Shown here piece after piece: positions 1 through 64,000 of a stretch of 64,000 nt of DNA. Location: NCBI GenBank assembly GCA_015654675.1, contig JAATGM010000032.1, forward strand, positions 124,001 to 188,000, written 5' to 3'. How positions within the stretch are numbered: the stretch's first letter is position 1; every line of letters begins with the position of its first letter. Both the position numbers and the translations under genes were made by a program. Origin of the DNA: Planctomycetota bacterium (lineage in GTDB: Bacteria > Planctomycetota > Phycisphaerae > UBA1845 > UTPLA1). The notes beneath the pieces are model-generated. The model had not been told where the DNA came from. It worked only from the letters and a program-made list of their open reading frames with translations, and did no database searches.

Positions 1-3000
1 GACCTGAACGAGGCTCATAGAAACGACGTCCGTAGTCGTACTCGCCAGTTTCCGCGATCAGGTATTTCGTGCTAAATCGGAATGGATTCGACGCGCCGAA
101 CGTACCCGCCGACGCGATCTTCTGGCCGTACGCGTCATATTCATATGTTGCGGCCGGTGTTGGGGAACTGCTGCTTACGGACTCGATCAACTGGCCGACG
201 TTTCCGTTGGCGTCGTAGAAGTAGGCGAGGGCCTTATCGTCGGTTGCCGTGGTCGTGCCGTTGGTGTCGTAGCAGCCGAGCAGGCCGCCGATGCCGCCGG
301 CGGCGTGGAGGCCGGACTCGCTTGCATTGCCGTTCTGGCCGGCGAGGTCGAGGCCCCAGGTGTATTTGCGGATGACCGCATTGATGCTCAGCCCATTCAG
401 TTCGAGCAGCAGGTTCCATTTGTCGTAGATGAATCGCGTGTCGCTGGCGGCCGCAGAGTTCCAGGCCGAGCCGGTCCAGGCGAAGGTCCGCTTGCGGACG
501 CGGCGGCTCATGTAGTCGTAGTCGAACTTGATCTGGACGCTGCCGGTGTCGGGGTCTCTAGGGGTGACGGAGATCAGGCGATTCTCGGCGTCCCAGCTAT
601 ACGTGAAGCGAAGCCCGTCATCGGTCATATTGCCGTCGGCGTCGTGGAACACCGGACCGCCTTCCAGTCCATCCGGGGGCGCTATGACCTTATTTATGGC
701 GCTGTACTGGTTCAGATTGTTGGAAGCGTAGTTAATCGTCAGACCACCCTCGCTGGCAGTCGTGCGGTTGCCGATGGGGTCGTAGTTGTAAGAACGGGCG
801 CGGTCGGTAACTTCCGTTCCTAGGTCGGTCGGGCTTGTGCCGGGGTAGGTATGGGCTGAGGTCAATTCGTTGCGGGTGTTGTAGCCCCACAGCTCGACGC
901 GGCTTGTGTCGAAAGCCGAACCGGTTCGGACGACGCTCGTGCGGCGGGCAAGGTTGTCGTTTTCGTAGGCGTATTTAGAGACGAGGGTTGGAGTTGTGCC
1001 CCAGTTGTTTTCGATTGAGGTGATGAGATCGCGCCGCGGCTCAAAGCTGCGCTTCGCGAACCCAGCCGTCGTGGAAGAGGACGACATGAAGCGCGTTTCC
1101 TCGACAAGATCGGTGTTGGGAACAAACGTGTAAACCACGCCGGTGCCCGCCGACCCGCCTCCGTCCGCATTGTTGCCCGGCAGTCCCGGGCCGCGGACGT
1201 TATTCAGCCGACCATAGGAGTCATAGCCGTAGCTGCTGGTGGAGTCTGAACCGGCCGAAAGCGAGACGAGCCGCCCCTTTTCGTGGGTGGTGGTCGTGTC
1301 GTATGTGCGGGTGATCGTTCGGGTATGCAGGGCGCCCGAGCCGGAGATTTCCTCCTTCCAGAGCTTCAGCGTCGCCGGGTCGTAGGTGAAGGTGTGAATT
1401 CCGACGGCGTCCGTGACGGTGGCTGGGCGACCGAGGAGGTCGTAGGTGAAGTCTACGTCATGAGTCGCCGTGTCGCTATAGTCGATTTTCTCTAACTCTC
1501 CGGTCTGGTCCTTGTAACTGTATGTGGTGATGAGCGAACCGCCGCTTCGCGCCCATTTGCGCGTCTTGAGCGAGCCGCCGTCCTCGTACGTGTACTCAAC
1601 CTTGGTATTGTCTGCATAGGTCTTCGATTTCAGCAGGCCAGTCGTGTTCTGGTAGGTCCATGTCGTGACGTCGCCGTTGCCAGCGCTGGATGGCCAGCTT
1701 GCCTGGTCCCACATTTCGGCGGCGTCGGTGCGGTAGGTGTGGAGGTAGATTCGGTCGCCATAATTGGGGTCGTATTGAATCCAGACTGGTTGGGGGACGT
1801 CGCCCCAGGTCTTCTCCATGCGGCCGAGCAGGTCGTAGCCGAAATAGGTTATCTTGCCGGCGTCATTGGTGATCTTGTAGAGCTGGCCGGCCGAGTTGTA
1901 TTCGTAGCTGGTCTGCTTGCCGAGGGCGTCCTTGACGAAATCGACGCGGTTGGCCGAGTTGTAGTGCGTTTCGCTCCAGTACTTTGTGCTGCCATTGGTG
2001 TGCCGCGGGTCGAGGACGAAGGTTTGGCGACCGAGCGCGTCATACTGGAACTCGGTGGTGTTACCGGAGCGCGACGCTACGGAGCGGACGAAACCACTCT
2101 GCGAGACGGACCGTGCGACCAGCGTTGACATCGATGAGCCGAGATAAATCGAGTCCGTTGAGGACTTGTCGCTCGGATTAAAAGTCCGATTGGCGACGGT
2201 TGTATTTCCGACCGTGTCGACCGTGGTGATCCGCGACGTTTCGTAGGTCCCCAAATCCGTAAACTTTTCCCTTCGCGATTCAACTACTATCGGGATACCG
2301 CCGGGATAGACAACGGACTGCGTCGACAGGCAGATGCCATCGTCGAGATTGAACGCGATGTCTGCAGTTCGGACGCGGTCGGTATCGAATTGCAATTGGT
2401 ATTCATCATCCCAACCCGTGCTTGTCAACTTCGTCGCCTGATGTCTGAGATTGCCAAGTGCGTCGTACTGGTAAACCATTTCGGCCCCTTCCGGAGCCGT
2501 GAGCCAGCCCGGGCCGCCCGAAGGCAAGCTATACTGTCCAGCGCCGCTGAGCGGAATCGTTCGATACAGGATTAGCGTTCCGCCGCCTTCTCCGGGCTCT
2601 CCGCCACCTTCACCACTGCCTCCACTGCCACCGCCATTGGTATATCCCGCGGGGTCCGAAATCACCGCCTGTGACCGCTTGTGCCCTAGGCGCCCCTTCC
2701 GCGCAGAGCCCGATTCAGAATACGATTTGTAATAGTCATAGAACGTGTGGATTGTCGAATTTGATATCCAGCCGGGCTTCGCGTCGCGGATCGTTCTTCC
2801 GGCGATATCGGTCCAAGTTTGAGTCCATCGGGCTGGATATGCCCCAGGACCGATTCCCGCTCGGGACCACTGGGCCCCGTCAGACTCGATTCCGTACGTA
2901 GTTAGCTGGGTGACCACGCCGCTGCCGGTCCGCTTGCTGGAGCGGCCGTCGCGGAAATACTCGGTGACTTCCGTTCTGTTACCGGGGCGCGTCACGGTGA

Positions 3001-5659
3001 TTTTGCGACCACCGCCTGTCACAGTGTCGTAGGAGTACAGCGTTTGCAAACCGGTCTCGTCGGTGCTGGTGAGAATTCGCCCGGCCTTGTCGAAAGTTTG
3101 GGATGTCTCTCTCAAAAGGTTTCCACTCGCTTCAACCGTTCGCACCACGCGACCGGCCGCGTCGTAATAGAAACGTGTGTCGATCGACTGATTGTTGGAC
3201 TCGCCGGTGCGAGATTGAGACTTAACGCGGCCCGCGGCGTCGCGAATCGTGGTCATGGCCATGCCGACTTCGTCGGTCGCAGTTTCTTCAAAACAGCAAT
3301 CACGGGTGATTTCTTGGCCGGTATGATCTGATCTCACCACAGACGTGATTCTGCCTTGAGAATCTCGCGTATATGCGACCCAACGAATGCGTCGCCAGGG
3401 ATTCTGGCCTTCGAGCGCCGCGTAGGCCTCAGTCGCTTCAAATAACACGTATCCGCTGCGATTGACGTAGGTCAACTCTCGGGTCGAGAGGGCATTGATA
3501 TAGCTCTGGCCGTCGCGCGCACCGTGACTGACAATGATACAAAGGTCCGGTTTGACCGTGGCACCTTCATCAAATGTCGGGTTCCCGGAATTGCCGAAGT
3601 CGGGCGAGAATGCCCCGGGTACATAAGCATAGTAATCAGAACGCCCATCCGGGAAATCGATTCGGTCGATTCGATCGTCATTGCCCGCCAAGAAAACCTT
3701 ACGCGTGACCAGATTCGTATCGGTGTCGTAGCCAGAATCTTGTTTGATGCAGCGTTTTTCGATGATTTCCTTCGCACCGGTCTGGGGCTCCCTGTACCCG
3801 AAGTATGTCTTGTTTGTCACTGTTCCATCCGTTGTTTCAGTCACGATGCGCGGGCGAGAATCAACACCCGAGGTCGCGGTGGGGACTGGATTGTCGGATT
3901 CGTCTGGAATTGATGTCGACGAAAGTTGGTCGACATACGTATAGCTTGTCGCACGGGTTCCCGTACCGCTCGTTGTCAATGAAGTATTCAAGTAGGACTG
4001 CGTTGTTTGGGACACGCGCCCTTGATTGTCGTAGCTGTAGGTGATCCACGACCCGTCCGAAAATGACTCTGTTTCAAGGAACCCTTGGTTGGGGCTTGAC
4101 GATCGAAACGTTCGCGTCGTCACAAGGTGAGCGCCGTCAGGATCGACGATCCGCTCAGACAGGTCACGCCGGTCATCCGGCAGATTTACGTACGTTTCCA
4201 GTTCTTTGAAAGCAACCGCGCCCTGATCATCGGCGATGCTGTGTTCTCGTACGTTTCCCGTCCACGTCTCGGATTCCTGGACAAGTGTTGCACCGGAGGA
4301 GGTAAGCGTTCGAAGCGTCAGTGTTAAGCCACTCGACGTAGTCGCGCCCTCGTATTTGTAGCTCATCGCGACGTTTCCGCTCGCGTCTTTTTTCTTGATC
4401 GTGAGCACGCCCGCGCTCGGGTATTCGACCTCCCACAAAGCAAACGGCTGCCCGACCGGAACGTAAAGATTCGTCTGCTGCGCACGCTCCGGATTGCTGT
4501 TGTAGGAATAGAGCCGGATCGTATACTTGGACGGACTATCGGTCGTGACATCGGTGAGGCATGTTGGTGTCAAGATCTGCCGAATCGCCGCTCCGGACCG
4601 GATGATATCCACGTCCGGCCGCATGAAATCAAAGCGAAGGCCGGCTGGTGTACCTAGTGTTGCGCTCGGTGTCTGGCCGTACAGCCAAAGATCGCCAATC
4701 GGCTCGCCCTCGATGTCCTTTCCGAGGTCAAATCGCACGTCAACGCTGCCGAGCCGGGCAGTCGCACCACCGGTTCCACAGGCACCATTCCCCGAGCATC
4801 CTCCACTGCAACCGCCCCCAACCGCAACCGGCGTATCGAAATAGCAGGTTGGCGATCCATTAAGCGTGGCCCTGACGGTAATGACGCCAGTGCCGCCGCC
4901 GCTGACGAGGCGATTTCGATTGACGATCGATGCGCCGTGCGTTTCGCCCAATATCGTGAGGTTTAGACTGACACAGGGAAAGTCCCGCAGAAACGCCTGG
5001 GCACCTTGGCCAGAACCGGACCGGGACGAGCGATTGAATACGAGCCCCGTCGCAGGGCATGGAACGACCGTCTCGACCGACCCTGGCGCCATCGGTAATG
5101 CCTTCGCGGCTTCGTTTGGGTTACAACTACATGCTTCAACGGGAAATGGATCCGGATCGCCGTGCGGATTGCCGTTGTATACAGTCCCATCAAGCCTATA
5201 CGTTCCAACTCTGTCCAATAGAAATGACGTTACCTGGCTTTGGTAATAGTCACCGGATGCAATAATTTCTGGCGCACCAGCCGGGGGCAAAAACGTTACC
5301 GACCACATGTGCCAACATGGGCAACTGCCTGATGTGGACGAACAGGCAATGAAGTCGCCCAAGCCGGGAAACGGACATGTCGGGGTCGCTTCCCACGTGT
5401 AGTGGTCGAATTCCCCGCCGCTAATCAATCCGGCATATTGACTGCACAACGATTGAATAGGCAGCGCAGTAACCGCCCCATTTCCGGCCGAAGTTGTGCA
5501 CCAACCGGGCTGTGCACAATCAGCGGGAGGTCCCAGAGGATCCGACTGGAACGCGACTGCCCGGCCCGGCGAGCCCGGGATCAGCATCATGAGCGCGCTG
5601 ATTATTCCACACGATAGGAAACAGATCAGATGCAACGATGTTCGTTGACTAGCAGGCAT
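1..5659 (-). CDS. RHS/YD-repeat secreted protein, C-terminus beyond window
   Basis: The frame from the ATG at 5659 stays open to the window edge, giving 1886 codons with no stop, so the 3' end is missing. It begins with a Sec-type signal peptide (hydrophobic residues about 9-28, likely cut after AVA near residue 36). A Cys-rich N-terminal region follows, then a domain near residues 298-345 containing GSVDVRFDLG and DLWLYGQ. From about residue 550 there are many YD repeats of the form YDxxGR, including YDNQGR, YDAAGR, YDALGR and YDLLGR. A Gly/Ser/Glu-rich linker lies near residues 1005-1020. The last visible residues (TGEYDYGRRFYEP) match the RHS core signature that normally closes the YD shell. 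The RBS is weak (GGGAG). RHS proteins form hollow beta shells at the cell surface and may carry a variable C-terminal effector, which cannot be seen here. The toxin role is therefore unknown; the family call is secure. Confidence 0.92.
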   Translation of the reverse strand, partial: MPASQRTSLHLICFLSCGIISALMMLIPGSPGRAVAFQSDPLGPPADCAQPGWCTTSAGNGAVTALPIQSLCSQYAGLISGGEFDHYTWEATPTCPFPGLGDFIACSSTSGSCPCWHMWSVTFLPPAGAPEIIASGDYYQSQVTSFLLDRVGTYRLDGTVYNGNPHGDPDPFPVEACSCNPNEAAKALPMAPGSVETVVPCPATGLVFNRSSRSGSGQGAQAFLRDFPCVSLNLTILGETHGASIVNRNRLVSGGGTGVITVRATLNGSPTCYFDTPVAVGGGCSGGCSGNGACGTGGATARLGSVDVRFDLGKDIEGEPIGDLWLYGQTPSATLGTPAGLRFDFMRPDVDIIRSGAAIRQILTPTCLTDVTTDSPSKYTIRLYSYNSNPERAQQTNLYVPVGQPFALWEVEYPSAGVLTIKKKDASGNVAMSYKYEGATTSSGLTLTLRTLTSSGATLVQESETWTGNVREHSIADDQGAVAFKELETYVNLPDDRRDLSERIVDPDGAHLVTTRTFRSSSPNQGFLETESFSDGSWITYSYDNQGRVSQTTQSYLNTSLTTSGTGTRATSYTYVDQLSSTSIPDESDNPVPTATSGVDSRPRIVTETTDGTVTNKTYFGYREPQTGAKEIIEKRCIKQDSGYDTDTNLVTRKVFLAGNDDRIDRIDFPDGRSDYYAYVPGAFSPDFGNSGNPTFDEGATVKPDLCIIVSHGARDGQSYINALSTRELTYVNRSGYVLFEATEAYAALEGQNPWRRIRWVAYTRDSQGRITSVVRSDHTGQEITRDCCFEETATDEVGMAMTTIRDAAGRVKSQSRTGESNNQSIDTRFYYDAAGRVVRTVEASGNLLRETSQTFDKAGRILTSTDETGLQTLYSYDTVTGGGRKITVTRPGNRTEVTEYFRDGRSSKRTGSGVVTQLTTYGIESDGAQWSRAGIGPGAYPARWTQTWTDIAGRTIRDAKPGWISNSTIHTFYDYYKSYSESGSARKGRLGHKRSQAVISDPAGYTNGGGSGGSGEGGGEPGEGGGTLILYRTIPLSGAGQYSLPSGGPGWLTAPEGAEMVYQYDALGNLRHQATKLTSTGWDDEYQLQFDTDRVRTADIAFNLDDGICLSTQSVVYPGGIPIVVESRREKFTDLGTYETSRITTVDTVGNTTVANRTFNPSDKSSTDSIYLGSSMSTLVARSVSQSGFVRSVASRSGNTTEFQYDALGRQTFVLDPRHTNGSTKYWSETHYNSANRVDFVKDALGKQTSYEYNSAGQLYKITNDAGKITYFGYDLLGRMEKTWGDVPQPVWIQYDPNYGDRIYLHTYRTDAAEMWDQASWPSSAGNGDVTTWTYQNTTGLLKSKTYADNTKVEYTYEDGGSLKTRKWARSGGSLITTYSYKDQTGELEKIDYSDTATHDVDFTYDLLGRPATVTDAVGIHTFTYDPATLKLWKEEISGSGALHTRTITRTYDTTTTHEKGRLVSLSAGSDSTSSYGYDSYGRLNNVRGPGLPGNNADGGGSAGTGVVYTFVPNTDLVEETRFMSSSSTTAGFAKRSFEPRRDLITSIENNWGTTPTLVSKYAYENDNLARRTSVVRTGSAFDTSRVELWGYNTRNELTSAHTYPGTSPTDLGTEVTDRARSYNYDPIGNRTTASEGGLTINYASNNLNQYSAINKVIAPPDGLEGGPVFHDADGNMTDDGLRFTYSWDAENRLISVTPRDPDTGSVQIKFDYDYMSRRVRKRTFAWTGSAWNSAAASDTRFIYDKWNLLLELNGLSINAVIRKYTWGLDLAGQNGNASESGLHAAGGIGGLLGCYDTNGTTTATDDKALAYFYDANGNVGQLIESVSSSSPTPAATYEYDAYGQKIASAGTFGASNPFRFSTKYLIAETGEYDYGRRFYEPRSG

Positions 5660-6101
5660 TGGAAGCTCCCGTAGAGGACTCGGGTTGAGTGTTTGTGCTT
5701 GGTGTCGAAAGCGTACCGATTTCGCGGGCGCGCTTCAAGCGAAAACTGGCGATCGACAGCGTCGATTTTCGCAGCGCCTCACCATTGCCACTTGATCCAC
5801 GCCTGTGCGGAATAGCGCGAGCCAGCTGCCGGGCGTAGCCGAAGGCCGACCCGTTATGCTTCCGCGCTGAGCGATCCTATCTGCGTTTCTTGGATACGAA
5901 TCAGCCGACTCGCAAGGCTTGCGCTCGCCCGCGATGGGGAGCGCTTGCAAGACGACCCACCGAATGCGCTCAGCGTGCGCCGCTCAATCTCCCAATAGGC
6001 TCTAAGGCCATTGAGGGCAGTCGAGTTGCAATCGAACAGACCAAACCGTTATGCTAACTGTAGTCGTACCAACAACCCTGAAGGGGGCGGAGGGAATCAT
6101 C
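5660..6101. other. Divergent intergenic region
   Basis: About 440 bases separate the starts of the RHS protein (-) and the YWTD propeller protein (+), so promoters for both must lie here. I see no convincing gene. The short frame 5735-5950 (-) has no family signature or good RBS. I could not pick out a reliable promoter pair by eye. Confidence 0.5.
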
Positions 6102-6998
6102 GTGAAGCGATTGCGATTCGGGTTTCGGGCAGCGATCCTTGTTTGGTTCATGGCGATTGAGAGCGTGTCGGCCTTCCAGCTTTACTTTACAGAGAGTCCA
6201 CTTGGCAGAATCCGGCGAATGCAACCGGATGGGTCGGGGCTTGTTACGCTCAGTGAGCAATCGAATTCGTTGGCACAGGGCCTTGCCGTCGATTTATCCC
6301 ATGACGCGATCTATTGGGTCGACTTCAATCGCGACAAGATCCGTCGCGCACCTTTGGGCGGCGGACCGCCCACAAACGTCATGAATGCCGCATATCCCGC
6401 AGACATCGCAATCGACCACGTTCACGGAAAAATGTACTACAGCGTTGAAACGGATGTCCCTGAATCAAAAATCCATCGGGCCAACCTGGATGGGAGCAAC
6501 GAAGAAACTCTCGCAACGGCGTTTCCTTTCGCGGACGGTCTGGCGATCGACGAAGTCGGCGAAAAAATCTATTGGGTCACATACGATTCCATGCAACGAA
6601 GCAATCTGGATGGATCGCAAGTCGAAACCTTGGGAACCCGTGTCCACGACGGCAATGCAGGGGTCGCGATCGATCGAATTCGAAACAAAGTATATTTCAG
6701 CGATAGAGATCGCATTTATACCATGAATCTCGACGGATCGGGGCGCGTGACCTATGTGCTGCCGGGTCTCAGCATCAACCGAATTGCCATCGACCCAGTA
6801 GGCCAGCACCTGTTCTGGACAATCGGCTCCACAAGCCCCAATGGGATTGTGCAGCGAGCAAATCTGGATGGGTCCGATGCCGTTACGATCGCGTCGGGAC
6901 TCACCTATCCTTACGGAATTGTTTATGTGCCGGAGCCACCTTTGGCACCGGCGCTCGGAGTTGCGCTGCTGGCGCTTTGCTTGCACTCTCGACGCTGA
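6102..6998 (+). CDS. Secreted YWTD/LDL-receptor-type beta-propeller protein
   Basis: I place the start at GTG 6102: GGCGGAGGG lies about 7 bases upstream, and the protein then opens with a normal signal peptide (basic KRLRF, hydrophobic core, cut near VSA-FQ). The upstream ATG at 6051 would add 17 residues before the signal. The mature part has about five to six blades of roughly 42 residues, each with NLDGS…ET or similar and IDxxxxxxYW-like strands (AIYWVDF, KIYWVTY, KVYFSDR, HLFWTIG), typical of the LDLR class B propeller. The C-terminus has VPEP, a short hydrophobic helix and a basic HSRR tail, which resembles a degenerate PEP-CTERM sorting signal. The role is likely extracellular binding; the ligand is unknown. 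Confidence 0.8.
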   Translation: MKRLRFGFRAAILVWFMAIESVSAFQLYFTESPLGRIRRMQPDGSGLVTLSEQSNSLAQGLAVDLSHDAIYWVDFNRDKIRRAPLGGGPPTNVMNAAYPADIAIDHVHGKMYYSVETDVPESKIHRANLDGSNEETLATAFPFADGLAIDEVGEKIYWVTYDSMQRSNLDGSQVETLGTRVHDGNAGVAIDRIRNKVYFSDRDRIYTMNLDGSGRVTYVLPGLSINRIAIDPVGQHLFWTIGSTSPNGIVQRANLDGSDAVTIASGLTYPYGIVYVPEPPLAPALGVALLALCLHSRR

Positions 6999-7017
6999 AT
7001 CAAATTGTTCGACCGCG

Positions 7018-7038
7018 TTCGAAGATCACCACTTCGAA
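7018..7038. terminator. Hairpin between convergent genes
   Basis: A perfect 7-bp inverted repeat TTCGAAG / CTTCGAA with a 7-base loop lies just after the propeller stop codon and before the end of the convergent protease gene. There is no T-tract, so termination is only inferred from its position. Confidence 0.35.
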
Positions 7039-7084
7039 GACACCGACACGTTCGCGTTCCCGCTAACCGCAGTATGGCGGAATA

Positions 7085-7654
7085 CTATAAGACTCGGATC
7101 CCTGCATCCTTGAGCGTCTTCGCTCGGCGATCGTCCAAGAACCCCCGCTTGTAGCCGGCGACCGACACGAGCGCAAATTGCTCCAAGACGTCTCTCCCAA
7201 TTATCGAATGAGATAAGCCCTGTCCCGCCCTGCGATGCACAAACTCGCAACAGCCGAGCCGCTTCTTCATCCATCCAATTTCGTGCTCAGTCGATGCTGC
7301 AAAATAGAGAAATTCGAGGTCGATCGATTTGGTAACGCCATTGTCGTCCGTAAAGATCACGCCCGCGCCACCGTTTCCACCCTGCAGGATTTTCATCGGA
7401 GAACGACCATTAATCGTTGAGAGCGGTCGCACGTCGTCTTGAAGGAATGAGTCCGCCAAATCCGGGTGGGCGGCGATCAGTTTTCGCTCGTCTTTGGGGC
7501 AGATGAAAGTATTATCCAGGCCGGTGTCCAACATGAACGTAAGCGGGATTCGAAGTTCCTGCCCGCCATAGAAAAGCGTTCCTTGGATGAACGGCCAGAC
7601 GCGAGCAGTCTTGACCCGGTCCATGCTGACATAGCTGATTGAGAATCGCGGCAC
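7085..7654 (-). CDS. Retropepsin-like aspartic protease domain protein
   Basis: The GTG start at 7654 gives 189 residues. The hallmark is FMLDTGLDNTFI with the D-T-G triad at residues 43-45, preceded by a beta-strand-rich stretch (LRIPLTF), as in the single-domain retropepsin-like (gag-asp/SpoIIGA-type) fold. Later GRDVLEQFALV matches the second conserved 'IIG…L' element of this family. I see no signal peptide or membrane helix, so it is probably cytoplasmic; such proteins act as homodimers. It lies 95 bases downstream of the small protein at 7750-8007 on the same strand and may be cotranscribed. The substrate is unknown. Confidence 0.65.
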   Translation of the reverse strand: MPRFSISYVSMDRVKTARVWPFIQGTLFYGGQELRIPLTFMLDTGLDNTFICPKDERKLIAAHPDLADSFLQDDVRPLSTINGRSPMKILQGGNGGAGVIFTDDNGVTKSIDLEFLYFAASTEHEIGWMKKRLGCCEFVHRRAGQGLSHSIIGRDVLEQFALVSVAGYKRGFLDDRRAKTLKDAGIRVL

Positions 7655-7749
7655 GGTGTGAATGCCTCGCGGCGCAGGACGTGCCGCCCTATCAAGTTTT
7701 CAGATTCGACCTAAGGTTAAGAGGTGCGCAATTCAGAAAATGAGGCAAT

Positions 7750-8007
7750 CTAGCCCATGTAACAAACGCGCTCGTCCGGCACTTCGAGGACGACAAAGCC
7801 CGTCCCGCCGGCCTTCCGAGCGGCGGCTTCGGCGTCAGCCTCGGTAGCGAAGCCATCGATGTGAAACTTGCCCGGTCCGGTCGCAAACCCGGCGACATAA
7901 TGGATGCCAGGTTTCACGTGTTGTTGAAATGTATCCGCGACGCGCGCGAGCACTTGTCTGCTCATCATCAGCGCGCTTCGCGATTCGTGGCTTAGTTCGG
8001 CTGGCAT
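7750..8007 (-). CDS. Small hypothetical protein
   Basis: 85 residues from ATG 8007. Its composition is that of a real soluble protein, with an alpha/beta pattern (YVAGFATGPGKFHIDGF, then an Ala/Glu-rich helix, then GFVVLEVP). I do not recognise the family. It precedes the retropepsin-like gene on the same strand, and the spacing allows an operon. No signal peptide or cysteine motif is visible. Confidence 0.5.
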   Translation of the reverse strand: MPAELSHESRSALMMSRQVLARVADTFQQHVKPGIHYVAGFATGPGKFHIDGFATEADAEAAARKAGGTGFVVLEVPDERVCYMG

Positions 8008-8703
8008 GTCCTATCGTGCCTCTACTGATTTGGCGCAGGTTTTCATTTCGTGGTGTGGCATGTGGCTCAGAAGTTCAACGCCAGCATGCAAAAAAGTCAA
8101 ACCTGCCCACTCTCTACTTTCGTCCTTTTTGCCCCGGCAAACCTGACATATTGTATGAAACCATTCTTGGGTGCGTCAAACAAATTCCTGCGATAACCCT
8201 CATTGCGCACGATAGTTAGGTGCCATGTTGTCAAGTGGGGATTCATAACGCCAGAACACGCCGCTCTTTGCAATGGCTGGTCCCTACCCCCGACCCACTG
8301 TTTTTTGCGCGTTTTTGTTGAGAAAAAGGCTCATTTTGATCAAGCCGGGTCCGCGAATGCGACCCAGTTACACGGTTGGTGGGCGCAAATGCACGTCGAT
8401 TGGCCGATGCTCGGGCCCATCATGTTCCATCAGCTCCGCTTACGCCTTCCGGTGGTCAGCGTGCCGCCCTGTAGTCATTCCTCAATGCTGCCCTCCGTGG
8501 ACAACTCCGCCTGCCTAAGCACTAGCGCAGTGGCGTCTTCGCTCAGGTCCGGCGGGTAGGGCCGTTACGAATAGTGCGCTGAGGCCCGAAACGTTGAGTG
8601 TAATCGACCCCGCATTACCGTTGAAGCAAACTCGCCGATCGACGTGTGGAGCCGCCAATCAAGGCAGACCGGACCCTAATCCCCAGGGCGCAACGCCCCC
8701 TCC

Positions 8704-8749
8704 CTGTTCAGCGATCCAGTCCGCGCGGACCGTCCCCCTCCCGGAACAG
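8704..8749. repeat. Nested palindromes, possible origin or operator
   Basis: CTGTTC (8704-8709) and GAACAG (8744-8749) form inverted arms around a perfect 12-bp palindrome GTCCGCGCGGAC at 8719-8730. CCCCCTCCC tracts flank it on the left and lie inside the right arm. It sits in the gene-free region upstream of a primase-bearing element. Function is inferred only from context. Confidence 0.35.
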
Positions 8750-9243
8750 TACCGTCGGGACCCGCAATAGAATCGGGCCGAGGTAACGTCGCTAGCCGGG
8801 ACTCACGCCCAAGGCGGCCCAGACCCCAACCGAACGAGCTTCACGCTTTCAGCGAGGCCCGATCTACCAAAATTCTGGCTTGTCGGTCGCCGCGACGCAA
8901 GTGCAGAACGCCCCCCAACCCCCCAGCTGGGGATGAACTTCTGGCGGATCGAAGTCGAGCAGTTGTGCCAGGCTGCAGCGCGGATCGATCGCGCATTTGG
9001 ACCTAGCACTTAAGCCTCGCCGCGCGAACCGCCCCCAGAACCCCCGTGATTACGGCGGCCGTTCCCCCTCCCGCCGCAAGCCGGGGCCGAGCCTCGTCGT
9101 CCCGTCGTGCCATTGCGGCATTACCGCCGGCACGGCCCCGACCCCCGACAGCAAGACGGGCGGGGAAGTCGTTGACGACTGAATCTCCACCAAACATCAT
9201 AACCGCGGGACGGCGGCTCGCTACCGCCACAATTCGGACCGGC

Positions 9244-9279
9244 CGGGTTCGCCGGCGAGCAGATACCCCGGTGAACCCG
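9244..9279. promoter_or_regulatory. Inverted repeat before first element gene
   Basis: CGGGTTCGCCGG (9244-9255) pairs with CCGGTGAACCCG (9268-9279) at 11 of 12 positions around a 12-base loop. It ends 29 bases before ATG 9309. It could be an operator for one of the element's HTH proteins or an RNA hairpin in the leader. Confidence 0.4.
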
Positions 9280-9308
9280 CCCGGCCGACCCGATTGGTAT
9301 CTGCGCCC

Positions 9309-10595
9309 ATGCCGCTTATCCGCGATTCTGCGAGAGACCCGTTCTCGCTCGACGCTGACGATGAAAACGAACTAATTCCTCTCAGCGGCGGCGACACCGA
9401 TTGCCCGACCGATTTGGATGCCATCGAAAGGAAGGTCCGGCGCGGCCTGCGCATCATCCGGCGCGCGATCCTTCTCGAATCCTCCAAGCGCAAGACGCTT
9501 CGTCGCCGAAAAGACGACAGGTACGACGAGGAGAGGTGGACGCGACCGGGCTCGGCCGCGGTCGCGGTGCGAAAAAGGCGAGCATACGAGGGATGGGAGC
9601 GCGAGACTGACGACGCATGGACGTTTTATTTGAAACAGCTTCCTGGAAAAGTTCGCCATCGCCTGACATTTCTGAAAGACGTCGGGCGCGACCTGTTCAC
9701 GGTCTGGTTTCAAACACGGCGAACTGAATGCCTCTGGTGGGCCGGGGAACTCCCATTTCCCAGTTGGTGGAATGGTGATCCTCGGAAACCAGGCGTTCGC
9801 ATTCCGGCGACGAAGCGATCGCTGATTGTCCGACTATTGTCGTACGAGCACGTGGCCGTTGTGTGGCCCCCGATCGATCGATTCATTGCGCAAGCTGTTC
9901 GATATTTCGAGTCGTGCCGCCGGACGGGTATCGAAGATTTTACGCCGACCGTTGACGCCGTGAAGGGGTTGATCCTAGAGATCGTGGGCCGTTACCAATT
10001 ACCGTGGGCGCGGCAAGCGGAACACGCGTTGGACGCAAACGATCGCTTCGTAAAGCGAGTCATTAGCCGTTCCCGGCCCGTGAACGGTGTACGTGTGCGC
10101 GAATTAGCCTATCGAGTACGCGAAGACGAGCCGGCGGCAAGCAACCCGATCATTCTCACGGCGTTGTACGAACTCGGCCCAGAATCCGCACGTCGTCTCA
10201 GAATCATCGAGCATGTCGAGTTGCAAAGGGACTCGGGCGAAAACGGCACCGTGCGGTGTTGGGTTCTAAACCAGCGTGCGAAGAAAGTATCCCACCAACG
10301 CCGTCGGAGATCTCCAGGGCTTCGCCGCATTCCGACAAAAAGGCAGGGTGAGGCATGGGCGCTCTATGCGAGCTTGGGTTCACACCGCGAGGTTGCGAAA
10401 ATAATGCGGATCAGTGCGCAGCGCGCCGGAGTGCTGATTCGGGAAGCTGATGCGAAACTCAATCAGGCCGGAAGATCGGTGCAGACGCGAGCGTTGCCCA
10501 CCGGGGCTCGTGGCGAAGCCCTAATCGAGGCTCCCGAAGGCGCCAACCCTGCGCCAACGGAGAGCGCCAACTTCCCTAATCCGAACGACGAATAA
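9309..10595 (+). CDS. Element protein of unknown function with C-terminal HTH
   Basis: ATG 9309 gives 428 residues; a TTG at 9294 would add five. Neither start has a strong RBS. The N-terminal 100 residues are highly charged (Arg/Asp/Glu rich). The middle contains Trp-rich stretches (ECLWWAGELPFPSWWNG) and helical segments. Near residues 340-395 a segment with RQGEAWALYASLGSHREVAK and a following IMRISAQRAGVLI looks like a sigma-70 region-4 or FIS-type helix-turn-helix. The tail is low in complexity and Pro/Ala/Asn rich. I do not recognise the family. As the first gene of an element that encodes its own primase, it could be a regulator, an origin-binding protein or a packaging-related factor; the sequence does not decide this. 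Confidence 0.75.
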   Translation: MPLIRDSARDPFSLDADDENELIPLSGGDTDCPTDLDAIERKVRRGLRIIRRAILLESSKRKTLRRRKDDRYDEERWTRPGSAAVAVRKRRAYEGWERETDDAWTFYLKQLPGKVRHRLTFLKDVGRDLFTVWFQTRRTECLWWAGELPFPSWWNGDPRKPGVRIPATKRSLIVRLLSYEHVAVVWPPIDRFIAQAVRYFESCRRTGIEDFTPTVDAVKGLILEIVGRYQLPWARQAEHALDANDRFVKRVISRSRPVNGVRVRELAYRVREDEPAASNPIILTALYELGPESARRLRIIEHVELQRDSGENGTVRCWVLNQRAKKVSHQRRRRSPGLRRIPTKRQGEAWALYASLGSHREVAKIMRISAQRAGVLIREADAKLNQAGRSVQTRALPTGARGEALIEAPEGANPAPTESANFPNPNDE

Positions 10596-10631
10596 ATATG
10601 CTTGAATTTGCACCGTTGGGGCGGGCGAATT

Positions 10632-10675
10632 CGCGCGCCAACCCCTTTGTTGCATCCCTTAGGCGTTGGCGCGCG
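10632..10675. promoter_or_regulatory. Perfect 11-bp inverted repeat before AlpA-like gene
   Basis: CGCGCGCCAAC (10632-10642) and GTTGGCGCGCG (10665-10675) are perfectly complementary, with a 22-base loop. They lie in the 126-base gap between the unknown protein and the AlpA-like HTH gene. The arrangement fits an operator for the adjacent HTH protein or a terminator/attenuator; no T-tract follows. Confidence 0.5.
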
Positions 10676-10721
10676 CGCGTTAGAGCGGTCGCGATTGGGC
10701 GACCCGCTGGAGAACGCTGCA

Positions 10722-10919
10722 ATGACTGACGACTCGCTCTTGGACGTCCGTGACGTTGCGAAGACACTTCGGATCAGTGTTCGGCAGGTCTGGAAACTCG
10801 TCAAGGCCGGCCAGATTCCCCCGCCTGTGCGCCTCGCGCGATCCGTACGATGGCAGCGCAAGCTGTTTGAGAAATTCATCGCGGACGGCTGCCGTATTGA
10901 GCGATCGGTGCAGTCGTGA
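10722..10919 (+). CDS. AlpA/excisionase-like helix-turn-helix protein
   Basis: 65 residues from ATG 10722, preceded by CTGGAGA. The core LLDVRDVAKTLRISVRQVWKL followed by a Lys-Ala-Gly-x-Ile-Pro-Pro wing and VRLARSVRWQRK is the MerR/AlpA-type HTH found in phage excisionases and satellite regulators. An upstream extension to 10602 is open but has no RBS and has arbitrary composition, so I reject it. The stop overlaps the GTG of the primase gene (GTGA), so the two are translationally coupled. Likely roles are excision control and transcription of the operon. Confidence 0.8.
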   Translation: MTDDSLLDVRDVAKTLRISVRQVWKLVKAGQIPPPVRLARSVRWQRKLFEKFIADGCRIERSVQS

Positions 10920-13048
10920 GCGATACCCTGACGATTGCTCGCGACTACAAATCGCGCGGGTGGCAACCCATCCCGGTTCCGTTTCGAGCCAAGAAACCGG
11001 TCATTGATTGCTGGCCGACTCTTCGCCTCTCAGTCGAGGAGCTCGCGGCGCATTTCAACGGGAAGCCCACAAACATCGGCGTATTGCTCGGCTCGACGTC
11101 GAACGGCTTGATCGACGTCGATTTGGATTCACCCGAGGCCGTGGCACTGGGCGATTGGTTCCTGCAGGAGACGTCCGCTGTCTTCGGTCGCGAATCCAAG
11201 CCCCGATCGCATCGGCTCTTCAGCTCTCCGAAACTCGCAAAGCCCCAACAGTTCCGAGCGCCCGACGGAACGATGGTTGTCGAGGTCCGCTCCACCGGCG
11301 GGCAGACGGTCTTCCCGGGAAGCGTCCATGAATCCGGTGAACCGATCGAGTGGTTCGATAACGGCGAACCCACCGCCGTCAGCGCAGGTGAACTTGGGCG
11401 CTCCGTCGGACGACTCGCGGCTGCGGCGCTCTTGTCGGCGCATTGGCCCGCGAAGGGCTCGCGCCACGATGCAGCGCTTGCCCTGACCGGCGGCCTGCTC
11501 CGGGGCGGCTTCAGTCGTGCGCATGCCGAGCATTTCATCCGAGCCGTGGCGACGGCGGCCCAGGATGACGAGATTGAGGATCGAGTCAAGACAGTGGCGA
11601 CGACTGAAGCCCGCCTCGAGTTAGACGACGGAGAGGCGTGGGGGTGGCCAAGACTTGCTGAGATCATTTCGGAGAAGGTGGTGAAACGTGTCCGGGATTG
11701 GCTGGGCCTGCGGGCTGTCGCGCGGTCTCGCCCGAGTGAAACGCGCGCCGACCTCGTCTGTTTCGCAGACGTCCGGTCCGAAGTCATTCGCTGGTTGTGG
11801 CCAGGTCGAATCGCGATCGGAAAGGTGTCCATGATCGCAGGCGACCCCGGACTCGGTAAATCCCTTGTGACGCTCGATATGGCCGCACGAGTGTCGCGCG
11901 GTACGCCGTGGCCGGACAGGCCCGGCGAACCGATCTCGGTTGGCGCAGTCGTGCTCCTCTCGGCTGAAGACGATGCAGCCGACACAATTCGCCCACGATT
12001 GGACGCGTCTGGTGCGGATGTGTCCAAGATTATGCAACTTCGGGGCGTGAATCGCACCGATCTTGAATCAGGAAATGTTCGATCGTGCGCGTTCTGTCTT
12101 GAACATGACCTTGAGATCCTTGAAGCGGCGATCAACGTCATCCCCGACTGCCGACTGGTGGTCGTCGATCCGATTTCCGCCTACCTCGGAAAAACCGATT
12201 CGCACGTAAACGCCGAAGTTCGCGCGATTCTCGCGCCCTTGGGTGACCTGGCGTCTCGGCTCGGCGTGGCCATCGTCGCGGTCACGCACCTACGCAAGGG
12301 TGAAGGCCCGGCGATCTATCGGTCGATCGGCTCGCTCGCGTTCGCGGCAGCGGCGCGCGCCGTCTGGGCGGTGACGAAGGACAGCGACGATCCAACGGGT
12401 GCCAGACGACTGTTCCTGCCTGTAAAGAACAATCTGGCAAGCGAAGGAAGCGGCCTCGCCTACTACGTGCGATCGGCACAGGGTTCCACGCACCCAACCG
12501 TCTGTTGGGAGCCCGAGCCGGTGGCGGTATCGGCGGACGAAGCGATGCGGCTGCCAGCGCGGCCGCGGGGGCCTGCTGCGAGCGAGCGCGACGAAATTGT
12601 GGATTGGTTGCGGGGCGCGCTTGCGGACGGTCCCCGGTTGGCAAAGGAACTTTACGAGGAGGGAATCGAGGCGAACGGGTTTGCCAAACGAACAATCGAG
12701 CGCGCCCGGAAGGCAATCAAAGTTGTCGTCTACCGCCCGGACAATCCTGGCCCGTGGTGGTGGCGCTTGCCGGACGGATCGGATCGTCAAGAAGCCCGAG
12801 GTTCGCGCTCTCACTCCAAACCTGGCGGTGTGGCGGTCTGTCCGGAAACCTTCGGAAAAGTCATGGCAATCGCGGCGCAATCATCGCAGACCGCCAAGTT
12901 CTCGGGTAATGGCAAACTGCCAATGAAAACGCACGACGATCGGGGGTTCCGGCCCCCGGACCGCGACGAAAACGGGGAGACACTCGTTGCACGTGCGGAG
13001 CTATGGCAACGCGAGCTGGCGGGCCGACGGGAGGGGGAAGCGCAATGA
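10916..13048 (+). CDS. Primase-polymerase fused to RepA-type ATPase/helicase
   Basis: 710 residues from GTG 10916. Residues 1-165 form a bifunctional primase/polymerase (prim-pol, archaeo-eukaryotic primase fold): IDVDLDS at 66-72 carries the metal-binding D-x-D, KPRSHRLF near 95-102 gives the nucleotide-binding His, and VVEVRSTGG near 121-129 the third motif. Residues 290-490 form a RecA-like hexameric helicase related to plasmid RepA: Walker A GDPGLGKS at 309-316, Walker B LVVVDP near 414-419 and sensor VTHLRKGE at 457-463. The C-terminus has a winged-helix-like segment (DEIVDWLRGALADGPRLA) and a charged tail. It probably primes and unwinds at the element's own origin. It is coupled to both neighbours by GTGA and ATGA overlaps. 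Confidence 0.9.
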   Translation: MSDTLTIARDYKSRGWQPIPVPFRAKKPVIDCWPTLRLSVEELAAHFNGKPTNIGVLLGSTSNGLIDVDLDSPEAVALGDWFLQETSAVFGRESKPRSHRLFSSPKLAKPQQFRAPDGTMVVEVRSTGGQTVFPGSVHESGEPIEWFDNGEPTAVSAGELGRSVGRLAAAALLSAHWPAKGSRHDAALALTGGLLRGGFSRAHAEHFIRAVATAAQDDEIEDRVKTVATTEARLELDDGEAWGWPRLAEIISEKVVKRVRDWLGLRAVARSRPSETRADLVCFADVRSEVIRWLWPGRIAIGKVSMIAGDPGLGKSLVTLDMAARVSRGTPWPDRPGEPISVGAVVLLSAEDDAADTIRPRLDASGADVSKIMQLRGVNRTDLESGNVRSCAFCLEHDLEILEAAINVIPDCRLVVVDPISAYLGKTDSHVNAEVRAILAPLGDLASRLGVAIVAVTHLRKGEGPAIYRSIGSLAFAAAARAVWAVTKDSDDPTGARRLFLPVKNNLASEGSGLAYYVRSAQGSTHPTVCWEPEPVAVSADEAMRLPARPRGPAASERDEIVDWLRGALADGPRLAKELYEEGIEANGFAKRTIERARKAIKVVVYRPDNPGPWWWRLPDGSDRQEARGSRSHSKPGGVAVCPETFGKVMAIAAQSSQTAKFSGNGKLPMKTHDDRGFRPPDRDENGETLVARAELWQRELAGRREGEAQ

Positions 13049-13350
13049 GCCGGCGCCAAGCGTCAATTGAATCCCAATGGCCACCACGCCCCACCGTCTG
13101 GCCCGAGGTCATGACCGATATCGAGGTCTGCCTGTATCTACGCCTCGACGCCGTTCACGACAGTCCTGCCAGCGCCAAGCGAACGCTCCGGTATATCCGC
13201 CGGAACGACGGGCTGCCCGATCTGGGTCGAATCGCAAACCGCGTGCTCTTCAGACGCGCCGCGGTCGATGCGTGGCTGGCCTCTCGCGAGCGCGTTGAAC
13301 CGAGGATTCCGAATCCTCCGGTCACGAATTCGGAGTCGGTGACACAATGA
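13045..13350 (+). CDS. Small helix-turn-helix/excisionase-like protein
   Basis: 101 residues from ATG 13045, which overlaps the primase stop (ATGA) and follows a strong GAGGGGGA RBS. The pattern VMTDIEVCLYLRLD, a short insert with AKRTLRYIRRNDGLPDLGR, then VLFRRAAVDAWLASR matches the excisionase/DNA-binding HTH layout (helix, recognition helix, 'pdlGr…vlfrr.av..wl' wing). It is the second HTH protein of the element and lies directly before the integrase leader. A role in excision is likely; direct repression of the integrase is an inference. Confidence 0.7.
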   Translation: MSRRQASIESQWPPRPTVWPEVMTDIEVCLYLRLDAVHDSPASAKRTLRYIRRNDGLPDLGRIANRVLFRRAAVDAWLASRERVEPRIPNPPVTNSESVTQ

Positions 13351-13473
13351 GTTACGCGAGCGCGCGTCAGTTGCGCGTCACTTTTTCCTTGTCTCAGAAA
13401 TTCAGTTGTGGTATGAAACAGGTGCTTAGAAACCAAAGAGGAGACCATTTCCCGAAACTAGAACCCCGAACAA

Positions 13474-13547
13474 CCCCGCAAAAGTTGTCGATAGCCGTGA
13501 GGCACGAACCGCTTCCTCTTTGGTGCGGTAAGCCGGCTTTTGCGGGG
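13474..13547. promoter_or_regulatory. Perfect 11-bp inverted repeat in integrase leader
   Basis: CCCCGCAAAAG (13474-13484) and CTTTTGCGGGG (13537-13547) are perfectly complementary across a 52-base loop. The right arm ends 20 bases before ATG 13568, and the AGGAGG RBS (13554 region) follows it immediately. Folding could expose or hide the ribosome site, or the arms could be recombinase or excisionase binding sites. Confidence 0.5.
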
Positions 13548-13567
13548 CTGCGCAGGAGGTTCATACC

Positions 13568-14914
13568 ATGACGCGCAAGATCAGCGTCAACCGGCGTTGG
13601 CTTGAGCCGGTCCCACTCGGCCAGGATGGCACCCCGATCCCCGAAAACCTGTGGCCACGACGACGCAAGCACGTCTGGATCGTGCGATGGTTCGCAGCGT
13701 CGAGCGACGGGCGTGTTATCAGGCAATCGAAACAGTTCCCGACGCGCGAGGACGCCGACTCATTCCGCAATCAGCGGGCGGAGGAATTCGATCGGCTCCC
13801 TTCCGCGCGCCGTGCGGCGCGGAATATCACGTTGGGAGAGTTTGCCGCCGAGTTTCGCACACTCGGCCAAGGCCCGCGCGGAATCATGCTGCGGGCGCGT
13901 TCGCTTCAGCAGTCGTGCAACGTGCTCGACCGATTAGTCGGGTTTCTCTGTGCGGACACGAAACTCTCGACAATCACTTCGGCGGACGCGGCCCGATTTG
14001 TCGCCAGCGTTCGAACGAGAAAGACCAAGATAAAGCTGCCTCCCGGCGAACGAACTGTAAAGCTCTCCGAGGCGACCGTTGAAAAGATCAAACGGACAGC
14101 CAAGGCGTGCTTCAGCGTGGCGATCAATCCTCTTGGCTACGTCCGCGAGAACCCATTCGCGATGCTGAAGGCCGGGCGGCTTGAGGGCTCGCCGATTCGA
14201 TACATCACCCCGACGGAGTTCGCCGCGATGCTGGCGGCCTGCGGGTCGCAGACGACTCCTACCAGAATCTGGTGGCGATGCTTCCTGTCGGCCTGCTACA
14301 CGGCTGGGCTGCGATACTCCGAGGCGGTCAACCTCGTCTGGTCGGACATCGATTTCGCGCGGGGCTCGATTCGGGTCTCGCCGAAGCCAGAGGCGCGGGA
14401 CACCGTGGCCTGGTCCCCCAAGGATCGTGAGGTTCGGACAATCCCGATCCCGGCCGCAACGCTCGATATGTTGACCAATTTGCAGTCCGTTTCACCCGAC
14501 GGGCATGCCTATGTCTTCCTACCTGCGGAGCGGTTCGCATTCATCAAGGCCGCTAAGGAAGCGGGACGGTGGAAGGATACGCAGGCGGCGTTGAACAACT
14601 TCTCCCGGTCGTTCCGGTTGCTTGTCCAGCGGGCGGCGCGAGACATCCCGGCTCTGCTTGACGGCGAGGGCGATCCGGCTGTCTCAATTCACGATTTGCG
14701 CCGGACTGCGATCACGAACTGGTCGAAGGTCGCAAACATGCAGACCGTCATGACCTTGGCGGGTCACAGCAACATCGAGACGACCCGCCGGTACTATGCG
14801 GCCGTGACTGAGGACCAGCTCGACAAGGTTCGCGGAGCGACTGGCGAACTCATGGACGCGGCCGTTTCGAGGGCGGAAGCGGTGCAAGTTTCGGTAAAAG
14901 TGACGCGCGAATGA
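13568..14914 (+). CDS. int: Tyrosine recombinase (integrase)
   Basis: 448 residues, with AGGAGG ahead of ATG 13568. An N-terminal arm-binding-like region (1-85) precedes a SAM-like core-binding domain (about 88-190). The catalytic domain shows TAGLRYSEAVNL (Arg249), a Lys in SPKDREVRTIPI (Lys285 region), HDLRR (His375, Arg378), LAGHSN (His400) and TTRRYYA (Tyr409 or 410), so the full R-K-H-R-H-Y set is present. It points at the 3' end of tRNA-Arg(TCT) 87 bases downstream, the expected attB. It should integrate and, with the HTH proteins, excise the element. It appears intact. Confidence 0.93.
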   Translation: MTRKISVNRRWLEPVPLGQDGTPIPENLWPRRRKHVWIVRWFAASSDGRVIRQSKQFPTREDADSFRNQRAEEFDRLPSARRAARNITLGEFAAEFRTLGQGPRGIMLRARSLQQSCNVLDRLVGFLCADTKLSTITSADAARFVASVRTRKTKIKLPPGERTVKLSEATVEKIKRTAKACFSVAINPLGYVRENPFAMLKAGRLEGSPIRYITPTEFAAMLAACGSQTTPTRIWWRCFLSACYTAGLRYSEAVNLVWSDIDFARGSIRVSPKPEARDTVAWSPKDREVRTIPIPAATLDMLTNLQSVSPDGHAYVFLPAERFAFIKAAKEAGRWKDTQAALNNFSRSFRLLVQRAARDIPALLDGEGDPAVSIHDLRRTAITNWSKVANMQTVMTLAGHSNIETTRRYYAAVTEDQLDKVRGATGELMDAAVSRAEAVQVSVKVTRE

Positions 14915-14969
14915 CGCGCCGAGCCCAGTTCGGGCTTCATTGACGATGCGCGATGTCAGGATTGAAAAC

Positions 14970-14996
14970 GCAAGTGGCACACAACGAACGACTTGC
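14970..14996 (-). terminator. Possible terminator after tRNA-Arg
   Basis: Read on the minus strand, GCAAGT, a 15-base loop and ACTTGC are followed by GTTTTC, six bases beyond the tRNA 3' end. This resembles a short intrinsic terminator. It also lies where recombinase arm sites of the element would be expected. Confidence 0.35.
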
Positions 14997-15001
14997 AAGA
15001 T

Positions 15002-15075
15002 CGCGCCCGGCAGGATTCGAACCTGCGACCAGCGGATTAGAAATCCGCTGCTCTATCCAACTGAGCTACGGGCGC
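15002..15075 (-). tRNA. tRNA-Arg (anticodon TCT)
   Basis: A complete 74-base cloverleaf on the minus strand. The acceptor stem is GCGCCCG/CGGGCGC with discriminator G; the D arm is GCTC…GAGC; the anticodon stem GCGGA/TCCGC holds loop TTTCTAA (anticodon TCT). The variable loop is TGGTC, and the T arm is GCAGG-TTCGAAT-CCTGC. CCA is not encoded. It is intact although an integrase gene abuts its 3' end, consistent with an element that restores the 3' end on integration. Confidence 0.97.
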
Positions 15076-15130
15076 TCGGGTGGGTTTAGTTTAGTCGACG
15101 GATTCATAAGGGTACACGTTGTGGCGCGGC

Positions 15131-17725
15131 TCAAGGTGTGGGGTTGGCGGGCGTGAGTTTGGTTCGCCACTCGGCGGCTTTCTCGGCTTTACCTGTGCCG
15201 GGCTCGGCCTTGTCCCATGCTTCGTAGAGTTGCACGAGGGAGCGCGCCGCGCGCTGCCGACCCTTGCCGGGCATGCGGGAATTGCTCAGGGTTGCGTCGG
15301 CCTCCAGGAACCTGGCTTCAGCGTCGGTGAAGTTGCCGCGGCATTGGGCCAGCTCGGCGCCGATGCATTGGATGCGCCCCAGCGTGAGCCGGACGGTCGA
15401 TTGCGGTTGCGTCTCCATGATCGTGGCGACATCGCGCAGATGCGAATCGGCCTCGTCGCACTTGCCGCGTTGAAGCAGCGTTTCGGCCAGCCCCAGGCGG
15501 GCGGTGAGAGCGCGCGTGTTGGTGCCGCCTTTGGTTCGTTCGACGATCTCCAGCACGGTTCGATAGTTGCGGTCACTGCTCTCATAATCGCGGATGTGCG
15601 CCTGGTATTCGGCGTTGTCGATCAGATAGTCGACATGAAACTCGCTGTCGGCGCCGTAAGCCCGATCGGCTGATGCGACGAACTGACCCATCAGCTTCAG
15701 GGCGTCAGCCGGGCGGTTGGTCATCTTGTACACAAATGAAAGGTCGCGCACGCATCCGAGTGTGTCAGGGTTATCGTCTCCGAGCACCTCGCGGCTGAGC
15801 GCCAGCGCGTCCTCGAAGGCCTGAGTGCCGCGCGCCAGGTCTCTGCGCGAGAGAAGGGCCGTGCCGAGGCTTTTCATCGCACCAACCACGCGCGGGTTCT
15901 TGTCGCCGAGCGAACGGCGAATGACATTGATGGCGTGTTCCGCGTCCTCCACTGTTCCATCGGGATTGTGAGCCCGCGAGGCGAGCACACTCTCCATCGA
16001 CACGACGTCGACATGATTGGGGCCGAGCACGCGCCGCAGCATCTCGATGGACTGACGCGTCAGGGCGATGCCTTCTTCCTCGCGACCCTCCTGATTGACC
16101 ACGAGGGCGAGTTCGGCCATTGACTGCCCGACGAGCTCGGAGTCGCCCGGGTTGATGCGCTGCAGGGTCGCGAGGGCGCGGCGCTGCAGCTTCTCCGATT
16201 CATCGAGCCGCTCGCGTTTGCGGGCGATGACGCCCAGCCAGCGAAGTGAGTCGCCGAACGCCTCGCTATCGGCGCCGGAGAGCTTCTCATTCAGATCGGC
16301 GGCGATCTTGAGATGATGCTCGGATTCCGCCAGGCGACCGAGGGAGGCAAACGATCGTCCGATGGTCATGCGGGCTTCGGCTTCGACCTCGGGCATGGAC
16401 GTGAGCGAGCCGGCGTCGATGTCGCGGGCTTCGCGATCGAGCAGCTCGCGAACGGTGAGGTTGGGATCGGTCACGATCTCGGGATTGGCGGCCGCCATCG
16501 TATGCTGGAGGAAGCGATTGACGGCTTTGGCCTTCTGTGCCTCGCTGGTGGCGCGGGTGCGCTCGATGCGTTCGGCCGCTTCGGCGCGTACGGCGCGGTC
16601 GCGTTGCGACGCCACTCGCTTCAGCAGCACGAGCGATACGACCAGGCCAGCAAAGACCAATATTCCGAAAGCGGCCGAAATGGCAGCGGCGGTGCGGTGC
16701 CGGTGCAGCACCTTCCTCAAAACGTATAGTCCACTGTCGCGCCGCGCCTCGATCGGCTCATCGGCCAGATAGTGCCGCACGTCGCGGGCCAACTCGCCGA
16801 CGGACTGATAGCGCCGGGCTGGATCCTTGCTGAGGCATTTCCGCGCAAGGGTATCGAGGTCGTCGTCGACTTCGCTGGTGTAGTTGCGCGGCGACTCCGG
16901 TTCGGCCTCGCGAATATTGGACAAGACATCGCCGAGACTGCCGACAGTGGGATAGGGAAAATGGCCGGTCAGCAGTTGGTAGAGGATGACGCCAAGCGAG
17001 TAGACATCGCTGCGGACATCGACCTCGGCATGGCGACCCATGGCCTGTTCGGGCGAGGCCCAGGGGAGCGATCCTACGAACTGGCCGGTCTGCGTCGCCG
17101 CGCTGGCCGCGACTTCGTCTGACGTCTTGGCCAGGCCGAAGTCGAGCACGCGCGGTTCACCGGCCGAATCGATGAGGATGTTGCCCGGCTTCAGATCGCG
17201 GTGGATTACGCCTCGCTGATGGGCCGAGCTGATCGCGTCACAGATTTCGGCGAATAGCCGCAGGCGATCGGCCAGCGAGAGGCCCTGCTCACGGACATAG
17301 CGGTCGAGCGGGCGGCCGTCGACATAGTCCATAACGAGGAAGTGACTGCCGTCGGCAATGCCGCGGTCCAGAATGCCGACGATGTTGCGATGATTGAGTT
17401 GAGCGAGAATGTTGACTTCGCGATCAAACCGATTTACCTCGCGCTGGCCGGCGAAGGGGCCTTCGCGCATGACCTTTACCGCCACGGTTCGACGAGTCGA
17501 TCGTTGAATGGCCTCGTAAACAACTCCCTGTCCGCCGCGATGCACTTCGCGCAGCACTTCGTAGCCGGGCAGGAGCCGGCGAACCGCGTCCGGGATGGGA
17601 GCATTCTGTCCCAGCCCGCCGGCCGACGAGCCGCCGAGGGAACGCAATCGCTCAAATTCGCGGCGCGCGCCGGCGATCCACGCTGCGTGGTCTTGATCGG
17701 AGCGCACCGACCGCTGGATACCCAT
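15131..17725 (-). CDS. Membrane Ser/Thr protein kinase with C-terminal TPR-like repeats
   Basis: 864 residues from ATG 17725. The N-terminal Hanks-type kinase domain has a glycine loop HRGGQGVVY (62-70), VAVKV with Lys84, HRDLKPGN at 175-182 (Asp177), DFG at 195-197 and SPEQ at 224-227, so it should be active. A single membrane helix is at about 345-368. The remaining roughly 480 residues carry repeated 42-residue helical pairs typical of TPR_10/12 (AL…G…HP pattern), probably outside the membrane. This is the common planctomycete Pkn layout. It lies 65 bases downstream of an ECF sigma gene on the same strand, and such pairs often form one signalling unit. The substrate is unknown. Confidence 0.93.
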   Translation of the reverse strand: MGIQRSVRSDQDHAAWIAGARREFERLRSLGGSSAGGLGQNAPIPDAVRRLLPGYEVLREVHRGGQGVVYEAIQRSTRRTVAVKVMREGPFAGQREVNRFDREVNILAQLNHRNIVGILDRGIADGSHFLVMDYVDGRPLDRYVREQGLSLADRLRLFAEICDAISSAHQRGVIHRDLKPGNILIDSAGEPRVLDFGLAKTSDEVAASAATQTGQFVGSLPWASPEQAMGRHAEVDVRSDVYSLGVILYQLLTGHFPYPTVGSLGDVLSNIREAEPESPRNYTSEVDDDLDTLARKCLSKDPARRYQSVGELARDVRHYLADEPIEARRDSGLYVLRKVLHRHRTAAAISAAFGILVFAGLVVSLVLLKRVASQRDRAVRAEAAERIERTRATSEAQKAKAVNRFLQHTMAAANPEIVTDPNLTVRELLDREARDIDAGSLTSMPEVEAEARMTIGRSFASLGRLAESEHHLKIAADLNEKLSGADSEAFGDSLRWLGVIARKRERLDESEKLQRRALATLQRINPGDSELVGQSMAELALVVNQEGREEEGIALTRQSIEMLRRVLGPNHVDVVSMESVLASRAHNPDGTVEDAEHAINVIRRSLGDKNPRVVGAMKSLGTALLSRRDLARGTQAFEDALALSREVLGDDNPDTLGCVRDLSFVYKMTNRPADALKLMGQFVASADRAYGADSEFHVDYLIDNAEYQAHIRDYESSDRNYRTVLEIVERTKGGTNTRALTARLGLAETLLQRGKCDEADSHLRDVATIMETQPQSTVRLTLGRIQCIGAELAQCRGNFTDAEARFLEADATLSNSRMPGKGRQRAARSLVQLYEAWDKAEPGTGKAEKAAEWRTKLTPANPTP

Positions 17726-17790
17726 TCCTCACCCTTGCGGCGATTCTCGCATGGACCGCCCCTATTTATGCGACGTTTCCCGCCCGGGGT

Positions 17791-18429
17791 TCACGCGCTC
17801 GATCCGAACCATGCCGCGGCAGTTCCGAGGAGTTCTCCCAACCGTTCGTGGGCCCGGGCGCGCAGCATGTGTACCGCTCCGGCCGAACGGTTCAGTGCGG
17901 CCGCGACTTCGTCGATCGACCGGCATTCAAGGTCATAGAGTCGAACGGTTTGGGAATAATCCGCGGGGAGTTTTTCGAGGGCGGCCTCGAGAACGCGGCG
18001 GACATCTTTCCGGGCCATCACGCGGCTCGGGGTGGAGCTGGACGTGGCGAGCAGGTCGTAGAGGCCGACGAATGATTCATCGCCGTGCGTCAACTCGATT
18101 CGGCGGCTGGGGGGTGGTTGCTTTTGGCGATCCAGGCCGCGGACGGCATCGCGCAGGTTGTTGTCGGCGATGCGCCGCAGCCATGCGGGAAAGGCCTCGG
18201 CCTGTTCGGGGAGAAATCGGCCGATCTGCAGAAACGCTTCCAAGTAGGTGACTTGCATCACGTCGCCGGGCTCGATTACTGCCTGCCAGGGCCGGCCGAT
18301 GTGGAGTTGTTGTTCGATTTGGGGCCCAAACGATTCGAGCAGCGAGCTGAGTGCATCGGTCTCCCCGGCGACGGCGCGGCCGACCAGGTCGCGAAGTTCC
18401 GCATCAGCAGGAAGTTCTGCTCCCACCAA
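17791..18429 (-). CDS. ECF-family RNA polymerase sigma factor
   Basis: 212 residues from a TTG start; GTG 18426 has better spacing from GAGGAG and is an alternative. The region-2 helix includes VIEPGDVMQVTYLEAFLQIG and FPAWLRRIADNNLRDA; region 4 has LEALEKLPADYSQTV-like sequence and IDEVAAALNRSAGAVHMLRA as the recognition HTH. It belongs to the planctomycete ECF groups that sit beside Pkn kinases. No anti-sigma gene is visible, so control by the adjacent kinase is plausible. Its regulon may include the divergent secreted-protein genes starting 140 bases away. Confidence 0.88.
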   Translation of the reverse strand: MVGAELPADAELRDLVGRAVAGETDALSSLLESFGPQIEQQLHIGRPWQAVIEPGDVMQVTYLEAFLQIGRFLPEQAEAFPAWLRRIADNNLRDAVRGLDRQKQPPPSRRIELTHGDESFVGLYDLLATSSSTPSRVMARKDVRRVLEAALEKLPADYSQTVRLYDLECRSIDEVAAALNRSAGAVHMLRARAHERLGELLGTAAAWFGSSA

Positions 18430-18568
18430 TCATGCTCCTCGGTGTCCGGATTCTAACCGCGGGATTGTCCGATTCGCCATTTTTCGTGAAGAGCGTGGCC
18501 AGTTTGTCGCCTTAGTAGTGGCGAGATGGTTTTCCTCGCGCATTTCGAACCCCGGCGGAGGCGATGCG

Positions 18569-19954
18569 ATGAGCCGACGATTGGTCCAGGTTTTTGCCAT
18601 GATCCTGATTCAGCCACTGGGGGCCATCGCTGCTGACCCGGCCGTTCCGACGGTGACCGAGCCCTACCAGTTCGACTCGAGCACCTATGAGAACACGGGC
18701 GAAAAGCTGATCGACGTAGCGCCGGCAATGGTGTCATGGTCGGGTGCGCGCTGGATCCGTGTGCATCTGGGAGAGTCAAACCTCGGCGCGGCGAGCTATG
18801 TGGTCCTGTCGTCAGTGTTCGATGGGCAGGAGCAGGCGCTCGATGCCGAGACGCTGGCCGCGTGGAGCGGCGTCAGTGCGGCATTTCACGGCGACGCGGT
18901 GACGGTCGCGCTGCACGTCGCGCCGGGAGACAAGGGCGTGTTTGTGCGCGTGACGGGCGTCACCGTGCCGCTCGAACAGGCAGGAGATCCGGGCGATCAG
19001 CCGGCGCCGCGCACCATCTGCGGCTCGATCGACGACCGCGTGGCGACGGTTGATAACCGCGTCGGCCGGCTGCCGGGCAGCGGCTGTACCGGCTGGCTGG
19101 TGTCCAACGGAGCGGTCCTGACGGCGGGGCACTGCGGCGTCGCGGTCGGGCACGTGCTCGAGTTCAACGTCCCCGCTTCGACCGCCAACGGAAATCTCGT
19201 CACAGCGAACGTCAACGACCAGTATCCGGTCACGTCGGTTTCCACCGTCGTGAACGGCGGCGCGGGAAATGACTATCAGGTACTTGGCATCGGCCCGAAC
19301 AGCATGACGAAGAACCGGGCGCACGTCGTCAACGGATTTTTTCGCATGGTGAACACGACGCCCGCCAACGGCGCGACCATCCGCGTCACCGGTTTCGGCG
19401 TCGACAACACACCGGCCGGGCCGGGCGGTGCGGGTGCGGCATGCTGCGACAGCGACAACGACACGGTGTGCGAATTCAACTGCAATTCCGCAACTCAAAC
19501 TGAACAGACTCACACCGCCGCCTACTCCGGGCTGAGCGGCTCGCAGCATCGCTATGTCGTTGACACCATGCCGGCCAACTCAGGCAGCCCGATTATCTGG
19601 GAGGCGTTCGGCGTCACGATCGGCATTCATACGTTTGGCGGCTGCACCAGCAGCGGCGGGACCAACGGCGGAACGGCATTTGGGTTGGTCGGACTGCGAA
19701 ACGCAATCAGGGATTTTCCGGGACCCCTTGCGATTTACGTCGATGCGGGCGTCTCCGGCCTGCCGACGAACGGCGGCATTTTTGAACCGTACAACCATGT
19801 CTGGCAGGGTGTTTCGGCGGTGCAGAACGGGGGGATCGTCAGCATCGTGGCGGGCTCGTACTCGGCCGCGTCGGGCGAGACCTTCATTGCGGGCGGCGGC
19901 TTCAAGGCCATGACGCTCGAAGCGCCGGTCGGCACGGTCACCATCGGAAATTGA
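18569..19954 (+). CDS. Secreted trypsin-like serine protease
   Basis: 461 residues from ATG 18569, with CGGAGG just upstream; an open extension to 18248 lacks an RBS and overlaps the sigma gene. The signal peptide ends near IAA-DP. The chymotrypsin-fold triad is visible: TAGHC (His188), NDYQVL (Asp235) and PANSGSP (Ser338). The usual Gly before Asp/Asn-Ser is Ala here. There are Cys pairs and a CCDSDNDTVCEFNCN insert near 292-306. The last 70 residues (GGIFEPYNHV…GTVTIG) look like part of a beta-helix or sorting tail. It heads a row of four secreted proteins on one strand. Confidence 0.88.
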   Translation: MSRRLVQVFAMILIQPLGAIAADPAVPTVTEPYQFDSSTYENTGEKLIDVAPAMVSWSGARWIRVHLGESNLGAASYVVLSSVFDGQEQALDAETLAAWSGVSAAFHGDAVTVALHVAPGDKGVFVRVTGVTVPLEQAGDPGDQPAPRTICGSIDDRVATVDNRVGRLPGSGCTGWLVSNGAVLTAGHCGVAVGHVLEFNVPASTANGNLVTANVNDQYPVTSVSTVVNGGAGNDYQVLGIGPNSMTKNRAHVVNGFFRMVNTTPANGATIRVTGFGVDNTPAGPGGAGAACCDSDNDTVCEFNCNSATQTEQTHTAAYSGLSGSQHRYVVDTMPANSGSPIIWEAFGVTIGIHTFGGCTSSGGTNGGTAFGLVGLRNAIRDFPGPLAIYVDAGVSGLPTNGGIFEPYNHVWQGVSAVQNGGIVSIVAGSYSAASGETFIAGGGFKAMTLEAPVGTVTIGN

Positions 19955-19984
19955 GTAGCAGCGAATTTTTCCGGGAGGATTTTC

Positions 19985-20407
19985 ATGAAGCGTAAACGGT
20001 TCATCGTATTGGCTGCGGTGCTCACGCTCTTGCCGCTGACGGCCGCGTTCAGTCAGTACACCATTCCCTGGTTCACGATCGATGGCGGCGGAACGACGAG
20101 CACCGGCGGGACATTCTCGCTGACGGGCACGATCGGCCAACCCGATGCAAGCTCATTTGCCGGACCGATCAGCAACGACTTCTTCTCGCTCGTCGGTGGC
20201 TTCTGGCCGGCAGCGGTCGTTCCGAGCTGTGCGCTCCCCGGCGATATGGATCTCAGCACGCTGCGTAACGGCGTCGACATTCAGGGATTCGTGCGGTGTT
20301 TGCTGGGAGTAAGCGGTACGAACTGCGCCTGTGCCGACATGAGCGGCAACGGCACCGTTGGAGTTGAGGATATCCCCGGATTCGTGGCCATCGTCCTTGG
20401 AATGTAA
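19985..20407 (+). CDS. Small secreted protein with dockerin-like repeats
   Basis: 140 residues, with GGGAGGA ahead of ATG 19985 and a clear signal peptide (KRKRF, hydrophobic core, cut near AFS-QY). The mature N-terminus has a WFTIDGGGTTSTGGTFSL and GTIGQPDA pattern recurrent in planctomycete secreted proteins. The C-terminal 65 residues hold two Ca-binding-like loops, PGDMDLSTLRNGVDIQGFVR and DMSGNGTVGVEDIPGFV, which is a dockerin-like duplication, with cysteines between them. Dockerin-like tails here may serve cell-surface attachment rather than a cellulosome; that is inference. Confidence 0.75.
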   Translation: MKRKRFIVLAAVLTLLPLTAAFSQYTIPWFTIDGGGTTSTGGTFSLTGTIGQPDASSFAGPISNDFFSLVGGFWPAAVVPSCALPGDMDLSTLRNGVDIQGFVRCLLGVSGTNCACADMSGNGTVGVEDIPGFVAIVLGM

Positions 20408-20473
20408 CGCGTGCGACGCTGATGGTCGCGCCGCATTGAAATCGGAAGCGAATTAACAATCTGGAGACTTGTC

Positions 20474-22009
20474 ATGAACTGTGTAACCATCAGTACTTCC
20501 CGCCTCGCGTACCGTTCGATGATTGTGACGGCATTCGTCGCCGTGGCCGCGGCGCAGATCGCCAGCGCCCAGACCGCATTCACTTACCAGGGCCAGCTCA
20601 AACAGAGTGGCAGTCCGGTCAACGCGAATGTCAGCATGGTCTTCAGGCTATTCAGCGCCCTTAGCGGCGGCGCGCAGCAAGGACCCACGCTCACCTTTGA
20701 CGGCGTCGGCGGCAATCCGGCCCAGATCGCCGTTACCAACGGATTGTTCACGGTGTCGCTCGATTTCGGGGTCGGCCCTTACACCCCCAACGCCGCGCGG
20801 TGGCTTGAAATCACCGTTAGTGGCCAGCCGCTCACGCCACGCCAAGCGCTGACGCCAACACCATTCGCGCTCAATACGCGCGGCGTCAATGTCGACTCCG
20901 CCGGCAACGTCGGAATTGGCACCAACGCGCCGACCAATGCGCTCGATGTGCGCGGCCATCTCACGTTAGAGGCCGGCGGAAGCCCAGGAATTTTTACGGG
21001 CACCGGCCCATTGGAATTGAATCGGTTCCTGGTGCTTGCCAACAGTCTACAAGCACCATCGGCGTCGGGCCTGAAGGCCGGCGGCGTCCTCATCTCCGAT
21101 GATTACTTCTATGCGAACCCGGCCAAGACGGATCTTGTCGTCAAGGGAAAGGTCGGCATCGGCGTCACAAGTCTTACAAGCAAGCTTGAGATCGCCGGAC
21201 AGGACGCCATCACCATCACGGGCTTTCAGCCGGTCATGACAATGCGCGACTCCAATAATAGCAACCGTCGGATCCGTTTCCAGAACGTCGACGGCAACTT
21301 CATTAACTTCTTCACCGAGCCGTCGCTCAGCACGGGCATCCCGCCCATGCGCATTCGCAATGATGGCATCGATATCAGCGGGCAGAACGCCCTCGTGGCG
21401 ACCGGATTTCAACCGCTGTTCACGCTCTCCGACTCAAACGCGGGTTTCGCGCAGGTGCGGATGCAGGGCGTGGGCGGCGAATTCGTCTTCTACACGCAGG
21501 CCGGAATTAATAGCGGAATTCCCCCCATGCGAATTCTCAACTCCGGCATCACCGAGGTCCGCAAGCTGCAGATTCTCGGAGGCGCCGACCTGGCCGAACC
21601 GTTCGACGTCTGCACGTCGCGCGACGACGAGATCAAGCCCGGAATGGTGGTCGTGATCGATCCGGATCATCCCGGCCAGCTCATGCCCTCGTCGCAGGCC
21701 TATGACCGTAAGGTGGCCGGCGTCATCAGCGGCGCAGGCGGAGTCGAAGCGGGCCTCTCCATGGGGCATGACGGGACCATCGCCAACGGCAAACACCCGG
21801 TGGCGCTCACCGGCCGCGTTTATTGCATGGCCGACGCAACGACCGAAGCGATCGAGCCGGGCGACATGCTGACGACCGCAAACTCGCCCGGCGCCGCGAT
21901 GAAAGCCGCCGACTTCGATCGTGCCCGTGGGGCGACGATCGGCAAAGCCATGACGACCCTGAAGCGCGGCGAGCGCGGCTTGGTGCTCGTTCTGGTGAAC
22001 CCGCAATAG
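20474..22009 (+). CDS. Secreted repeat-bearing surface protein, unknown role
   Basis: 511 residues with a signal peptide ending near ASA-QT (residue 33). Residues 34-140 form a domain with FTYQGQLKQSGSPVN, a GLFTVSLDFG strand and LTPRQALTPTPFAL, seen in many planctomycete exported proteins. Next comes VGIGTNAPTNALDVRG, as in tail-fibre-like repeats. Residues about 236-357 hold two tandem copies of a roughly 60-residue unit (GQxAxxxTGFQPxxTxxDSN … GIPPMRI). The C-terminus (DLAEPFDV … GDMLTTANSPG … KRGERGLVLVLV) resembles the end domain of fibre-type proteins. Neighbouring secreted genes are 66 and 38 bases away on the same strand, so an operon is likely. Confidence 0.7.
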   Translation: MNCVTISTSRLAYRSMIVTAFVAVAAAQIASAQTAFTYQGQLKQSGSPVNANVSMVFRLFSALSGGAQQGPTLTFDGVGGNPAQIAVTNGLFTVSLDFGVGPYTPNAARWLEITVSGQPLTPRQALTPTPFALNTRGVNVDSAGNVGIGTNAPTNALDVRGHLTLEAGGSPGIFTGTGPLELNRFLVLANSLQAPSASGLKAGGVLISDDYFYANPAKTDLVVKGKVGIGVTSLTSKLEIAGQDAITITGFQPVMTMRDSNNSNRRIRFQNVDGNFINFFTEPSLSTGIPPMRIRNDGIDISGQNALVATGFQPLFTLSDSNAGFAQVRMQGVGGEFVFYTQAGINSGIPPMRILNSGITEVRKLQILGGADLAEPFDVCTSRDDEIKPGMVVVIDPDHPGQLMPSSQAYDRKVAGVISGAGGVEAGLSMGHDGTIANGKHPVALTGRVYCMADATTEAIEPGDMLTTANSPGAAMKAADFDRARGATIGKAMTTLKRGERGLVLVLVNPQ

Positions 22010-22047
22010 GTTTCTTGTTCGCTCTCGTCAGCCACGGAGTATTCATT

Positions 22048-23322
22048 ATGAATTCTCGTATCACGCGCGTGGCAGCAGTGGCGGTCGGGCTGTCCCTGTC
22101 GGCGCCTGGCCTGGCGGCGACCTTTCGAATCGAACTTGACTACATGCTCGACCTCTCGCCGGGCGACATCCATTCGCACCGACCCGATCAGGCAGAGCTC
22201 GACGCCGTCATCCAGATGTTCGCGTGTCACGGCCACACGCTGATCATCGAAGTCAGCAGCGTGCTGCCTCACTATGACGTTCTGCTTCAGGACCCGAACC
22301 CCGACCAGACGCAGCGCCTGAGCTTTTTCGCGTACGCGGGCGCCGACAATTCGTTCGGCAAGCTCAAGCAGGATTGGTTTAACCACGCCGGTCAGCCCGG
22401 TTGGCACTATTGCATTTTCGCGCATCAATATGAGAGTCAGCCCGGCACCACATCGAGCAGCTCCGGGCTGGGCGAGACGCCCGGCGATGACTTCATCGTT
22501 ACGATGGGCAGCTTCGCCGGCCAGATCGGAACGCCGTTTGACCGCGCCTCGACGCTGGCCCACGAATTCGGCCACAATCTGGGTCTGACGCACTGCATCG
22601 GGGCCGGGGCCAACTGCGACAATTCGGCCAATCCGAATTGGATCGGCCAGTTCCAATTGAACCAGGCCAGCATCATGAGCTACTTCTTTCAGTTGCAGGG
22701 GGTGCGCTCAAATTTGCTCTGCCAGGGACTGATTCCGCAGTCGGCTTCGGCGCTGTTTAAGGAGCTGGACTATTCGAATGGATACATGTGCTCGCTGAAT
22801 GAGGCGTCCTTGAGCGAGACGTTCGGCACCGGCATGAAATCCGTCGACTGGAACTGCAACGGCGCAGTTTCGGGCACGGTCGCGCACGATCTCAACGGCA
22901 ATTCCAGCGGCTGGTGCGCGGCGGCCAGCGGACTTCAGACGGTTATCGATGGGAATGAATGGGCTTCGCTGACGGATGTCGCATTGACACGCAGTGTGGA
23001 AGATCTCGACAACATGCCAGTTACGGCGTGCATCACGGCCGAGGAATCGGAAATCGCGGCGCGCAGCAGTTGTGCGCAGCCCGGAATCGTGAGCGAGCCA
23101 TGTATCGGTGGAAGAATTTTATTTGTTGCCGTTGGTTCCGGAGGACCGCAAAGCGGTAAGTGCATTGAACCGTTGCACACCCTGACAGCGGCACACAGCA
23201 TTGCAACCAGTGGTAGCGGGCTGTTTTTCGTGGGCGGTACGTTCTTCGAGCCCGGTTCGGTTCTGATCACCACGCCGATGACGCTCAACAGCGTCGGCAC
23301 TTCATTGATTTCGCCACCGTAG
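22048..23322 (+). CDS. Secreted zinc metalloprotease (metzincin type)
   Basis: 424 residues from ATG 22048; the longer open frame starting at 21823 runs antiparallel to no motif and lacks an RBS. The signal peptide ends near GLA-AT. The zinc site is HEFGHNLGLTH at residues 172-182 (HExxHxxGxxH) with a downstream Met-turn SIMSY near 208-212, which defines a metzincin. Several Cys residues suggest disulfides. The C-terminal 60 residues (PLHTLTAAHSIATSGSGLFF…) look like an extra sorting or beta module. It is the last of the secreted row and pairs with the serine protease three genes upstream. Confidence 0.85.
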   Translation: MNSRITRVAAVAVGLSLSAPGLAATFRIELDYMLDLSPGDIHSHRPDQAELDAVIQMFACHGHTLIIEVSSVLPHYDVLLQDPNPDQTQRLSFFAYAGADNSFGKLKQDWFNHAGQPGWHYCIFAHQYESQPGTTSSSSGLGETPGDDFIVTMGSFAGQIGTPFDRASTLAHEFGHNLGLTHCIGAGANCDNSANPNWIGQFQLNQASIMSYFFQLQGVRSNLLCQGLIPQSASALFKELDYSNGYMCSLNEASLSETFGTGMKSVDWNCNGAVSGTVAHDLNGNSSGWCAAASGLQTVIDGNEWASLTDVALTRSVEDLDNMPVTACITAEESEIAARSSCAQPGIVSEPCIGGRILFVAVGSGGPQSGKCIEPLHTLTAAHSIATSGSGLFFVGGTFFEPGSVLITTPMTLNSVGTSLISPP

Positions 23323-23399
23323 TTGGAATCCGGTTTTTTCCTGAACAACATCCGATCGCATCTCGTCGGCATGCGTCCGCCCGCTTATGGTGGGCGGCG

Positions 23400-26072
23400 A
23401 TGCACGATCTGTCGCTCATCAAGACCATTGCCGCGGCGTTCACGGTCGCGTGGGTGCTGGGCCTGCTCACGCAGCGTCTGCGGCTCTCGCCGATCGTGGG
23501 ATATCTGCTGGCGGGCGTCTTGATCGGGCCGCACACGCCCGGGTTTCATGGCGACGTGCACCTGGCGCAGCAGCTGGCCGAGGTCGGCGTCATTCTGCTG
23601 ATGTTCGGCGTGGGGCTGCACTTTCATCTCAAAGATCTTCTGGCGGTGAAATCGATCGCGATTCCCGGGGCGATCGGGCAGAGCGTGGTGGCGACGCTGG
23701 TATCGGCGGCGGTCTTCGCGGCGCTGGGCCTGCCGTTGAAAACGGGGGCGGTCATCGGCATGGCCATGGCGGTCGCGAGCACGGTCGTGCTCATGCGCGT
23801 GCTGATGGATGCCAATTCCCTGCACACACAGCAGGGGCACGTCGCGGTCGGCTGGTTGATCGTTGAGGACATTTTCACAGTCATTCTTCTTGTCCTGATC
23901 CCCGTGCTTGGGACCAGCGTTGCCGATCCGCATATGGCGGCGACAGCTCCCGCAGTGGCCGCATCCGGAGCGGTCTTCTGGAAGACGCTCGGGCTGGCAT
24001 TGTTCAAGCTGGCCGCGCTGGTTGTGATCGTCATGCTGGCCGGTGCGCGTCTGGTGCCGTGGGCGTTTGTGCAGGTGGCGCGACTGCGTTCGCGCGAGCT
24101 TTTCACGCTGACAGTGCTGGTTTTCTCGATCGCGATCGCGACGGGGTCGTACGTTTTTTTCGGCGCCTCGATGGCGCTGGGGGCGTTTCTGGCGGGCATG
24201 GTTGTTGCACAGTCGCCGGTGAGCCATCAGGCGGCGGCCGACGCCCTGCCGCTGCGCGACGCGTTCGCCGTGTTGTTCTTCGTGTCGGTCGGAATGCTCT
24301 TCGATCCGATGTTCATCTTTCGCCAGCCGCTGATGGTGATTGCGGGGCTGGGCATCATCCTTCTCGCGAAACCGCTGGCCGCACTGCTTATTGTCGCGTT
24401 GCTCGGACACTCGGCGCGAATCGCGCTGACCGTCGCCGTTGGCCTCGCGCAGATCGGCGAGTTCTCGTTCATCCTCTCTGACCTTGCCCGGCAGCATGGG
24501 CTCATGACCGAAGCGGGACACAACCTGCTGGTTGCCTCGGCAATCATCTCGATCACGTTGAATCCGGTGCTATTCCGATCGCTTCCGCAGATTGAGGCGT
24601 GGTGTCGGGCGCGTCCGCGGCTCTGGGCGCTTATCAACGGGCGCGCCGATCGTCGAGCCGCGATGCAGAATCAGGCTGCGACGACGATGTTGGAGCGGCA
24701 AGTTGCAACGCGGCAGCGTCTGGCGGTGGTCGTCGGCTTCGGGCCGGTCGGGCGATCGGTCAATCGCCTGCTGCGCGACGCGGGGCTGGCCACCGTGATC
24801 ATCGACCTCAACATGGACACCGTCTCGACACTGAATGGAGACGGCCAGCCGGCGATCTTCGGCGATGCCTCACATGAGAGCATCCTCGAGCAGGCAGGCG
24901 CGCGGCGGGCGTCGCATGTCGTGCTGACTTTCCCCGGATCGGCTGAACGAGCCGCCGTGGTGGCCGCGGTTCGCAACCTCAACGCCGGCGCGCGGGTCTT
25001 TGTGCGGGCCCGCTATCTCCGCGAGCGCGAAGACCTTGAGCGGGCCGGCGCGACCGCCGCCGTATTCGAGGAAGCCGAAGCCGCCGTCGGGCTGGCCCGG
25101 CTGGTGCTGTCGGATACGGGCGTGCACCGCGATGCCGCCGAGCGCAAGGTGCATGACCTGCGACTGCAACTCATCCGCGAGAATCTCGCCAATATGCGCT
25201 CGCTCAGCACGCGCAGCATCATGGTTCCCTGGTCGCGCGTCCGCTCGCTGCCCGTCTCGGCCAGCCATGATGACGTGCTGACGCTCGTCTCACAGGAGCG
25301 TTTCTCCCGCTGGCCGGTGGTCGATCCGCAGGTCGGCGCGGCGGTTGGTTATTTGCTTACGAAGGACCTGATCGCTCGGGCGGCGGATGCCGATTGGAGC
25401 AAGCTGATCCGCCCGCTGCGTTCGGTGAAGGTCGACGACGACATCGACGCGACGCTCGCTCGCATGCAGAACGAAGGCGCGACGGTTTATCTCGTCGAGG
25501 AAGATGGACGGCCTGCCGGCCTGATCACCTTGGAGGACATCCTTGAGCAGGTGGTTGGGCGAATCGAGGACGAGTATCCGCACGAGCCGGAACTGACGCT
25601 GCGCGAGGCAGCCGGCAACGGTGGCGTCGTGCTGAAGCTTCGCGCGGCCGCGCGCGACGATGCGATCCGGGAGTTGGCGAGTACGATTCCTGCCAACCGA
25701 CTTCCGCCCGGTATCGATTCCGACGAGATCGCGAATCTGACGATTGCCCGCGAGGACGAAGTATCGACCGATCTTGGAAGCGGTGTGGCGATTCCGCACA
25801 CGCGTTGTCATGGGCTTGCGGCTCCGATCCTGGTGCTCGGCCGCTCGGCGAGTGGCGTTGATTATTCTGCGCATTCCGCCGAACTGGTGCGGCTGCTGTT
25901 CCTGCTGGTAACGCCGTCGGGCCAGCCCGAGACGCAGTTGACGCTGCTGGGCCAGCTTGCGGCGGTGGCCGGTGATGCCGCGAGTCGGGATCGGTTGCTG
26001 CAGGCGCAAAGCGTGGACGAAGCGTTGGGAGTTTTGAGTGATAAGCCGAAGCGCGTGAACCCGCCGGTTTGA
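23400..26072 (+). CDS. CPA2 cation:proton antiporter fused to RCK, CBS pair and PTS EIIA domain
   Basis: 890 residues. Residues 1-395 are a Kef/CPA2-type antiporter with about 12 helices (RLSPIVGYLLAGVLIGP, VGVILLMFGVGLHF). Residues 440-555 are an RCK/TrkA-N Rossmann domain (VVVGFGPVGRSVNRLL; IFGDAS). Residues 605-725 are two CBS motifs (SIMVPWSRV; ARMQNEGATVYLVEEDGRP). Residues 735-885 resemble a PTS EIIA type-2 (PtsN-like) domain with the phospho-acceptor context VAIPHTRCHG at His800. The protein should exchange K+ or Na+ for protons under control by NAD(H), adenine nucleotides and possibly EIIA phosphorylation. A hairpin follows the stop. Confidence 0.9.
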   Translation: MHDLSLIKTIAAAFTVAWVLGLLTQRLRLSPIVGYLLAGVLIGPHTPGFHGDVHLAQQLAEVGVILLMFGVGLHFHLKDLLAVKSIAIPGAIGQSVVATLVSAAVFAALGLPLKTGAVIGMAMAVASTVVLMRVLMDANSLHTQQGHVAVGWLIVEDIFTVILLVLIPVLGTSVADPHMAATAPAVAASGAVFWKTLGLALFKLAALVVIVMLAGARLVPWAFVQVARLRSRELFTLTVLVFSIAIATGSYVFFGASMALGAFLAGMVVAQSPVSHQAAADALPLRDAFAVLFFVSVGMLFDPMFIFRQPLMVIAGLGIILLAKPLAALLIVALLGHSARIALTVAVGLAQIGEFSFILSDLARQHGLMTEAGHNLLVASAIISITLNPVLFRSLPQIEAWCRARPRLWALINGRADRRAAMQNQAATTMLERQVATRQRLAVVVGFGPVGRSVNRLLRDAGLATVIIDLNMDTVSTLNGDGQPAIFGDASHESILEQAGARRASHVVLTFPGSAERAAVVAAVRNLNAGARVFVRARYLREREDLERAGATAAVFEEAEAAVGLARLVLSDTGVHRDAAERKVHDLRLQLIRENLANMRSLSTRSIMVPWSRVRSLPVSASHDDVLTLVSQERFSRWPVVDPQVGAAVGYLLTKDLIARAADADWSKLIRPLRSVKVDDDIDATLARMQNEGATVYLVEEDGRPAGLITLEDILEQVVGRIEDEYPHEPELTLREAAGNGGVVLKLRAAARDDAIRELASTIPANRLPPGIDSDEIANLTIAREDEVSTDLGSGVAIPHTRCHGLAAPILVLGRSASGVDYSAHSAELVRLLFLLVTPSGQPETQLTLLGQLAAVAGDAASRDRLLQAQSVDEALGVLSDKPKRVNPPV

Positions 26073-26083
26073 GGATAAAAGGT

Positions 26084-26123
26084 GGGGCCCACGGTCTGAA
26101 GGAGGCAGCCAGACCGGGGCCCC
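26084..26123. terminator. Strong hairpin between convergent genes
   Basis: GGGGCCC-AC-GGTCTG and CAGACC-GGGGCCCC form a long GC-rich inverted repeat (about 13 pairs with a small bulge) 12 bases after the antiporter stop. There is no T-run, so it may act as a bidirectional or Rho-aided terminator. Confidence 0.55.
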
Positions 26124-26296
26124 GTTCGAAGCTTTGGGGCGAACCTCTCAGATTACGTCTTGTGCCACCTTCAGTTCGGCCGGCGGATTGCCCCTCCCAT
26201 CCGGCCGCGCTCGAATCGCTGTCGAGCAACGCAAACGTAGGATACGCAGCGTGGTGAGGCAAACGCTTTAGGATTTCTGAGGTGGCCGATAAGGCG

Positions 26297-27946
26297 TCAG
26301 TTTGGGTGCGCCGGCGGCGGCAATGGGATCGTCACGTCAGCTGACATGCCGGGAATGGGCAGGGTGATTTGGTCGGCGGTTCGCGGGGGGCAGTTCCGAT
26401 AGCGGTAGAGACGCAGTTCGACGTCGTTCCAGGCGGGATCGGCGCAGCGCAGCGGCCAGCTTGTGAGCAGTTCGAAGCGCGACGAATCGGCGACCGTTTC
26501 TCGAAGGATCGCGCGGGCCGGCGGGTCGGCCTCGGTGTAGTGCGTCGTGGGCAGGGCGGATTCCATCACGATGTACCGAATACCGTAGCGGTCCAATAGT
26601 TGGAGAACGTCCTGGGGCGAATGGACGAACTCCTTCAGGCCGAAGCGCTCGCGCGATGGGCGGGCGTAGAGCAGCTTGCTGGCGCGAAGCGGTATGAGGC
26701 GGTCGCGCGCGACCGGATCAGTGTAGGTGTCGACGACGAACTGCCCGTCGCGGACACCGTCAACGAGAACTAGATCGGCGTCGCCACGATTGAGCAAAGC
26801 CCGCACCGCGACGTCGTAGCGCGGCAGGCGGGGGGGCGGACTGCGCCATGCGGACACCAGCAGCAAAGCAGTGACGAGGGCGGTCACGATTGCGCCGATA
26901 CTCACGCGGGCGAGGTAGATGCCGCAGCAGCTTGCGGCCCAGATGGCCAGCGGCGGAAGGGCAAAAAAGAAGTATCGCGGCTCTTTGGCGGCGATCAGCG
27001 AGGCGAAGGCGGTCCACGTCAAAAACCAGAGCGGCAGAAGGCCGCCGGAAGGTATCGTTCGCGAGCGGATCAGAGAAAAGATTCCAATGGCGGCCAGCAG
27101 CGTCATCGGCCAGCCCGCGGTCTCGCCCAGCTTGGCGAAATAGTAGAACGGGTCGGAGGCGTCGAAATCGATCAGGCGTCCGGTCAGGCCGGCGTAGCGC
27201 CGCGCAAACAGGAAGTACGCGGCGAGCACGGCGGCGGCCAGACAGCCGCTGATGATCGAAGCGGCGCGCATCATCCGAGCTCGCGCGAGCGGGTCGAGCA
27301 GCGCGTGTGCCAACAGCACTGGACCGATGAAGCCGGCCGTCTGTTTCGTCAGCACCGCCATGACGAATGCGGCGGCAGTGGCGTATGCGGGCCATGCGCG
27401 GGCCGACTCGCGGCATTTGCAATACAGCCAGACGGTCAGCAGGGTCCAGAACGTGGCCGGCCATTCGACGAGGACATCGGTGAGCCAAAGTTGTCCGTGC
27501 GGACACGCGAGCAGCAGCAGGGCCGCGAAGAGCCCGGTTCGCCGATCGAACCAGCGCGCGGTTAGCGCGTAGACGAGCACAATCGCGCCGGCCGCCATCG
27601 CGACGACGGCGAATCGCCCCACGACGATCGACACACCGGCAATCGCGAAGAACGCCGCCTCGACGATGCCAAAACCCGGAGGCCAGTAGACGACGAGTCC
27701 GATGGCGGGGTGGCGGAGGTAGTACTCGTTGGCCCAGGCGCGGGCATGGCCGAGCGGAAAGTCGCGAATGAAATCGAGGATGAAAGCGCCGTTCATGGTG
27801 TGCTGCGGCGCGTCGGACCAGCCCAAACCGCCGGCGGAGATGTCGCGACAACCGAAGAGCAGCGTGATGGCGATCAGAAAGATGGCTGCGAGCCAGTCGA
27901 GCGAGCTTCGGGGCGTGGGTCGCGGAGCAGCGTTCGTCGAGTCCAT
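26297..27946 (-). CDS. GT39-family membrane glycosyltransferase
   Basis: 549 residues, starting at ATG 27946 in a TGATG overlap with the recJ stop. It has about 10-12 hydrophobic helices after a Pro-rich N-terminus, an early acidic motif in the first loop (GWSDAPQHTMNG) and HPAIGLVVYWPPGFG, as in PMT_2/ArnT-like transferases that use polyprenyl-phosphate sugars. The C-terminal soluble domain (residues 380-549) includes a PRYDVAVRALLNRGDADLVL segment and a conserved-looking IRYIVMESALP. It probably modifies a surface glycan or protein. Coupling to recJ is unusual and may be only transcriptional. Confidence 0.78.
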   Translation of the reverse strand: MDSTNAAPRPTPRSSLDWLAAIFLIAITLLFGCRDISAGGLGWSDAPQHTMNGAFILDFIRDFPLGHARAWANEYYLRHPAIGLVVYWPPGFGIVEAAFFAIAGVSIVVGRFAVVAMAAGAIVLVYALTARWFDRRTGLFAALLLLACPHGQLWLTDVLVEWPATFWTLLTVWLYCKCRESARAWPAYATAAAFVMAVLTKQTAGFIGPVLLAHALLDPLARARMMRAASIISGCLAAAVLAAYFLFARRYAGLTGRLIDFDASDPFYYFAKLGETAGWPMTLLAAIGIFSLIRSRTIPSGGLLPLWFLTWTAFASLIAAKEPRYFFFALPPLAIWAASCCGIYLARVSIGAIVTALVTALLLVSAWRSPPPRLPRYDVAVRALLNRGDADLVLVDGVRDGQFVVDTYTDPVARDRLIPLRASKLLYARPSRERFGLKEFVHSPQDVLQLLDRYGIRYIVMESALPTTHYTEADPPARAILRETVADSSRFELLTSWPLRCADPAWNDVELRLYRYRNCPPRTADQITLPIPGMSADVTIPLPPPAHPN

Positions 27947-29691
27947 CAGGCCTGCGGGAATTGAAAGTCCTGAATCTGCAGCTCGACCGTGCGACGGCCG
28001 TTGAAGTCATTCACGATGGGTTGAAAAGCGACGCGGCAGCGGCGGTGGTCGCACAGTGTTTCGCGGTGCTTGGCGAGACCGAAGGCGATGCCTTTGCGCA
28101 TGAGGCCATCCTGGCGGAGGGCGACCTGAAGGTGGTCGGATTTTGCGCCGACGGCGCGCGGTTCGCCAACGACGTCGACCCAGGTCGTGGCCAGTCGCGG
28201 TGCGGGGTTGCCGCAGCCGAACGGTTCCATCCGGCCGAGATCCTGCACAAGTTTTTCATCGAGCGCCGCGAGCGAGACTTCGTCGTCGATTTTCAGCTTG
28301 GGCTGCAGGTCGACGGATGTCACGCGTTGAGCAGCATGTTCGTGGAACGCGGCCTTGAAGGCGTCGAAATTGTTCGTATCGATACGCAGGCCGGCCGCCA
28401 TGGCATGCCCGCCGCAGGATGTCAGGTGCGAGCGACAGGCCGATAGCGCGTCATGCAGATGAAAGCCCGGGATACTGCGGGCCGAGCCCTGGCCGGTGCC
28501 GTTGTCGAGGGCAATCAGCACGGCCGGTCGCGAGAACTCGTCGACCAGTCGCGCGGCGACAATGCCGATGACGCCGGCGTGCCATTCGGGCGACGCGAGC
28601 ACGATTGCGCGAGTGCCGTCGCCATCCTGCCCGGTGGCGCGGACCATGTCGCGAGCTTCGGCGACGATGCGGCGTTCGAGCGAGCGGCGAGCGGTGTTGT
28701 GTTGCTCGAGGTTGCGGGCGATGCGGCGGGCCTCGTCGGCGTCTGCGCGGGTGAGCATTTCGACAGCGAGCAGGGCGTGGCCCATTCGGCCGATGGCGTT
28801 CAGGCGCGGTGCAACCTTGAATCCGATGTCGTAGCCGGTGAGTTTCGCGCCCGAAAGACTGGCCGCCTCGATCAGCGCTTTGACGCCGGGAATGCGGCTG
28901 CCGGGCAGCCCCTGCAGCCCGAAGTAGGCGATGATGCGGTTCTCGTCGAGTAACGGGACTACGTCGGCGATCAGTCCGAGAGCGGCCAATCCGGTGGCGT
29001 CGACCAGAAAGTCGCGGAACTCGGGCGTCACGCGCCGGTCGCCGGCGGCGAGCTGGCCGATGGCCCAGGCGAGCTTGAACGCCACGCCCGCGCCGGATAG
29101 ATCGCGGTTTGTGATCGATTCGCCCAGGGCCGGATGGACGATCAGGGTATCGACCGGAAGCGTTTGCCTGCCGTTGGCGTCAGTCGCCGGCGCGTGATGA
29201 TCGGTGATGATCATTTCGACACCGCGTTGCTTCGCGACTGCGGCGGCTTCGAGGGCGGTCACGCCGCAATCGACGCTGACGATTAGTTCGGCTCCATCCT
29301 GAGCGAGACCGCCGACCGCTTCGCAATTCAGGCCGTAGCCCTCTTCGAGTCGTTTGGGGATGTAGTACTCGGCGTGGCCGCCAGCCATGCGGATGGCGTG
29401 CCAGAGAATCGCTACGCCGGTGATTCCGTCGACGTCGTAGTCGCCGTAGAGGACGATTTTTCGGCCGGCGCGGGCCGCATTGAAGATGCGTTCGGCGGCG
29501 ACCAGGGCATTTGGAAGCGATTCGGGACCGCGAAGGTCGGCCAGTTTGGGTCCGAGGAAGCCGCGAATGGCCTCGGGCGCGGCAAGTCCGCGATTATGAA
29601 GTACCTGTGCGAGCACCGGCGAGATGGATAGCTGTTGGGCGATCGCGCCGCGATCAGGCCATGTGGGGGAAATGACCCATTCCTTGGGCAT
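27946..29691 (-). CDS. recJ: Single-stranded-DNA-specific exonuclease RecJ
   Basis: 581 residues from ATG 29691. The DHH phosphoesterase motifs are present: YGDYDVDGITG, IVSVDCGVTALEAA, then IITDHHAP, and SGAGVAFKLAW. The DHHA1 part has HAGVIGIVAARL and SCGGHAMAAGL. An OB-like C-terminal domain follows (FGCGNPAPRLATTWVDV). The length matches bacterial RecJ. It degrades ssDNA 5' to 3' in recombination and mismatch repair. The stop overlaps the next gene's ATG. Confidence 0.96.
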   Translation of the reverse strand: MPKEWVISPTWPDRGAIAQQLSISPVLAQVLHNRGLAAPEAIRGFLGPKLADLRGPESLPNALVAAERIFNAARAGRKIVLYGDYDVDGITGVAILWHAIRMAGGHAEYYIPKRLEEGYGLNCEAVGGLAQDGAELIVSVDCGVTALEAAAVAKQRGVEMIITDHHAPATDANGRQTLPVDTLIVHPALGESITNRDLSGAGVAFKLAWAIGQLAAGDRRVTPEFRDFLVDATGLAALGLIADVVPLLDENRIIAYFGLQGLPGSRIPGVKALIEAASLSGAKLTGYDIGFKVAPRLNAIGRMGHALLAVEMLTRADADEARRIARNLEQHNTARRSLERRIVAEARDMVRATGQDGDGTRAIVLASPEWHAGVIGIVAARLVDEFSRPAVLIALDNGTGQGSARSIPGFHLHDALSACRSHLTSCGGHAMAAGLRIDTNNFDAFKAAFHEHAAQRVTSVDLQPKLKIDDEVSLAALDEKLVQDLGRMEPFGCGNPAPRLATTWVDVVGEPRAVGAKSDHLQVALRQDGLMRKGIAFGLAKHRETLCDHRRCRVAFQPIVNDFNGRRTVELQIQDFQFPQA

Positions 29692-29900
29692 CGAACGCCT
29701 CCGTGAGAATCAGAAGGTTCGGATAGTAAGAGCGTTGCCGAGACCGGTAAAGGGAAAGCGGACGATCCGTCGAATCTATTCCGAGAATCACGCTTCGCGG
29801 GCGAATCGGAGATCGCCGCGAGCTGAATCCTTAATACGAGTCGATTCCCGCCGATGTAAGGACGAGGGGGGCAAACCCCGGAATGCGAGAGGTATCAACG

Positions 29901-30875
29901 ATGTCGCGAACGGCGGGAATGCACAGTGGCGAATCCGATCTGCAGCACTACCTGAAGCAGATCAACGAAGTCGGTCTGCTTACGGCACAGGAAGAAAAGG
30001 ACCTCGCCCGGGCGATTGGCGCGGCGAGCCAGGCCGCGGCACGGTTTGCCTCCCGAGAGATCACGCTTGAAAAGCGTGAAGAGCTGGAGGAAATCGGCAG
30101 TCAGGCCCGCGAACGGATGGTCCGCGCCAACCTGCGACTCGTTGTCAGCATCGCGAAACAGTATCGACGTCGTGGGATGCCGCTTTCCGATCTGATCGAA
30201 GAGGGCAACCTGGGCCTGCTTCGTGCGGTGGAGGGTTTTGATCCGAACCAGGGCGTGCGGTTCAGCACTTATGCGGCATGGTGGATCAAGCAATCGATCA
30301 AGCGGTCGCTCATCAACGGTGTGCAGCCCATTCATATTCCGGCTTACATGGTCGAAATGGTTTCGCGGTGGCGCGAGTCGAACAAAGTGCTGCGCGAGAA
30401 GCTCGGCCGGCCGGCGACGCTGCCGGAGTTGTCCGAGCATTTGCAGATGCCCGAGCGAAAGGTGCGGATCATTCGGAGGGCGGTGCGGGCAGTTTCGACG
30501 GGTGCGACCGGCGGCGACACGGCCGGCGACTCGATGGCCGAGACCATTGCCGATGACCGTACGCCGGCCCCGCAGGACGCGTTGTCGGATTCGCAGCAGC
30601 AGGGACAGTTGGCGGAGTTTTTGACGAACGAGGAGATCAGCGAGCGCGAGTCGATCATTCTGCGACTGCGCTACGGGCTGGATGGCAGTGATCCGCTGAC
30701 ACTCAAGGAGATCGGGCAGCGCATCGGCCTGACGAAAGAGCGCGTGCGGCAGTTGGAGGCGGAGGCGCTGCTGAAGCTGAACTGCCTGATGAGTGGCGAA
30801 CCCATTCCAGATGAACTCAAGCCCGGGCGTGGCAGGGGGCGGATTGGCGCGCGGCGAGCGGCCGAGCAGAACTGA
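29901..30875 (+). CDS. Sigma-70 family sigma factor (RpoD/group 2 type)
   Basis: 324 residues from ATG 29901 (GAGAGG eight bases upstream); ATG 29883 is an alternative. Region 1.2 is LQHYLKQINEVGLLTAQEE. Region 2 has LRLVVSIAKQYRRRG, DLIEEGNLGLLRAVEGFDP and FSTYAAWWIKQSIKR. Region 3 includes LPELSEHLQMPERKVR, and region 4 DPLTLKEIGQRIGLTKERVR. It lacks the long region 1.1 of primary factors; planctomycetes often carry several such short RpoD-like factors. The extreme C-terminus is a basic Gly/Arg tail. The gene is convergent with HMG-CoA lyase, 3 bp away. Confidence 0.9.
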   Translation: MSRTAGMHSGESDLQHYLKQINEVGLLTAQEEKDLARAIGAASQAAARFASREITLEKREELEEIGSQARERMVRANLRLVVSIAKQYRRRGMPLSDLIEEGNLGLLRAVEGFDPNQGVRFSTYAAWWIKQSIKRSLINGVQPIHIPAYMVEMVSRWRESNKVLREKLGRPATLPELSEHLQMPERKVRIIRRAVRAVSTGATGGDTAGDSMAETIADDRTPAPQDALSDSQQQGQLAEFLTNEEISERESIILRLRYGLDGSDPLTLKEIGQRIGLTKERVRQLEAEALLKLNCLMSGEPIPDELKPGRGRGRIGARRAAEQN

Positions 30876-30878
30876 GAC

Positions 30879-31784
30879 TCAACTCACCGATTTGAGACGG
30901 CGCAACTGCCGGCTTGGAAGGTCGCGCCCCAGCAGCTTTTCGATGATGAGCGATGCGGTTGCCAGTTTTGGCAGGTCCACGCCGCATGCGATTCCCATGC
31001 GATTGAACATATAGGCGACGTCTTCGGTCGACACGTTTCCCGCCGCGCCCGGCGCGTACGGACAGCCCCCGAGTCCGCCGGCCGATGCATCGAATGTCGT
31101 GATGCCAAGCTCCAGTCCCGCCAGGACATTCGCCAGGGCCGTACCGTAAGTGTCGTGAAAATGCAGGGCGACCTGCATGGGCGGAACTCGACCGAGCACG
31201 AAGCCGACCGTGCTGAACACGTCGCTCGGGGCGGCGGCTCCAATCGTGTCGCTGATAGAGACTTCGTCGCAGCCCATCGCGAGCAGTGCTTCGCTGACTT
31301 CGAGCACGCGCTCCTTGCGAACCTCGCCCTCGTAGGGGCATACAAACGAAGTCGAGACGTATCCTCGAACGGTCATGCCTGCCTTGAGAGCGGCGGCTGC
31401 AACTTCGGAGAATGTGGTCAGCGACTCGGCGATCGTCATGCCGATGTTTTTCTGCACGAACGTCTCCGACGCGCCGGTGAACACCGCAACGCGTCGAATG
31501 CCGCATTCAATCGCCCGCTCGAGGCCCTTCATGTTGGGGACCAAAGCTGAATAGGTCACGCCCGGCGCGGCCGGCAGTTGTTTAACGAGATCGGCCGCGT
31601 CGGCCAGTTGCGGAATCCGCTTCGGGTTCACGAACGACGTCGCTTCGATATCGCGGAGGCCGGCGTCGACCAGCGCGCGGATGAAGGCGAGCTTTTCGGC
31701 TGTCGGGATCGGCGTGGCTTCATTTTGCAGACCGTCGCGCGGGCCGACTTCGACGATGCGGACCTGGTCAGGAAGCTTCGGCAT
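30879..31784 (-). CDS. liuE: Hydroxymethylglutaryl-CoA lyase
   Basis: 301 residues from ATG 31784, which lies 17 bases inside the end of the biotin-carrier gene. It shows VEVGPRDGLQNE at the start of the TIM barrel, SFVNPKRIPQ, VALHFHDTYGTAL and the active-site loop SAGGLGGCPYAPGAAGN with the catalytic Cys. It cleaves HMG-CoA to acetoacetate and acetyl-CoA, the last step of leucine breakdown. It is the last gene of a five-gene operon. An upstream extension to 31853 is open but would overlap the carrier further and has no RBS. Confidence 0.94.
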   Translation of the reverse strand: MPKLPDQVRIVEVGPRDGLQNEATPIPTAEKLAFIRALVDAGLRDIEATSFVNPKRIPQLADAADLVKQLPAAPGVTYSALVPNMKGLERAIECGIRRVAVFTGASETFVQKNIGMTIAESLTTFSEVAAAALKAGMTVRGYVSTSFVCPYEGEVRKERVLEVSEALLAMGCDEVSISDTIGAAAPSDVFSTVGFVLGRVPPMQVALHFHDTYGTALANVLAGLELGITTFDASAGGLGGCPYAPGAAGNVSTEDVAYMFNRMGIACGVDLPKLATASLIIEKLLGRDLPSRQLRRLKSVS

Positions 31785-32301
31785 CGGAGATCGGCTCCAG
31801 GACTGCCAGGACGGCGTGCATTTCGACCATTTGGCCGGGTAGGCAGGACACACTGGCGACGCGGCCGGCGCGCGGGGCGGCGAGGGTCATTTCCATTTTC
31901 ATGGAGACCATGACGATGAGCGGCTCGTTGGCGGCCACAACTGCGCCGGGGGCGACGTTGACCTTGAGGATCGTGCCGGGCATCGGGGCTTTGATGTCGC
32001 CGGAGACGGTGAGCTTTCCGGCGTGGGCGGCTGCGCGACGACGGCCGGCGGCTGCGTGGAAGCGATGGGCTCGTCCTTCGATCCAGATGTCGATCGCTTT
32101 GCCTTCGCGGGCGAAAAAGAACGGGATGATTCTTCCGTCGATTGCAATTTGGCCTTCGCCTTCAGCGAGCGCGGCAATTTGAATTTCCAGCGAGCGACCA
32201 TCGATCTCGGCCTCGAAGTGGTCGATTCCGCCGGATGCGGGGCGTAATTGCAATTCGACGGGCTTATCGGTGTCGGTTCGCTGAAGAGTGATTTTTGCCA
32301 T
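31768..32301 (-). CDS. Separate biotin carrier subunit of acyl-CoA carboxylase
   Basis: 177 residues from ATG 32301, in a TGATG overlap with the biotin carboxylase stop and preceded by GGAGGGTGGG. The C-terminal 75 residues form a biotinyl domain with the biotin-attachment motif MVSMKMEMTLAAP (Lys about 135) and flanking PMPGTILKV. The N-terminal 90 residues are beta-rich and probably equal the BT (linker) domain of methylcrotonyl-CoA carboxylase alpha. In most bacteria this region is fused to the carboxylase; here it is a distinct protein. It shuttles CO2 between the carboxylase and the beta subunit. Confidence 0.88.
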   Translation of the reverse strand: MAKITLQRTDTDKPVELQLRPASGGIDHFEAEIDGRSLEIQIAALAEGEGQIAIDGRIIPFFFAREGKAIDIWIEGRAHRFHAAAGRRRAAAHAGKLTVSGDIKAPMPGTILKVNVAPGAVVAANEPLIVMVSMKMEMTLAAPRAGRVASVSCLPGQMVEMHAVLAVLEPISDAEAS

Positions 32302-33809
32302 CAGCCCACCCTCCAGCTGGTTGTTGTGGACCACGGTCCAGCGCGATCGATCGCGGCGGCGGCGCCGTTGGTCGCTGCGCCGGTGTTGGCTGCGTGACGC
32401 GAGACCCACGCGGCCGCGATCAATGCGAGATCGGGCGATTCGGCGGGCTTTTCGTTGAGATCGGGATGATCGTTTAGGAAGTGGGTGTGGAGGTCGCCGC
32501 GGGCGAATGCGGGGTGGGCGATGACGCGCTGGAGGAACTCGATGTTGGTCGTGACGCCGAGGACCACGAAGCGGCGCAGGGCCCAGAGAGTGCCGTCGAT
32601 GGCTTCGCGGCGGTCGCGGCCCCAGACGATGAGCTTGGCGAGCATGGGGTCGTAATGAACCGAGACCGTTGAGCCCTCGATCACGCCTGTGTCGACGCGG
32701 ATGTTGGGGCCGACGGGCGGGCGATAGCGGCGAAGGGTTCCGATCGACGGGAAGAAACTGTTGGCCGGGTCTTCGGCGCAGATGCGGCATTCGATGGCGT
32801 GGCCGATCGGACGGAGGGTCTCTTGGGAGAATGGCATGGGCTGGCCGGCGGCGACGAGGATCTGGGCGCGGACGAGGTCTTGCTGGAGCGTCATTTCGGT
32901 GACGGGATGTTCGACCTGCAGGCGGGCGTTGACCTCGAGGAAGTAGAAGTTGCCTTTGTCGTCGACGAGGAACTCGACGGTGCCGGCGCTGGTGTAGCCG
33001 ATGGCCTTGGCTGCTTTGACAGCGGCGTCGCCCATCTTTGCGCGGAGGTCGGGCGTGAGGGCTACCGACGGCGTTTCTTCGATGATTTTCTGGTAACGGC
33101 GCTGGATCGAGCACTCACGCTCGAAGAGATGGGCGGCGTGGCCGTGGTCGTCGCCGAATATCTGGAACTCGATGTGTCGTGGGCGGGCGATGTATTTCTC
33201 GAGGAAGACGCGACCGTCGCCGAAGGCGGCCTGGGCTTCGCGGGCGGCGGCCTCGAGGGCGGCCTGCAGTTCGTATTCGTCTTTCACCAGCCGCATGCCT
33301 TTGCCGCCGCCGCCGGCCGCGGCTTTGACGAGCAGCGGATATCCGACGCGGTTTGCCTCGGCGCGGATTTGATCGATCGGCGTGTCCATCGCCCCGGACC
33401 AGCCGGGGACGACCGGGACGCCGGCTTTTTGCATGGTTTGCTTGGCGAGGACTTTGTCGCCCATGGCGCGAATTGCTTCGGGCTTCGGGCCGATGAAGGC
33501 GATGCCGGCATCGCGGCATTCCTGGGCGAAGTCTTCGTTTTCAGAGAGGAAGCCGTAGCCGGGATGGATGGCTTGGGCGCCGCAGGCGCGGGCGATTTCG
33601 AGGATGCGATCGCCGCGGAGATAGGATTCGGCGGCGGTGACGCCGCCGAGCGGGTAGGCCTCGTCGGCGACGGAGGCGTGCAGGGCGGTGCGATCGGGCT
33701 GCGAATAGACCGCGACGGCGCGGATGTTCATCTGCTGAAGCGTCTGCATGACGCGGACGGCGATTTCTCCGCGGTTGGCGATGAGGACTTTCTTGAACAT
33801 CTCTCCCAT
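32301..33809 (-). CDS. Biotin carboxylase subunit (methylcrotonyl-CoA carboxylase alpha, carboxylase part)
   Basis: 502 residues from ATG 33809, which overlaps the hydratase stop (TGATG); ATG 33800 (MFKKVLI) is an alternative. The ATP-grasp features are complete: KVLIANRGEIAVR, HPGYGFLSEN, KAAAGGGGKGMR, FLEKYIARPRHIEFQ, FLEVNARLQVEHPVTE and EVNAR context for metal binding. The C-terminal 50 residues (AANTGAATNG…GPWSTTTSWRVG) resemble the start of the linker seen in fused MCC alpha subunits. It carboxylates the biotin on the next gene's product using ATP and bicarbonate. Confidence 0.93.
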   Translation of the reverse strand: MGEMFKKVLIANRGEIAVRVMQTLQQMNIRAVAVYSQPDRTALHASVADEAYPLGGVTAAESYLRGDRILEIARACGAQAIHPGYGFLSENEDFAQECRDAGIAFIGPKPEAIRAMGDKVLAKQTMQKAGVPVVPGWSGAMDTPIDQIRAEANRVGYPLLVKAAAGGGGKGMRLVKDEYELQAALEAAAREAQAAFGDGRVFLEKYIARPRHIEFQIFGDDHGHAAHLFERECSIQRRYQKIIEETPSVALTPDLRAKMGDAAVKAAKAIGYTSAGTVEFLVDDKGNFYFLEVNARLQVEHPVTEMTLQQDLVRAQILVAAGQPMPFSQETLRPIGHAIECRICAEDPANSFFPSIGTLRRYRPPVGPNIRVDTGVIEGSTVSVHYDPMLAKLIVWGRDRREAIDGTLWALRRFVVLGVTTNIEFLQRVIAHPAFARGDLHTHFLNDHPDLNEKPAESPDLALIAAAWVSRHAANTGAATNGAAAAIDRAGPWSTTTSWRVG

Positions 33810-34594
33810 CAGCTCTCGGTCCACTTTGGCTTGCGCTTTTCGAGGAACGACTTGAGGCCTTCCTGGCCCTCGTCAGAGACGCGGCGCTCGGCGATTCGCT
33901 TGGCGGTGAGGCCGGCCACGTTTGGCCAGGTCGACGCGAGCACGTCGTCGATCAGGCCCTTGGCGGCGGTGACGGCTTGGGGGCCGTTGGATTTAACTTC
34001 CTTGATGATTTGCTCGAGCCACGCGTCGGCGGCGGCGCGGTCGGGCGCGACGTGCGAGACTAGGCCGATGCGACAGGCGTCAGCGGCTCCGAAGCGCTCG
34101 GCGGTCAAGAAGTAGCGGCGGGCGTGGGTCGCGCCGATCTTATGCAGGGCGTAGGGCGAGATGACGGCGGGGATGATGCCGAGGCGGGCTTCGGTGAAGC
34201 CGAAGATGGCAGATTCAAGAGCGACGGCCATGTCGCAGGCGGCGACGACGCCGGTGCCGCCGCCGAGGGCTGCGCCGTGGACGTTGGCGATGACCGGCTT
34301 GGGGCAGTCGTGAATGGTGCGGAGCATGCGGGCCAGTGATTGGGCGTCGGCGATGTTCTCTTCGAGGGAGTAGCCGACCATTTTCTTCATCCAATGCACG
34401 TCTGCGCCGGCGCAGAATGACTTGCCCTCGCCAGAGAGGACGATCACGCGGGCTTCGTCACGGCGGCCGAGTTCTTCAAAGGCCTGGGTGATTTCCGCGA
34501 TGAGGACTTCGTTAAAGGCGTTATGCAGGTCGGGGCGGTTAAGCGTCACGCGGGCGACGGACGCGGTGATTGCGACTTGAAGGAATTCTGGCAT
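33809..34594 (-). CDS. liuC: Methylglutaconyl-CoA hydratase (enoyl-CoA hydratase family)
   Basis: 261 residues from ATG 34594. Crotonase-fold signatures: GKSFCAGADVHWMKKM, the oxyanion-hole GAALGGGTGVVAACD and FGFTEARLGIIPAVISPY, the last being typical of the 3-methylglutaconyl-CoA subgroup. Downstream, TAERFGAADACRIGLV is also typical. It hydrates 3-methylglutaconyl-CoA to HMG-CoA. It lies between the beta and carboxylase subunits, with a 12-base gap upstream and a TGATG overlap downstream. Confidence 0.92.
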   Translation of the reverse strand: MPEFLQVAITASVARVTLNRPDLHNAFNEVLIAEITQAFEELGRRDEARVIVLSGEGKSFCAGADVHWMKKMVGYSLEENIADAQSLARMLRTIHDCPKPVIANVHGAALGGGTGVVAACDMAVALESAIFGFTEARLGIIPAVISPYALHKIGATHARRYFLTAERFGAADACRIGLVSHVAPDRAAADAWLEQIIKEVKSNGPQAVTAAKGLIDDVLASTWPNVAGLTAKRIAERRVSDEGQEGLKSFLEKRKPKWTES

Positions 34595-34606
34595 GGATCT
34601 CTCGAA

Positions 34607-36223
34607 CTACATTCGGAATACGGCGTGCCGCCGCGCCGGCAGGGGCGCGTTGAGCGCGGCCGCGATGCCGAGGCCCAGCACCATGCGCGTGTCGGCCGGG
34701 TCGATCACGCCGTCGTCCCAGAGCCGGGCCGTGCTGTAGTAGGCGCTGCCTTCGGCTTCATATTTTTCGAGCGTTGGCCGCATGAACTCGCGCTCTTCGT
34801 CGGGCGTCATCGGTTTGGACTTTGCCGCCGCGAGTTGGTCTTTCTTGACCGTGAGCAGCACGTTGGCGGCCTGTTCTCCGCCCATGACGCTGATGCGGGC
34901 GTTGGGCCACATCCAGAGGAAGCGCGGGCCGTAGGCGCGGCCACACATGCCGTAGTTTCCGGCGCCGTAGGAGCCGCCGATGATGACCGTGAACTTCGGG
35001 ACCGCTGCATTGGAGACGGCCGAGACCATTTTTGCGCCGTCTTTGGCGATGCCGCCGGCCTCGAACTTCCGGCCGACCATGAAGCCGGTGATGTTTTGGA
35101 GAAAGACAATCGGCGTGCCGCGCTGGCTGCAAAGCTCGATGAAGTGCGTGGCCTTGAGGGCGCTTTCGGAGAAGAGCACGCCGTTGTTGGCGACGATTCC
35201 GACCGGGTAGCCCCACAGATGGGCGAAGCCGCAGATGACCGTCTCGCCGTAGAGCGCCTTGAACTCGTGGAAGCGGCTGCCATCGACGATGCGGGCGATT
35301 ATCTCGCGGACGTCGTAGGGCTTGCGGATGTCTTTATTGATGATGCCGTGGATTTCGCGCGAGTCGTAGGTTGGTTCCTCGACGGGGCGGACTTCGAGGT
35401 GCGTGCGGCCATGGCGCGGCCGGTTGAGATGGGCGACGATGTTTCGCGTGATGGCGAGGGCGTCTTCGTCGTTGGCGGCGTAGTGGTCGGTGACGCCGCT
35501 GGTTCGGCAGTGGACGTCGGCTCCGCCCAGGTCTTCGGCGGTCACGTCTTCACCGGTGGCGGCCTTCACGAGCGGCGGGCCGCCGAGAAAAATCGTGCCC
35601 TGCTGGCGGACGATGACGCTTTCGTCGCTCATGGCCGGGACGTAGGCGCCGCCGGCGGTGCAGGAGCCGAGGACGACGGCGATTTGCGGTATGCCGAGGG
35701 CCGACATCTGGGCCTGATTGAAGAAGATGCGGCCGAAGTGTTCTTTGTCGGGAAAGACCTCGGCCTGAAGCGGAAGGAACGCCCCGCCGGAATCGACGAG
35801 GTAGACGCAGGGCAGACAGTTTTCGCGGGCGATTTCCTGTGCGCGGAGATGCTTGCGGACGGTGACCGGGTAATACGTTCCGCCTTTCACCGTCGCGTCG
35901 TTGGCGACAATGATGCATTCGCGGCCTTCGACGCGGCCGATGCCGGTGACGATGCCGGCGCCGGGGGCTTCATCGTTGTACATGCCGTTGGCGGCGAGCT
36001 GGCTGAACTCGAGGAACGGGCTGCCTTCATCGAGGAGCTTGTCGATCCGGTCGCGGGCGATGAGCTTGCCGCGCTTGGTGTGTTTCTCGACAGCCGCCGG
36101 TCCGCCGCCCTGCTTGACGCGATCGATTCGCTGACGGAGGTCGGCGACGAGACCCTCCATGTGGGTCTTGTTTTCGGCGAAGACGGGGTCAGCCGGTTTG
36201 ATTTTGGATTCGAGTGGTTCCAT
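34607..36223 (-). CDS. liuB: Methylcrotonyl-CoA carboxylase beta (carboxyltransferase) subunit
   Basis: 538 residues from ATG 36223, the usual length for this subunit. The N-terminal half has [20 protein letters not shown] and [20 protein letters not shown]; the C-terminal half has [38 protein letters not shown] and [15 protein letters not shown], as in MCC-type subunits. It moves the carboxyl group from biotin to 3-methylcrotonyl-CoA. It opens the operon; the 67-base gap to trpG/pabA is a shared divergent promoter region. An isovaleryl-CoA dehydrogenase gene, normally part of this cluster, is not in the window. Confidence 0.95.
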
Positions 36224-36290
36224 TCAAGGGCTCGCGCCAACGGCTTCGAGTATAATTGGTCTTTGTTCGAATGCACACGACCGAGGCCGC
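36224..36290. promoter_or_regulatory. Divergent promoter region with TATAAT
   Basis: The 67-base gap between the carboxylase operon (-) and the glutamine amidotransferase (+) contains TATAAT at 36251-36256, 35 bases before ATG 36291. No good -35 box sits at the ideal distance, so assignment to the rightward gene is tentative. Confidence 0.35.
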
Positions 36291-36908
36291 ATGATCGTCC
36301 TGATCGATAACTACGATTCATTCACCTACAACCTCGTTCAGCGGATCGGGGAGTTGTTTCTTGCGGCCGGGCGGGGCGAGCCGCCGATTCGGGTTTATCG
36401 CAATGATCAAGTCACCGTCGAACAGATTGCGGCGGATTCGCCGACGCATTTGATTATCTCGCCGGGGCCGTGCACGCCGCGCGAGGCGGGCATCAGCAAT
36501 GACGCGATTCGGTGCTTTGCCGAGCGGATTCCGGTGCTTGGCGTGTGCTTGGGGCACCAGTGCATCGGACACACGTTCGGGGCGACCGTCGATCGGGCGC
36601 CGCGGATCATGCACGGAAAGACCTGTCCCGTGCATCATGACGGGCGGACGATCTTCGCGGGGCTGCCGAATCCGTTTGAGGCGATGCGTTATCACTCGCT
36701 CGTAATCCTGCCTGGGACCTTGCCGGCGGAGTTTGAGGTATCGGCGTGGACGGATCAGGATGAGATCATGGCGGTGCGGCACAAGCGGATGCCGCTGGAA
36801 GGCGTGCAGTTTCATCCGGAGAGCTTCATGACTCCCGATGGACCGCATTTGCTGGCCAATTTTCTGGGTCTGCCGGTCGGCCGACTCGTTGAATCGGTTC
36901 GCGCGTGA
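36291..36908 (+). CDS. Glutamine amidotransferase, anthranilate/aminodeoxychorismate synthase component II
   Basis: 205 residues from ATG 36291; an open extension to 36159 overlaps the divergent carboxylase start and is rejected. It opens with LIDNYDSFTYNLVQ, carries the nucleophile Cys86 in GVCLGHQCIG, the oxyanion ISPGPCTP and the HPES motif near the C-terminus (FHPESFMTPDG). It supplies ammonia from glutamine for anthranilate or PABA synthesis; TrpG and PabA cannot be separated from this protein alone. No trpE/pabB lies beside it. The stop overlaps the next GTG (GTGA). Confidence 0.93.
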   Translation: MIVLIDNYDSFTYNLVQRIGELFLAAGRGEPPIRVYRNDQVTVEQIAADSPTHLIISPGPCTPREAGISNDAIRCFAERIPVLGVCLGHQCIGHTFGATVDRAPRIMHGKTCPVHHDGRTIFAGLPNPFEAMRYHSLVILPGTLPAEFEVSAWTDQDEIMAVRHKRMPLEGVQFHPESFMTPDGPHLLANFLGLPVGRLVESVRA

Positions 36909-37447
36909 GTAGCGCACTCTTGCTCATTGCGCTCATCTTGTTTGCGTTGGCAGGCATCGTGCTTGCGGCGTTTCAGCTTCCCGGGACGTGGGTGATCCTC
37001 GCGGCGGCGATTGGATACGACTGGTACTTTGGATTTCAGCGGCTCGGCTGGAAGTGGCTGGTTGCGCTGGCGGCGGTCGCGGTTATCGCGGAAGTGCTCG
37101 ATTCGCTTTTCGCGGTTGCGATGGCGCGGAAGGCCGGGGCCAGCCGGCGGGCGGCCGTCGGCGCGCTGATCGGGGGCTTCGTGGGGATGTTCGTTTTGTC
37201 GCTGCCGATGCCGGTGGTTGGAACCATCGCTGGAGGCCTGCTGGGGTGTTTTGCCGGGGCCTTTCTGGCGGAGCTGACACACCCGGCTCACCCGGCCGGC
37301 GCGGAGCTGGACTCGGGTGATCGCATTGCGCTGGGGACGCGCGTCGGGGTGTTTGCCGCGATTGGTCGCATCATGGGATTGCTGGCGAAAATGGCGGCGG
37401 CGTTCGTCATCGCCGGGGCGGCCGTGGCACTGGCCATTATGAAGTGA
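36905..37447 (+). CDS. DUF456 family membrane protein
   Basis: 180 residues from GTG 36905, coupled to the preceding amidotransferase by a GTGA overlap. It has about four to five hydrophobic segments with a PGTWVIL motif near residue 26, a DSLFAVAMARKAGASR loop and GGFVGMF…GTIAGGLLGCFAGAFLAEL glycine-zipper-like repeats, all characteristic of DUF456. The function is unknown. The gene ends 1 bp from the stop of the convergent hydrolase. Confidence 0.85.
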   Translation: MSSALLLIALILFALAGIVLAAFQLPGTWVILAAAIGYDWYFGFQRLGWKWLVALAAVAVIAEVLDSLFAVAMARKAGASRRAAVGALIGGFVGMFVLSLPMPVVGTIAGGLLGCFAGAFLAELTHPAHPAGAELDSGDRIALGTRVGVFAAIGRIMGLLAKMAAAFVIAGAAVALAIMK

Positions 37448-37448
37448 C

Positions 37449-38294
37449 TTAAGGCGACGAAAGCTCTTTGATTCCCTTAGCCAAGTCGTGCCAGAATGGT
37501 TGTGGATCGGGTTCGAACTCGAGCGTGTGCGCGGCGCCGGCGTACTCGGTTATGCGCGTCGCCGAACCCACCAGGCCGCGCACGAATTCGCGTGTGCGCG
37601 CGTTATCGATAATGCGATCTTGACCGGCGAGCAGGGCGTGAACGCCACCGCGCCATGCGCTGCCGCCGAGCGAGCGTGCGACGCGATCCAGTCGGCGCGA
37701 GGCGAGCAGAAAGGCGGCGGTAGCTTCACAGAGTCGCAGCGGGTCGCGTTCGACGAAATCACGTTTCAGAGGATTGTTCGTAAACATACTGGTGTGGTGA
37801 ATCGGCAGCGGATGTGCGCGGCGCGGATCGGCCAGCAACTCCCAGGCGATGCGCAGTTTCTCGCCGGCCGGCACGTCGATTACGGGAAACAACCCGGGCG
37901 CGACGAGCGAGAGCGACGCGACACGCTGCGCCTCGGTAGCTGCCAATGCGCAGGCAAACTTTCCACCCCAACTGACGCCGACGAGATGCACGCGCGCGAT
38001 CCCGCAACGGGCAGTGATCGCGTTGATCAATTCCGCCCCATCGGAAAGCAGGCGATGATGCGACTCGGCATGCCCGCGCTCACGCTCATTCCGTCCGCTA
38101 CCGCGGCGATCGGGCATCAAAATGGCCCAGCCGAGTTCCGCGAGCATCGACCCCGAGCCCTCGTACCACCCGCCGTGAGACTCTATACCGTGAAAATAGA
38201 GAATGGCGCCGCGCGGCTGCGCGGGAAGCCACCACCGCACGCTGGCCTCGTATCCGTCTGAATGACGGACGTTTTCGATGGAAGGGTCGTCCAT
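37449..38294 (-). CDS. Alpha/beta hydrolase (serine lipase/esterase type)
   Basis: 281 residues from ATG 38294 (MDDPS); the longer frame to 38441 lacks a RBS and crosses the next gene. It has YFHGIESHGGWYEG (oxyanion region), MPDRRGSGRNERERGH, the nucleophile elbow VGVSWGGKFA (GxSxG), an acid in LLAGQDRIIDNA and the His in GAAHTLEFE. This layout matches the monoacylglycerol-lipase/serine aminopeptidase-S33 group. No signal peptide is visible, so it is cytoplasmic. The substrate is unknown. It lies 61 bases downstream of a small zinc-ribbon gene. Confidence 0.87.
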   Translation of the reverse strand: MDDPSIENVRHSDGYEASVRWWLPAQPRGAILYFHGIESHGGWYEGSGSMLAELGWAILMPDRRGSGRNERERGHAESHHRLLSDGAELINAITARCGIARVHLVGVSWGGKFACALAATEAQRVASLSLVAPGLFPVIDVPAGEKLRIAWELLADPRRAHPLPIHHTSMFTNNPLKRDFVERDPLRLCEATAAFLLASRRLDRVARSLGGSAWRGGVHALLAGQDRIIDNARTREFVRGLVGSATRITEYAGAAHTLEFEPDPQPFWHDLAKGIKELSSP

Positions 38295-38355
38295 GCCCCC
38301 GACGTTATAAATGGCGGAGGCGGACGTCAAAAAAAGGATGTTTGGGACGTAGGGC

Positions 38356-38571
38356 TCAGGCAGGCGCGCCGTCGTCCTGACGCACATACGCGCGGGCTTC
38401 CTGCGAAGCCGTTTCATCGAGGATTCCGCGGTACCGGCCACCGCAGGTAGAGCAAATCCAGCGGGCTTCGGACTCGCCCGGCATGGCGCTGCGTATGGGC
38501 AGCGGAGCCCCGCACGTTGCGCAGTCTATGCCGCAATGACCCGATGGTGAATTTGACGACTGCTGAGACAT
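38356..38571 (-). CDS. Small zinc-ribbon-like protein
   Basis: 71 residues from ATG 38571. Two cysteine pairs, CGIDCATCGAP and WICSTCGGRYRG, could bind one zinc as a ribbon. No other domain is visible and the family is not recognised. It is on the same strand as the hydrolase. The neighbour on the other side is a divergent lipoprotein. Confidence 0.5.
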   Translation of the reverse strand: MSQQSSNSPSGHCGIDCATCGAPLPIRSAMPGESEARWICSTCGGRYRGILDETASQEARAYVRQDDGAPA

Positions 38572-38762
38572 CGTGTGCGCTTCCCTCTCCACCGGCCGAA
38601 AAACCGGGCGGCCGGAATGTGCAGACACAAATTCAGACTGTGGCGCTGGGCAAACAGTCCTGCACGGAGCTACATCGACAAGGTCCAATCAACGAATTGA
38701 TGAGCGGCTCTGACAACGACGCGTTGCTGTTTCAATGGTACTCGGCGCGCAGGAGGACGACA

Positions 38763-39179
38763 ATGCGTATTCGATTCCTACTCGTTTTCACGGCGTCAGT
38801 TGTAGCTGGATGCAGCCCTTCCACGTCGCGTGTCGCGGCCGATTCTTCGACGAACCAGGCATCTCCAAGCGAGCCAAACTATTTCGTGATCATCCTCTCG
38901 CCGGGGCCAGCGTGGGACCATTCAAAATCGCGCGACGCGCAACCCGGAATTATGGAGCACCGTAAATACATGAGCTCGCTTCTTGGAAATGTCATGGTGC
39001 AGGGCGGGCCGTTTGAGGACGATCTGGGTGGACTTGCGATTCTGCGGGTGCATTCACTTGCCGAGGCGCGGAGCGTGGCCGAGCGCGACCCAGGGGTGCA
39101 GCGCGGACTGATGAAGGTCGAGGTCCATAAATGGCGCGCCCAGTCGCAAAATTCCAAACCGCATTCAAGCCCTACCTGA
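38763..39179 (+). CDS. Lipoprotein with YCII-related domain
   Basis: 138 residues from ATG 38763, preceded by AGGAGGA. The signal peptide ends in a lipobox (VVAGC, Cys17), so it is lipid-anchored. Residues 40-128 match the YCII fold: NYFVIILSPGPAW, EHRKYMSSLLGNVMVQGGPF and ILRVHSLAEARSVAERDP. YCII domains are ferredoxin-like and often bind small molecules or act as enzymes; an exported lipoprotein form is unusual. The open extension to 38517 overlaps the divergent gene and is rejected. Confidence 0.75.
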   Translation: MRIRFLLVFTASVVAGCSPSTSRVAADSSTNQASPSEPNYFVIILSPGPAWDHSKSRDAQPGIMEHRKYMSSLLGNVMVQGGPFEDDLGGLAILRVHSLAEARSVAERDPGVQRGLMKVEVHKWRAQSQNSKPHSSPT

Positions 39180-39446
39180 TCAGACCGACTCCGCCGGAGG
39201 CGGTGTTCAGTAGTTCCCGGCCGTTATCGCGACGCTCTTCAACAGTGCTAGTGCGGATGGATGACCGAAAATGCCGATGCGATATCAGTATTGGGAGCGT
39301 TGTTTGACAGTCATGGAGCGCGTCCTACAATGCCAGCCGGTTGGGTATGGCCATTGCGCGGTCTCGGCCAGCTTTCACGATTGAGACACGCCCGAGCTAG
39401 CAATCCGCGGATTCCGTGATTGCATCTTCATTGAAGACATAATCTT

Positions 39447-41264
39447 ATGTTAATTGTCTGTCTGGCTGCCCTAAGCTCTGTTCTGGCTGGCAATCAAGAC
39501 CCAGCGACCAGCGCGCTCGAAGACACGCAGATTCGGCGCTACGAGCAAAAGATGCAGGCGATGGCCACCACGTCGGCGCCGTCCCTCGAAACGATGAGCG
39601 ACCCGCTGGTCAGCTTCGATCGGGTCATGGCGACCACGCAGCCAACGACCGTCGAAGTCATCCTGCAGCATATTCCCGATCCGACCCAGGCCGAGCAGGT
39701 TTTCTCGGCGCGATTGAAGACTTATAGCGAGACGGTCCAGCGCGACTACAAGGCCATCTTCTTCGGCGAGGCGAGCATGGATTCGCCGCAGCCGGGGGCA
39801 ATGGCCTATATCGCCGAGATCCGGCGCGAGAAGACCTTTCGCCTAAGTCTGGCCGACGCGATTCGACGGGCGCTCGCAAACAACTACCAGATTCACTTCG
39901 AGGGCTATGGTCCGGCCGTCAGCACTGCTCAGATCGTTCAGGCCGAAGCGGCGTTCGACATGGCGTTCTTCCTCAATGCCAACAAGGCGGTTCGTGACCA
40001 CGATACGGCCGTGAAATACACGTGGGACCAGGGCGACACGACCATCTTCCAGACCGGCGTGCGGAAGCTCATGACCAGCGGAGCGACGGCGACGCTGAGT
40101 TACGACTTCAATCGACAGTACGCCGTGCTGCCATCGCAGCAGCGGCCGCTGGTTTACAACCCGTCGTGGACGGAAAACGCGACGGCCGAATTGCGGCAGC
40201 CATTTCTGCGAAACTTCGGCATCGACTTTAATCGGGCCCAGATCAATATTCGCAAGAACGAGCTGAAGATCTCGCAGGAGCGATTCCGCCGCACCGTCAT
40301 CGATACGCTCAACAACACCGAGACGGCCTACTGGAACCTTGTCGCGGCCAGGCGCAATGTCGTCATCACGGCTGAGCTGGTATCGCAGGCCGAGCGGACG
40401 CTGGCGCAGGTCAAGGCCCGGCAGGATTACGACGCCTATCAGACGCTGGTCGCGAACAGCGAGGCGAACGTAGCGTCGCGCGAGGCCGAGTTTATCGAGG
40501 TGAAGAACACCGTCGGCAACGCCGAGGATGCGCTACTCAATATCCTGAACGATCCCGAGCTGACCTTCCCTTCGGACTTCGAAATCATCCCGACCGATGT
40601 GCCGACCGCCATTCCGGTGGTGCGCGATCGCTTCCACGAAGTTGAGACGGCCCTGCTGCATCGCCCTGAGATTCAAGAGGCCAAGGCGTCGGTCGAGCGG
40701 GCCCGGATTCAGGTCGGCGTCGCGAAGAACCAGGCACTGCCGAAGCTCGACGCAGTATTCCGCATCGCCCTCAATGGTTTCCAGAACAGCGCCCAGGCCG
40801 CCTGGGACCAGATGATGAACGCCGAGTATCAGGACACGTTTGTCGGCATGGAGTTCCTGTGGAACTTCGGTGAACGGGCCGAACGGGCCGGTATTCGAGC
40901 CGCGACGCTGGCTCATTCGCAGGCGATTTTCGTGATGAAGAAGTCCATCGACGATGTCATTACCGATTGCCGCACTACTCTCCGAAACCTGGTAACTCGC
41001 TACGAGCAGATCGCACCAAACGTCGTCGCGACGGTGGCATCGGAAGACAACCTTCGATCGATTCTGGAACGGGAAGAGCGCAAGAGTCCCGAACAGTTGA
41101 ATACCGTGCTCACCGCCCAGACGCAGCTTGCTCAAAACCGTCGCGCGCTGCTCCAGTCGCTGGTTAATTACAACCAGGCCATTACCAACCTCGAACGCGC
41201 AAAGGGCACGTTGCTCGAATACGACAACGTTGTGCTCAGCGAGATTCCGCGCAGCGGGAACTAA
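39447..41264 (+). CDS. TolC-family outer-membrane efflux protein
   Basis: 605 residues from ATG 39447, the first start after an in-frame stop; the RBS is weak. A short hydrophobic signal (LIVCLAALSSVLAG) is followed by a long alpha-helical protein with two OEP repeats: SLADAIRRALANNYQI near residue 130 begins the first, and VETALLHRPEIQEAKASVERAR near 395 the second, with heptad-rich coiled coils between. TolC-like trimers form outer-membrane/periplasm channels. No membrane-fusion or pump gene is beside it, so its partner is unknown. Confidence 0.88.
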   Translation: MLIVCLAALSSVLAGNQDPATSALEDTQIRRYEQKMQAMATTSAPSLETMSDPLVSFDRVMATTQPTTVEVILQHIPDPTQAEQVFSARLKTYSETVQRDYKAIFFGEASMDSPQPGAMAYIAEIRREKTFRLSLADAIRRALANNYQIHFEGYGPAVSTAQIVQAEAAFDMAFFLNANKAVRDHDTAVKYTWDQGDTTIFQTGVRKLMTSGATATLSYDFNRQYAVLPSQQRPLVYNPSWTENATAELRQPFLRNFGIDFNRAQINIRKNELKISQERFRRTVIDTLNNTETAYWNLVAARRNVVITAELVSQAERTLAQVKARQDYDAYQTLVANSEANVASREAEFIEVKNTVGNAEDALLNILNDPELTFPSDFEIIPTDVPTAIPVVRDRFHEVETALLHRPEIQEAKASVERARIQVGVAKNQALPKLDAVFRIALNGFQNSAQAAWDQMMNAEYQDTFVGMEFLWNFGERAERAGIRAATLAHSQAIFVMKKSIDDVITDCRTTLRNLVTRYEQIAPNVVATVASEDNLRSILEREERKSPEQLNTVLTAQTQLAQNRRALLQSLVNYNQAITNLERAKGTLLEYDNVVLSEIPRSGN

Positions 41265-41350
41265 CCGCCCGCCAGCCGCTCGCGTTTGACCCGGCGCCCG
41301 AGCCCGCCCTATTCTGCCCCTTTTCCAGCGGTTATTCGTTCGGAGCGGGC

Positions 41351-42406
41351 ATGGATCGGCTGCGAATCGTCATCCTTGGGCTTGGGAGCGCCGGCCGCGC
41401 CTGGTTGGACGCACTCAAATCTTCCCAGCAGTTTGAAGTCGTGGGACTCGCCGACCAGGATGCTGAAGCGGCAGCGCTGGCTGCGGACGCCGTTGGTTGC
41501 CCGTCGTACGACGACTATCGCCTCATTCTTATCGAGCGACGCCCGGATGCGGCCATCTTTGCCTTGCCGCCGTTTGCCGCCGAGCCATACCTGCCCATCG
41601 CTGCTGAATCCGGCATCGCCTCCCTTGTCGAGACGCCACCCGCGCGGACGTTTGAAGACGCCCTGCGGCTTGTGAGCTGGTTCTTCGATGCGGATCTGCC
41701 GCTGGTCGTCGCGTCGCGCTGGAGATTTGATTCGGCCGTGGCGGAGTTCGTGCGGTCTGCCGCGCAGGCTGGACGGCATCGGCTCGCGCAGGCAACCGTG
41801 CTCGCGCCGCTGGTTGGCGAGCCGGCATGGCGGGGGGAAGCCGTGCGATCGGGCGGGGGGGTCCTGCTCGACGCGGCATACGAAGCTATCGACCTGCTGA
41901 TCAGTTTGTGGGGGCTGCCGGGAGACGTGACGTCGCACGTCGGGCGGCTTGGGCCGCTCATTGGCAGTCGTTTCGACACCGAGGACACCGCGTCGATTTT
42001 CTGCCGCTACGACCAGGGGGCGGCATTTTCGGTTTCGGCGGCCTGGCACGCCGGCCGGTCATCGTTCGAACTTTCGTCGCTTGCGGCAGATGGTGGATGG
42101 CGGCTTACACCGACTGTCCTTCAGCACGAGTCTGTCTCCGGTGAATCGACCACGCTGCGGCGCCGCGCGGCGTCGGAGTTCGCATCTGCAATTCTTGAAA
42201 GTTTTGAAAACACGATCCGCGAGCAGCCGCAGGCGTATCCTGGCAGGGCGGCCGATCAGCTTGCGACGGCGGCCGTGCTTGAGGCGGCCTACCATTCGAG
42301 CCGTACGCACGCGCCGGAATCGCCGGCGCGGCCGTTTGAGTTGGCGGGGTTGCCCATCCCGCGAGCGACGCCGGCTGGAGGAGTTGAGGGCGAATGGACG
42401 CCGTGA
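41351..42406 (+). CDS. Gfo/Idh/MocA-family oxidoreductase with altered EKP motif
   Basis: 351 residues from ATG 41351. The Rossmann start is VILGLGSAGRAW (10-18), followed by LADQD and DAAIFALPP. The family's catalytic E-K-P reads E-T-P (94-96), so the usual Lys is Thr, which may reduce or change dehydrogenase activity. The C-terminal alpha/beta domain is present (GGGVLLDAAYEAIDLLISLWG). It overlaps the DAHP synthase start by 13 bases, so the two are coupled. The substrate is unknown. Confidence 0.8.
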   Translation: MDRLRIVILGLGSAGRAWLDALKSSQQFEVVGLADQDAEAAALAADAVGCPSYDDYRLILIERRPDAAIFALPPFAAEPYLPIAAESGIASLVETPPARTFEDALRLVSWFFDADLPLVVASRWRFDSAVAEFVRSAAQAGRHRLAQATVLAPLVGEPAWRGEAVRSGGGVLLDAAYEAIDLLISLWGLPGDVTSHVGRLGPLIGSRFDTEDTASIFCRYDQGAAFSVSAAWHAGRSSFELSSLAADGGWRLTPTVLQHESVSGESTTLRRRAASEFASAILESFENTIREQPQAYPGRAADQLATAAVLEAAYHSSRTHAPESPARPFELAGLPIPRATPAGGVEGEWTP

Positions 42407-43230
42407 CGCCGAATGGATCACCGACTTATGTGCTGGCGAGCCGCGCTGCGCGGCCGGCACCGACCATTGTGAATGTTCGCGGCGAAGCCATCGGTGCTGG
42501 CGCGTGCGTGTTGATTGCCGGGCCGTGTGCGGTGGAGTCGCGCGATCAGCTCTTTCGGACGGCGCAACTGGTGTCGCGTTGTGGCGGGCGATTTCTTCGT
42601 GGCGGGGCGTTCAAGCCGCGCAGCTCGCCGTATTCGTTTCAGGGATTGAAGGAGGAAGGGCTGAAACTGCTCGATGCGGTGCGACGCGAATTTGATCTGC
42701 GGATCGTGACCGAGGTTCGCGACGTTGAGACCCTCCCCGCCGTAGCCGAAGTTGCGGACGTGTTGCAGGTCGGCGCCCGCAACATGCAGAACTATCCGCT
42801 GCTGGAGGCCATCGGCGACATGCGCCGGCCGGTGCTGCTGAAGCGCGGGGCCGGGGCGACGATCACCGAATTGCTGATGTCAGCCGAGTACATGCTTGCT
42901 CGCGGGAATGAGCAAATTATCCTGTGCGAGCGCGGCATTCGGACATTTGAGACGCTGACCCGCCATACCTTTGACGTTTCGGCCATCCCGATGATCCGCC
43001 ATCTGTCGCACCTGCCGATTGCCGCCGACCCGTCGCACGGCGTTGGCATCGATTGGGCTGTGCCGCCACTGGCAAAGGCCGCCGTTGCCGCCGGGGCCGA
43101 CGCGGTGATGGTTGAGGTGCACCCCGATCCGGCCAATGCCCTGTCGGACGGGCAGCAGGCGCTCGACTTTGAGGCGTTTGAGCGACTTGCCCGCGAGCTT
43201 CGACAGCTTCAGACTCGCTCCGCCGAATAA
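42394..43230 (+). CDS. aroF: 3-deoxy-7-phosphoheptulonate (DAHP) synthase, AroA-beta/KDO8P-like class
   Basis: 278 residues from ATG 42394, with GGAGGAG upstream. Barrel signatures: LIAGPCAVES, FLRGGAFKPRSSPYSFQG, VTEVRDVETLPAVAE, LQVGARNMQNYPLLE, PVLLKRGAGATI and ADPSHGVGI. It makes DAHP from PEP and erythrose-4-phosphate, the first shikimate step. It has no ACT or chorismate-mutase extension, so feedback control by aromatic amino acids is not evident. It is coupled to the upstream Gfo/Idh gene. Confidence 0.94.
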   Translation: MDAVTPNGSPTYVLASRAARPAPTIVNVRGEAIGAGACVLIAGPCAVESRDQLFRTAQLVSRCGGRFLRGGAFKPRSSPYSFQGLKEEGLKLLDAVRREFDLRIVTEVRDVETLPAVAEVADVLQVGARNMQNYPLLEAIGDMRRPVLLKRGAGATITELLMSAEYMLARGNEQIILCERGIRTFETLTRHTFDVSAIPMIRHLSHLPIAADPSHGVGIDWAVPPLAKAAVAAGADAVMVEVHPDPANALSDGQQALDFEAFERLARELRQLQTRSAE

Positions 43231-43544
43231 CCTGCAATCCACTGCGGATTGACGCCTTCGAACGCCGATCGTACAATTCACAGACACTGGGTGATTCGCA
43301 TGCGGCAACTCCATTCAAATTTCGCTTCGCTGACGATGCTTCCGCCGACGGCGGGGGTCGATCCGCGGCGCGACGCCGCCAGCCGACGCTACGGCAGCCC
43401 GACGCGTCCGGCCTTCTTCTCCGAAATCTTCAATAACTGACGGTTCGTCCCGTTTTTCCGCGTCGAAGCTCCGCGCCCGAGGTGCGTCTTCGGCCGTCGT
43501 GATATCGGACGATTGTCAGTCATGAGCCATACGGAGATTCAGCC
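43231..43544. other. Intergenic region before lysine aminotransferase
   Basis: About 314 bases. A frame from ATG 43300 to 43440 (46 residues, ending in PAFFSEIFNN) is open but has no clear RBS or known motif; it could be a small protein, leader or chance. No hairpin of clear function was seen. Confidence 0.35.
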
Positions 43545-44897
43545 ATGCATTCCACTTTGACTTCACACAATGCCACAGCTCACGCCAGCATCGAACCACA
43601 GCGGGCTGTCAGCGAACTGGAAAAACACATTCTGGTCGACGGATTCAAGATCGTCGTCGATCTTGAGCGCAGCCACGGCTCGCGCATGGTCGATGCGGCC
43701 ACCGGCCGCGAGATGATCGACCTCTACAGCTTCTTTGCGTCGATGCCGGTTGGGTTCAACCATCCTTACTTCGAGCAGGCCGAGGTGCGGGCCGATCTGG
43801 CTGTCGCGGCCCAAACGAAGGTCGCCAACTCGGATGTCTATTCGGTCCAGTATGCGACGTTTGTGGACACGTTTGCTCGCGTAGTCGGATTACGACCGAT
43901 GGAGCGTTACTTCTTCATTGAAGGTGGCGCTTTGGCCGTTGAGAACGCGCTGAAGGCCGCGATGGACTGGAAGGTTCGTAAGAACATAGCGGCCGGTCGC
44001 GGCGAGCGCGGCACTGAGATCCTGCACTTCGAAAAGGCGTTCCACGGCCGTACCGGCTATACGCTGAGTCTTACCAACACCGATCCGGTCAAGATCATGT
44101 ACTTCGCGAAGTTCAATTGGCCGCGCGTCATGGCGCCGGCCGTCGATTTCTCGTTGCCCGAGCCGAAGCGGGCGGCCGCCGCGGCCGAGTCGGAGAGGGT
44201 TGCCGAGCAGCAGATTCGCGAAGTTCTCAAGGCCAAGGGGCACGACATCGCCGCGATCATCATCGAGCCGATTCAGGGCGAGGGCGGTGATCGGCATTTC
44301 CGGGCTGAGTGGTTTAAAACGCTTCGCCGGCTGTGCGACGAGCACGACGTACTGCTGATTTTCGACGAGGTACAGGCGGGCATGGGCATCACCGGGAAGA
44401 TGTGGTGCTGCGAGCACTTCGGCGTCCTGCCCGATCTGATGTGTTTCGGCAAGAAGGCGCAGGTCTGCGGCGTGATGGCGGGGCCGCGGCTGGATGAAGT
44501 GAAGGACAATTGCTTCCGCATGCCGAGCCGAATCAACTCGACCTGGGGCGGCAACCTGTGCGACATGGTGCGCTCGACGCATTACATGCGGATCATCGAG
44601 CAAGAGAATCTGGTCGAAAATGCTCGCGTGATGGGCGATCGACTGCTGACCGGCCTGCATCGCATCGCGGCCGAGACCGGGGCGTTCGGCGAAGTCCGCG
44701 GTCGCGGGCTGATGATGGCGTTTACACTGCCCAGCAAGGAAATCCGCGATCAGGTTTGGCGGCGGCTGTACGAGTCGGGGCTGCTGGTGCTTCGATCGGG
44801 CGAGAACTCGCTGCGACTGCGGCCGGTGCTGGATATCACGGCCGAGGTTGTCGATGAGGCGCTGGACCTGCTCGGCAAGGCCATCAAGCAGCGCTGA
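43545..44897 (+). CDS. lat: L-lysine 6-aminotransferase (LAT)
   Basis: 450 residues from ATG 43545. It is a class-III PLP aminotransferase of the LAT subgroup: YSFFASMPVGFNHPYF, FVDTFARVVG, YFFIEGGALAVENALKAAMD, EILHFEKAFHGRTGYTLSLTNT, IIEPIQGEGGDRHF, LIFDEVQAGMG and the PLP Lys in CFGKKAQVCG (Lys303/304). It transfers the epsilon-amino group of lysine to 2-oxoglutarate, giving the semialdehyde that cyclises to piperideine-6-carboxylate. The following gene encodes the matching dehydrogenase 63 bases on. Confidence 0.93.
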   Translation: MHSTLTSHNATAHASIEPQRAVSELEKHILVDGFKIVVDLERSHGSRMVDAATGREMIDLYSFFASMPVGFNHPYFEQAEVRADLAVAAQTKVANSDVYSVQYATFVDTFARVVGLRPMERYFFIEGGALAVENALKAAMDWKVRKNIAAGRGERGTEILHFEKAFHGRTGYTLSLTNTDPVKIMYFAKFNWPRVMAPAVDFSLPEPKRAAAAAESERVAEQQIREVLKAKGHDIAAIIIEPIQGEGGDRHFRAEWFKTLRRLCDEHDVLLIFDEVQAGMGITGKMWCCEHFGVLPDLMCFGKKAQVCGVMAGPRLDEVKDNCFRMPSRINSTWGGNLCDMVRSTHYMRIIEQENLVENARVMGDRLLTGLHRIAAETGAFGEVRGRGLMMAFTLPSKEIRDQVWRRLYESGLLVLRSGENSLRLRPVLDITAEVVDEALDLLGKAIKQR

Positions 44898-44960
44898 GCC
44901 GAATCCGTTATCTTCAATTTGCCTGTTTGAGACGAACTCATTCGTTTGAGAGAGACTGTC

Positions 44961-46484
44961 ATGCAATCCGTGCTTCGCAAACTTGGGTTGGACGAGATCA
45001 ATGCCGGCGGATTTTGCGGCGAGTGGCTGGGCGGCGGCGAGCTGCTGACCAGTGATTCGCCGATCGACGGCAAGCCGATCGCGCGCGTCAAGCAATGCAC
45101 GCCGGCTGATTACGAGCGAATTATCAGCCGCGCGCACGACGCCTTTCTCAAGTGGCGCACTGTGCCCGCGCCGGTGCGGGCCGAAACGGTGCGTCTACTT
45201 GGCAATGCCTTGCGGGATGCGAAGAAAGATCTCGGCGAGCTGGTCACCATCGAGAACGGGAAGATTCGGGCCGAGGGCGAAGGCGAAGTACAGGAGATGA
45301 TCGACATCTGCGACTTCGCCGTGGGGCTGTCGCGGCAGCTTTATGGTCTGACGCTCGCGTCCGAGCGGCCGAAACATCGGATGATGGAGCAGTGGCATCC
45401 GCTGGGCGTCGTTGGCGTGATTTCGGCGTTCAATTTTCCGGTTGCGGTGTGGGCGTGGAACTCGGCTCTCGCTGCCGTGTGCGGCGACCCGACGGTGTGG
45501 AAGCCCTCGAGTCTGACGCCTTTGACCGCCGTCGCCTGCACGAAGATTGCCGAGCGCGTCTGCAAGGAGACCAGCGTCGATCCGGCCATATTCAGTCTGG
45601 TCATCGGGCCGGGTTCGTCGGTGGGCGAGAAACTCATCAACGATCGTCGCGTTCCGCTGATCTCGGCCACCGGTTCCTGCAAGATGGGCTATCGCGTCGG
45701 TGAGGCCGTTTCGAAGCGACTCGGACGAAGTCTGCTGGAGCTTGGCGGGAACAACGCCATCATCGTGACGCCCAGCGCCGACCTGAATCTTGCCCTGCGC
45801 GGCATCGTATTTGGTTCGGTTGGTACGGCCGGACAGCGTTGCACTTCCACACGTCGATTGATCGTCCATGAGTCGATCGAGAAGACGCTCACGGAGAAGC
45901 TGGTCGCTGCGTATAAGCAGGTCCGCATCGGCAATCCGCTCGAATCTGGAACGCTGATGGGACCGCTGATCGATGACGGCGCGGTTGAAGACATGATGAA
46001 AGCCGTGACGCGCGTGCGCGAGGAAGGCGGCGAAGTGCTGTACGGCGGCGAGCGGCTATCCGGCGACAAGTATCCGGGCGGCCGATACGTCACGCCGTGC
46101 ATCGCCCGCGCGAAGAACGATTTCAAGATCGTGCAGGAGGAGACCTTCGCTCCGATTCTGTACGTGATGACCTATCGCACGCTCGACGAAGCGATGGCGA
46201 TGCACAACGGCGTTCCGCAGGGGCTTAGCTCGGCCATCTTTACCAACGACGTCCGCGAGGCCGAACTGTTCGTCTCGCCGGCCGGCAGCGATTGCGGCAT
46301 CGCCAACTGCAATATCGGAACCAGTGGGGCCGAGATCGGCGGGGCATTCGGCGGCGAAAAGGAGACGGGCGGCGGCCGCGAGAGCGGCAGCGACTCGTGG
46401 AAGGTCTATATGCGTCGCCAGACGAATACGGTCAATTATTCGCCCGATCTGCCGCTGGCCCAGGGAATCCGCTTCGGCGACTGA
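44961..46484 (+). CDS. Piperideine-6-carboxylate/aminoadipate-semialdehyde dehydrogenase (ALDH7 type)
   Basis: 507 residues from ATG 44961; a TTG at 44946 is upstream and less likely. NAD-binding and catalytic motifs: GVISAFNFPVAVWAWN, KPSSLTPLTAV, LELGGNNAIIV (Glu base), GTAGQRCTSTRRL (Cys nucleophile) and NCNIGTSGAEIGGAFGGEKETGGG. The ALDH7 subgroup includes AmaB/Pcd enzymes. With LAT upstream it converts lysine to 2-aminoadipate. Confidence 0.92.
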   Translation: MQSVLRKLGLDEINAGGFCGEWLGGGELLTSDSPIDGKPIARVKQCTPADYERIISRAHDAFLKWRTVPAPVRAETVRLLGNALRDAKKDLGELVTIENGKIRAEGEGEVQEMIDICDFAVGLSRQLYGLTLASERPKHRMMEQWHPLGVVGVISAFNFPVAVWAWNSALAAVCGDPTVWKPSSLTPLTAVACTKIAERVCKETSVDPAIFSLVIGPGSSVGEKLINDRRVPLISATGSCKMGYRVGEAVSKRLGRSLLELGGNNAIIVTPSADLNLALRGIVFGSVGTAGQRCTSTRRLIVHESIEKTLTEKLVAAYKQVRIGNPLESGTLMGPLIDDGAVEDMMKAVTRVREEGGEVLYGGERLSGDKYPGGRYVTPCIARAKNDFKIVQEETFAPILYVMTYRTLDEAMAMHNGVPQGLSSAIFTNDVREAELFVSPAGSDCGIANCNIGTSGAEIGGAFGGEKETGGGRESGSDSWKVYMRRQTNTVNYSPDLPLAQGIRFGD

Positions 46485-46681
46485 TCGCCCCTTCATTTGC
46501 CACTTTGATCGGCTCGATTATCCGTTCCCCGGCGTGGGTGCGATAAGCGTTGCCGCGCGCTTACGTCCGCACACCATTTCGCCAAGAGCTTGCCATCGCC
46601 AGTCTTATCCCGCCTGCCGCGAACACCGATGAAACGAGGGTTTCACGGCCAATCTCGGCTCAACTAGATCGTGGGGAGCGC

Positions 46682-48448
46682 ATGCAGGGTATCGAACAGG
46701 ATAAGTGTGTGCTCGTCGCCGAAGATGACCGGGCCACGCTAATGCTGCTGGAGCGGCACCTTCAATCATCAGGCTATCGCGTGCTGACGGCGTCGAATGG
46801 CGCCGAGGCGATGCGCGTGCTGTTGGCACACGGGCCGCAAATCGTGGTGACCGATTGGATGATGCCCGAGATGGACGGCCTCGAACTCTGCCGCGCGATC
46901 CGCGAGCACGAAGGGGCGGGGTTCGTCTATACGATTATTCTCACGGCGCTCAGCGACGAAGATCGTCTCGTTGAGGCATTCGATGCCGGGGCCGACGATT
47001 TCCTCGTCAAGCCGTTTAATCGCAAAGAGCTGCTTGCGCGCATCCGCGCCGGCGATCGCATTGTTCGGCTGGAGCACGACTTGGCCGCCCGCACGCGCGA
47101 GATGCATCTACAGAACGCCCAGCTCGCCATCGTCAATGATAAGCTCAACACCATGGCCATTACCGACGAGCTGACCGGCCTGTTCAACCGCCGCGCCGCC
47201 ATGGACCGGCTTCGCGATCATTGGGCCGGGTCGAGCCGGCACGGCCAGCCGCTCACGTGCATTTCGCTCGATATCGACCACTTCAAGGCGATCAACGACG
47301 CGCACGGACACGACTTCGGCGACGTCGTTCTGCGTGAAGTCGCGAATGTGCTGCTCAACACGGTTCGCGTTGGTGAAAGCTGCTGCCGCGTGGGCGGCGA
47401 AGAGTTTCTGGTGATCTGTCCGAGCACCACCGCGGAAATGGGCGGCCGCGCGGCAGAGCGGCTGCGGGCCGCGGTTGAGCGGCGCGAAATCAGGCACCAC
47501 AACACGGTTCTCGGCGTGACCATGAGTCTGGGCGTCGCCGAGCGCGTCGTGGGAATGGAAGCGATGGACGACATGCTCAAGGCGGCGGACGAGGCGCTCT
47601 ACACAGCGAAACGATCAGGCCGGAACAGGGTGCAATTGGTGGGCGCGCCGGCGCCGGAGAGCATACTGATGGCACACGCGCAGGCCGGCAAATCGGATCT
47701 CGCCGATGCAACGCGCATCAGTGTCGTGCACGACGACGCCGTGCGCGACTCGGTCGTGCTCACGTTAAAGAAGCTGGCCGAATATCGCGACAACGACACC
47801 GGCGAGCATGTCGACCATGTGACGCACTATTGCATGCTACTGGCCGACACGCTGCGCTCGACCCCTGATTTCAGCCGTACGATCGACGCCGCCTTCATTC
47901 GCGAGCTTGGCCATGCCGCGCCACTGCACGATCTCGGCAAGATCGGTATTCCTGACAGTATTCTGCTCAAACCCGGCCGCCTCACGCCGGAAGAAATGGC
48001 CGTGATGCGACGGCACTGCCAGATCGGCGCCGACTGCATCCGTTCGGTCATGTCGCGAACACCCGGAGCCGGATTCCTCAGCATGGCGTTGGAAATCGCC
48101 GCCGCCCATCATGAGTGGTTCGACGGGAGCGGATATCCGGCCGGTCTTTCGGGGGACGAGATTCCGCTGGCGGCACGGATCGCCGCACTGGCCGACGTCT
48201 ATGACGCGCTGCGAATGAAACGCCCATACAAGAGCGCCATGACGCATGAGCAGGCGCGTGACATCATCGCGCAGGGCTCCGGCAAGCAATTCGATCCGCG
48301 CATGGTCAAGGCGTTCCTTGAGCGCGAGGCCGAGTTTTCGAGCTTGATGTCCAGGAACACGATCAAGCCGGCCGCGCCGGTGAAGCCCCCGTTGGCGCTG
48401 ACCGCCCGGGTGGAAACGATACAAATCGGGCGGGTGCGACTTCACTAA
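46682..48448 (+). CDS. Response regulator with GGDEF and HD-GYP domains
   Basis: 588 residues from ATG 46682 (GGGGAG upstream); the longer frame from 46550 has no RBS. Residues 8-125 are a receiver domain (DD at 15-16, phospho-acceptor Asp58 in VTDWMMPEMDG, Lys110). A coiled linker joins a diguanylate cyclase (GGEEF at 238-242); the inhibitory I-site reads RVGE rather than RxxD. Residues 360-560 are an HD-GYP phosphodiesterase (HDLGKIGIPD at 416-425; HHEWFDGSGYP at 476-486). It can in principle make and degrade c-di-GMP, with net output set by phosphorylation. No histidine kinase is adjacent. Confidence 0.93.
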   Translation: MQGIEQDKCVLVAEDDRATLMLLERHLQSSGYRVLTASNGAEAMRVLLAHGPQIVVTDWMMPEMDGLELCRAIREHEGAGFVYTIILTALSDEDRLVEAFDAGADDFLVKPFNRKELLARIRAGDRIVRLEHDLAARTREMHLQNAQLAIVNDKLNTMAITDELTGLFNRRAAMDRLRDHWAGSSRHGQPLTCISLDIDHFKAINDAHGHDFGDVVLREVANVLLNTVRVGESCCRVGGEEFLVICPSTTAEMGGRAAERLRAAVERREIRHHNTVLGVTMSLGVAERVVGMEAMDDMLKAADEALYTAKRSGRNRVQLVGAPAPESILMAHAQAGKSDLADATRISVVHDDAVRDSVVLTLKKLAEYRDNDTGEHVDHVTHYCMLLADTLRSTPDFSRTIDAAFIRELGHAAPLHDLGKIGIPDSILLKPGRLTPEEMAVMRRHCQIGADCIRSVMSRTPGAGFLSMALEIAAAHHEWFDGSGYPAGLSGDEIPLAARIAALADVYDALRMKRPYKSAMTHEQARDIIAQGSGKQFDPRMVKAFLEREAEFSSLMSRNTIKPAAPVKPPLALTARVETIQIGRVRLH

Positions 48449-48469
48449 CGATCTGGATTCGTCGCCGCG

Positions 48470-49504
48470 TCAGCGCCGGCCGTACATTTGCTCGTAGTAG
48501 CGCTGATATTCCCCCGATACGATCTGCTCCAGCCACGACTGATGGTCGCGGTACCAATCGACCGTCATCCGCAGACCGGTTTCGAACGTCACCGACGGTT
48601 TCCATCCGAACTCGGTCATCATTTTGGTCGCGTCAATCGCGTAGCGGCGATCGTGGCCGGGCCGATCCTTGACGTAGGTGATCAAACTCTCGGGCTTGCC
48701 CATCAGCCCCAGGACGGCCCGCACCACTTCCAGGTTGGTCTTCTCGTTGTTTCCACCTACGTTATAGACTTCGCCCGGCCGGCCGCGCGTCAGCACTGTC
48801 CAGAGGGCGGCGCAGTGATCGTGGACGTGCAGCCAGTCGCGGACGTTGAGTCCGTCGCCGTAGACCGGCAGCGGCTTGGACTGCCGTGCGTTGTTTATCA
48901 TCAGGGGCAGCAGTTTCTCGGGGAACTGATAGGGCCCGTAGTTGTTCGAGCAGCGCGTGATCAGCGTCGGGAATTGGTACGTGTGCCACCAGGCAGAGAC
49001 GAGATGGTCGGCGGCCGCCTTCGATGCGCTGTAGGGCGAATGCGGATCAAGCGGTGTCGTCTCGGTGAACATGCCAGTGGGGCCGAGCGACCCGTAGACC
49101 TCGTCGGTGCCGACCTGGAGAAAGCGCTGCGCCCTGGCTTCGCGCGCCGCGCGGAGCAGGTTCAGCGTGCCGCTTACATTGGTCTCGACGAAGACGCCTG
49201 GGCCGGTGATCGAGCGATCGACATGGCTTTCGGCGGCCAGATGGATGACGGCGTCGATTTCATGTTCCGCCATGATCCGATTCATGGCGTCTGCGTCGCG
49301 AATGTCGACGTGGACGAATTTGTAATTCGGGTTTTTCTGTGCGTCGGCGAGATTCGCGAGGTTGCCGGCGTATGTGAGTGCATCCAAATTGACAATGTGC
49401 GTGCCTGGAGCGTGTTCCAGGATGTAATGAACGAGGTTAGAGCCGATGAAGCCCGCACCGCCGGTGATGAGCAGGTGGCGCGGCGTATACGTCGCGCTGC
49501 TCAC
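48470..49504 (-). CDS. rfbB: dTDP-glucose 4,6-dehydratase
   Basis: 344 residues from GTG 49504, overlapping the rfbA stop (GTGA). Extended SDR features: LLITGGAGFIGSNLVHYIL, AAESHVDRSI, GTDEVYGSLG, the catalytic YSASKAAADHLV and RCSNNYGPYQFPEKLLP, with the C-terminal RPGHDRRYAID. It makes dTDP-4-keto-6-deoxyglucose, the precursor of rhamnose and other deoxysugars. The rmlC and rmlD partners are not in the window. Confidence 0.96.
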   Translation of the reverse strand: MSSATYTPRHLLITGGAGFIGSNLVHYILEHAPGTHIVNLDALTYAGNLANLADAQKNPNYKFVHVDIRDADAMNRIMAEHEIDAVIHLAAESHVDRSITGPGVFVETNVSGTLNLLRAAREARAQRFLQVGTDEVYGSLGPTGMFTETTPLDPHSPYSASKAAADHLVSAWWHTYQFPTLITRCSNNYGPYQFPEKLLPLMINNARQSKPLPVYGDGLNVRDWLHVHDHCAALWTVLTRGRPGEVYNVGGNNEKTNLEVVRAVLGLMGKPESLITYVKDRPGHDRRYAIDATKMMTEFGWKPSVTFETGLRMTVDWYRDHQSWLEQIVSGEYQRYYEQMYGRR

Positions 49505-50220
49505 GCCTCGCCTCCCTGGGCGACCAGCGATTGCACATGATGCAGCGACTCGAACGTCCCGGCGTCGCTCCACCAGCCCTTGAAGAAACCGTACGACAGG
49601 TCGCCGGATTTGATGTAGGCGTTGTTGACGTCGGTGATTTCGAGCTCGCCGCGCTTGGAGGGCTTGAGCTGCCGGATCACGTCAAATACCCGGCCATCGT
49701 AGAAGTAAATCCCCGTGACGGCGTACTTGCTCTTCGGCTTCGACGGCTTCTCTTCGATCGATACGACGCGATCGCCGACCAGTTCGGCGACGCCGAATCG
49801 TTGCGGATCGGGGACTTCCTTGAGCAGCACGCGGGCGCCTTTTTTCTGCGCTGTAAAGCGCTCGGCGTCGGCCGCGAGAGAATCCTGAAATATGTTGTCG
49901 CCCAAGATGACCGCCAACTGATCGCCGCCGGCGAAGTTTTCAGCCAGTGAAAGCGCCTGCGCGATCCCGCCCGCCTCGTCCTGTACTTTGTAAGTCAGCC
50001 GAATCCCGAATTCCTTGCCCGAACCGAGCAGACTGACGACGTCGCCCATGTGTTCGACGCCCGTGACGATCAGGATCTCGGTGAGACCCGCGCCGCTCAG
50101 CTTCTCGAGCGGGTAGTAGATCATCGGCTTGCGGCCGATCGGCAGCAGGTGCTTGTTCGTGACCTTGGTCAGCGGAAGCAGCCGGGAACCGGTGCCGCCG
50201 GCCAGAATGACGCCCTTCAT
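49501..50220 (-). CDS. rfbA: Glucose-1-phosphate thymidylyltransferase
   Basis: 239 residues from ATG 50220. Nucleotidyltransferase motifs: GVILAGGTGSRLLPLTKVTNKHLLPIG, PMIYYPLEKL, AVILGDNIFQD and EEKPSKPKSKYAVTGIYFYD. The length is that of the short form, which lacks the C-terminal allosteric extension. It forms dTDP-glucose for RfbB, to which it is translationally coupled. Confidence 0.95.
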   Translation of the reverse strand: MKGVILAGGTGSRLLPLTKVTNKHLLPIGRKPMIYYPLEKLSGAGLTEILIVTGVEHMGDVVSLLGSGKEFGIRLTYKVQDEAGGIAQALSLAENFAGGDQLAVILGDNIFQDSLAADAERFTAQKKGARVLLKEVPDPQRFGVAELVGDRVVSIEEKPSKPKSKYAVTGIYFYDGRVFDVIRQLKPSKRGELEITDVNNAYIKSGDLSYGFFKGWWSDAGTFESLHHVQSLVAQGGEA

Positions 50221-50352
50221 CGCTCGCTCCCATTTCGCAAATACGTGCGAGAGCGAAGATTATCGCTCAGCGCTCGCTGCTTTTCAATTCGCACGATGGC
50301 GATATCATCGCACCGCCCGAACGACAAAGTCCCCGGTTTGACGCGGCGAACA

Positions 50353-51306
50353 ATGGCAAATTCAAAGTCTTTGGCGATCTTTGGCGGAAGCGGCAGTCCG
50401 CGCCTGGCACAGGCCATCGGCCGGCGACTCAAGCTCAAGCTCGGGCGCTGCGAGACACTCAGCTTCTCCGACGGCAACACCTTTGTCCGTGTTCTCGACA
50501 ATGTTCGCGGCAAGGACGTCTTTCTCGTCCAGACACTCAGCCGTCCGGTGAACGACCGCTTCATGGAGTTGCTGTTTTATGTTGACGCGTTTCGGCGCGC
50601 TTCTGCGGGCAGTATTACGGCCGTCATCCCATTTTTTTCGTACGGCAAGGGCGACAAGAAAGATGAGCCGCGCGTCTCGATTCGCGCGCGCGTCTGTGCC
50701 GACTGTCTGGAAATCGCCGGCGTTGATCGCATCGTCACCATGGACCTGCACGCCCCGCAGATTCAGGGCTTCTTTCGCGTGCCGGTCGACCATCTTTATG
50801 GGCTGAGCTTGATTGTGGAGCACTTTCGCCGCCGCGCCGGCCGCGGAGACTGGGTCGTCGTTGCGCCCGACGTGGGCTTCGGCGAAATGGCCCGCCACTA
50901 TGCCCGCGCGTTGGGCGCGCGAGCCGTCATTGCCGAGAAGGTCCGAGCCGGTCACGACGAGAAGGCGCGCGTCGAGCGGATCATCGGTCGCGTCAGCGGT
51001 TGTAACGCCCTCATCGTCGACGACTTTGTGACCACCGGTGGGACGCTCATTGCCACGGCCGAACGTCTCAAGGCCGAGGGGGCCAAGCTGGTTGTGGCTG
51101 GTGTCACGCATGCTGTTCTCGGGGCTGATGCGGCGCGGCGAATTGATGCCTCACCGATTGAGGAATTGGTGGTAACCGATACGCTGGAACATCCCACCCG
51201 TGATCTGGGGAAGAAAATCAGCGTCGTGACCGCGGCGCCGCTCTTCGCCGAGGCGATTCACAGCATCCATCAGCGGACCAGCGTCAGCCGACTGTTTCGA
51301 TTTTGA
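50353..51306 (+). CDS. prs: Ribose-phosphate pyrophosphokinase
   Basis: 317 residues from ATG 50353; the open extension back to 50050 runs antisense to rfbA and is rejected. Motifs: FGGSGSPRLAQAI, FSDGNTFVRVLDNVRGKDVFLVQ, VIPFFSYGKGDKKDEPRVSI (ATP loop), TMDLHAPQIQGFF and the PRPP-binding LIVDDFVTTGGTL. It synthesises PRPP for nucleotides and His/Trp. It sits convergent with an esterase gene, 14 bp away. Confidence 0.94.
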   Translation: MANSKSLAIFGGSGSPRLAQAIGRRLKLKLGRCETLSFSDGNTFVRVLDNVRGKDVFLVQTLSRPVNDRFMELLFYVDAFRRASAGSITAVIPFFSYGKGDKKDEPRVSIRARVCADCLEIAGVDRIVTMDLHAPQIQGFFRVPVDHLYGLSLIVEHFRRRAGRGDWVVVAPDVGFGEMARHYARALGARAVIAEKVRAGHDEKARVERIIGRVSGCNALIVDDFVTTGGTLIATAERLKAEGAKLVVAGVTHAVLGADAARRIDASPIEELVVTDTLEHPTRDLGKKISVVTAAPLFAEAIHSIHQRTSVSRLFRF

Positions 51307-51320
51307 TTGAACGCGAGGGG

Positions 51321-53087
51321 TTAGTTGGTGCCGGTCCGCATGTTGCCGCGGTTTTCGGGGCCCTTGGCCAGCACGATGACGTCGGTGCTGCCGCGATACT
51401 CCTGCCCGTCTTTCGCGACGACCAGCACTGACAGCCGATGCTTGCCCGGCTGATCCAGTATTTTCACGCCGCGCGGTTCGTCGCAAATCCAGATGCCGTT
51501 GTCCATCCAGAGGAACTCGGCGTCTTTCACAAGTGTGCCGGGGAGATCCACGCTGAACGACGTGTAGAGCGGCGCCGTGCCGGTCGACGGTGTGACGAGC
51601 TTGATGGGCACGCTCCGGGCCAGCTTGGTCTGACCGCGGGTCGAGCGTTGGACCGTGGTCTGCGGCTGGGGAGTTGGCGGCGTTGTTGTCTTGGTGCGCG
51701 GGGCGGGCGATGGCGACGGCGGCTGCGCGTTCGAGGCCGTTCGCTGCGGCGCCGGCGGCGGGGTGGTCGACGGTTGCCGTCGGGGCGTGGTCGGTGTCGG
51801 GCGAATCGGCTCGCCCGCCAGTGCTTCGCCTGAGTAGTTCGACGTGTTGGCCTGGCGCGTTTTTGCGCTGTCGGCGACCGGTCGCGCCGGTGCCGGCGGC
51901 AGGTCGATGATGACCGGCGCGGCACTTCGCGGCGGGGGCGATGGTTTCGTGTTAATGATCGGCGCAGGTACCGGTTTGTTCATTGCCACCTGCTGCACTG
52001 GCTGCGGGGCCGGCTTCTGCGCCACGACCACCGGCTTGGGCTGCGGTGGCGGGGGAGGTGCGGCGCGCTTCGGCTCAGCAATCTTTACAGCGCCAGCGCC
52101 GGATGCCGGTGTTTTCGTGTTGGTGAGCGGGGTTTGCTTTACCTGCATCGGTCCGGTCGATGCCAGCTGTGTCTGGCCGACCGTCGATCCGGTGGGCAAT
52201 GACGGACCCTGCGGCGTTCGCGGCGCCATGGAAGCCAGCAATCCCGGCGGCGGCTCATATTCCTTCATGCGCACCTGCGCCAGCGTGGCCGCGGCCCGCT
52301 CGGGCTTGAGCGGCTCGATACCGAGCTGCTCGGCGAAGAAGGCCGCCGCGCATTGCGGGATGCGGCGATGGCCCATGTTGTCGATGGTCTTGCCGCTCGC
52401 CTTGAAGCCGCGGGCCTTGTACCACGCAACGGCCTGCTCCGACTCGGCCTTGCAGGCGGGGAAATCGCCGTCGCCGATGAAGGCAATCATGGGAACCGAT
52501 CGATAGAGCGGTACGTTGCTTTCCAGCAGCAGGTCGGGAGAGAAGTTGGACAATCGCGTGGCGATGCAGGTGAAGCGCGACGGATAGCGGTTCGCGAAGT
52601 AGTGCGCCATGTAGCCGCCGCACGACCAACTGGTCGAGAGCACTGCCTTCGGATCGGCGCGCGTCGTCGCAAAGACCTGATCCATGATGGCCATCACGTT
52701 TTCGCGATCCGACAAGACATAGGAGTGTTCGTGCCGCAGGGGGTATTCCATGAATGAGTCGCAGGATTGCAGCCACGGGGCGCAAACGATGTAGCCGTAG
52801 TTGTCGGCTTCCTGCTCCCATTCGTGGGCCTGGCGATCCCATGTGTCGTAGGGTTTCATGCCGTGGAAGGTCATAACCAGCGGCCAGCCCTTTTCCGGGT
52901 GGGTCGGGTGGCGACCATTGTTCTTGACGTATGCCTCGGGGAGATAGAGGTAATACTGGGCCTTGGTTCGCGGCTCAGTGATAATGGCCTGTTTGCCCAT
53001 ACCGGGCGGCTGGGGAACGGGGCAGCCCGTCACAAACGTCAGGATGCCCATCAAACCGAACAGTCGTATCGCGATGCGTGGAGTCAT
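51321..53087 (-). CDS. Lipoprotein esterase with Pro-rich linker and C-terminal beta domain
   Basis: 588 residues from ATG 53087. The lipobox is FVTGC, with Cys at residue 22. Residues 30-270 form an alpha/beta hydrolase of the PHB-depolymerase/esterase type: PLVMTFHGMKPYDTW, an elbow STSWSCGGYMAHYF in which the usual first Gly of GxSxG is Ser, GDGDFPAC (acid) and NMGHRRIPQ (His). Residues 275-480 are a long Pro/Ala/Thr/Gln-rich disordered linker; the last 90 residues (VKLVTPSTGTAPLYTSFSVDL …) look like a PKD/Ig-like beta domain. It is probably anchored to a membrane and active outside the cytoplasm on polyesters or glycoconjugates. Confidence 0.8.
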   Translation of the reverse strand: MTPRIAIRLFGLMGILTFVTGCPVPQPPGMGKQAIITEPRTKAQYYLYLPEAYVKNNGRHPTHPEKGWPLVMTFHGMKPYDTWDRQAHEWEQEADNYGYIVCAPWLQSCDSFMEYPLRHEHSYVLSDRENVMAIMDQVFATTRADPKAVLSTSWSCGGYMAHYFANRYPSRFTCIATRLSNFSPDLLLESNVPLYRSVPMIAFIGDGDFPACKAESEQAVAWYKARGFKASGKTIDNMGHRRIPQCAAAFFAEQLGIEPLKPERAAATLAQVRMKEYEPPPGLLASMAPRTPQGPSLPTGSTVGQTQLASTGPMQVKQTPLTNTKTPASGAGAVKIAEPKRAAPPPPPQPKPVVVAQKPAPQPVQQVAMNKPVPAPIINTKPSPPPRSAAPVIIDLPPAPARPVADSAKTRQANTSNYSGEALAGEPIRPTPTTPRRQPSTTPPPAPQRTASNAQPPSPSPAPRTKTTTPPTPQPQTTVQRSTRGQTKLARSVPIKLVTPSTGTAPLYTSFSVDLPGTLVKDAEFLWMDNGIWICDEPRGVKILDQPGKHRLSVLVVAKDGQEYRGSTDVIVLAKGPENRGNMRTGTN

Positions 53088-53090
53088 CAA

Positions 53091-53481
53091 CTTCCCTGGG
53101 TGCTTTACCCTCGCCGAATGAAGGCGCGCAGGCCGCAGCGGCCGGTGGCGTCAGTCAGATGGCGACATGTCAGTTACTTGGTCGAATCCGGGCCCCGCAA
53201 CGCGCCCTTCAGTCGCGCTGTTATTGGTCTCAGCGTGGCTGGCTCGGTCCGAATCGACGACAGATACAACCCATGGCACGGATGCACCCGTCAGGTTTGT
53301 ATCGTCGACGGCTGCATAAGTGCCCGAATGCTAAGAGACGAATTGTATTCCAGTTTGGCCAGTCGATCAAAGAGTTGGCGACGGATATCGGGCCTTTTTG
53401 AGGCAAATTGTTTCGAAATATGATGTTAGATTAGAGGGCGAGCAGAGTTTATGCCGCGGACCGCCCGATAACCCGAGTGTG
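53091..53481. other. Intergenic region, no gene seen
   Basis: About 390 bases between the esterase start and the end of arfB. Short frames (for example 53078-53401 +) lack an RBS and known motifs. The right half is AT-richer. It should contain the esterase promoter (-); nothing else is evident. Confidence 0.45.
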
Positions 53482-53910
53482 TTATTCTTCCGCGCCGCGC
53501 CACCGTCGCGCAGTTTTTACCTGACTTCGCTGCCGCTTTGAGGCCAGCCGCCGCTGGCGTGAGCCCGCGGTCGCGCGGGTAGCCCGGCGCATTTTTGGGG
53601 GACGCAGCCCACCTCTGAGGAGCTCGACAAACCGTTCGATCGATTCGCGACGGTTCATGGCCTGGGTGCGATGAACGTCGCAGACGATCCGCAGGGTCCC
53701 GTCGGCATCCACCCTTCCGCCCAGTGCCGTGAGCAGCCGGTGCTTCTGCTCATCCGAAAGCCCGCGGGATTCGTAAACATTGAATCGCAGCGTGACGCGC
53801 GTGTTGACCTTGTTTACGTTTTGCCCGCCCGGGCCGGAGCTGCGATCAAAAGCGAATTGGAGATCGTCGCCCGGAAGGGAGACCCGTTCACTGATTCGAA
53901 TTTCACGCAT
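53482..53910 (-). CDS. arfB: Peptidyl-tRNA hydrolase/ribosome-rescue factor ArfB-like
   Basis: 142 residues from ATG 53910. The release-factor-type domain has the catalytic GGQ in SSGPGGQNVNKVNTRVTLRF. The basic C-terminal tail (RQRRLASKRQRSQVK) is the hallmark that inserts into the empty mRNA channel. It rescues stalled ribosomes by hydrolysing peptidyl-tRNA. It follows metG by 20 bases, so the two are probably cotranscribed. Confidence 0.92.
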   Translation of the reverse strand: MREIRISERVSLPGDDLQFAFDRSSGPGGQNVNKVNTRVTLRFNVYESRGLSDEQKHRLLTALGGRVDADGTLRIVCDVHRTQAMNRRESIERFVELLRGGLRPPKMRRATRATAGSRQRRLASKRQRSQVKTARRWRGAEE

Positions 53911-53930
53911 GGTCGGGTCCCACCCGCGTT

Positions 53931-55658
53931 TCAGTTCTGGACCGCGAAGTCCTTGAGTTCCAGGCGTTTGAACAGGATTTCGGGGACCGGGCCCAGCGCG
54001 TGGCCGGCTGGGAGCTCATCTGCGGCCTGATTCCATGTCCAGGCGTCCGGTTCGACGCCCAGCGACGCTCTGATCTTATCGCCGGCGAATGGGAGGAATG
54101 GCGTCAGCAGTACGCCCAGCGTGCGCGTGCACTGGATGCAGGTATAGATGGTCGTCGCGCACTGCTCGGCGTCCGTCTTGCGGCTCTTCCACGGCGCGGC
54201 CGCGTCGATGAAGCGGTTGCAGGCCCGGAAGCCGTCCATGATCCGTCCGAGGGCAGACTTGAACCTAAACGCTTCCAAGTCGTCCGCGACTGACTGAACC
54301 AGGCCGCGAACTTCGGCGATCACCGCCCGATCGGCGTCGGCCGTCTTCGTCGGCTGCGGAACTTTGCGGCCGTAATCGTCGGTCACGATTTTCTGCCAGC
54401 GATTGACGAAGTTGCCCAGCGTCGCGATCAGCTCGCTGTTATTCCGCTCGACGAACGCGTCAAAGTCCCACGCCGTCCGCTGTCCCTCGGGCGCGATGGC
54501 CGTCAGGTAATACCGCAGCGGATCAGGGTCGAACAATTTGAGATATTCCTCAATCCAGATGGCCGTTCCGCGGCTCTTGCTGATCTTCTCTTCTTCCTTG
54601 CCGGGAAACTGAATATTCAAGAACGAGTTCGCCACCACGTTCCACGGCAGTTGGTATTCGCCCTTTTCGCCCTGGATCGACGCACTGTCGTGCGTGGCCA
54701 GCAACATGGCCGGCCAGGTCAGCGCGTGAAAAATCGTATTGTCCTCGCCGATGAAGTGGATGATCTTGCAATCCGGGTCGCACCACCACGCCCGATACTG
54801 CTCGGCCGGCTCGCCGCGCTGCGCGCAGAGCGCCGCGGTGAAACTCACGTAGCCGATCGGCGCATCAAACCAGACATACAGCGTCTTGCCCTTCGCATCC
54901 GGGTCGTCGAGCGGCACCGGCACGCCCCAGGTCAGGTCGCGCGTCATCGATCGCTCGGGCAGGCCACCCGCGATCTGAGCCAGCGCGAAATTGAGCACGC
55001 TCGGCCGCCAGTCGCGTTTCGTCCGCAGCCAAGATTCCAGTTTCGGTGCGAGCTGATCGAGCCGCAGATACCAGTGCACCGTCTCGCGCGGCTCGGGCTT
55101 CGTGCCGGTCAGCACGCTCTTCGGCTCCTTCAGCAGCAGCGGATCGATGTTTCGGCCGCACGACTCGCACTGGTCGCCGTACGCATTGGGTTTTCCACAA
55201 TCGGGATAGTGGCAGATGCCGGTGACGAATCGGTCCGGCAGGAACATGTTCGCCTGGACGTCATAGAGCTGCCGCGTCGATTTTTTCGTGAAGAAGCCCT
55301 TGGCGTGAATCTTGAGAAAGAAGTCCTGGCTGAGCTTCTCGTGCAGCTTCGCGTATTCGGGCTGGTGCGTCCCGCCGTAAATATCGAAGAGAATGCCCAG
55401 CCCCTCGAAGGCACGCCGCTGCGAGGCGTTGTAATGCGCGGTCAGTTCCTCAACCGGCCTGCCCTCTTCCTTCGCGCTCTTGAGCGCCGCCACGCCGTTG
55501 TCGTCGCTGCCGCAGATAAACCGCACGTCGTCGCCGCGCGACCGCAGGTAGCGCACGTAGATGTCGGCCGGCAGGTAGGCCCCGGCGATGTGCCCGATGT
55601 GCAGCCGCCCGTTCGAGTAGGGCAGCGCTCCTGTCACCAAAAACCGACGACAACTCAT
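53931..55658 (-). CDS. metG: Methionyl-tRNA synthetase
   Basis: 575 residues from ATG 55658; GTG 55670 would add four. Class-I signatures: FLVTGALPYSNGRLHIGHIAG (HIGH), the zinc knuckle CHYPDCGKPNAYGDQCESCG, VWFDAPIGYVSF, IHFIGEDNTIFHALTWP and the KMSKS-loop variant EEKISKSRG. An anticodon-binding helical domain follows, with no C-terminal EMAPII-like dimer domain. The single complete gene suggests the housekeeping enzyme. Confidence 0.96.
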   Translation of the reverse strand: MSCRRFLVTGALPYSNGRLHIGHIAGAYLPADIYVRYLRSRGDDVRFICGSDDNGVAALKSAKEEGRPVEELTAHYNASQRRAFEGLGILFDIYGGTHQPEYAKLHEKLSQDFFLKIHAKGFFTKKSTRQLYDVQANMFLPDRFVTGICHYPDCGKPNAYGDQCESCGRNIDPLLLKEPKSVLTGTKPEPRETVHWYLRLDQLAPKLESWLRTKRDWRPSVLNFALAQIAGGLPERSMTRDLTWGVPVPLDDPDAKGKTLYVWFDAPIGYVSFTAALCAQRGEPAEQYRAWWCDPDCKIIHFIGEDNTIFHALTWPAMLLATHDSASIQGEKGEYQLPWNVVANSFLNIQFPGKEEEKISKSRGTAIWIEEYLKLFDPDPLRYYLTAIAPEGQRTAWDFDAFVERNNSELIATLGNFVNRWQKIVTDDYGRKVPQPTKTADADRAVIAEVRGLVQSVADDLEAFRFKSALGRIMDGFRACNRFIDAAAPWKSRKTDAEQCATTIYTCIQCTRTLGVLLTPFLPFAGDKIRASLGVEPDAWTWNQAADELPAGHALGPVPEILFKRLELKDFAVQN

Positions 55659-55786
55659 GAAAACTCGCACTCCGCAACGAAAAACAAGCGAAGCGGCATC
55701 CTAGCATCGCACCGCTAATTTGACAGCCCGTTCAGTGCGGTTCTAAGCTGTGATAGACGGTTGGGGGCCGCCGACTTGCGAATTCC

Positions 55787-56677
55787 ATGATGTCCACTGG
55801 TTCACATCCCGCCTGGCTCGACGCGTCACTCGAGTTGCTGCGCGGAAGCCAGAACGCAGACGGCGGGTGGGCCTACTTCGCGGGCGGTGAAAGCGCCATC
55901 GAACCGACTGCTACCGCCATCGCGGCCCTGCACGCAATGGACGTCGATCGCGACGCCCGCCGACGGGGTCTCGACTTTCTGGCATCAATGCAAGTCAAGG
56001 GCGGTGCTCTCAAGCCCCAGTCTTCGCAGGCTGATGCGACCTCGCTTTCGGCCATGGCCGGATTGGTGCATCTTCGCTGCAGCGGGGGTGCTTCGCTCGC
56101 TACGCAGATCGCCGACACGCTGGTCGCATTTCCGGCCCGCACGCTGGCCCGTGACCCGAGCTTTGCCAACGACTCGACTCTTCGCGGCCTGCCCTGGACG
56201 GCCAACACCTATAGCTGGGTCGAGCCGACCGCTTACGGCGTCATGCTGTTCGACGCGCTCGGCCGGACCGACGCCGCGCGAACCATTGAATCGCGCACAC
56301 TGCTGCTCGATCGCGCCGTGCCGACCGGCGGCTGGAACTACGGCAACCCCGCGGTCTTCAACACTACGCTCGAAGCTGACCCGCTTACCACGGCCTTTGT
56401 CATCCTCGCCCTGCTCGACGACCCGGCCCGCAAACAGATCACCGACGCCGCCGCGTTCCTCCGCTCGCAGGTCGATCGACTGCCATCGCCGCTCACGCTG
56501 GCCTGGGCGGCCGTCGCACTTCGCTCGCTGGGAAACGACACCTCGGTCGATCCGGCTCGCTTTGGACCGCTACTTACCAACGGCATCCTCGCCGCGCGAA
56601 GTCCCTGGCATCACGCCGCCGCCGCACTGGCCGTCGCACCGCTCGATCGCAACCCCTTCGTCCGGAGCCACGCGTGA
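55787..56677 (+). CDS. Squalene-cyclase/prenyltransferase-like alpha-alpha repeat protein
   Basis: 296 residues from the first of two ATGs at 55787. It has helical repeats with QNADGGWAYFAGG (a QW-like motif), EPTATAIAALHAM, EPTAYGVMLFDALG, and a second GGWNYGNP followed by EADPLTTAFVILAL. No DxDD catalytic motif of hopene cyclases is seen and it is half their length, so it may be a non-cyclase alpha/alpha-toroid. No signal peptide. The stop overlaps the GTG of the DUF362 gene (GTGA), so the products probably act together. Confidence 0.72.
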   Translation: MMSTGSHPAWLDASLELLRGSQNADGGWAYFAGGESAIEPTATAIAALHAMDVDRDARRRGLDFLASMQVKGGALKPQSSQADATSLSAMAGLVHLRCSGGASLATQIADTLVAFPARTLARDPSFANDSTLRGLPWTANTYSWVEPTAYGVMLFDALGRTDAARTIESRTLLLDRAVPTGGWNYGNPAVFNTTLEADPLTTAFVILALLDDPARKQITDAAAFLRSQVDRLPSPLTLAWAAVALRSLGNDTSVDPARFGPLLTNGILAARSPWHHAAAALAVAPLDRNPFVRSHA

Positions 56678-57648
56678 ACCGCCGCCAGTTCATCAAGTCG
56701 ACCGGCGTCGTCGCGGCCGCCACCGCCGCCCGCGGCTGCAGTCCGTTGCCGCTGAGCACGCCCAACCTGCCCGGCCGCGTCTTCATCGGCGCCGCCGACA
56801 ACTATCGCACCAATCTCGTCTCCGTCATCGACGCCGGTCTGCGCGAATTTCCCAGCTTCAACGTGGCCGGCAAGAGCGTGCTGCTCAAGCCGAACCTTGT
56901 CGAGACATCCGAGAGCGATCGGCCGATCAACACCCACCCGGCCGTCGTCATTGCCGCCGCCGAGTCGCTCCGCCGTGCCGGCGCGAGCCGCATCGTCGTC
57001 GCTGACGGGCCGGGCCACCGTCGCGACATCGAGCTGGTGCTGGCCCAGTCCGGTCTCGGTCGCGAGTTGCGCGACGCGAAGCTCGATTTCGTCGACCTCA
57101 ATCACGACGCGGTCGTGCCGATTGCCAACGTCGGTAATCGCACAAACCTGAAGACGCTCTATTTGCCGCGCTCCGTCATGCAGGCCGACGTGGTCGTCTC
57201 GATTGCCAAGCTCAAGACGCACCACTGGGCCGGCTGCACACTCTCGATGAAAAACTGTTTCGGCCTCATGCCGGGTCTGGTTTATGGCTGGCCGAAGAAC
57301 ATTCTTCACTGGGAGGGAATCGAAAACAGCATCGTCGACATCGTCGCGACCGCCAAACCGCAGTTTGGAATCGTCGATGCAATCGTCGGCATGGAGGGCG
57401 ACGGCCCGCTCATGGGCAGCGCCAAGCAGGTAGGCACGCTGGTCATGGGCGATCGGCTCGCGAGTCTCGACGCGACTTGCGCCTCGATCATGGGCATGAA
57501 CCCCGGCCGCATCTGGTACATCAACGAGCTGGCCCGTCGCGGATTCGGCGGCGCGGCCGTCGCCGACATCGAGCAGCGCGGCGAGAACATCGCGCGTTTT
57601 AAGACGCGTTTCGCGGTTCTGCCTCAATTCAATAATCTGTTTGCCTGA
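56674..57648 (+). CDS. DUF362 protein with Tat-like signal
   Basis: 324 residues from GTG 56674 in a GTGA overlap with the repeat-protein gene. The N-terminus NRRQFIKSTGVVAAATAARGC has a twin-arginine motif and a possible lipobox (Cys about 22). DUF362 signatures: VLLKPNLVET, AGASRIVVADGPGH, VSIAKLKTHHWAGCTLSMKNCFGLMPG and GIVDAIVGMEGDGPLMGS. Its CysxxCys ferredoxin motifs are absent, unlike some relatives. The family is of unknown function. It is convergent with the TM2 gene, 1 bp away. Confidence 0.85.
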   Translation: MNRRQFIKSTGVVAAATAARGCSPLPLSTPNLPGRVFIGAADNYRTNLVSVIDAGLREFPSFNVAGKSVLLKPNLVETSESDRPINTHPAVVIAAAESLRRAGASRIVVADGPGHRRDIELVLAQSGLGRELRDAKLDFVDLNHDAVVPIANVGNRTNLKTLYLPRSVMQADVVVSIAKLKTHHWAGCTLSMKNCFGLMPGLVYGWPKNILHWEGIENSIVDIVATAKPQFGIVDAIVGMEGDGPLMGSAKQVGTLVMGDRLASLDATCASIMGMNPGRIWYINELARRGFGGAAVADIEQRGENIARFKTRFAVLPQFNNLFA

Positions 57649-57649
57649 G

Positions 57650-58186
57650 TTAGTCGCGGAGTCGCTTGCCGTCGACGTCGCGCATCGCACCGGCGAGGCA
57701 CATGATGCCCTCGATGAATCCCCAGATGGCGCCGATGCCGCAGCAGAACGTGGCAACGATCATCAGAACGCCGATGCCGGTGTAACCCAGATAGAAGCGA
57801 TGCGCCCCGCACCATCCGAGGAAGATGCCCAGCAGCCCGGCGGTGACTTTGCTGCGTTCGCTGATCGATTCGTTGAGCGCCGCCTGCAGCGGTTGCAGAC
57901 CGGTCGGAGGAGTCGCTCCGCCGGCCGGTGGTCGATAGGCGGTTTGCGTCGCTTCGATGTTCCCAGGGCCGCCTCCGCTGGCGACCATTCCGCGGCTGCC
58001 TGGCTCGAAAAAGGCCGCGCGTAATTCGGGGATCGATACCGCACTCAGCGACTCGTTCGTTGCCGCATCGACGAGGACCGTCCCGGCGACGAGCCGGCCT
58101 TCCTGTACCCAACGCAGCAACATCGGCACGTCAGCCGGTCCGTAGCGCTTCCCGTCGGCACCAACAACCAGAAACGTTCGCATCAT
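57650..58186 (-). CDS. GYF-like plus TM2 domain membrane protein
   Basis: 178 residues. Residues 1-62 form a GYF_2-like domain (TFLVVGADGKRYGPADVPMLLRWVQEGRL), a Gly/Pro linker follows, and residues 110-165 are a TM2 domain (KVTAGLLGIFLGWCGAHRFYLGYTGIGVLMIV, GFIEGIMC). GYF_2 domains bind proline-rich ligands; the upstream partner protein in the same transcript has long Pro/Ala/Thr-rich segments. TM2 proteins have no settled role. The gap to the upstream SH3 gene is 18 bases. Confidence 0.85.
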   Translation of the reverse strand: MMRTFLVVGADGKRYGPADVPMLLRWVQEGRLVAGTVLVDAATNESLSAVSIPELRAAFFEPGSRGMVASGGGPGNIEATQTAYRPPAGGATPPTGLQPLQAALNESISERSKVTAGLLGIFLGWCGAHRFYLGYTGIGVLMIVATFCCGIGAIWGFIEGIMCLAGAMRDVDGKRLRD

Positions 58187-58204
58187 GCTCCCCCGCTCAC
58201 GCCA

Positions 58205-59770
58205 TCAATCGCCGCGGCCGGGGTTCACGTTTTCGATCGTCACGCCCGAGTCGCTGCTGCCCGTGTCGCCACTATCGCTCGACACTGGAGTGCTCTTCGG
58301 CGGGACGGTGTTTGCAGCCGGCGGCGGTAGTGGTGCGGCGGTCTTCTTTTGCATGGGCTCGATCGGGGTGATCGGCGCGGCGCTGGCCGTCGCGCCGCCA
58401 ACTCCCGGCAATGGCAGCCGCGAGATTTCATTCGCTACGCCGATCGTCACCTTGGCGGCTGTACTGAAATACTGACTTGATACGCGAATGCCCACGTATT
58501 GGTTCAAATAGGTTGCTGCGTCGAGGCCGGTTGCCGGAGGAATATCGATGTACGCCACTGTCTTGCTCGTCAGCGGATCGTATAAGCGGTACCGATTCGG
58601 CATTCCGCCGAACGCCATGCTCCGCTGCAATTCGCCCTTCAAATCCCAGAAACGCTGCTCGGACGGAACTTTCGCGTCGAGAATTCGCTGTCGGTCATCG
58701 CCCAACTTGGCAACGAACGCCTCAAGCGACTGATTCTGGTTCTTCGCGTCGTTGACCAACCGCTCAAGGTCGGCCCGCGCCTGAAGCTGCTCGATGCGCT
58801 TCTTGGCGACCGCCTGCGCCACGCGGTCCTCGTCCTGGTCGGCAATCGGCTTGTAGCGATCGACCAGATTCGTGAATGCCATGGCCGGCTTGTTTGACGC
58901 CTGCATACCACGCAGCTCGCTCTCAACCGCCTCGAGCATCTTGCGATACTTCCCGCCCGCGCCGCTGCCCGTCTTCGGGCCCTCGACTGAGATCATCGTG
59001 TTGCCGGAGTCTGACATGGTCGATTCGCCGGCGTTGGCCGTCTTGGTTTCGGTTGGCGAGTCGATTGTGCTCGACTGAACCACCGAAGACTGCTTGGCCG
59101 GCGGCTCGGTTGTCTTCGCGGCGGCGGGCGCTTCGGCTGTCTTGGTCGGCTTGAACTTCGGGCCATCGGGGCCGACGGGGTGGATGTATTGCTCGCTGAT
59201 GTAAAGATAGGAACCTTCGGGGGGCGCGATTTTCAGAAAGCCCTCGGACTCGCCGACGATGCTCACTTCCGTGCCCTTCGGAAGAATCTGCTGTGCCGCC
59301 GACTTGCGCGGGCTCAGGTCGCTGCCGGCTTTCACGTAAACGCCATCGACCTTCGTCACGCCTTTGTCGCTGCCGGCTGTTCGCTCGACCGCGGTGGATT
59401 CGACGTAGCTGAAGCTGCCGGGCGGCGGGACGATGCGATGCCAGCCCGACATCGTGCCGATGACACGAACCGTTGTGCCGCGAGCGAGCTTCATGGTCGG
59501 ATACCAGTTCACTCCCGCGCCGCTGCGGACATAGACGCTGTCGCCCGTGACTTCGCCTTCGAACGGACCGCTCGGCTTGTCGGCCGTTGCAGTGTCCGGC
59601 GCTTTCGCGGGCGCGTCAGTCGGTGCGGCTGCGCTGTTCGCGGGCGGTGTGGTGGCTGCCGGCGCGGCGCTCGTCGGTGTGGCCGGTGGTTCGGTCGTCT
59701 GCGCCAATGCCAACGCGGTGCAAACCGTGAGCACCAACACTCCATTGCCGATTCTCAATTTCGTTTGCAT
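58205..59770 (-). CDS. Secreted SH3-domain protein with coiled-coil middle
   Basis: 521 residues from ATG 59770; the open extension to 59878 has no RBS. The signal peptide ends near ALA-QT. An Ala/Pro/Thr-rich stretch (25-65) is followed by two bacterial SH3 domains: GDSVYVRSGAGVNWYPTMKL (about 70-125) and DGVYVKAGSDLSPRKSAA (about 135-190). Residues 255-370 are charged and helical, probably coiled coil. The C-terminus has a beta-rich segment and a disordered Pro/Ser-rich tail. It probably binds the cell wall or envelope. It precedes the TM2 gene by 18 bases. Confidence 0.8.
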   Translation of the reverse strand: MQTKLRIGNGVLVLTVCTALALAQTTEPPATPTSAAPAATTPPANSAAAPTDAPAKAPDTATADKPSGPFEGEVTGDSVYVRSGAGVNWYPTMKLARGTTVRVIGTMSGWHRIVPPPGSFSYVESTAVERTAGSDKGVTKVDGVYVKAGSDLSPRKSAAQQILPKGTEVSIVGESEGFLKIAPPEGSYLYISEQYIHPVGPDGPKFKPTKTAEAPAAAKTTEPPAKQSSVVQSSTIDSPTETKTANAGESTMSDSGNTMISVEGPKTGSGAGGKYRKMLEAVESELRGMQASNKPAMAFTNLVDRYKPIADQDEDRVAQAVAKKRIEQLQARADLERLVNDAKNQNQSLEAFVAKLGDDRQRILDAKVPSEQRFWDLKGELQRSMAFGGMPNRYRLYDPLTSKTVAYIDIPPATGLDAATYLNQYVGIRVSSQYFSTAAKVTIGVANEISRLPLPGVGGATASAAPITPIEPMQKKTAAPLPPPAANTVPPKSTPVSSDSGDTGSSDSGVTIENVNPGRGD

Positions 59771-59919
59771 GTTTCTATCTCCCGCGCCGCTCATCATGAG
59801 GGGTCGATGCACTGTAAAGTAGAAATCCGCGCCGCACATGTCAACGCGAAGGGGCTGCTGATCTTGCGAAAATCGCACTCAAGCTCATGTGCGATCGAAG
59901 TCTGGAACCGTCGATCGGA

Positions 59920-60731
59920 TCAGGCCGCGGGGATGTCTCGGCGGGCAAACAGTCCCAACCCGACGCACCAACCCACGACCGCCGCCGCGAGCAGGATCCC
60001 CATGTCGCGCCAGGGCCACTGGCCGGTCGCGATGATCGGCAGTGGTTTGTAGTGGTCGAGCACGCCGAGGTAGGCCACCCGCTGAGCCGGCGTCCAGAAC
60101 GAAGACAGGAAGTTGAGGACGAACGACGCCAGCAGCAGGGCGACGATGATCCCCACGGCCACGCCGCGACGCGACAGGGCCGCCGAGAATGGCATCGCGA
60201 GGCAGCCGATCGCCAGATAGAGGGCGTACATGTTCACGGAAACGATCGCCAGACGGGGCAGGTCGAACGGTCCCTTGCCGAGCACCGACTGGGCAAACCA
60301 TGCCCCGACCCACGGCGCGGTGACCAGTAGCAGCCCGCATCCGGCCCAAACGGCGGTCAGCGACCCGTAAACCGAGGTTCGTCGCATCGGCAGGGCCAGC
60401 AGCAGGTCGGCTGTGCCCCGATCCACCTCGCCGACGAGCACACGCGTCGCGAATGCGATTGAAAAGGCCCAGATGACGGCGTGAAGGAAGGGATGGCTGA
60501 ACCCGATCGACATGAGGCCGGAAGGAGTGAGGTAGTTCGAGATATCCGCGCCCGCCAGGATGGACATCAACTGCTTCATGAAGGGCGGCATGCGGCGCAT
60601 GTAGAGCCGCATGTCGCTGATGGAGTACTGGATGGCGATTGAGAACACGATTTCAAAAAGGAACAGGGCGAGTGTGGCCAAAACCAGTAGTAACCACGTA
60701 TCGCGCAGGGTCTTACGCAGCAGTCCGACGT

Positions 60732-60735
<4 letters not shown>
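59920..60735 (-). CDS. ABC-2 type transporter permease
   Basis: 271 residues from ATG 60735, overlapping the ATPase stop (ATGA). It has about six membrane helices in the ABC-2 pattern, with a cytoplasmic N-terminus (LLRKTLRDTWLLLV), a central VLVGEVDRGTADLLLALPMRR motif linking to the ATPase, and a final FARRDIP. Together with the upstream ATPase it should export an unidentified substrate. Confidence 0.88.
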
Positions 60736-61640
<905 letters not shown>

Positions 61641-61729
61641 GGCGGGATTGTAACGAGGGCGACTGGCTTCACATCCGGGCCGTGTCGCCCCGATGATCGG
61701 GCTGTTAGAGTTCCAAACCCGACGCTGAC

Positions 61730-63289
61730 ATGAACGCCACCAAGCTCGTCAAAGCGATTCTCGAACTCCGGACCCAATTCGGTCCGCTTCACACTCGCAG
61801 CAAGCTGACGCTGCTTGGTCGCCTGGCGCGCGTGCGGTTGGATGATCCTGAGTCCATCCAGCAGTTGCACGAATGCCTGTTGTTTCAATCGGCCTATCCG
61901 GATTCGCCGGAAATGCTGCCGCGCATTGATGCTGTTTTTCGGCGAATCGAACAGAGTGCGACCCGGCTCGACGACTCGGGAATCGCCGGTTCGACGTCGA
62001 CGTTGCTGCTTTCATTCGACGCGATGGCGTGGCTGGTTGCGAGGTGGCCGCGCGACGTTGCGATCGATTGGGACGACGGCTCGGCCGGCGACGGGCTGGA
62101 TGACACGCTGCCGCTGCTCATGTCGCCGGTCGAGCGCGACGGGTTCCTCACCGATCAGCTCACGACACAGCGCTGGCTACGTCTGGCTGCCCGGCACGGC
62201 CAGTCCGAGCTTAGCGCACTGCTCGCGCTGCTCGAAAAGGCCAATATCTCCCCCGAGGTTCGTGATCGGCTGCTCGATGCGGCCGAGCTGCACATACGCT
62301 GGCGGCTTCGGCGACGATCGGCGTCGCGCACTTGGACGCGATTCCCGCCGCGGCCGCTCCACTTTCATCGCGAGCCGCTTCAGCGAGGAACCGGCGTTGC
62401 TGAGCTACTCGCCGCTCCGGCGCCGATAGCCAGGCGCCTGACCGCCGCTGCCACGACGAAGTTGCTCGATATTGTTCGGGCGGTCCTTTATGTCCGTAAT
62501 CGCGAGACTGACCCGATCACTTACGCCGATCGACGCGCGGTGGCGCTCTATCAGCTGGAGCGCAGCATCGACGTCGCCCTCTTCGGGCTCCGCCCTGATC
62601 GCCGCCTCGCGCTCGAAAGTTTCGTCGGCTTCGTTCTCGCGAAGAACCGCGTGCCGATCGGCTATGGCGGTGCATGGGTCTGGTTCGACCGGGCGGAGAT
62701 CGGCGTCAATGTGTTCGATTCGTTCCGCGGCGGCGAATCCGCGTTTGCCTTCGCGCAGGTCATGCGCGTCTATCGCTGGCGCTTCGGCCTTCGCCGATTT
62801 CTTGTTGATCCGTTCCAGTTCGGGGCCGACAACGACGAAGGCATCCAGTCCGGTGCTTTCTGGTTCTACTATCGTCTCGGCTTCCGTCCCATCGACCGCA
62901 AGCTCCGCGCCCTCGCCCAGCGTGAAACCGCCCGCATGGCCGCCGACCTCGCCCATCGCACGCCGCCGCGAATACTGAAGCGCCTGGCCGCCGCCAAGCT
63001 CTCGCTCGACGCCGACGGCTCGGCCGGCAAGTCCGACGACACGCCGAATCTTCATCACCTCGGTCAGGCAATGACTCGACGATTCGCGCGGCGTGGCCGC
63101 CCCGGCGAAGCGGGTCTTGAGTCACTTTTCTCTCAATTGGAAAACGTCAGTCGCTGGCCGGTCGCTGATCGCCGCGCTCTGGCGGAAATCGTGCGCGCCA
63201 AGCGCGGTCCCGACGAGCTTCGCTACATGAAGCTCATGCGAAGCCGTCCGCGACTGCGGGCCGCCCTCGCCACGCTCGCTAGGCCTTGA
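61730..63289 (+). CDS. Large protein of unknown function with GNAT-like C-terminal half
   Basis: 519 residues from ATG 61730. No signal peptide or membrane helix. The N-terminal 230 residues are helical and rich in Leu/Arg. Residues about 310-400 include YGGAWVWFDRAEIGVNVFD, RVYRWRFGLRRFLVDPFQFG and GIQSGAFWFYYRLGFRP; the last resembles motif B of GNAT acetyltransferases (YxxxGF). The family is not named from sequence alone. Its stop overlaps the convergent nucleotide-sugar dehydrogenase end by 11 bases. Confidence 0.75.
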   Translation: MNATKLVKAILELRTQFGPLHTRSKLTLLGRLARVRLDDPESIQQLHECLLFQSAYPDSPEMLPRIDAVFRRIEQSATRLDDSGIAGSTSTLLLSFDAMAWLVARWPRDVAIDWDDGSAGDGLDDTLPLLMSPVERDGFLTDQLTTQRWLRLAARHGQSELSALLALLEKANISPEVRDRLLDAAELHIRWRLRRRSASRTWTRFPPRPLHFHREPLQRGTGVAELLAAPAPIARRLTAAATTKLLDIVRAVLYVRNRETDPITYADRRAVALYQLERSIDVALFGLRPDRRLALESFVGFVLAKNRVPIGYGGAWVWFDRAEIGVNVFDSFRGGESAFAFAQVMRVYRWRFGLRRFLVDPFQFGADNDEGIQSGAFWFYYRLGFRPIDRKLRALAQRETARMAADLAHRTPPRILKRLAAAKLSLDADGSAGKSDDTPNLHHLGQAMTRRFARRGRPGEAGLESLFSQLENVSRWPVADRRALAEIVRAKRGPDELRYMKLMRSRPRLRAALATLARP

Positions 63290-64000
63290 CGATCTTTTCT
63301 CGTCCGCGCTTCACGCCTGCGCAGGCATTTCGCGAATCGATCACCAGCTTCGAGTTGCGCACGATCATGTCGTAGTCGTACGCGGAGTGGTCGGTCGAGA
63401 TAAGGGCGACATCGTAGCTTTTCAGGTTCTTTGCGGTCAACGGCACCGACTTCATTCCCAGATCGTGTTCGCGTCCCTTGTGCGTAATGGGAATGTGCGG
63501 GTCGTTGTAGTCCACCTTCGCGCCGCGGTGTTTCAGCATGTGAATGAGCTCGATGCTCGGGCTTTCGCGCAGGTCGTCCACGTCTTTCTTGTAGGCCAAT
63601 CCCAGCACGAGCACCTTCGAGCCGCGCACTGCCTTGCCTTCCTTATTGAGTGCCTCGGCCAGTCGATTGATCACATATTCCGGCATGGCTGTGTTGATCT
63701 CGCCGGCCAGCTCAATGAAGCGCGTCGGCTCGCCGTACTGCCGGGCCTTCCAGGTGAGATAGAACGGATCGATCGGAATGCAATGCCCGCCGAGTCCCGG
63801 TCCGGGATAGAAGGCCTGGAACCCGAACGGCTTGGTCTTGGCGGCATTGATGACGTCCCAGACGTCGATGCCCATCTTGTCGAAGACGACCTTGAGCTCG
63901 TTCACCATCGCGATGTTCACGCAGCGATAAACGTTTTCGACGATCTTGGCGGCTTCTGCCACTTCGCAGCTCGACACGGGCACGACTTTTGAGATCGCCT
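63279..64000 (-). CDS. Nucleotide-sugar dehydrogenase (WbpA/UDP-N-acetylglucosamine 6-dehydrogenase type), 5' end beyond window
   Basis: The frame runs off the right edge; 240 residues of the C-terminal part are visible. Features: SSCEVAEAAKIVENVYRCVNIAMVNE, GIDVWDVINAAKTKPFGFQAFYPGPGLGGHCIPIDPF with the catalytic Cys in GGHCIPIDP, KVLVLGLAYKKDVDDLRESPS and ALISTDHSAYDYD. It oxidises the C6 of a UDP-sugar for capsule or LPS-like polysaccharide. The in-window GTG at 63983 is internal, not the start. Confidence 0.93.
   Translation of the reverse strand, partial: AISKVVPVSSCEVAEAAKIVENVYRCVNIAMVNELKVVFDKMGIDVWDVINAAKTKPFGFQAFYPGPGLGGHCIPIDPFYLTWKARQYGEPTRFIELAGEINTAMPEYVINRLAEALNKEGKAVRGSKVLVLGLAYKKDVDDLRESPSIELIHMLKHRGAKVDYNDPHIPITHKGREHDLGMKSVPLTAKNLKSYDVALISTDHSAYDYDMIVRNSKLVIDSRNACAGVKRGREKIVKA

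Follow-up and report, generated by a model that had tools for sequence, protein, structure and literature searches.

A predicted 16.9-kb integrative element at a planctomycete tRNA-Arg(TCT) gene, with a sister element abutting the opposite tRNA half

INTRODUCTION

An integrase gene that stops just short of an intact tRNA gene raises the question of where the other end of the integrated unit lies, what the unit carries, and how it might move. Such a gene occurs in the DNA analysed here, a 64,000-nucleotide stretch of a Planctomycetota contig (JAATGM010000032.1, hereafter C1) that starts at C1:124001 and is referred to below as the window. An earlier note, made from the sequence alone, had outlined a compact and minimal element between positions 8008 and 15075, composed of five same-strand genes, lacking accessory genes, resembling a phage satellite, and ending at the tRNA gene.

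RESULTS AND DISCUSSION

Boundaries of the element

The following features define the element (window coordinates).

1..15046, no strand: in-window part of the integrated element, defined by direct repeats at both ends and a homologous left end in another element
14996..15046, + strand: right attachment repeat, with an unbroken 40-bp block shared with the left copy at 15007-15046
15002..15075, - strand: intact tRNA-Arg(TCT) called by ARAGORN, as the earlier note had read it, with its 3' end facing the integrase gene (int)

The right repeat consists of the tRNA-Arg 3' half, including the anticodon stem-loop, and 6 bp past the tRNA end. The earlier note had suggested searching for its counterpart at 5-9.3 kb, where no tRNA repeat was present; the left copy was instead recovered through a tRNA search of 31 genomes (that of the window among them) as 51 bp at C1:122132-122182 (L101:18132-18182), in the same orientation as the right copy. 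The element thus extends 1.87 kb to the left of the window, to C1:122132, and the copy-to-copy distance of 16,864 bp gives a unit of ~16.9 kb rather than one bounded at 8008. Because the left copy lies outside the window, the element also takes in window positions 1-8007 and the cargo located there. The two repeats match at 48 of 51 positions, including the gap-free 40-bp block that contains the anticodon stem-loop and runs toward the tRNA 3' end, and all three mismatches fall within 11 end positions (two past the tRNA end and one inside the tRNA). As the repeats differ at three positions, the insertion is probably not brand new. ARAGORN called no tRNA in the 20-kb left flank containing the left copy, which is therefore a tRNA fragment. 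At the other end, 87 bp separate the end of int from the tRNA 3' end, so that int lies inside the element and adjoins the intact gene; tRNA-Arg(TCT) would accordingly have been rebuilt, we infer, with the element's own copy of the 3' half.

Inside the window we found no tRNA-derived repeat, the longest exact shared word being 13 bp; a word of this length at 40416 falls to the wrong side of the tRNA. We rejected a left boundary at 8-9.3 kb, with no tRNA-derived repeat there; the best ungapped 30-base match (21/30, at window position 9280) involves the tRNA 3' end but leaves out the anticodon core, and was judged to be chance. The broader proposal of an integrative element at tRNA-Arg(TCT) nonetheless holds: the 51-bp repeat, a homologous left end at the same tRNA elsewhere, and paired repeats near both ends make the predicted tRNA-Arg(TCT) element with integrase and primase well supported.

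No empty tRNA-Arg site was found in a close relative among the 60 relatives searched, which include no same-genus genome. The flanks were compared by blast of their genes against loci of ~10 kb. The left-flank gene, by reading a ferritin/Dps-like gene, found no counterpart at 1e-20 among 20 other genomes, and the right-flank kinase had many paralogues in every genome among the matches listed. Two genomes (G001 and G008) have a kinase paralogue other than their best match ~9 and 4 kb, respectively, from a tRNA-Arg(TCT) gene on the same strand, a proximity that may reflect chance or an old shared order.

Core genes

Five co-oriented ORFs lead up to the tRNA, as the earlier note had reported.

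9294..10595, + strand: 433-aa protein, function unassigned, with a C-terminal HTH-like stretch (weak match to phrog_20952, 0.12)
10602..10919, + strand: excisionase/AlpA-type HTH protein, 105 aa (HTH_17, 2.1e-8; phrog_66, 3.5e-9)
10916..13048, + strand: Prim-Pol fused to an AAA_25 (RepA/KaiC-type) ATPase, 710 aa (PF09250, 5.8e-14; PF13481, 2.1e-35)
13003..13350, + strand: HTH protein, 115 aa (weak HTH_17 match, 1.9e-4, below the Pfam cut-off)
13568..14914, + strand: tyrosine recombinase (integrase), 448 aa (PF00589, 3.9e-22; phrog_1, 1.7e-52)

The family matches bore out the earlier assignments of the integrase and of the Prim-Pol/RepA ATPase. Integrase residues R249, H375, R378, H400, and Y410, which we take to be the catalytic residues, were invariant across eight aligned relatives. 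The Prim-Pol translation shows stretches of DxD and SxH type as well as a Walker A motif, and on its domains the protein is presumed to be a replication primase-helicase. The stop codon of the 105-aa gene overlaps the Prim-Pol start, and since the excisionase-type, Prim-Pol, and 115-aa ORFs overlap end to start, they appear to form one operon; the first possible start of the 115-aa gene is 13003, and an ATG at 13047 is also possible.

The smaller proteins were harder to name. The 105-aa protein, previously called AlpA-like, does match HTH_17, but AlpA itself (PF05930) fell below the cut-off, making "excisionase-type HTH" the safer description. The 115-aa protein, proposed as a second HTH-like protein, retains this label on its sub-threshold match and had no NCBIfam match; homologues lie within ~300 bp upstream of int in four genomes (G009, G010, G019, and G040), and it is likely an excisionase or integrase partner. 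For the 433-aa protein the HTH-like tail could again be read in the translation, but neither Pfam nor NCBIfam gave a match; one partial (C-terminal) relative was found among 60 other genomes, in G041, the similarly placed protein of G009 showed no resemblance, and a single-sequence AlphaFold2 model was unusable (mean pLDDT of 33.5). PADLOC returned no match for six proteins. Consistent with the earlier reading that capsid and conjugation genes are missing, the element ORFs scanned included no recognisable gene for a capsid, packaging, a relaxase, or conjugation (10 with Pfam, the RHS protein in two pieces; five of these with PHROGs and nine with NCBIfam).

Cargo

Besides the core genes, ~9 kb of cargo lies between the tRNA copies, along with some smaller ORFs, and the element is accordingly neither minimal nor devoid of accessory genes as first described.

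1..5659 (full ORF C1:123378-129659), - strand: RHS-repeat protein, 2,093 aa (PF05593, 1e-29)
L101:18949-19344, outside the window: lipoprotein-like ORF, 131 aa, after the RHS gene
6051..6998, + strand: 315-aa protein carrying repeats of the LDL-receptor class B (beta-propeller) type (PF00058, 2.7e-8)
7085..7654, - strand: 189-aa ORF, aspartyl-protease-like by a weak match (PF13650, 0.21, below the cut-off)
7750..8007, - strand: 85-aa ORF, no family above the cut-off

The RHS repeats of the 2,093-aa protein are certain, and its ORF alone spans 6.3 kb and runs past the window edge. A C-terminal HEAGHLMGLDDD motif (HExxHxxGxxD-like), seen in the sequence, and a sub-threshold match to Reprolysin_4 (0.07) suggest that the RHS tip may be metallopeptidase-like, and the position of the lipoprotein-like ORF would suit an immunity gene. 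The LDL-receptor class B repeat protein is probably exported. No clear gene was found at 8.0-9.3 kb, and G+C was ~0.54-0.58 over 3-9 kb versus 0.59-0.64 over 9-15 kb (1-kb windows).

Paired repeats near both ends

A strict doublet, TGACGCGC-N3/4-TGACGCGC, occurs exactly three times in 84 kb of the contig, namely near the left end of the element, near its right end, and, reversed, before int. The two copies inside the window are as follows.

13362..13380, - strand: third doublet, strict pattern, between the 115-aa HTH gene and int
14901..14919, + strand: candidate right arm site, TGACGCGC-N3-TGACGCGC, in which the TGA of the second repeat is the int stop codon

First-order Markov simulations of 84-kb length produced no match in 60 runs, and among all other loci then compared the strict doublet was found once more, at the left end of an element in genome G009; none was present at 8-9.3 kb. 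Of 52 related loci, among which near-copies are not independent, 21 have a looser doublet, TGACnC-N5/6-TGACnC, at the 3' end of int, and the variable base was identical in both repeats in 21/21 of these loci. The first count had been 22, from which L198 was removed as a misfit, its doublet being on the opposite strand. No doublet was found near int in 30 of the 52 loci, and the looser pattern has three further matches in the 84 kb outside the three strict sites. The doublets are plausibly integrase arm sites, with that at 13362..13380 a candidate site for int control.

A sister element on the opposite tRNA half

The closest integrase found (51% identity) belongs to G009, a genome of another genus in the same family. 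In G009 (loci L060 and L133), a homologue of the HTH protein (62% identity over 77 aa) lies just upstream of int, preceded by a Prim-Pol in which the N-terminal domain is followed by D5/DUF5906 domains, versus AAA_25 in the window element. In G009 the reading frame of int extends into the tRNA-Arg(TCT) gene from its 5' end, and contig C19 holds a copy (93 bp, 98%) of the 5' half of this tRNA with ~50 bp of upstream DNA. The DNA just inside this copy matches the left-end DNA of the window element (76/98, E of 1e-15); with this match beside a tRNA copy, the two elements adjoin one and the same anticodon stem-loop but point in opposite directions. The two ends of the G009 element are on different contigs, and the ends of C19 consist of a repeated sequence with seven occurrences in the genome. 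The two elements thus share the integrase, HTH protein, Prim-Pol N-terminal domain, left end, and arm-like doublets, whereas the G009 element carries the tRNA 5' half and is reversed in the tRNA, and the window element carries the 3' half.

The wider integrase clade was recovered from genome contigs with an eight-integrase alignment, the integrase alone having found no relative in this search. Of 139 relatives, 80 loci were kept (79 in Planctomycetota, three of them Kuenenia, and one in Zixiibacteriota), several of which share a genome. A tRNA gene lies just past the int 3' end at 53 of the 80 loci, with its 3' end facing int in 47 and its 5' end in six; at one further locus the tRNA is upstream of int. 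On a quick tree of 54 rows, built without bootstrap from 52 of the 53 tRNA loci, the window, and G009, the tRNA side needs five changes, and the starred branches force five; two rows (L219 and L231) are on very long branches and seven are fragments of <250 aa. Omitted from this tree, as from the 52-locus doublet count, were L226 (another record with the same match and score as L225), L236 (the locus whose tRNA precedes int), and loci that have no tRNA close to int. The side label is somewhat clustered on the tree, with a shuffled mean of 6.7 changes and ~20 of 500 shuffles as low as five.

A more careful tree of 22 integrases joined the window (3') and G009 (5') integrases as sisters (100/97) and paired G034 (5', at tRNA-Thr) with G030 (3') at 99/96, among other 3' users. 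The closest opposite-side pair, L176 (3') and L178 (5'), has integrases 81% identical, both beside tRNA-Arg(CCT), with homologous DNA reaching the tRNA (77% over 397 bp); a search of both genomes gave no clear tRNA half copy. Copies of the 5' half at element distance were found in G034 (18.2 kb), G051 (13.9 kb), and the L209 genome (15.3 kb). In the L228 genome a 5'-half copy of tRNA-Lys lies 806 kb from its tRNA, outside element distance, and in the L233 genome no half copy was seen; for the remaining 5' cases the side is given by the relative orientation of int and tRNA alone.

To our knowledge, integration side and orientation are usually treated as constant within an integrase family, and our searches of the literature on tRNA half and orientation use gave no title on within-clade side switching, with most subscription papers outside our reach. 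On balance, we lean toward a planctomycete integrase clade that switches repeatedly between tRNA halves. In this reading, the near symmetry of the anticodon stem-loop lets relatives insert from either side of the same tRNA, so that the window element rebuilds the 3' half of tRNA-Arg(TCT) and its sister rebuilds the 5' half with its own upstream DNA. If this is true, the attP core rather than the integrase fold would set the orientation, which could then evolve easily, and elements on the 5' side would gain control of the promoter of an essential tRNA. Sister integrases on opposite halves of one tRNA offer a natural experiment on what fixes integration side and orientation; if a few core bases can swap orientation, this is directly testable, and 5'-side insertions would show how mobile elements come to drive an essential host tRNA gene.

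Relatives of the Prim-Pol/ATPase

The Prim-Pol/AAA_25 protein had a match at 1e-10 in 25 of 61 genomes (that of the window included), mostly to the ATPase part. A tRNA gene was present in 16 of the 24 regions examined (24 of the 41 matches listed), a count without a formal control, and six regions had a distant partial tRNA copy 6-39 kb away, of the 3' half in G041 (8.1 kb), G030 (6.0 kb), G013 (39 kb), and G038 (21 kb) and of the 5' half in G034 and G051 (the copies ~18 and ~14 kb away noted above). These counts indicate that the Prim-Pol/ATPase module recurs at many tRNA genes. The G030 case is a 6-kb relative at tRNA-Arg(CCT), and its far copy is itself called a tRNA by ARAGORN. Within single regions no far copy was found in most of those tried, and joining regions gave no match in G021, G045, G038 (contig C46), G037, or G010. 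A match in G026 lies wholly beyond the tRNA and was left uncounted, and those in G009 after joining were to other tRNAs. No element-wide homologue of the window element was found in these searches.

Proposed mechanism and alternative explanations

The locus is very probably an integrative element of 16.9 kb that brings along a gene for its own replication, and its tyrosine integrase would act in the anticodon stem-loop. The integrase would bind the paired repeats as arm sites and recombine the tRNA half carried by the element with the host gene in the anticodon stem-loop, thereby rebuilding the tRNA. Excision may be steered by the 115-aa or 105-aa HTH protein, after which the Prim-Pol/AAA_25 protein would prime and unwind the excised circle for replication. 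Transfer between cells could depend on something unrecognised here, such as a helper phage, conjugative machinery, or uptake, and the RHS protein and its neighbours would be cargo, possibly benefiting the host in competition.

How such an element might travel bears on two of the alternatives. A phage satellite, packaged by an exploited helper phage, is suggested by a set of integrase, AlpA-type regulator, and primase-helicase that resembles P4-like satellites, as portrayed in the accessible text of PMC8628076, and PICIs. Distant relatives of the Prim-Pol/ATPase also occur in 98 of 50,697 phage records (all at <60% identity and none covering 80%), and some relatives with the same ATPase adjoin ORFs that look by eye like tape-measure genes. 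However, no gene for packaging, capsid-size remodelling, or helper interaction, nor a relaxase, was recognised among the ORFs scanned. The matches from a general Pfam scan of 10 ORFs did not include the capsid genes psu, delta, and sid of P4-like satellites. The RHS cargo ORF alone takes up 6.3 kb, and single-protein scans of viral contigs, which detect close relatives only, found none for the Prim-Pol, the integrase, or the 433-aa protein. We regard a satellite as unlikely, and give a similarly low standing to a mobilizable element that would rely in trans on conjugative machinery. Cryptic and mobilizable PrimPol elements do exist (PMC5862659, in the portion available), 15 of 72,556 plasmid records contain distant relatives of the Prim-Pol/ATPase (again with <80% of it covered), and the unassigned 433-aa protein could play a part, yet neither Pfam nor NCBIfam gave a relaxase match among the ORFs scanned.

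Other alternatives concern the integrity of the unit. The lower G+C over 3-9 kb and the 6-kb relative in G030 would suit a 6-kb element (9.3-15 kb) sitting beside older, unrelated island DNA, with the left tRNA copy left by an earlier event. We consider this quite improbable, because the doublet of the int end recurs at the left end, and the left end shows homology to the far end of the element in G009, which has the closest integrase found, whereas 8-9.3 kb holds neither a strict doublet nor a tRNA copy. Within a single 16.9-kb element, the cargo could still be older island DNA caught between the sites. It is also doubtful that the element is a dead remnant that is no longer mobile: the three differences between the repeats and the stretch without a clear gene at 8.0-9.3 kb would agree with decay, but int and the Prim-Pol gene are open over their full length, the invariant integrase residues are kept, and the core genes overlap like an operon.

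Comparison with known systems

The 16.9-kb element can be placed with the cryptic integrated elements bearing PrimPol that were described in 2018 by Kazlauskas et al. (PMC5862659), who, in the part of that paper available to us, mapped 25 of 31 PrimPol-PV1 loci as integrated elements, 14 of them in tRNA genes, and termed "cryptic" those without phage or conjugation genes. Like those elements, it combines an AEP-type Prim-Pol bearing a helicase-type ATPase domain with an integrase, direct repeats, and tRNA insertion, and no conjugation or phage structural homologue was recognised in the ORFs scanned. Its distinguishing features are the AAA_25 ATPase and the additional RHS cargo and paired arm-like repeats; the authors recognise seven families. 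It is an integrative element of a known kind, wider than first described, and extends the class to a poorly sampled phylum. A Prim-Pol with a putative helicase is likewise found on the integrated element ICETh2 of Thermus thermophilus HB27, in another phylum, where, according to the sections of PMC7693054 at hand, loss of the Prim-Pol had no effect on element replication, a warning for the replication role assumed here.

The attachment site also has precedents. In the Islander database, 3760 of 3919 islands carry a 3' fragment and 159 of 3919 a 5' fragment (figures from the excerpt of PMC4383910 available); the window element shares with these islands a predicted anticodon-centred crossover (one class there), a displaced tRNA fragment, and use of the 3' fragment, and the excerpt does not take up side switching within one integrase clade. 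According to the passages of PMC8371274 available, pTN3-like archaeal integrases are known to use the 5' half, which is seldom met in bacteria, and these integrases, compared here by description, combine a tRNA site with 5'-half use as does the G009 element. The sister on the opposite side of the same tRNA is the unusual part of the case.

tRNA genes as putative integration targets

Three further genomes carry an occupied tRNA-Arg(TCT) gene, namely G014 (locus L103), G023 (L105) and G013 (L106-L108), with copies of the 3' half of the tRNA about 6.2, 11.3 and 38 kb away, respectively. An integrase is present at the G014 locus and belongs to another clade, and none was noticed at the G023 locus. 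Two other genomes have a Ser/Thr kinase paralogue that shares its strand with tRNA-Arg(TCT) and lies upstream of it (G001, contig C1, near 1208216-1218776; G008, contig C29, near 63443-69809), placed as in the window but 4-9 kb from the tRNA.

Partial copies of other tRNA genes were also seen. The L228 genome, host of a related integrase faced by a tRNA 5' end, has a 5'-half tRNA-Lys copy (locus L242) on the same strand as the intact tRNA and 806 kb away; the sequence preceding it is N, and the copy could reflect a rearrangement or another element. Across the tRNA-Ser(GGA) start in G019 (L048 12767-13228) lies a 58-bp stretch with a second, 90% identical copy 404 bp away.

Possible control region, phage-like neighbours of relatives, and cargo

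Between the 115-aa HTH gene and int, an inverted repeat read by eye (CCCCGCAAAAG / CTTTTGCGGGG, window 13470-13560) is perhaps a terminator or control hairpin.

Some AAA_25 relatives may be prophages, because tape-measure-like and terminase-small-subunit-like ORFs, also read by eye, lie close to them:
L031 15829-17457, phage-like ORF
L043 6776-8044 and 10358-10738, phage-like ORFs

The cargo of the element itself includes:
L101 (left flank) 18949-19995 and window 1-5659, large RHS protein and, after its gene, a small lipoprotein-like ORF

The C-terminal end of the RHS protein is metallopeptidase-like, and the layout of the two genes resembles that of a polymorphic toxin with its immunity gene.
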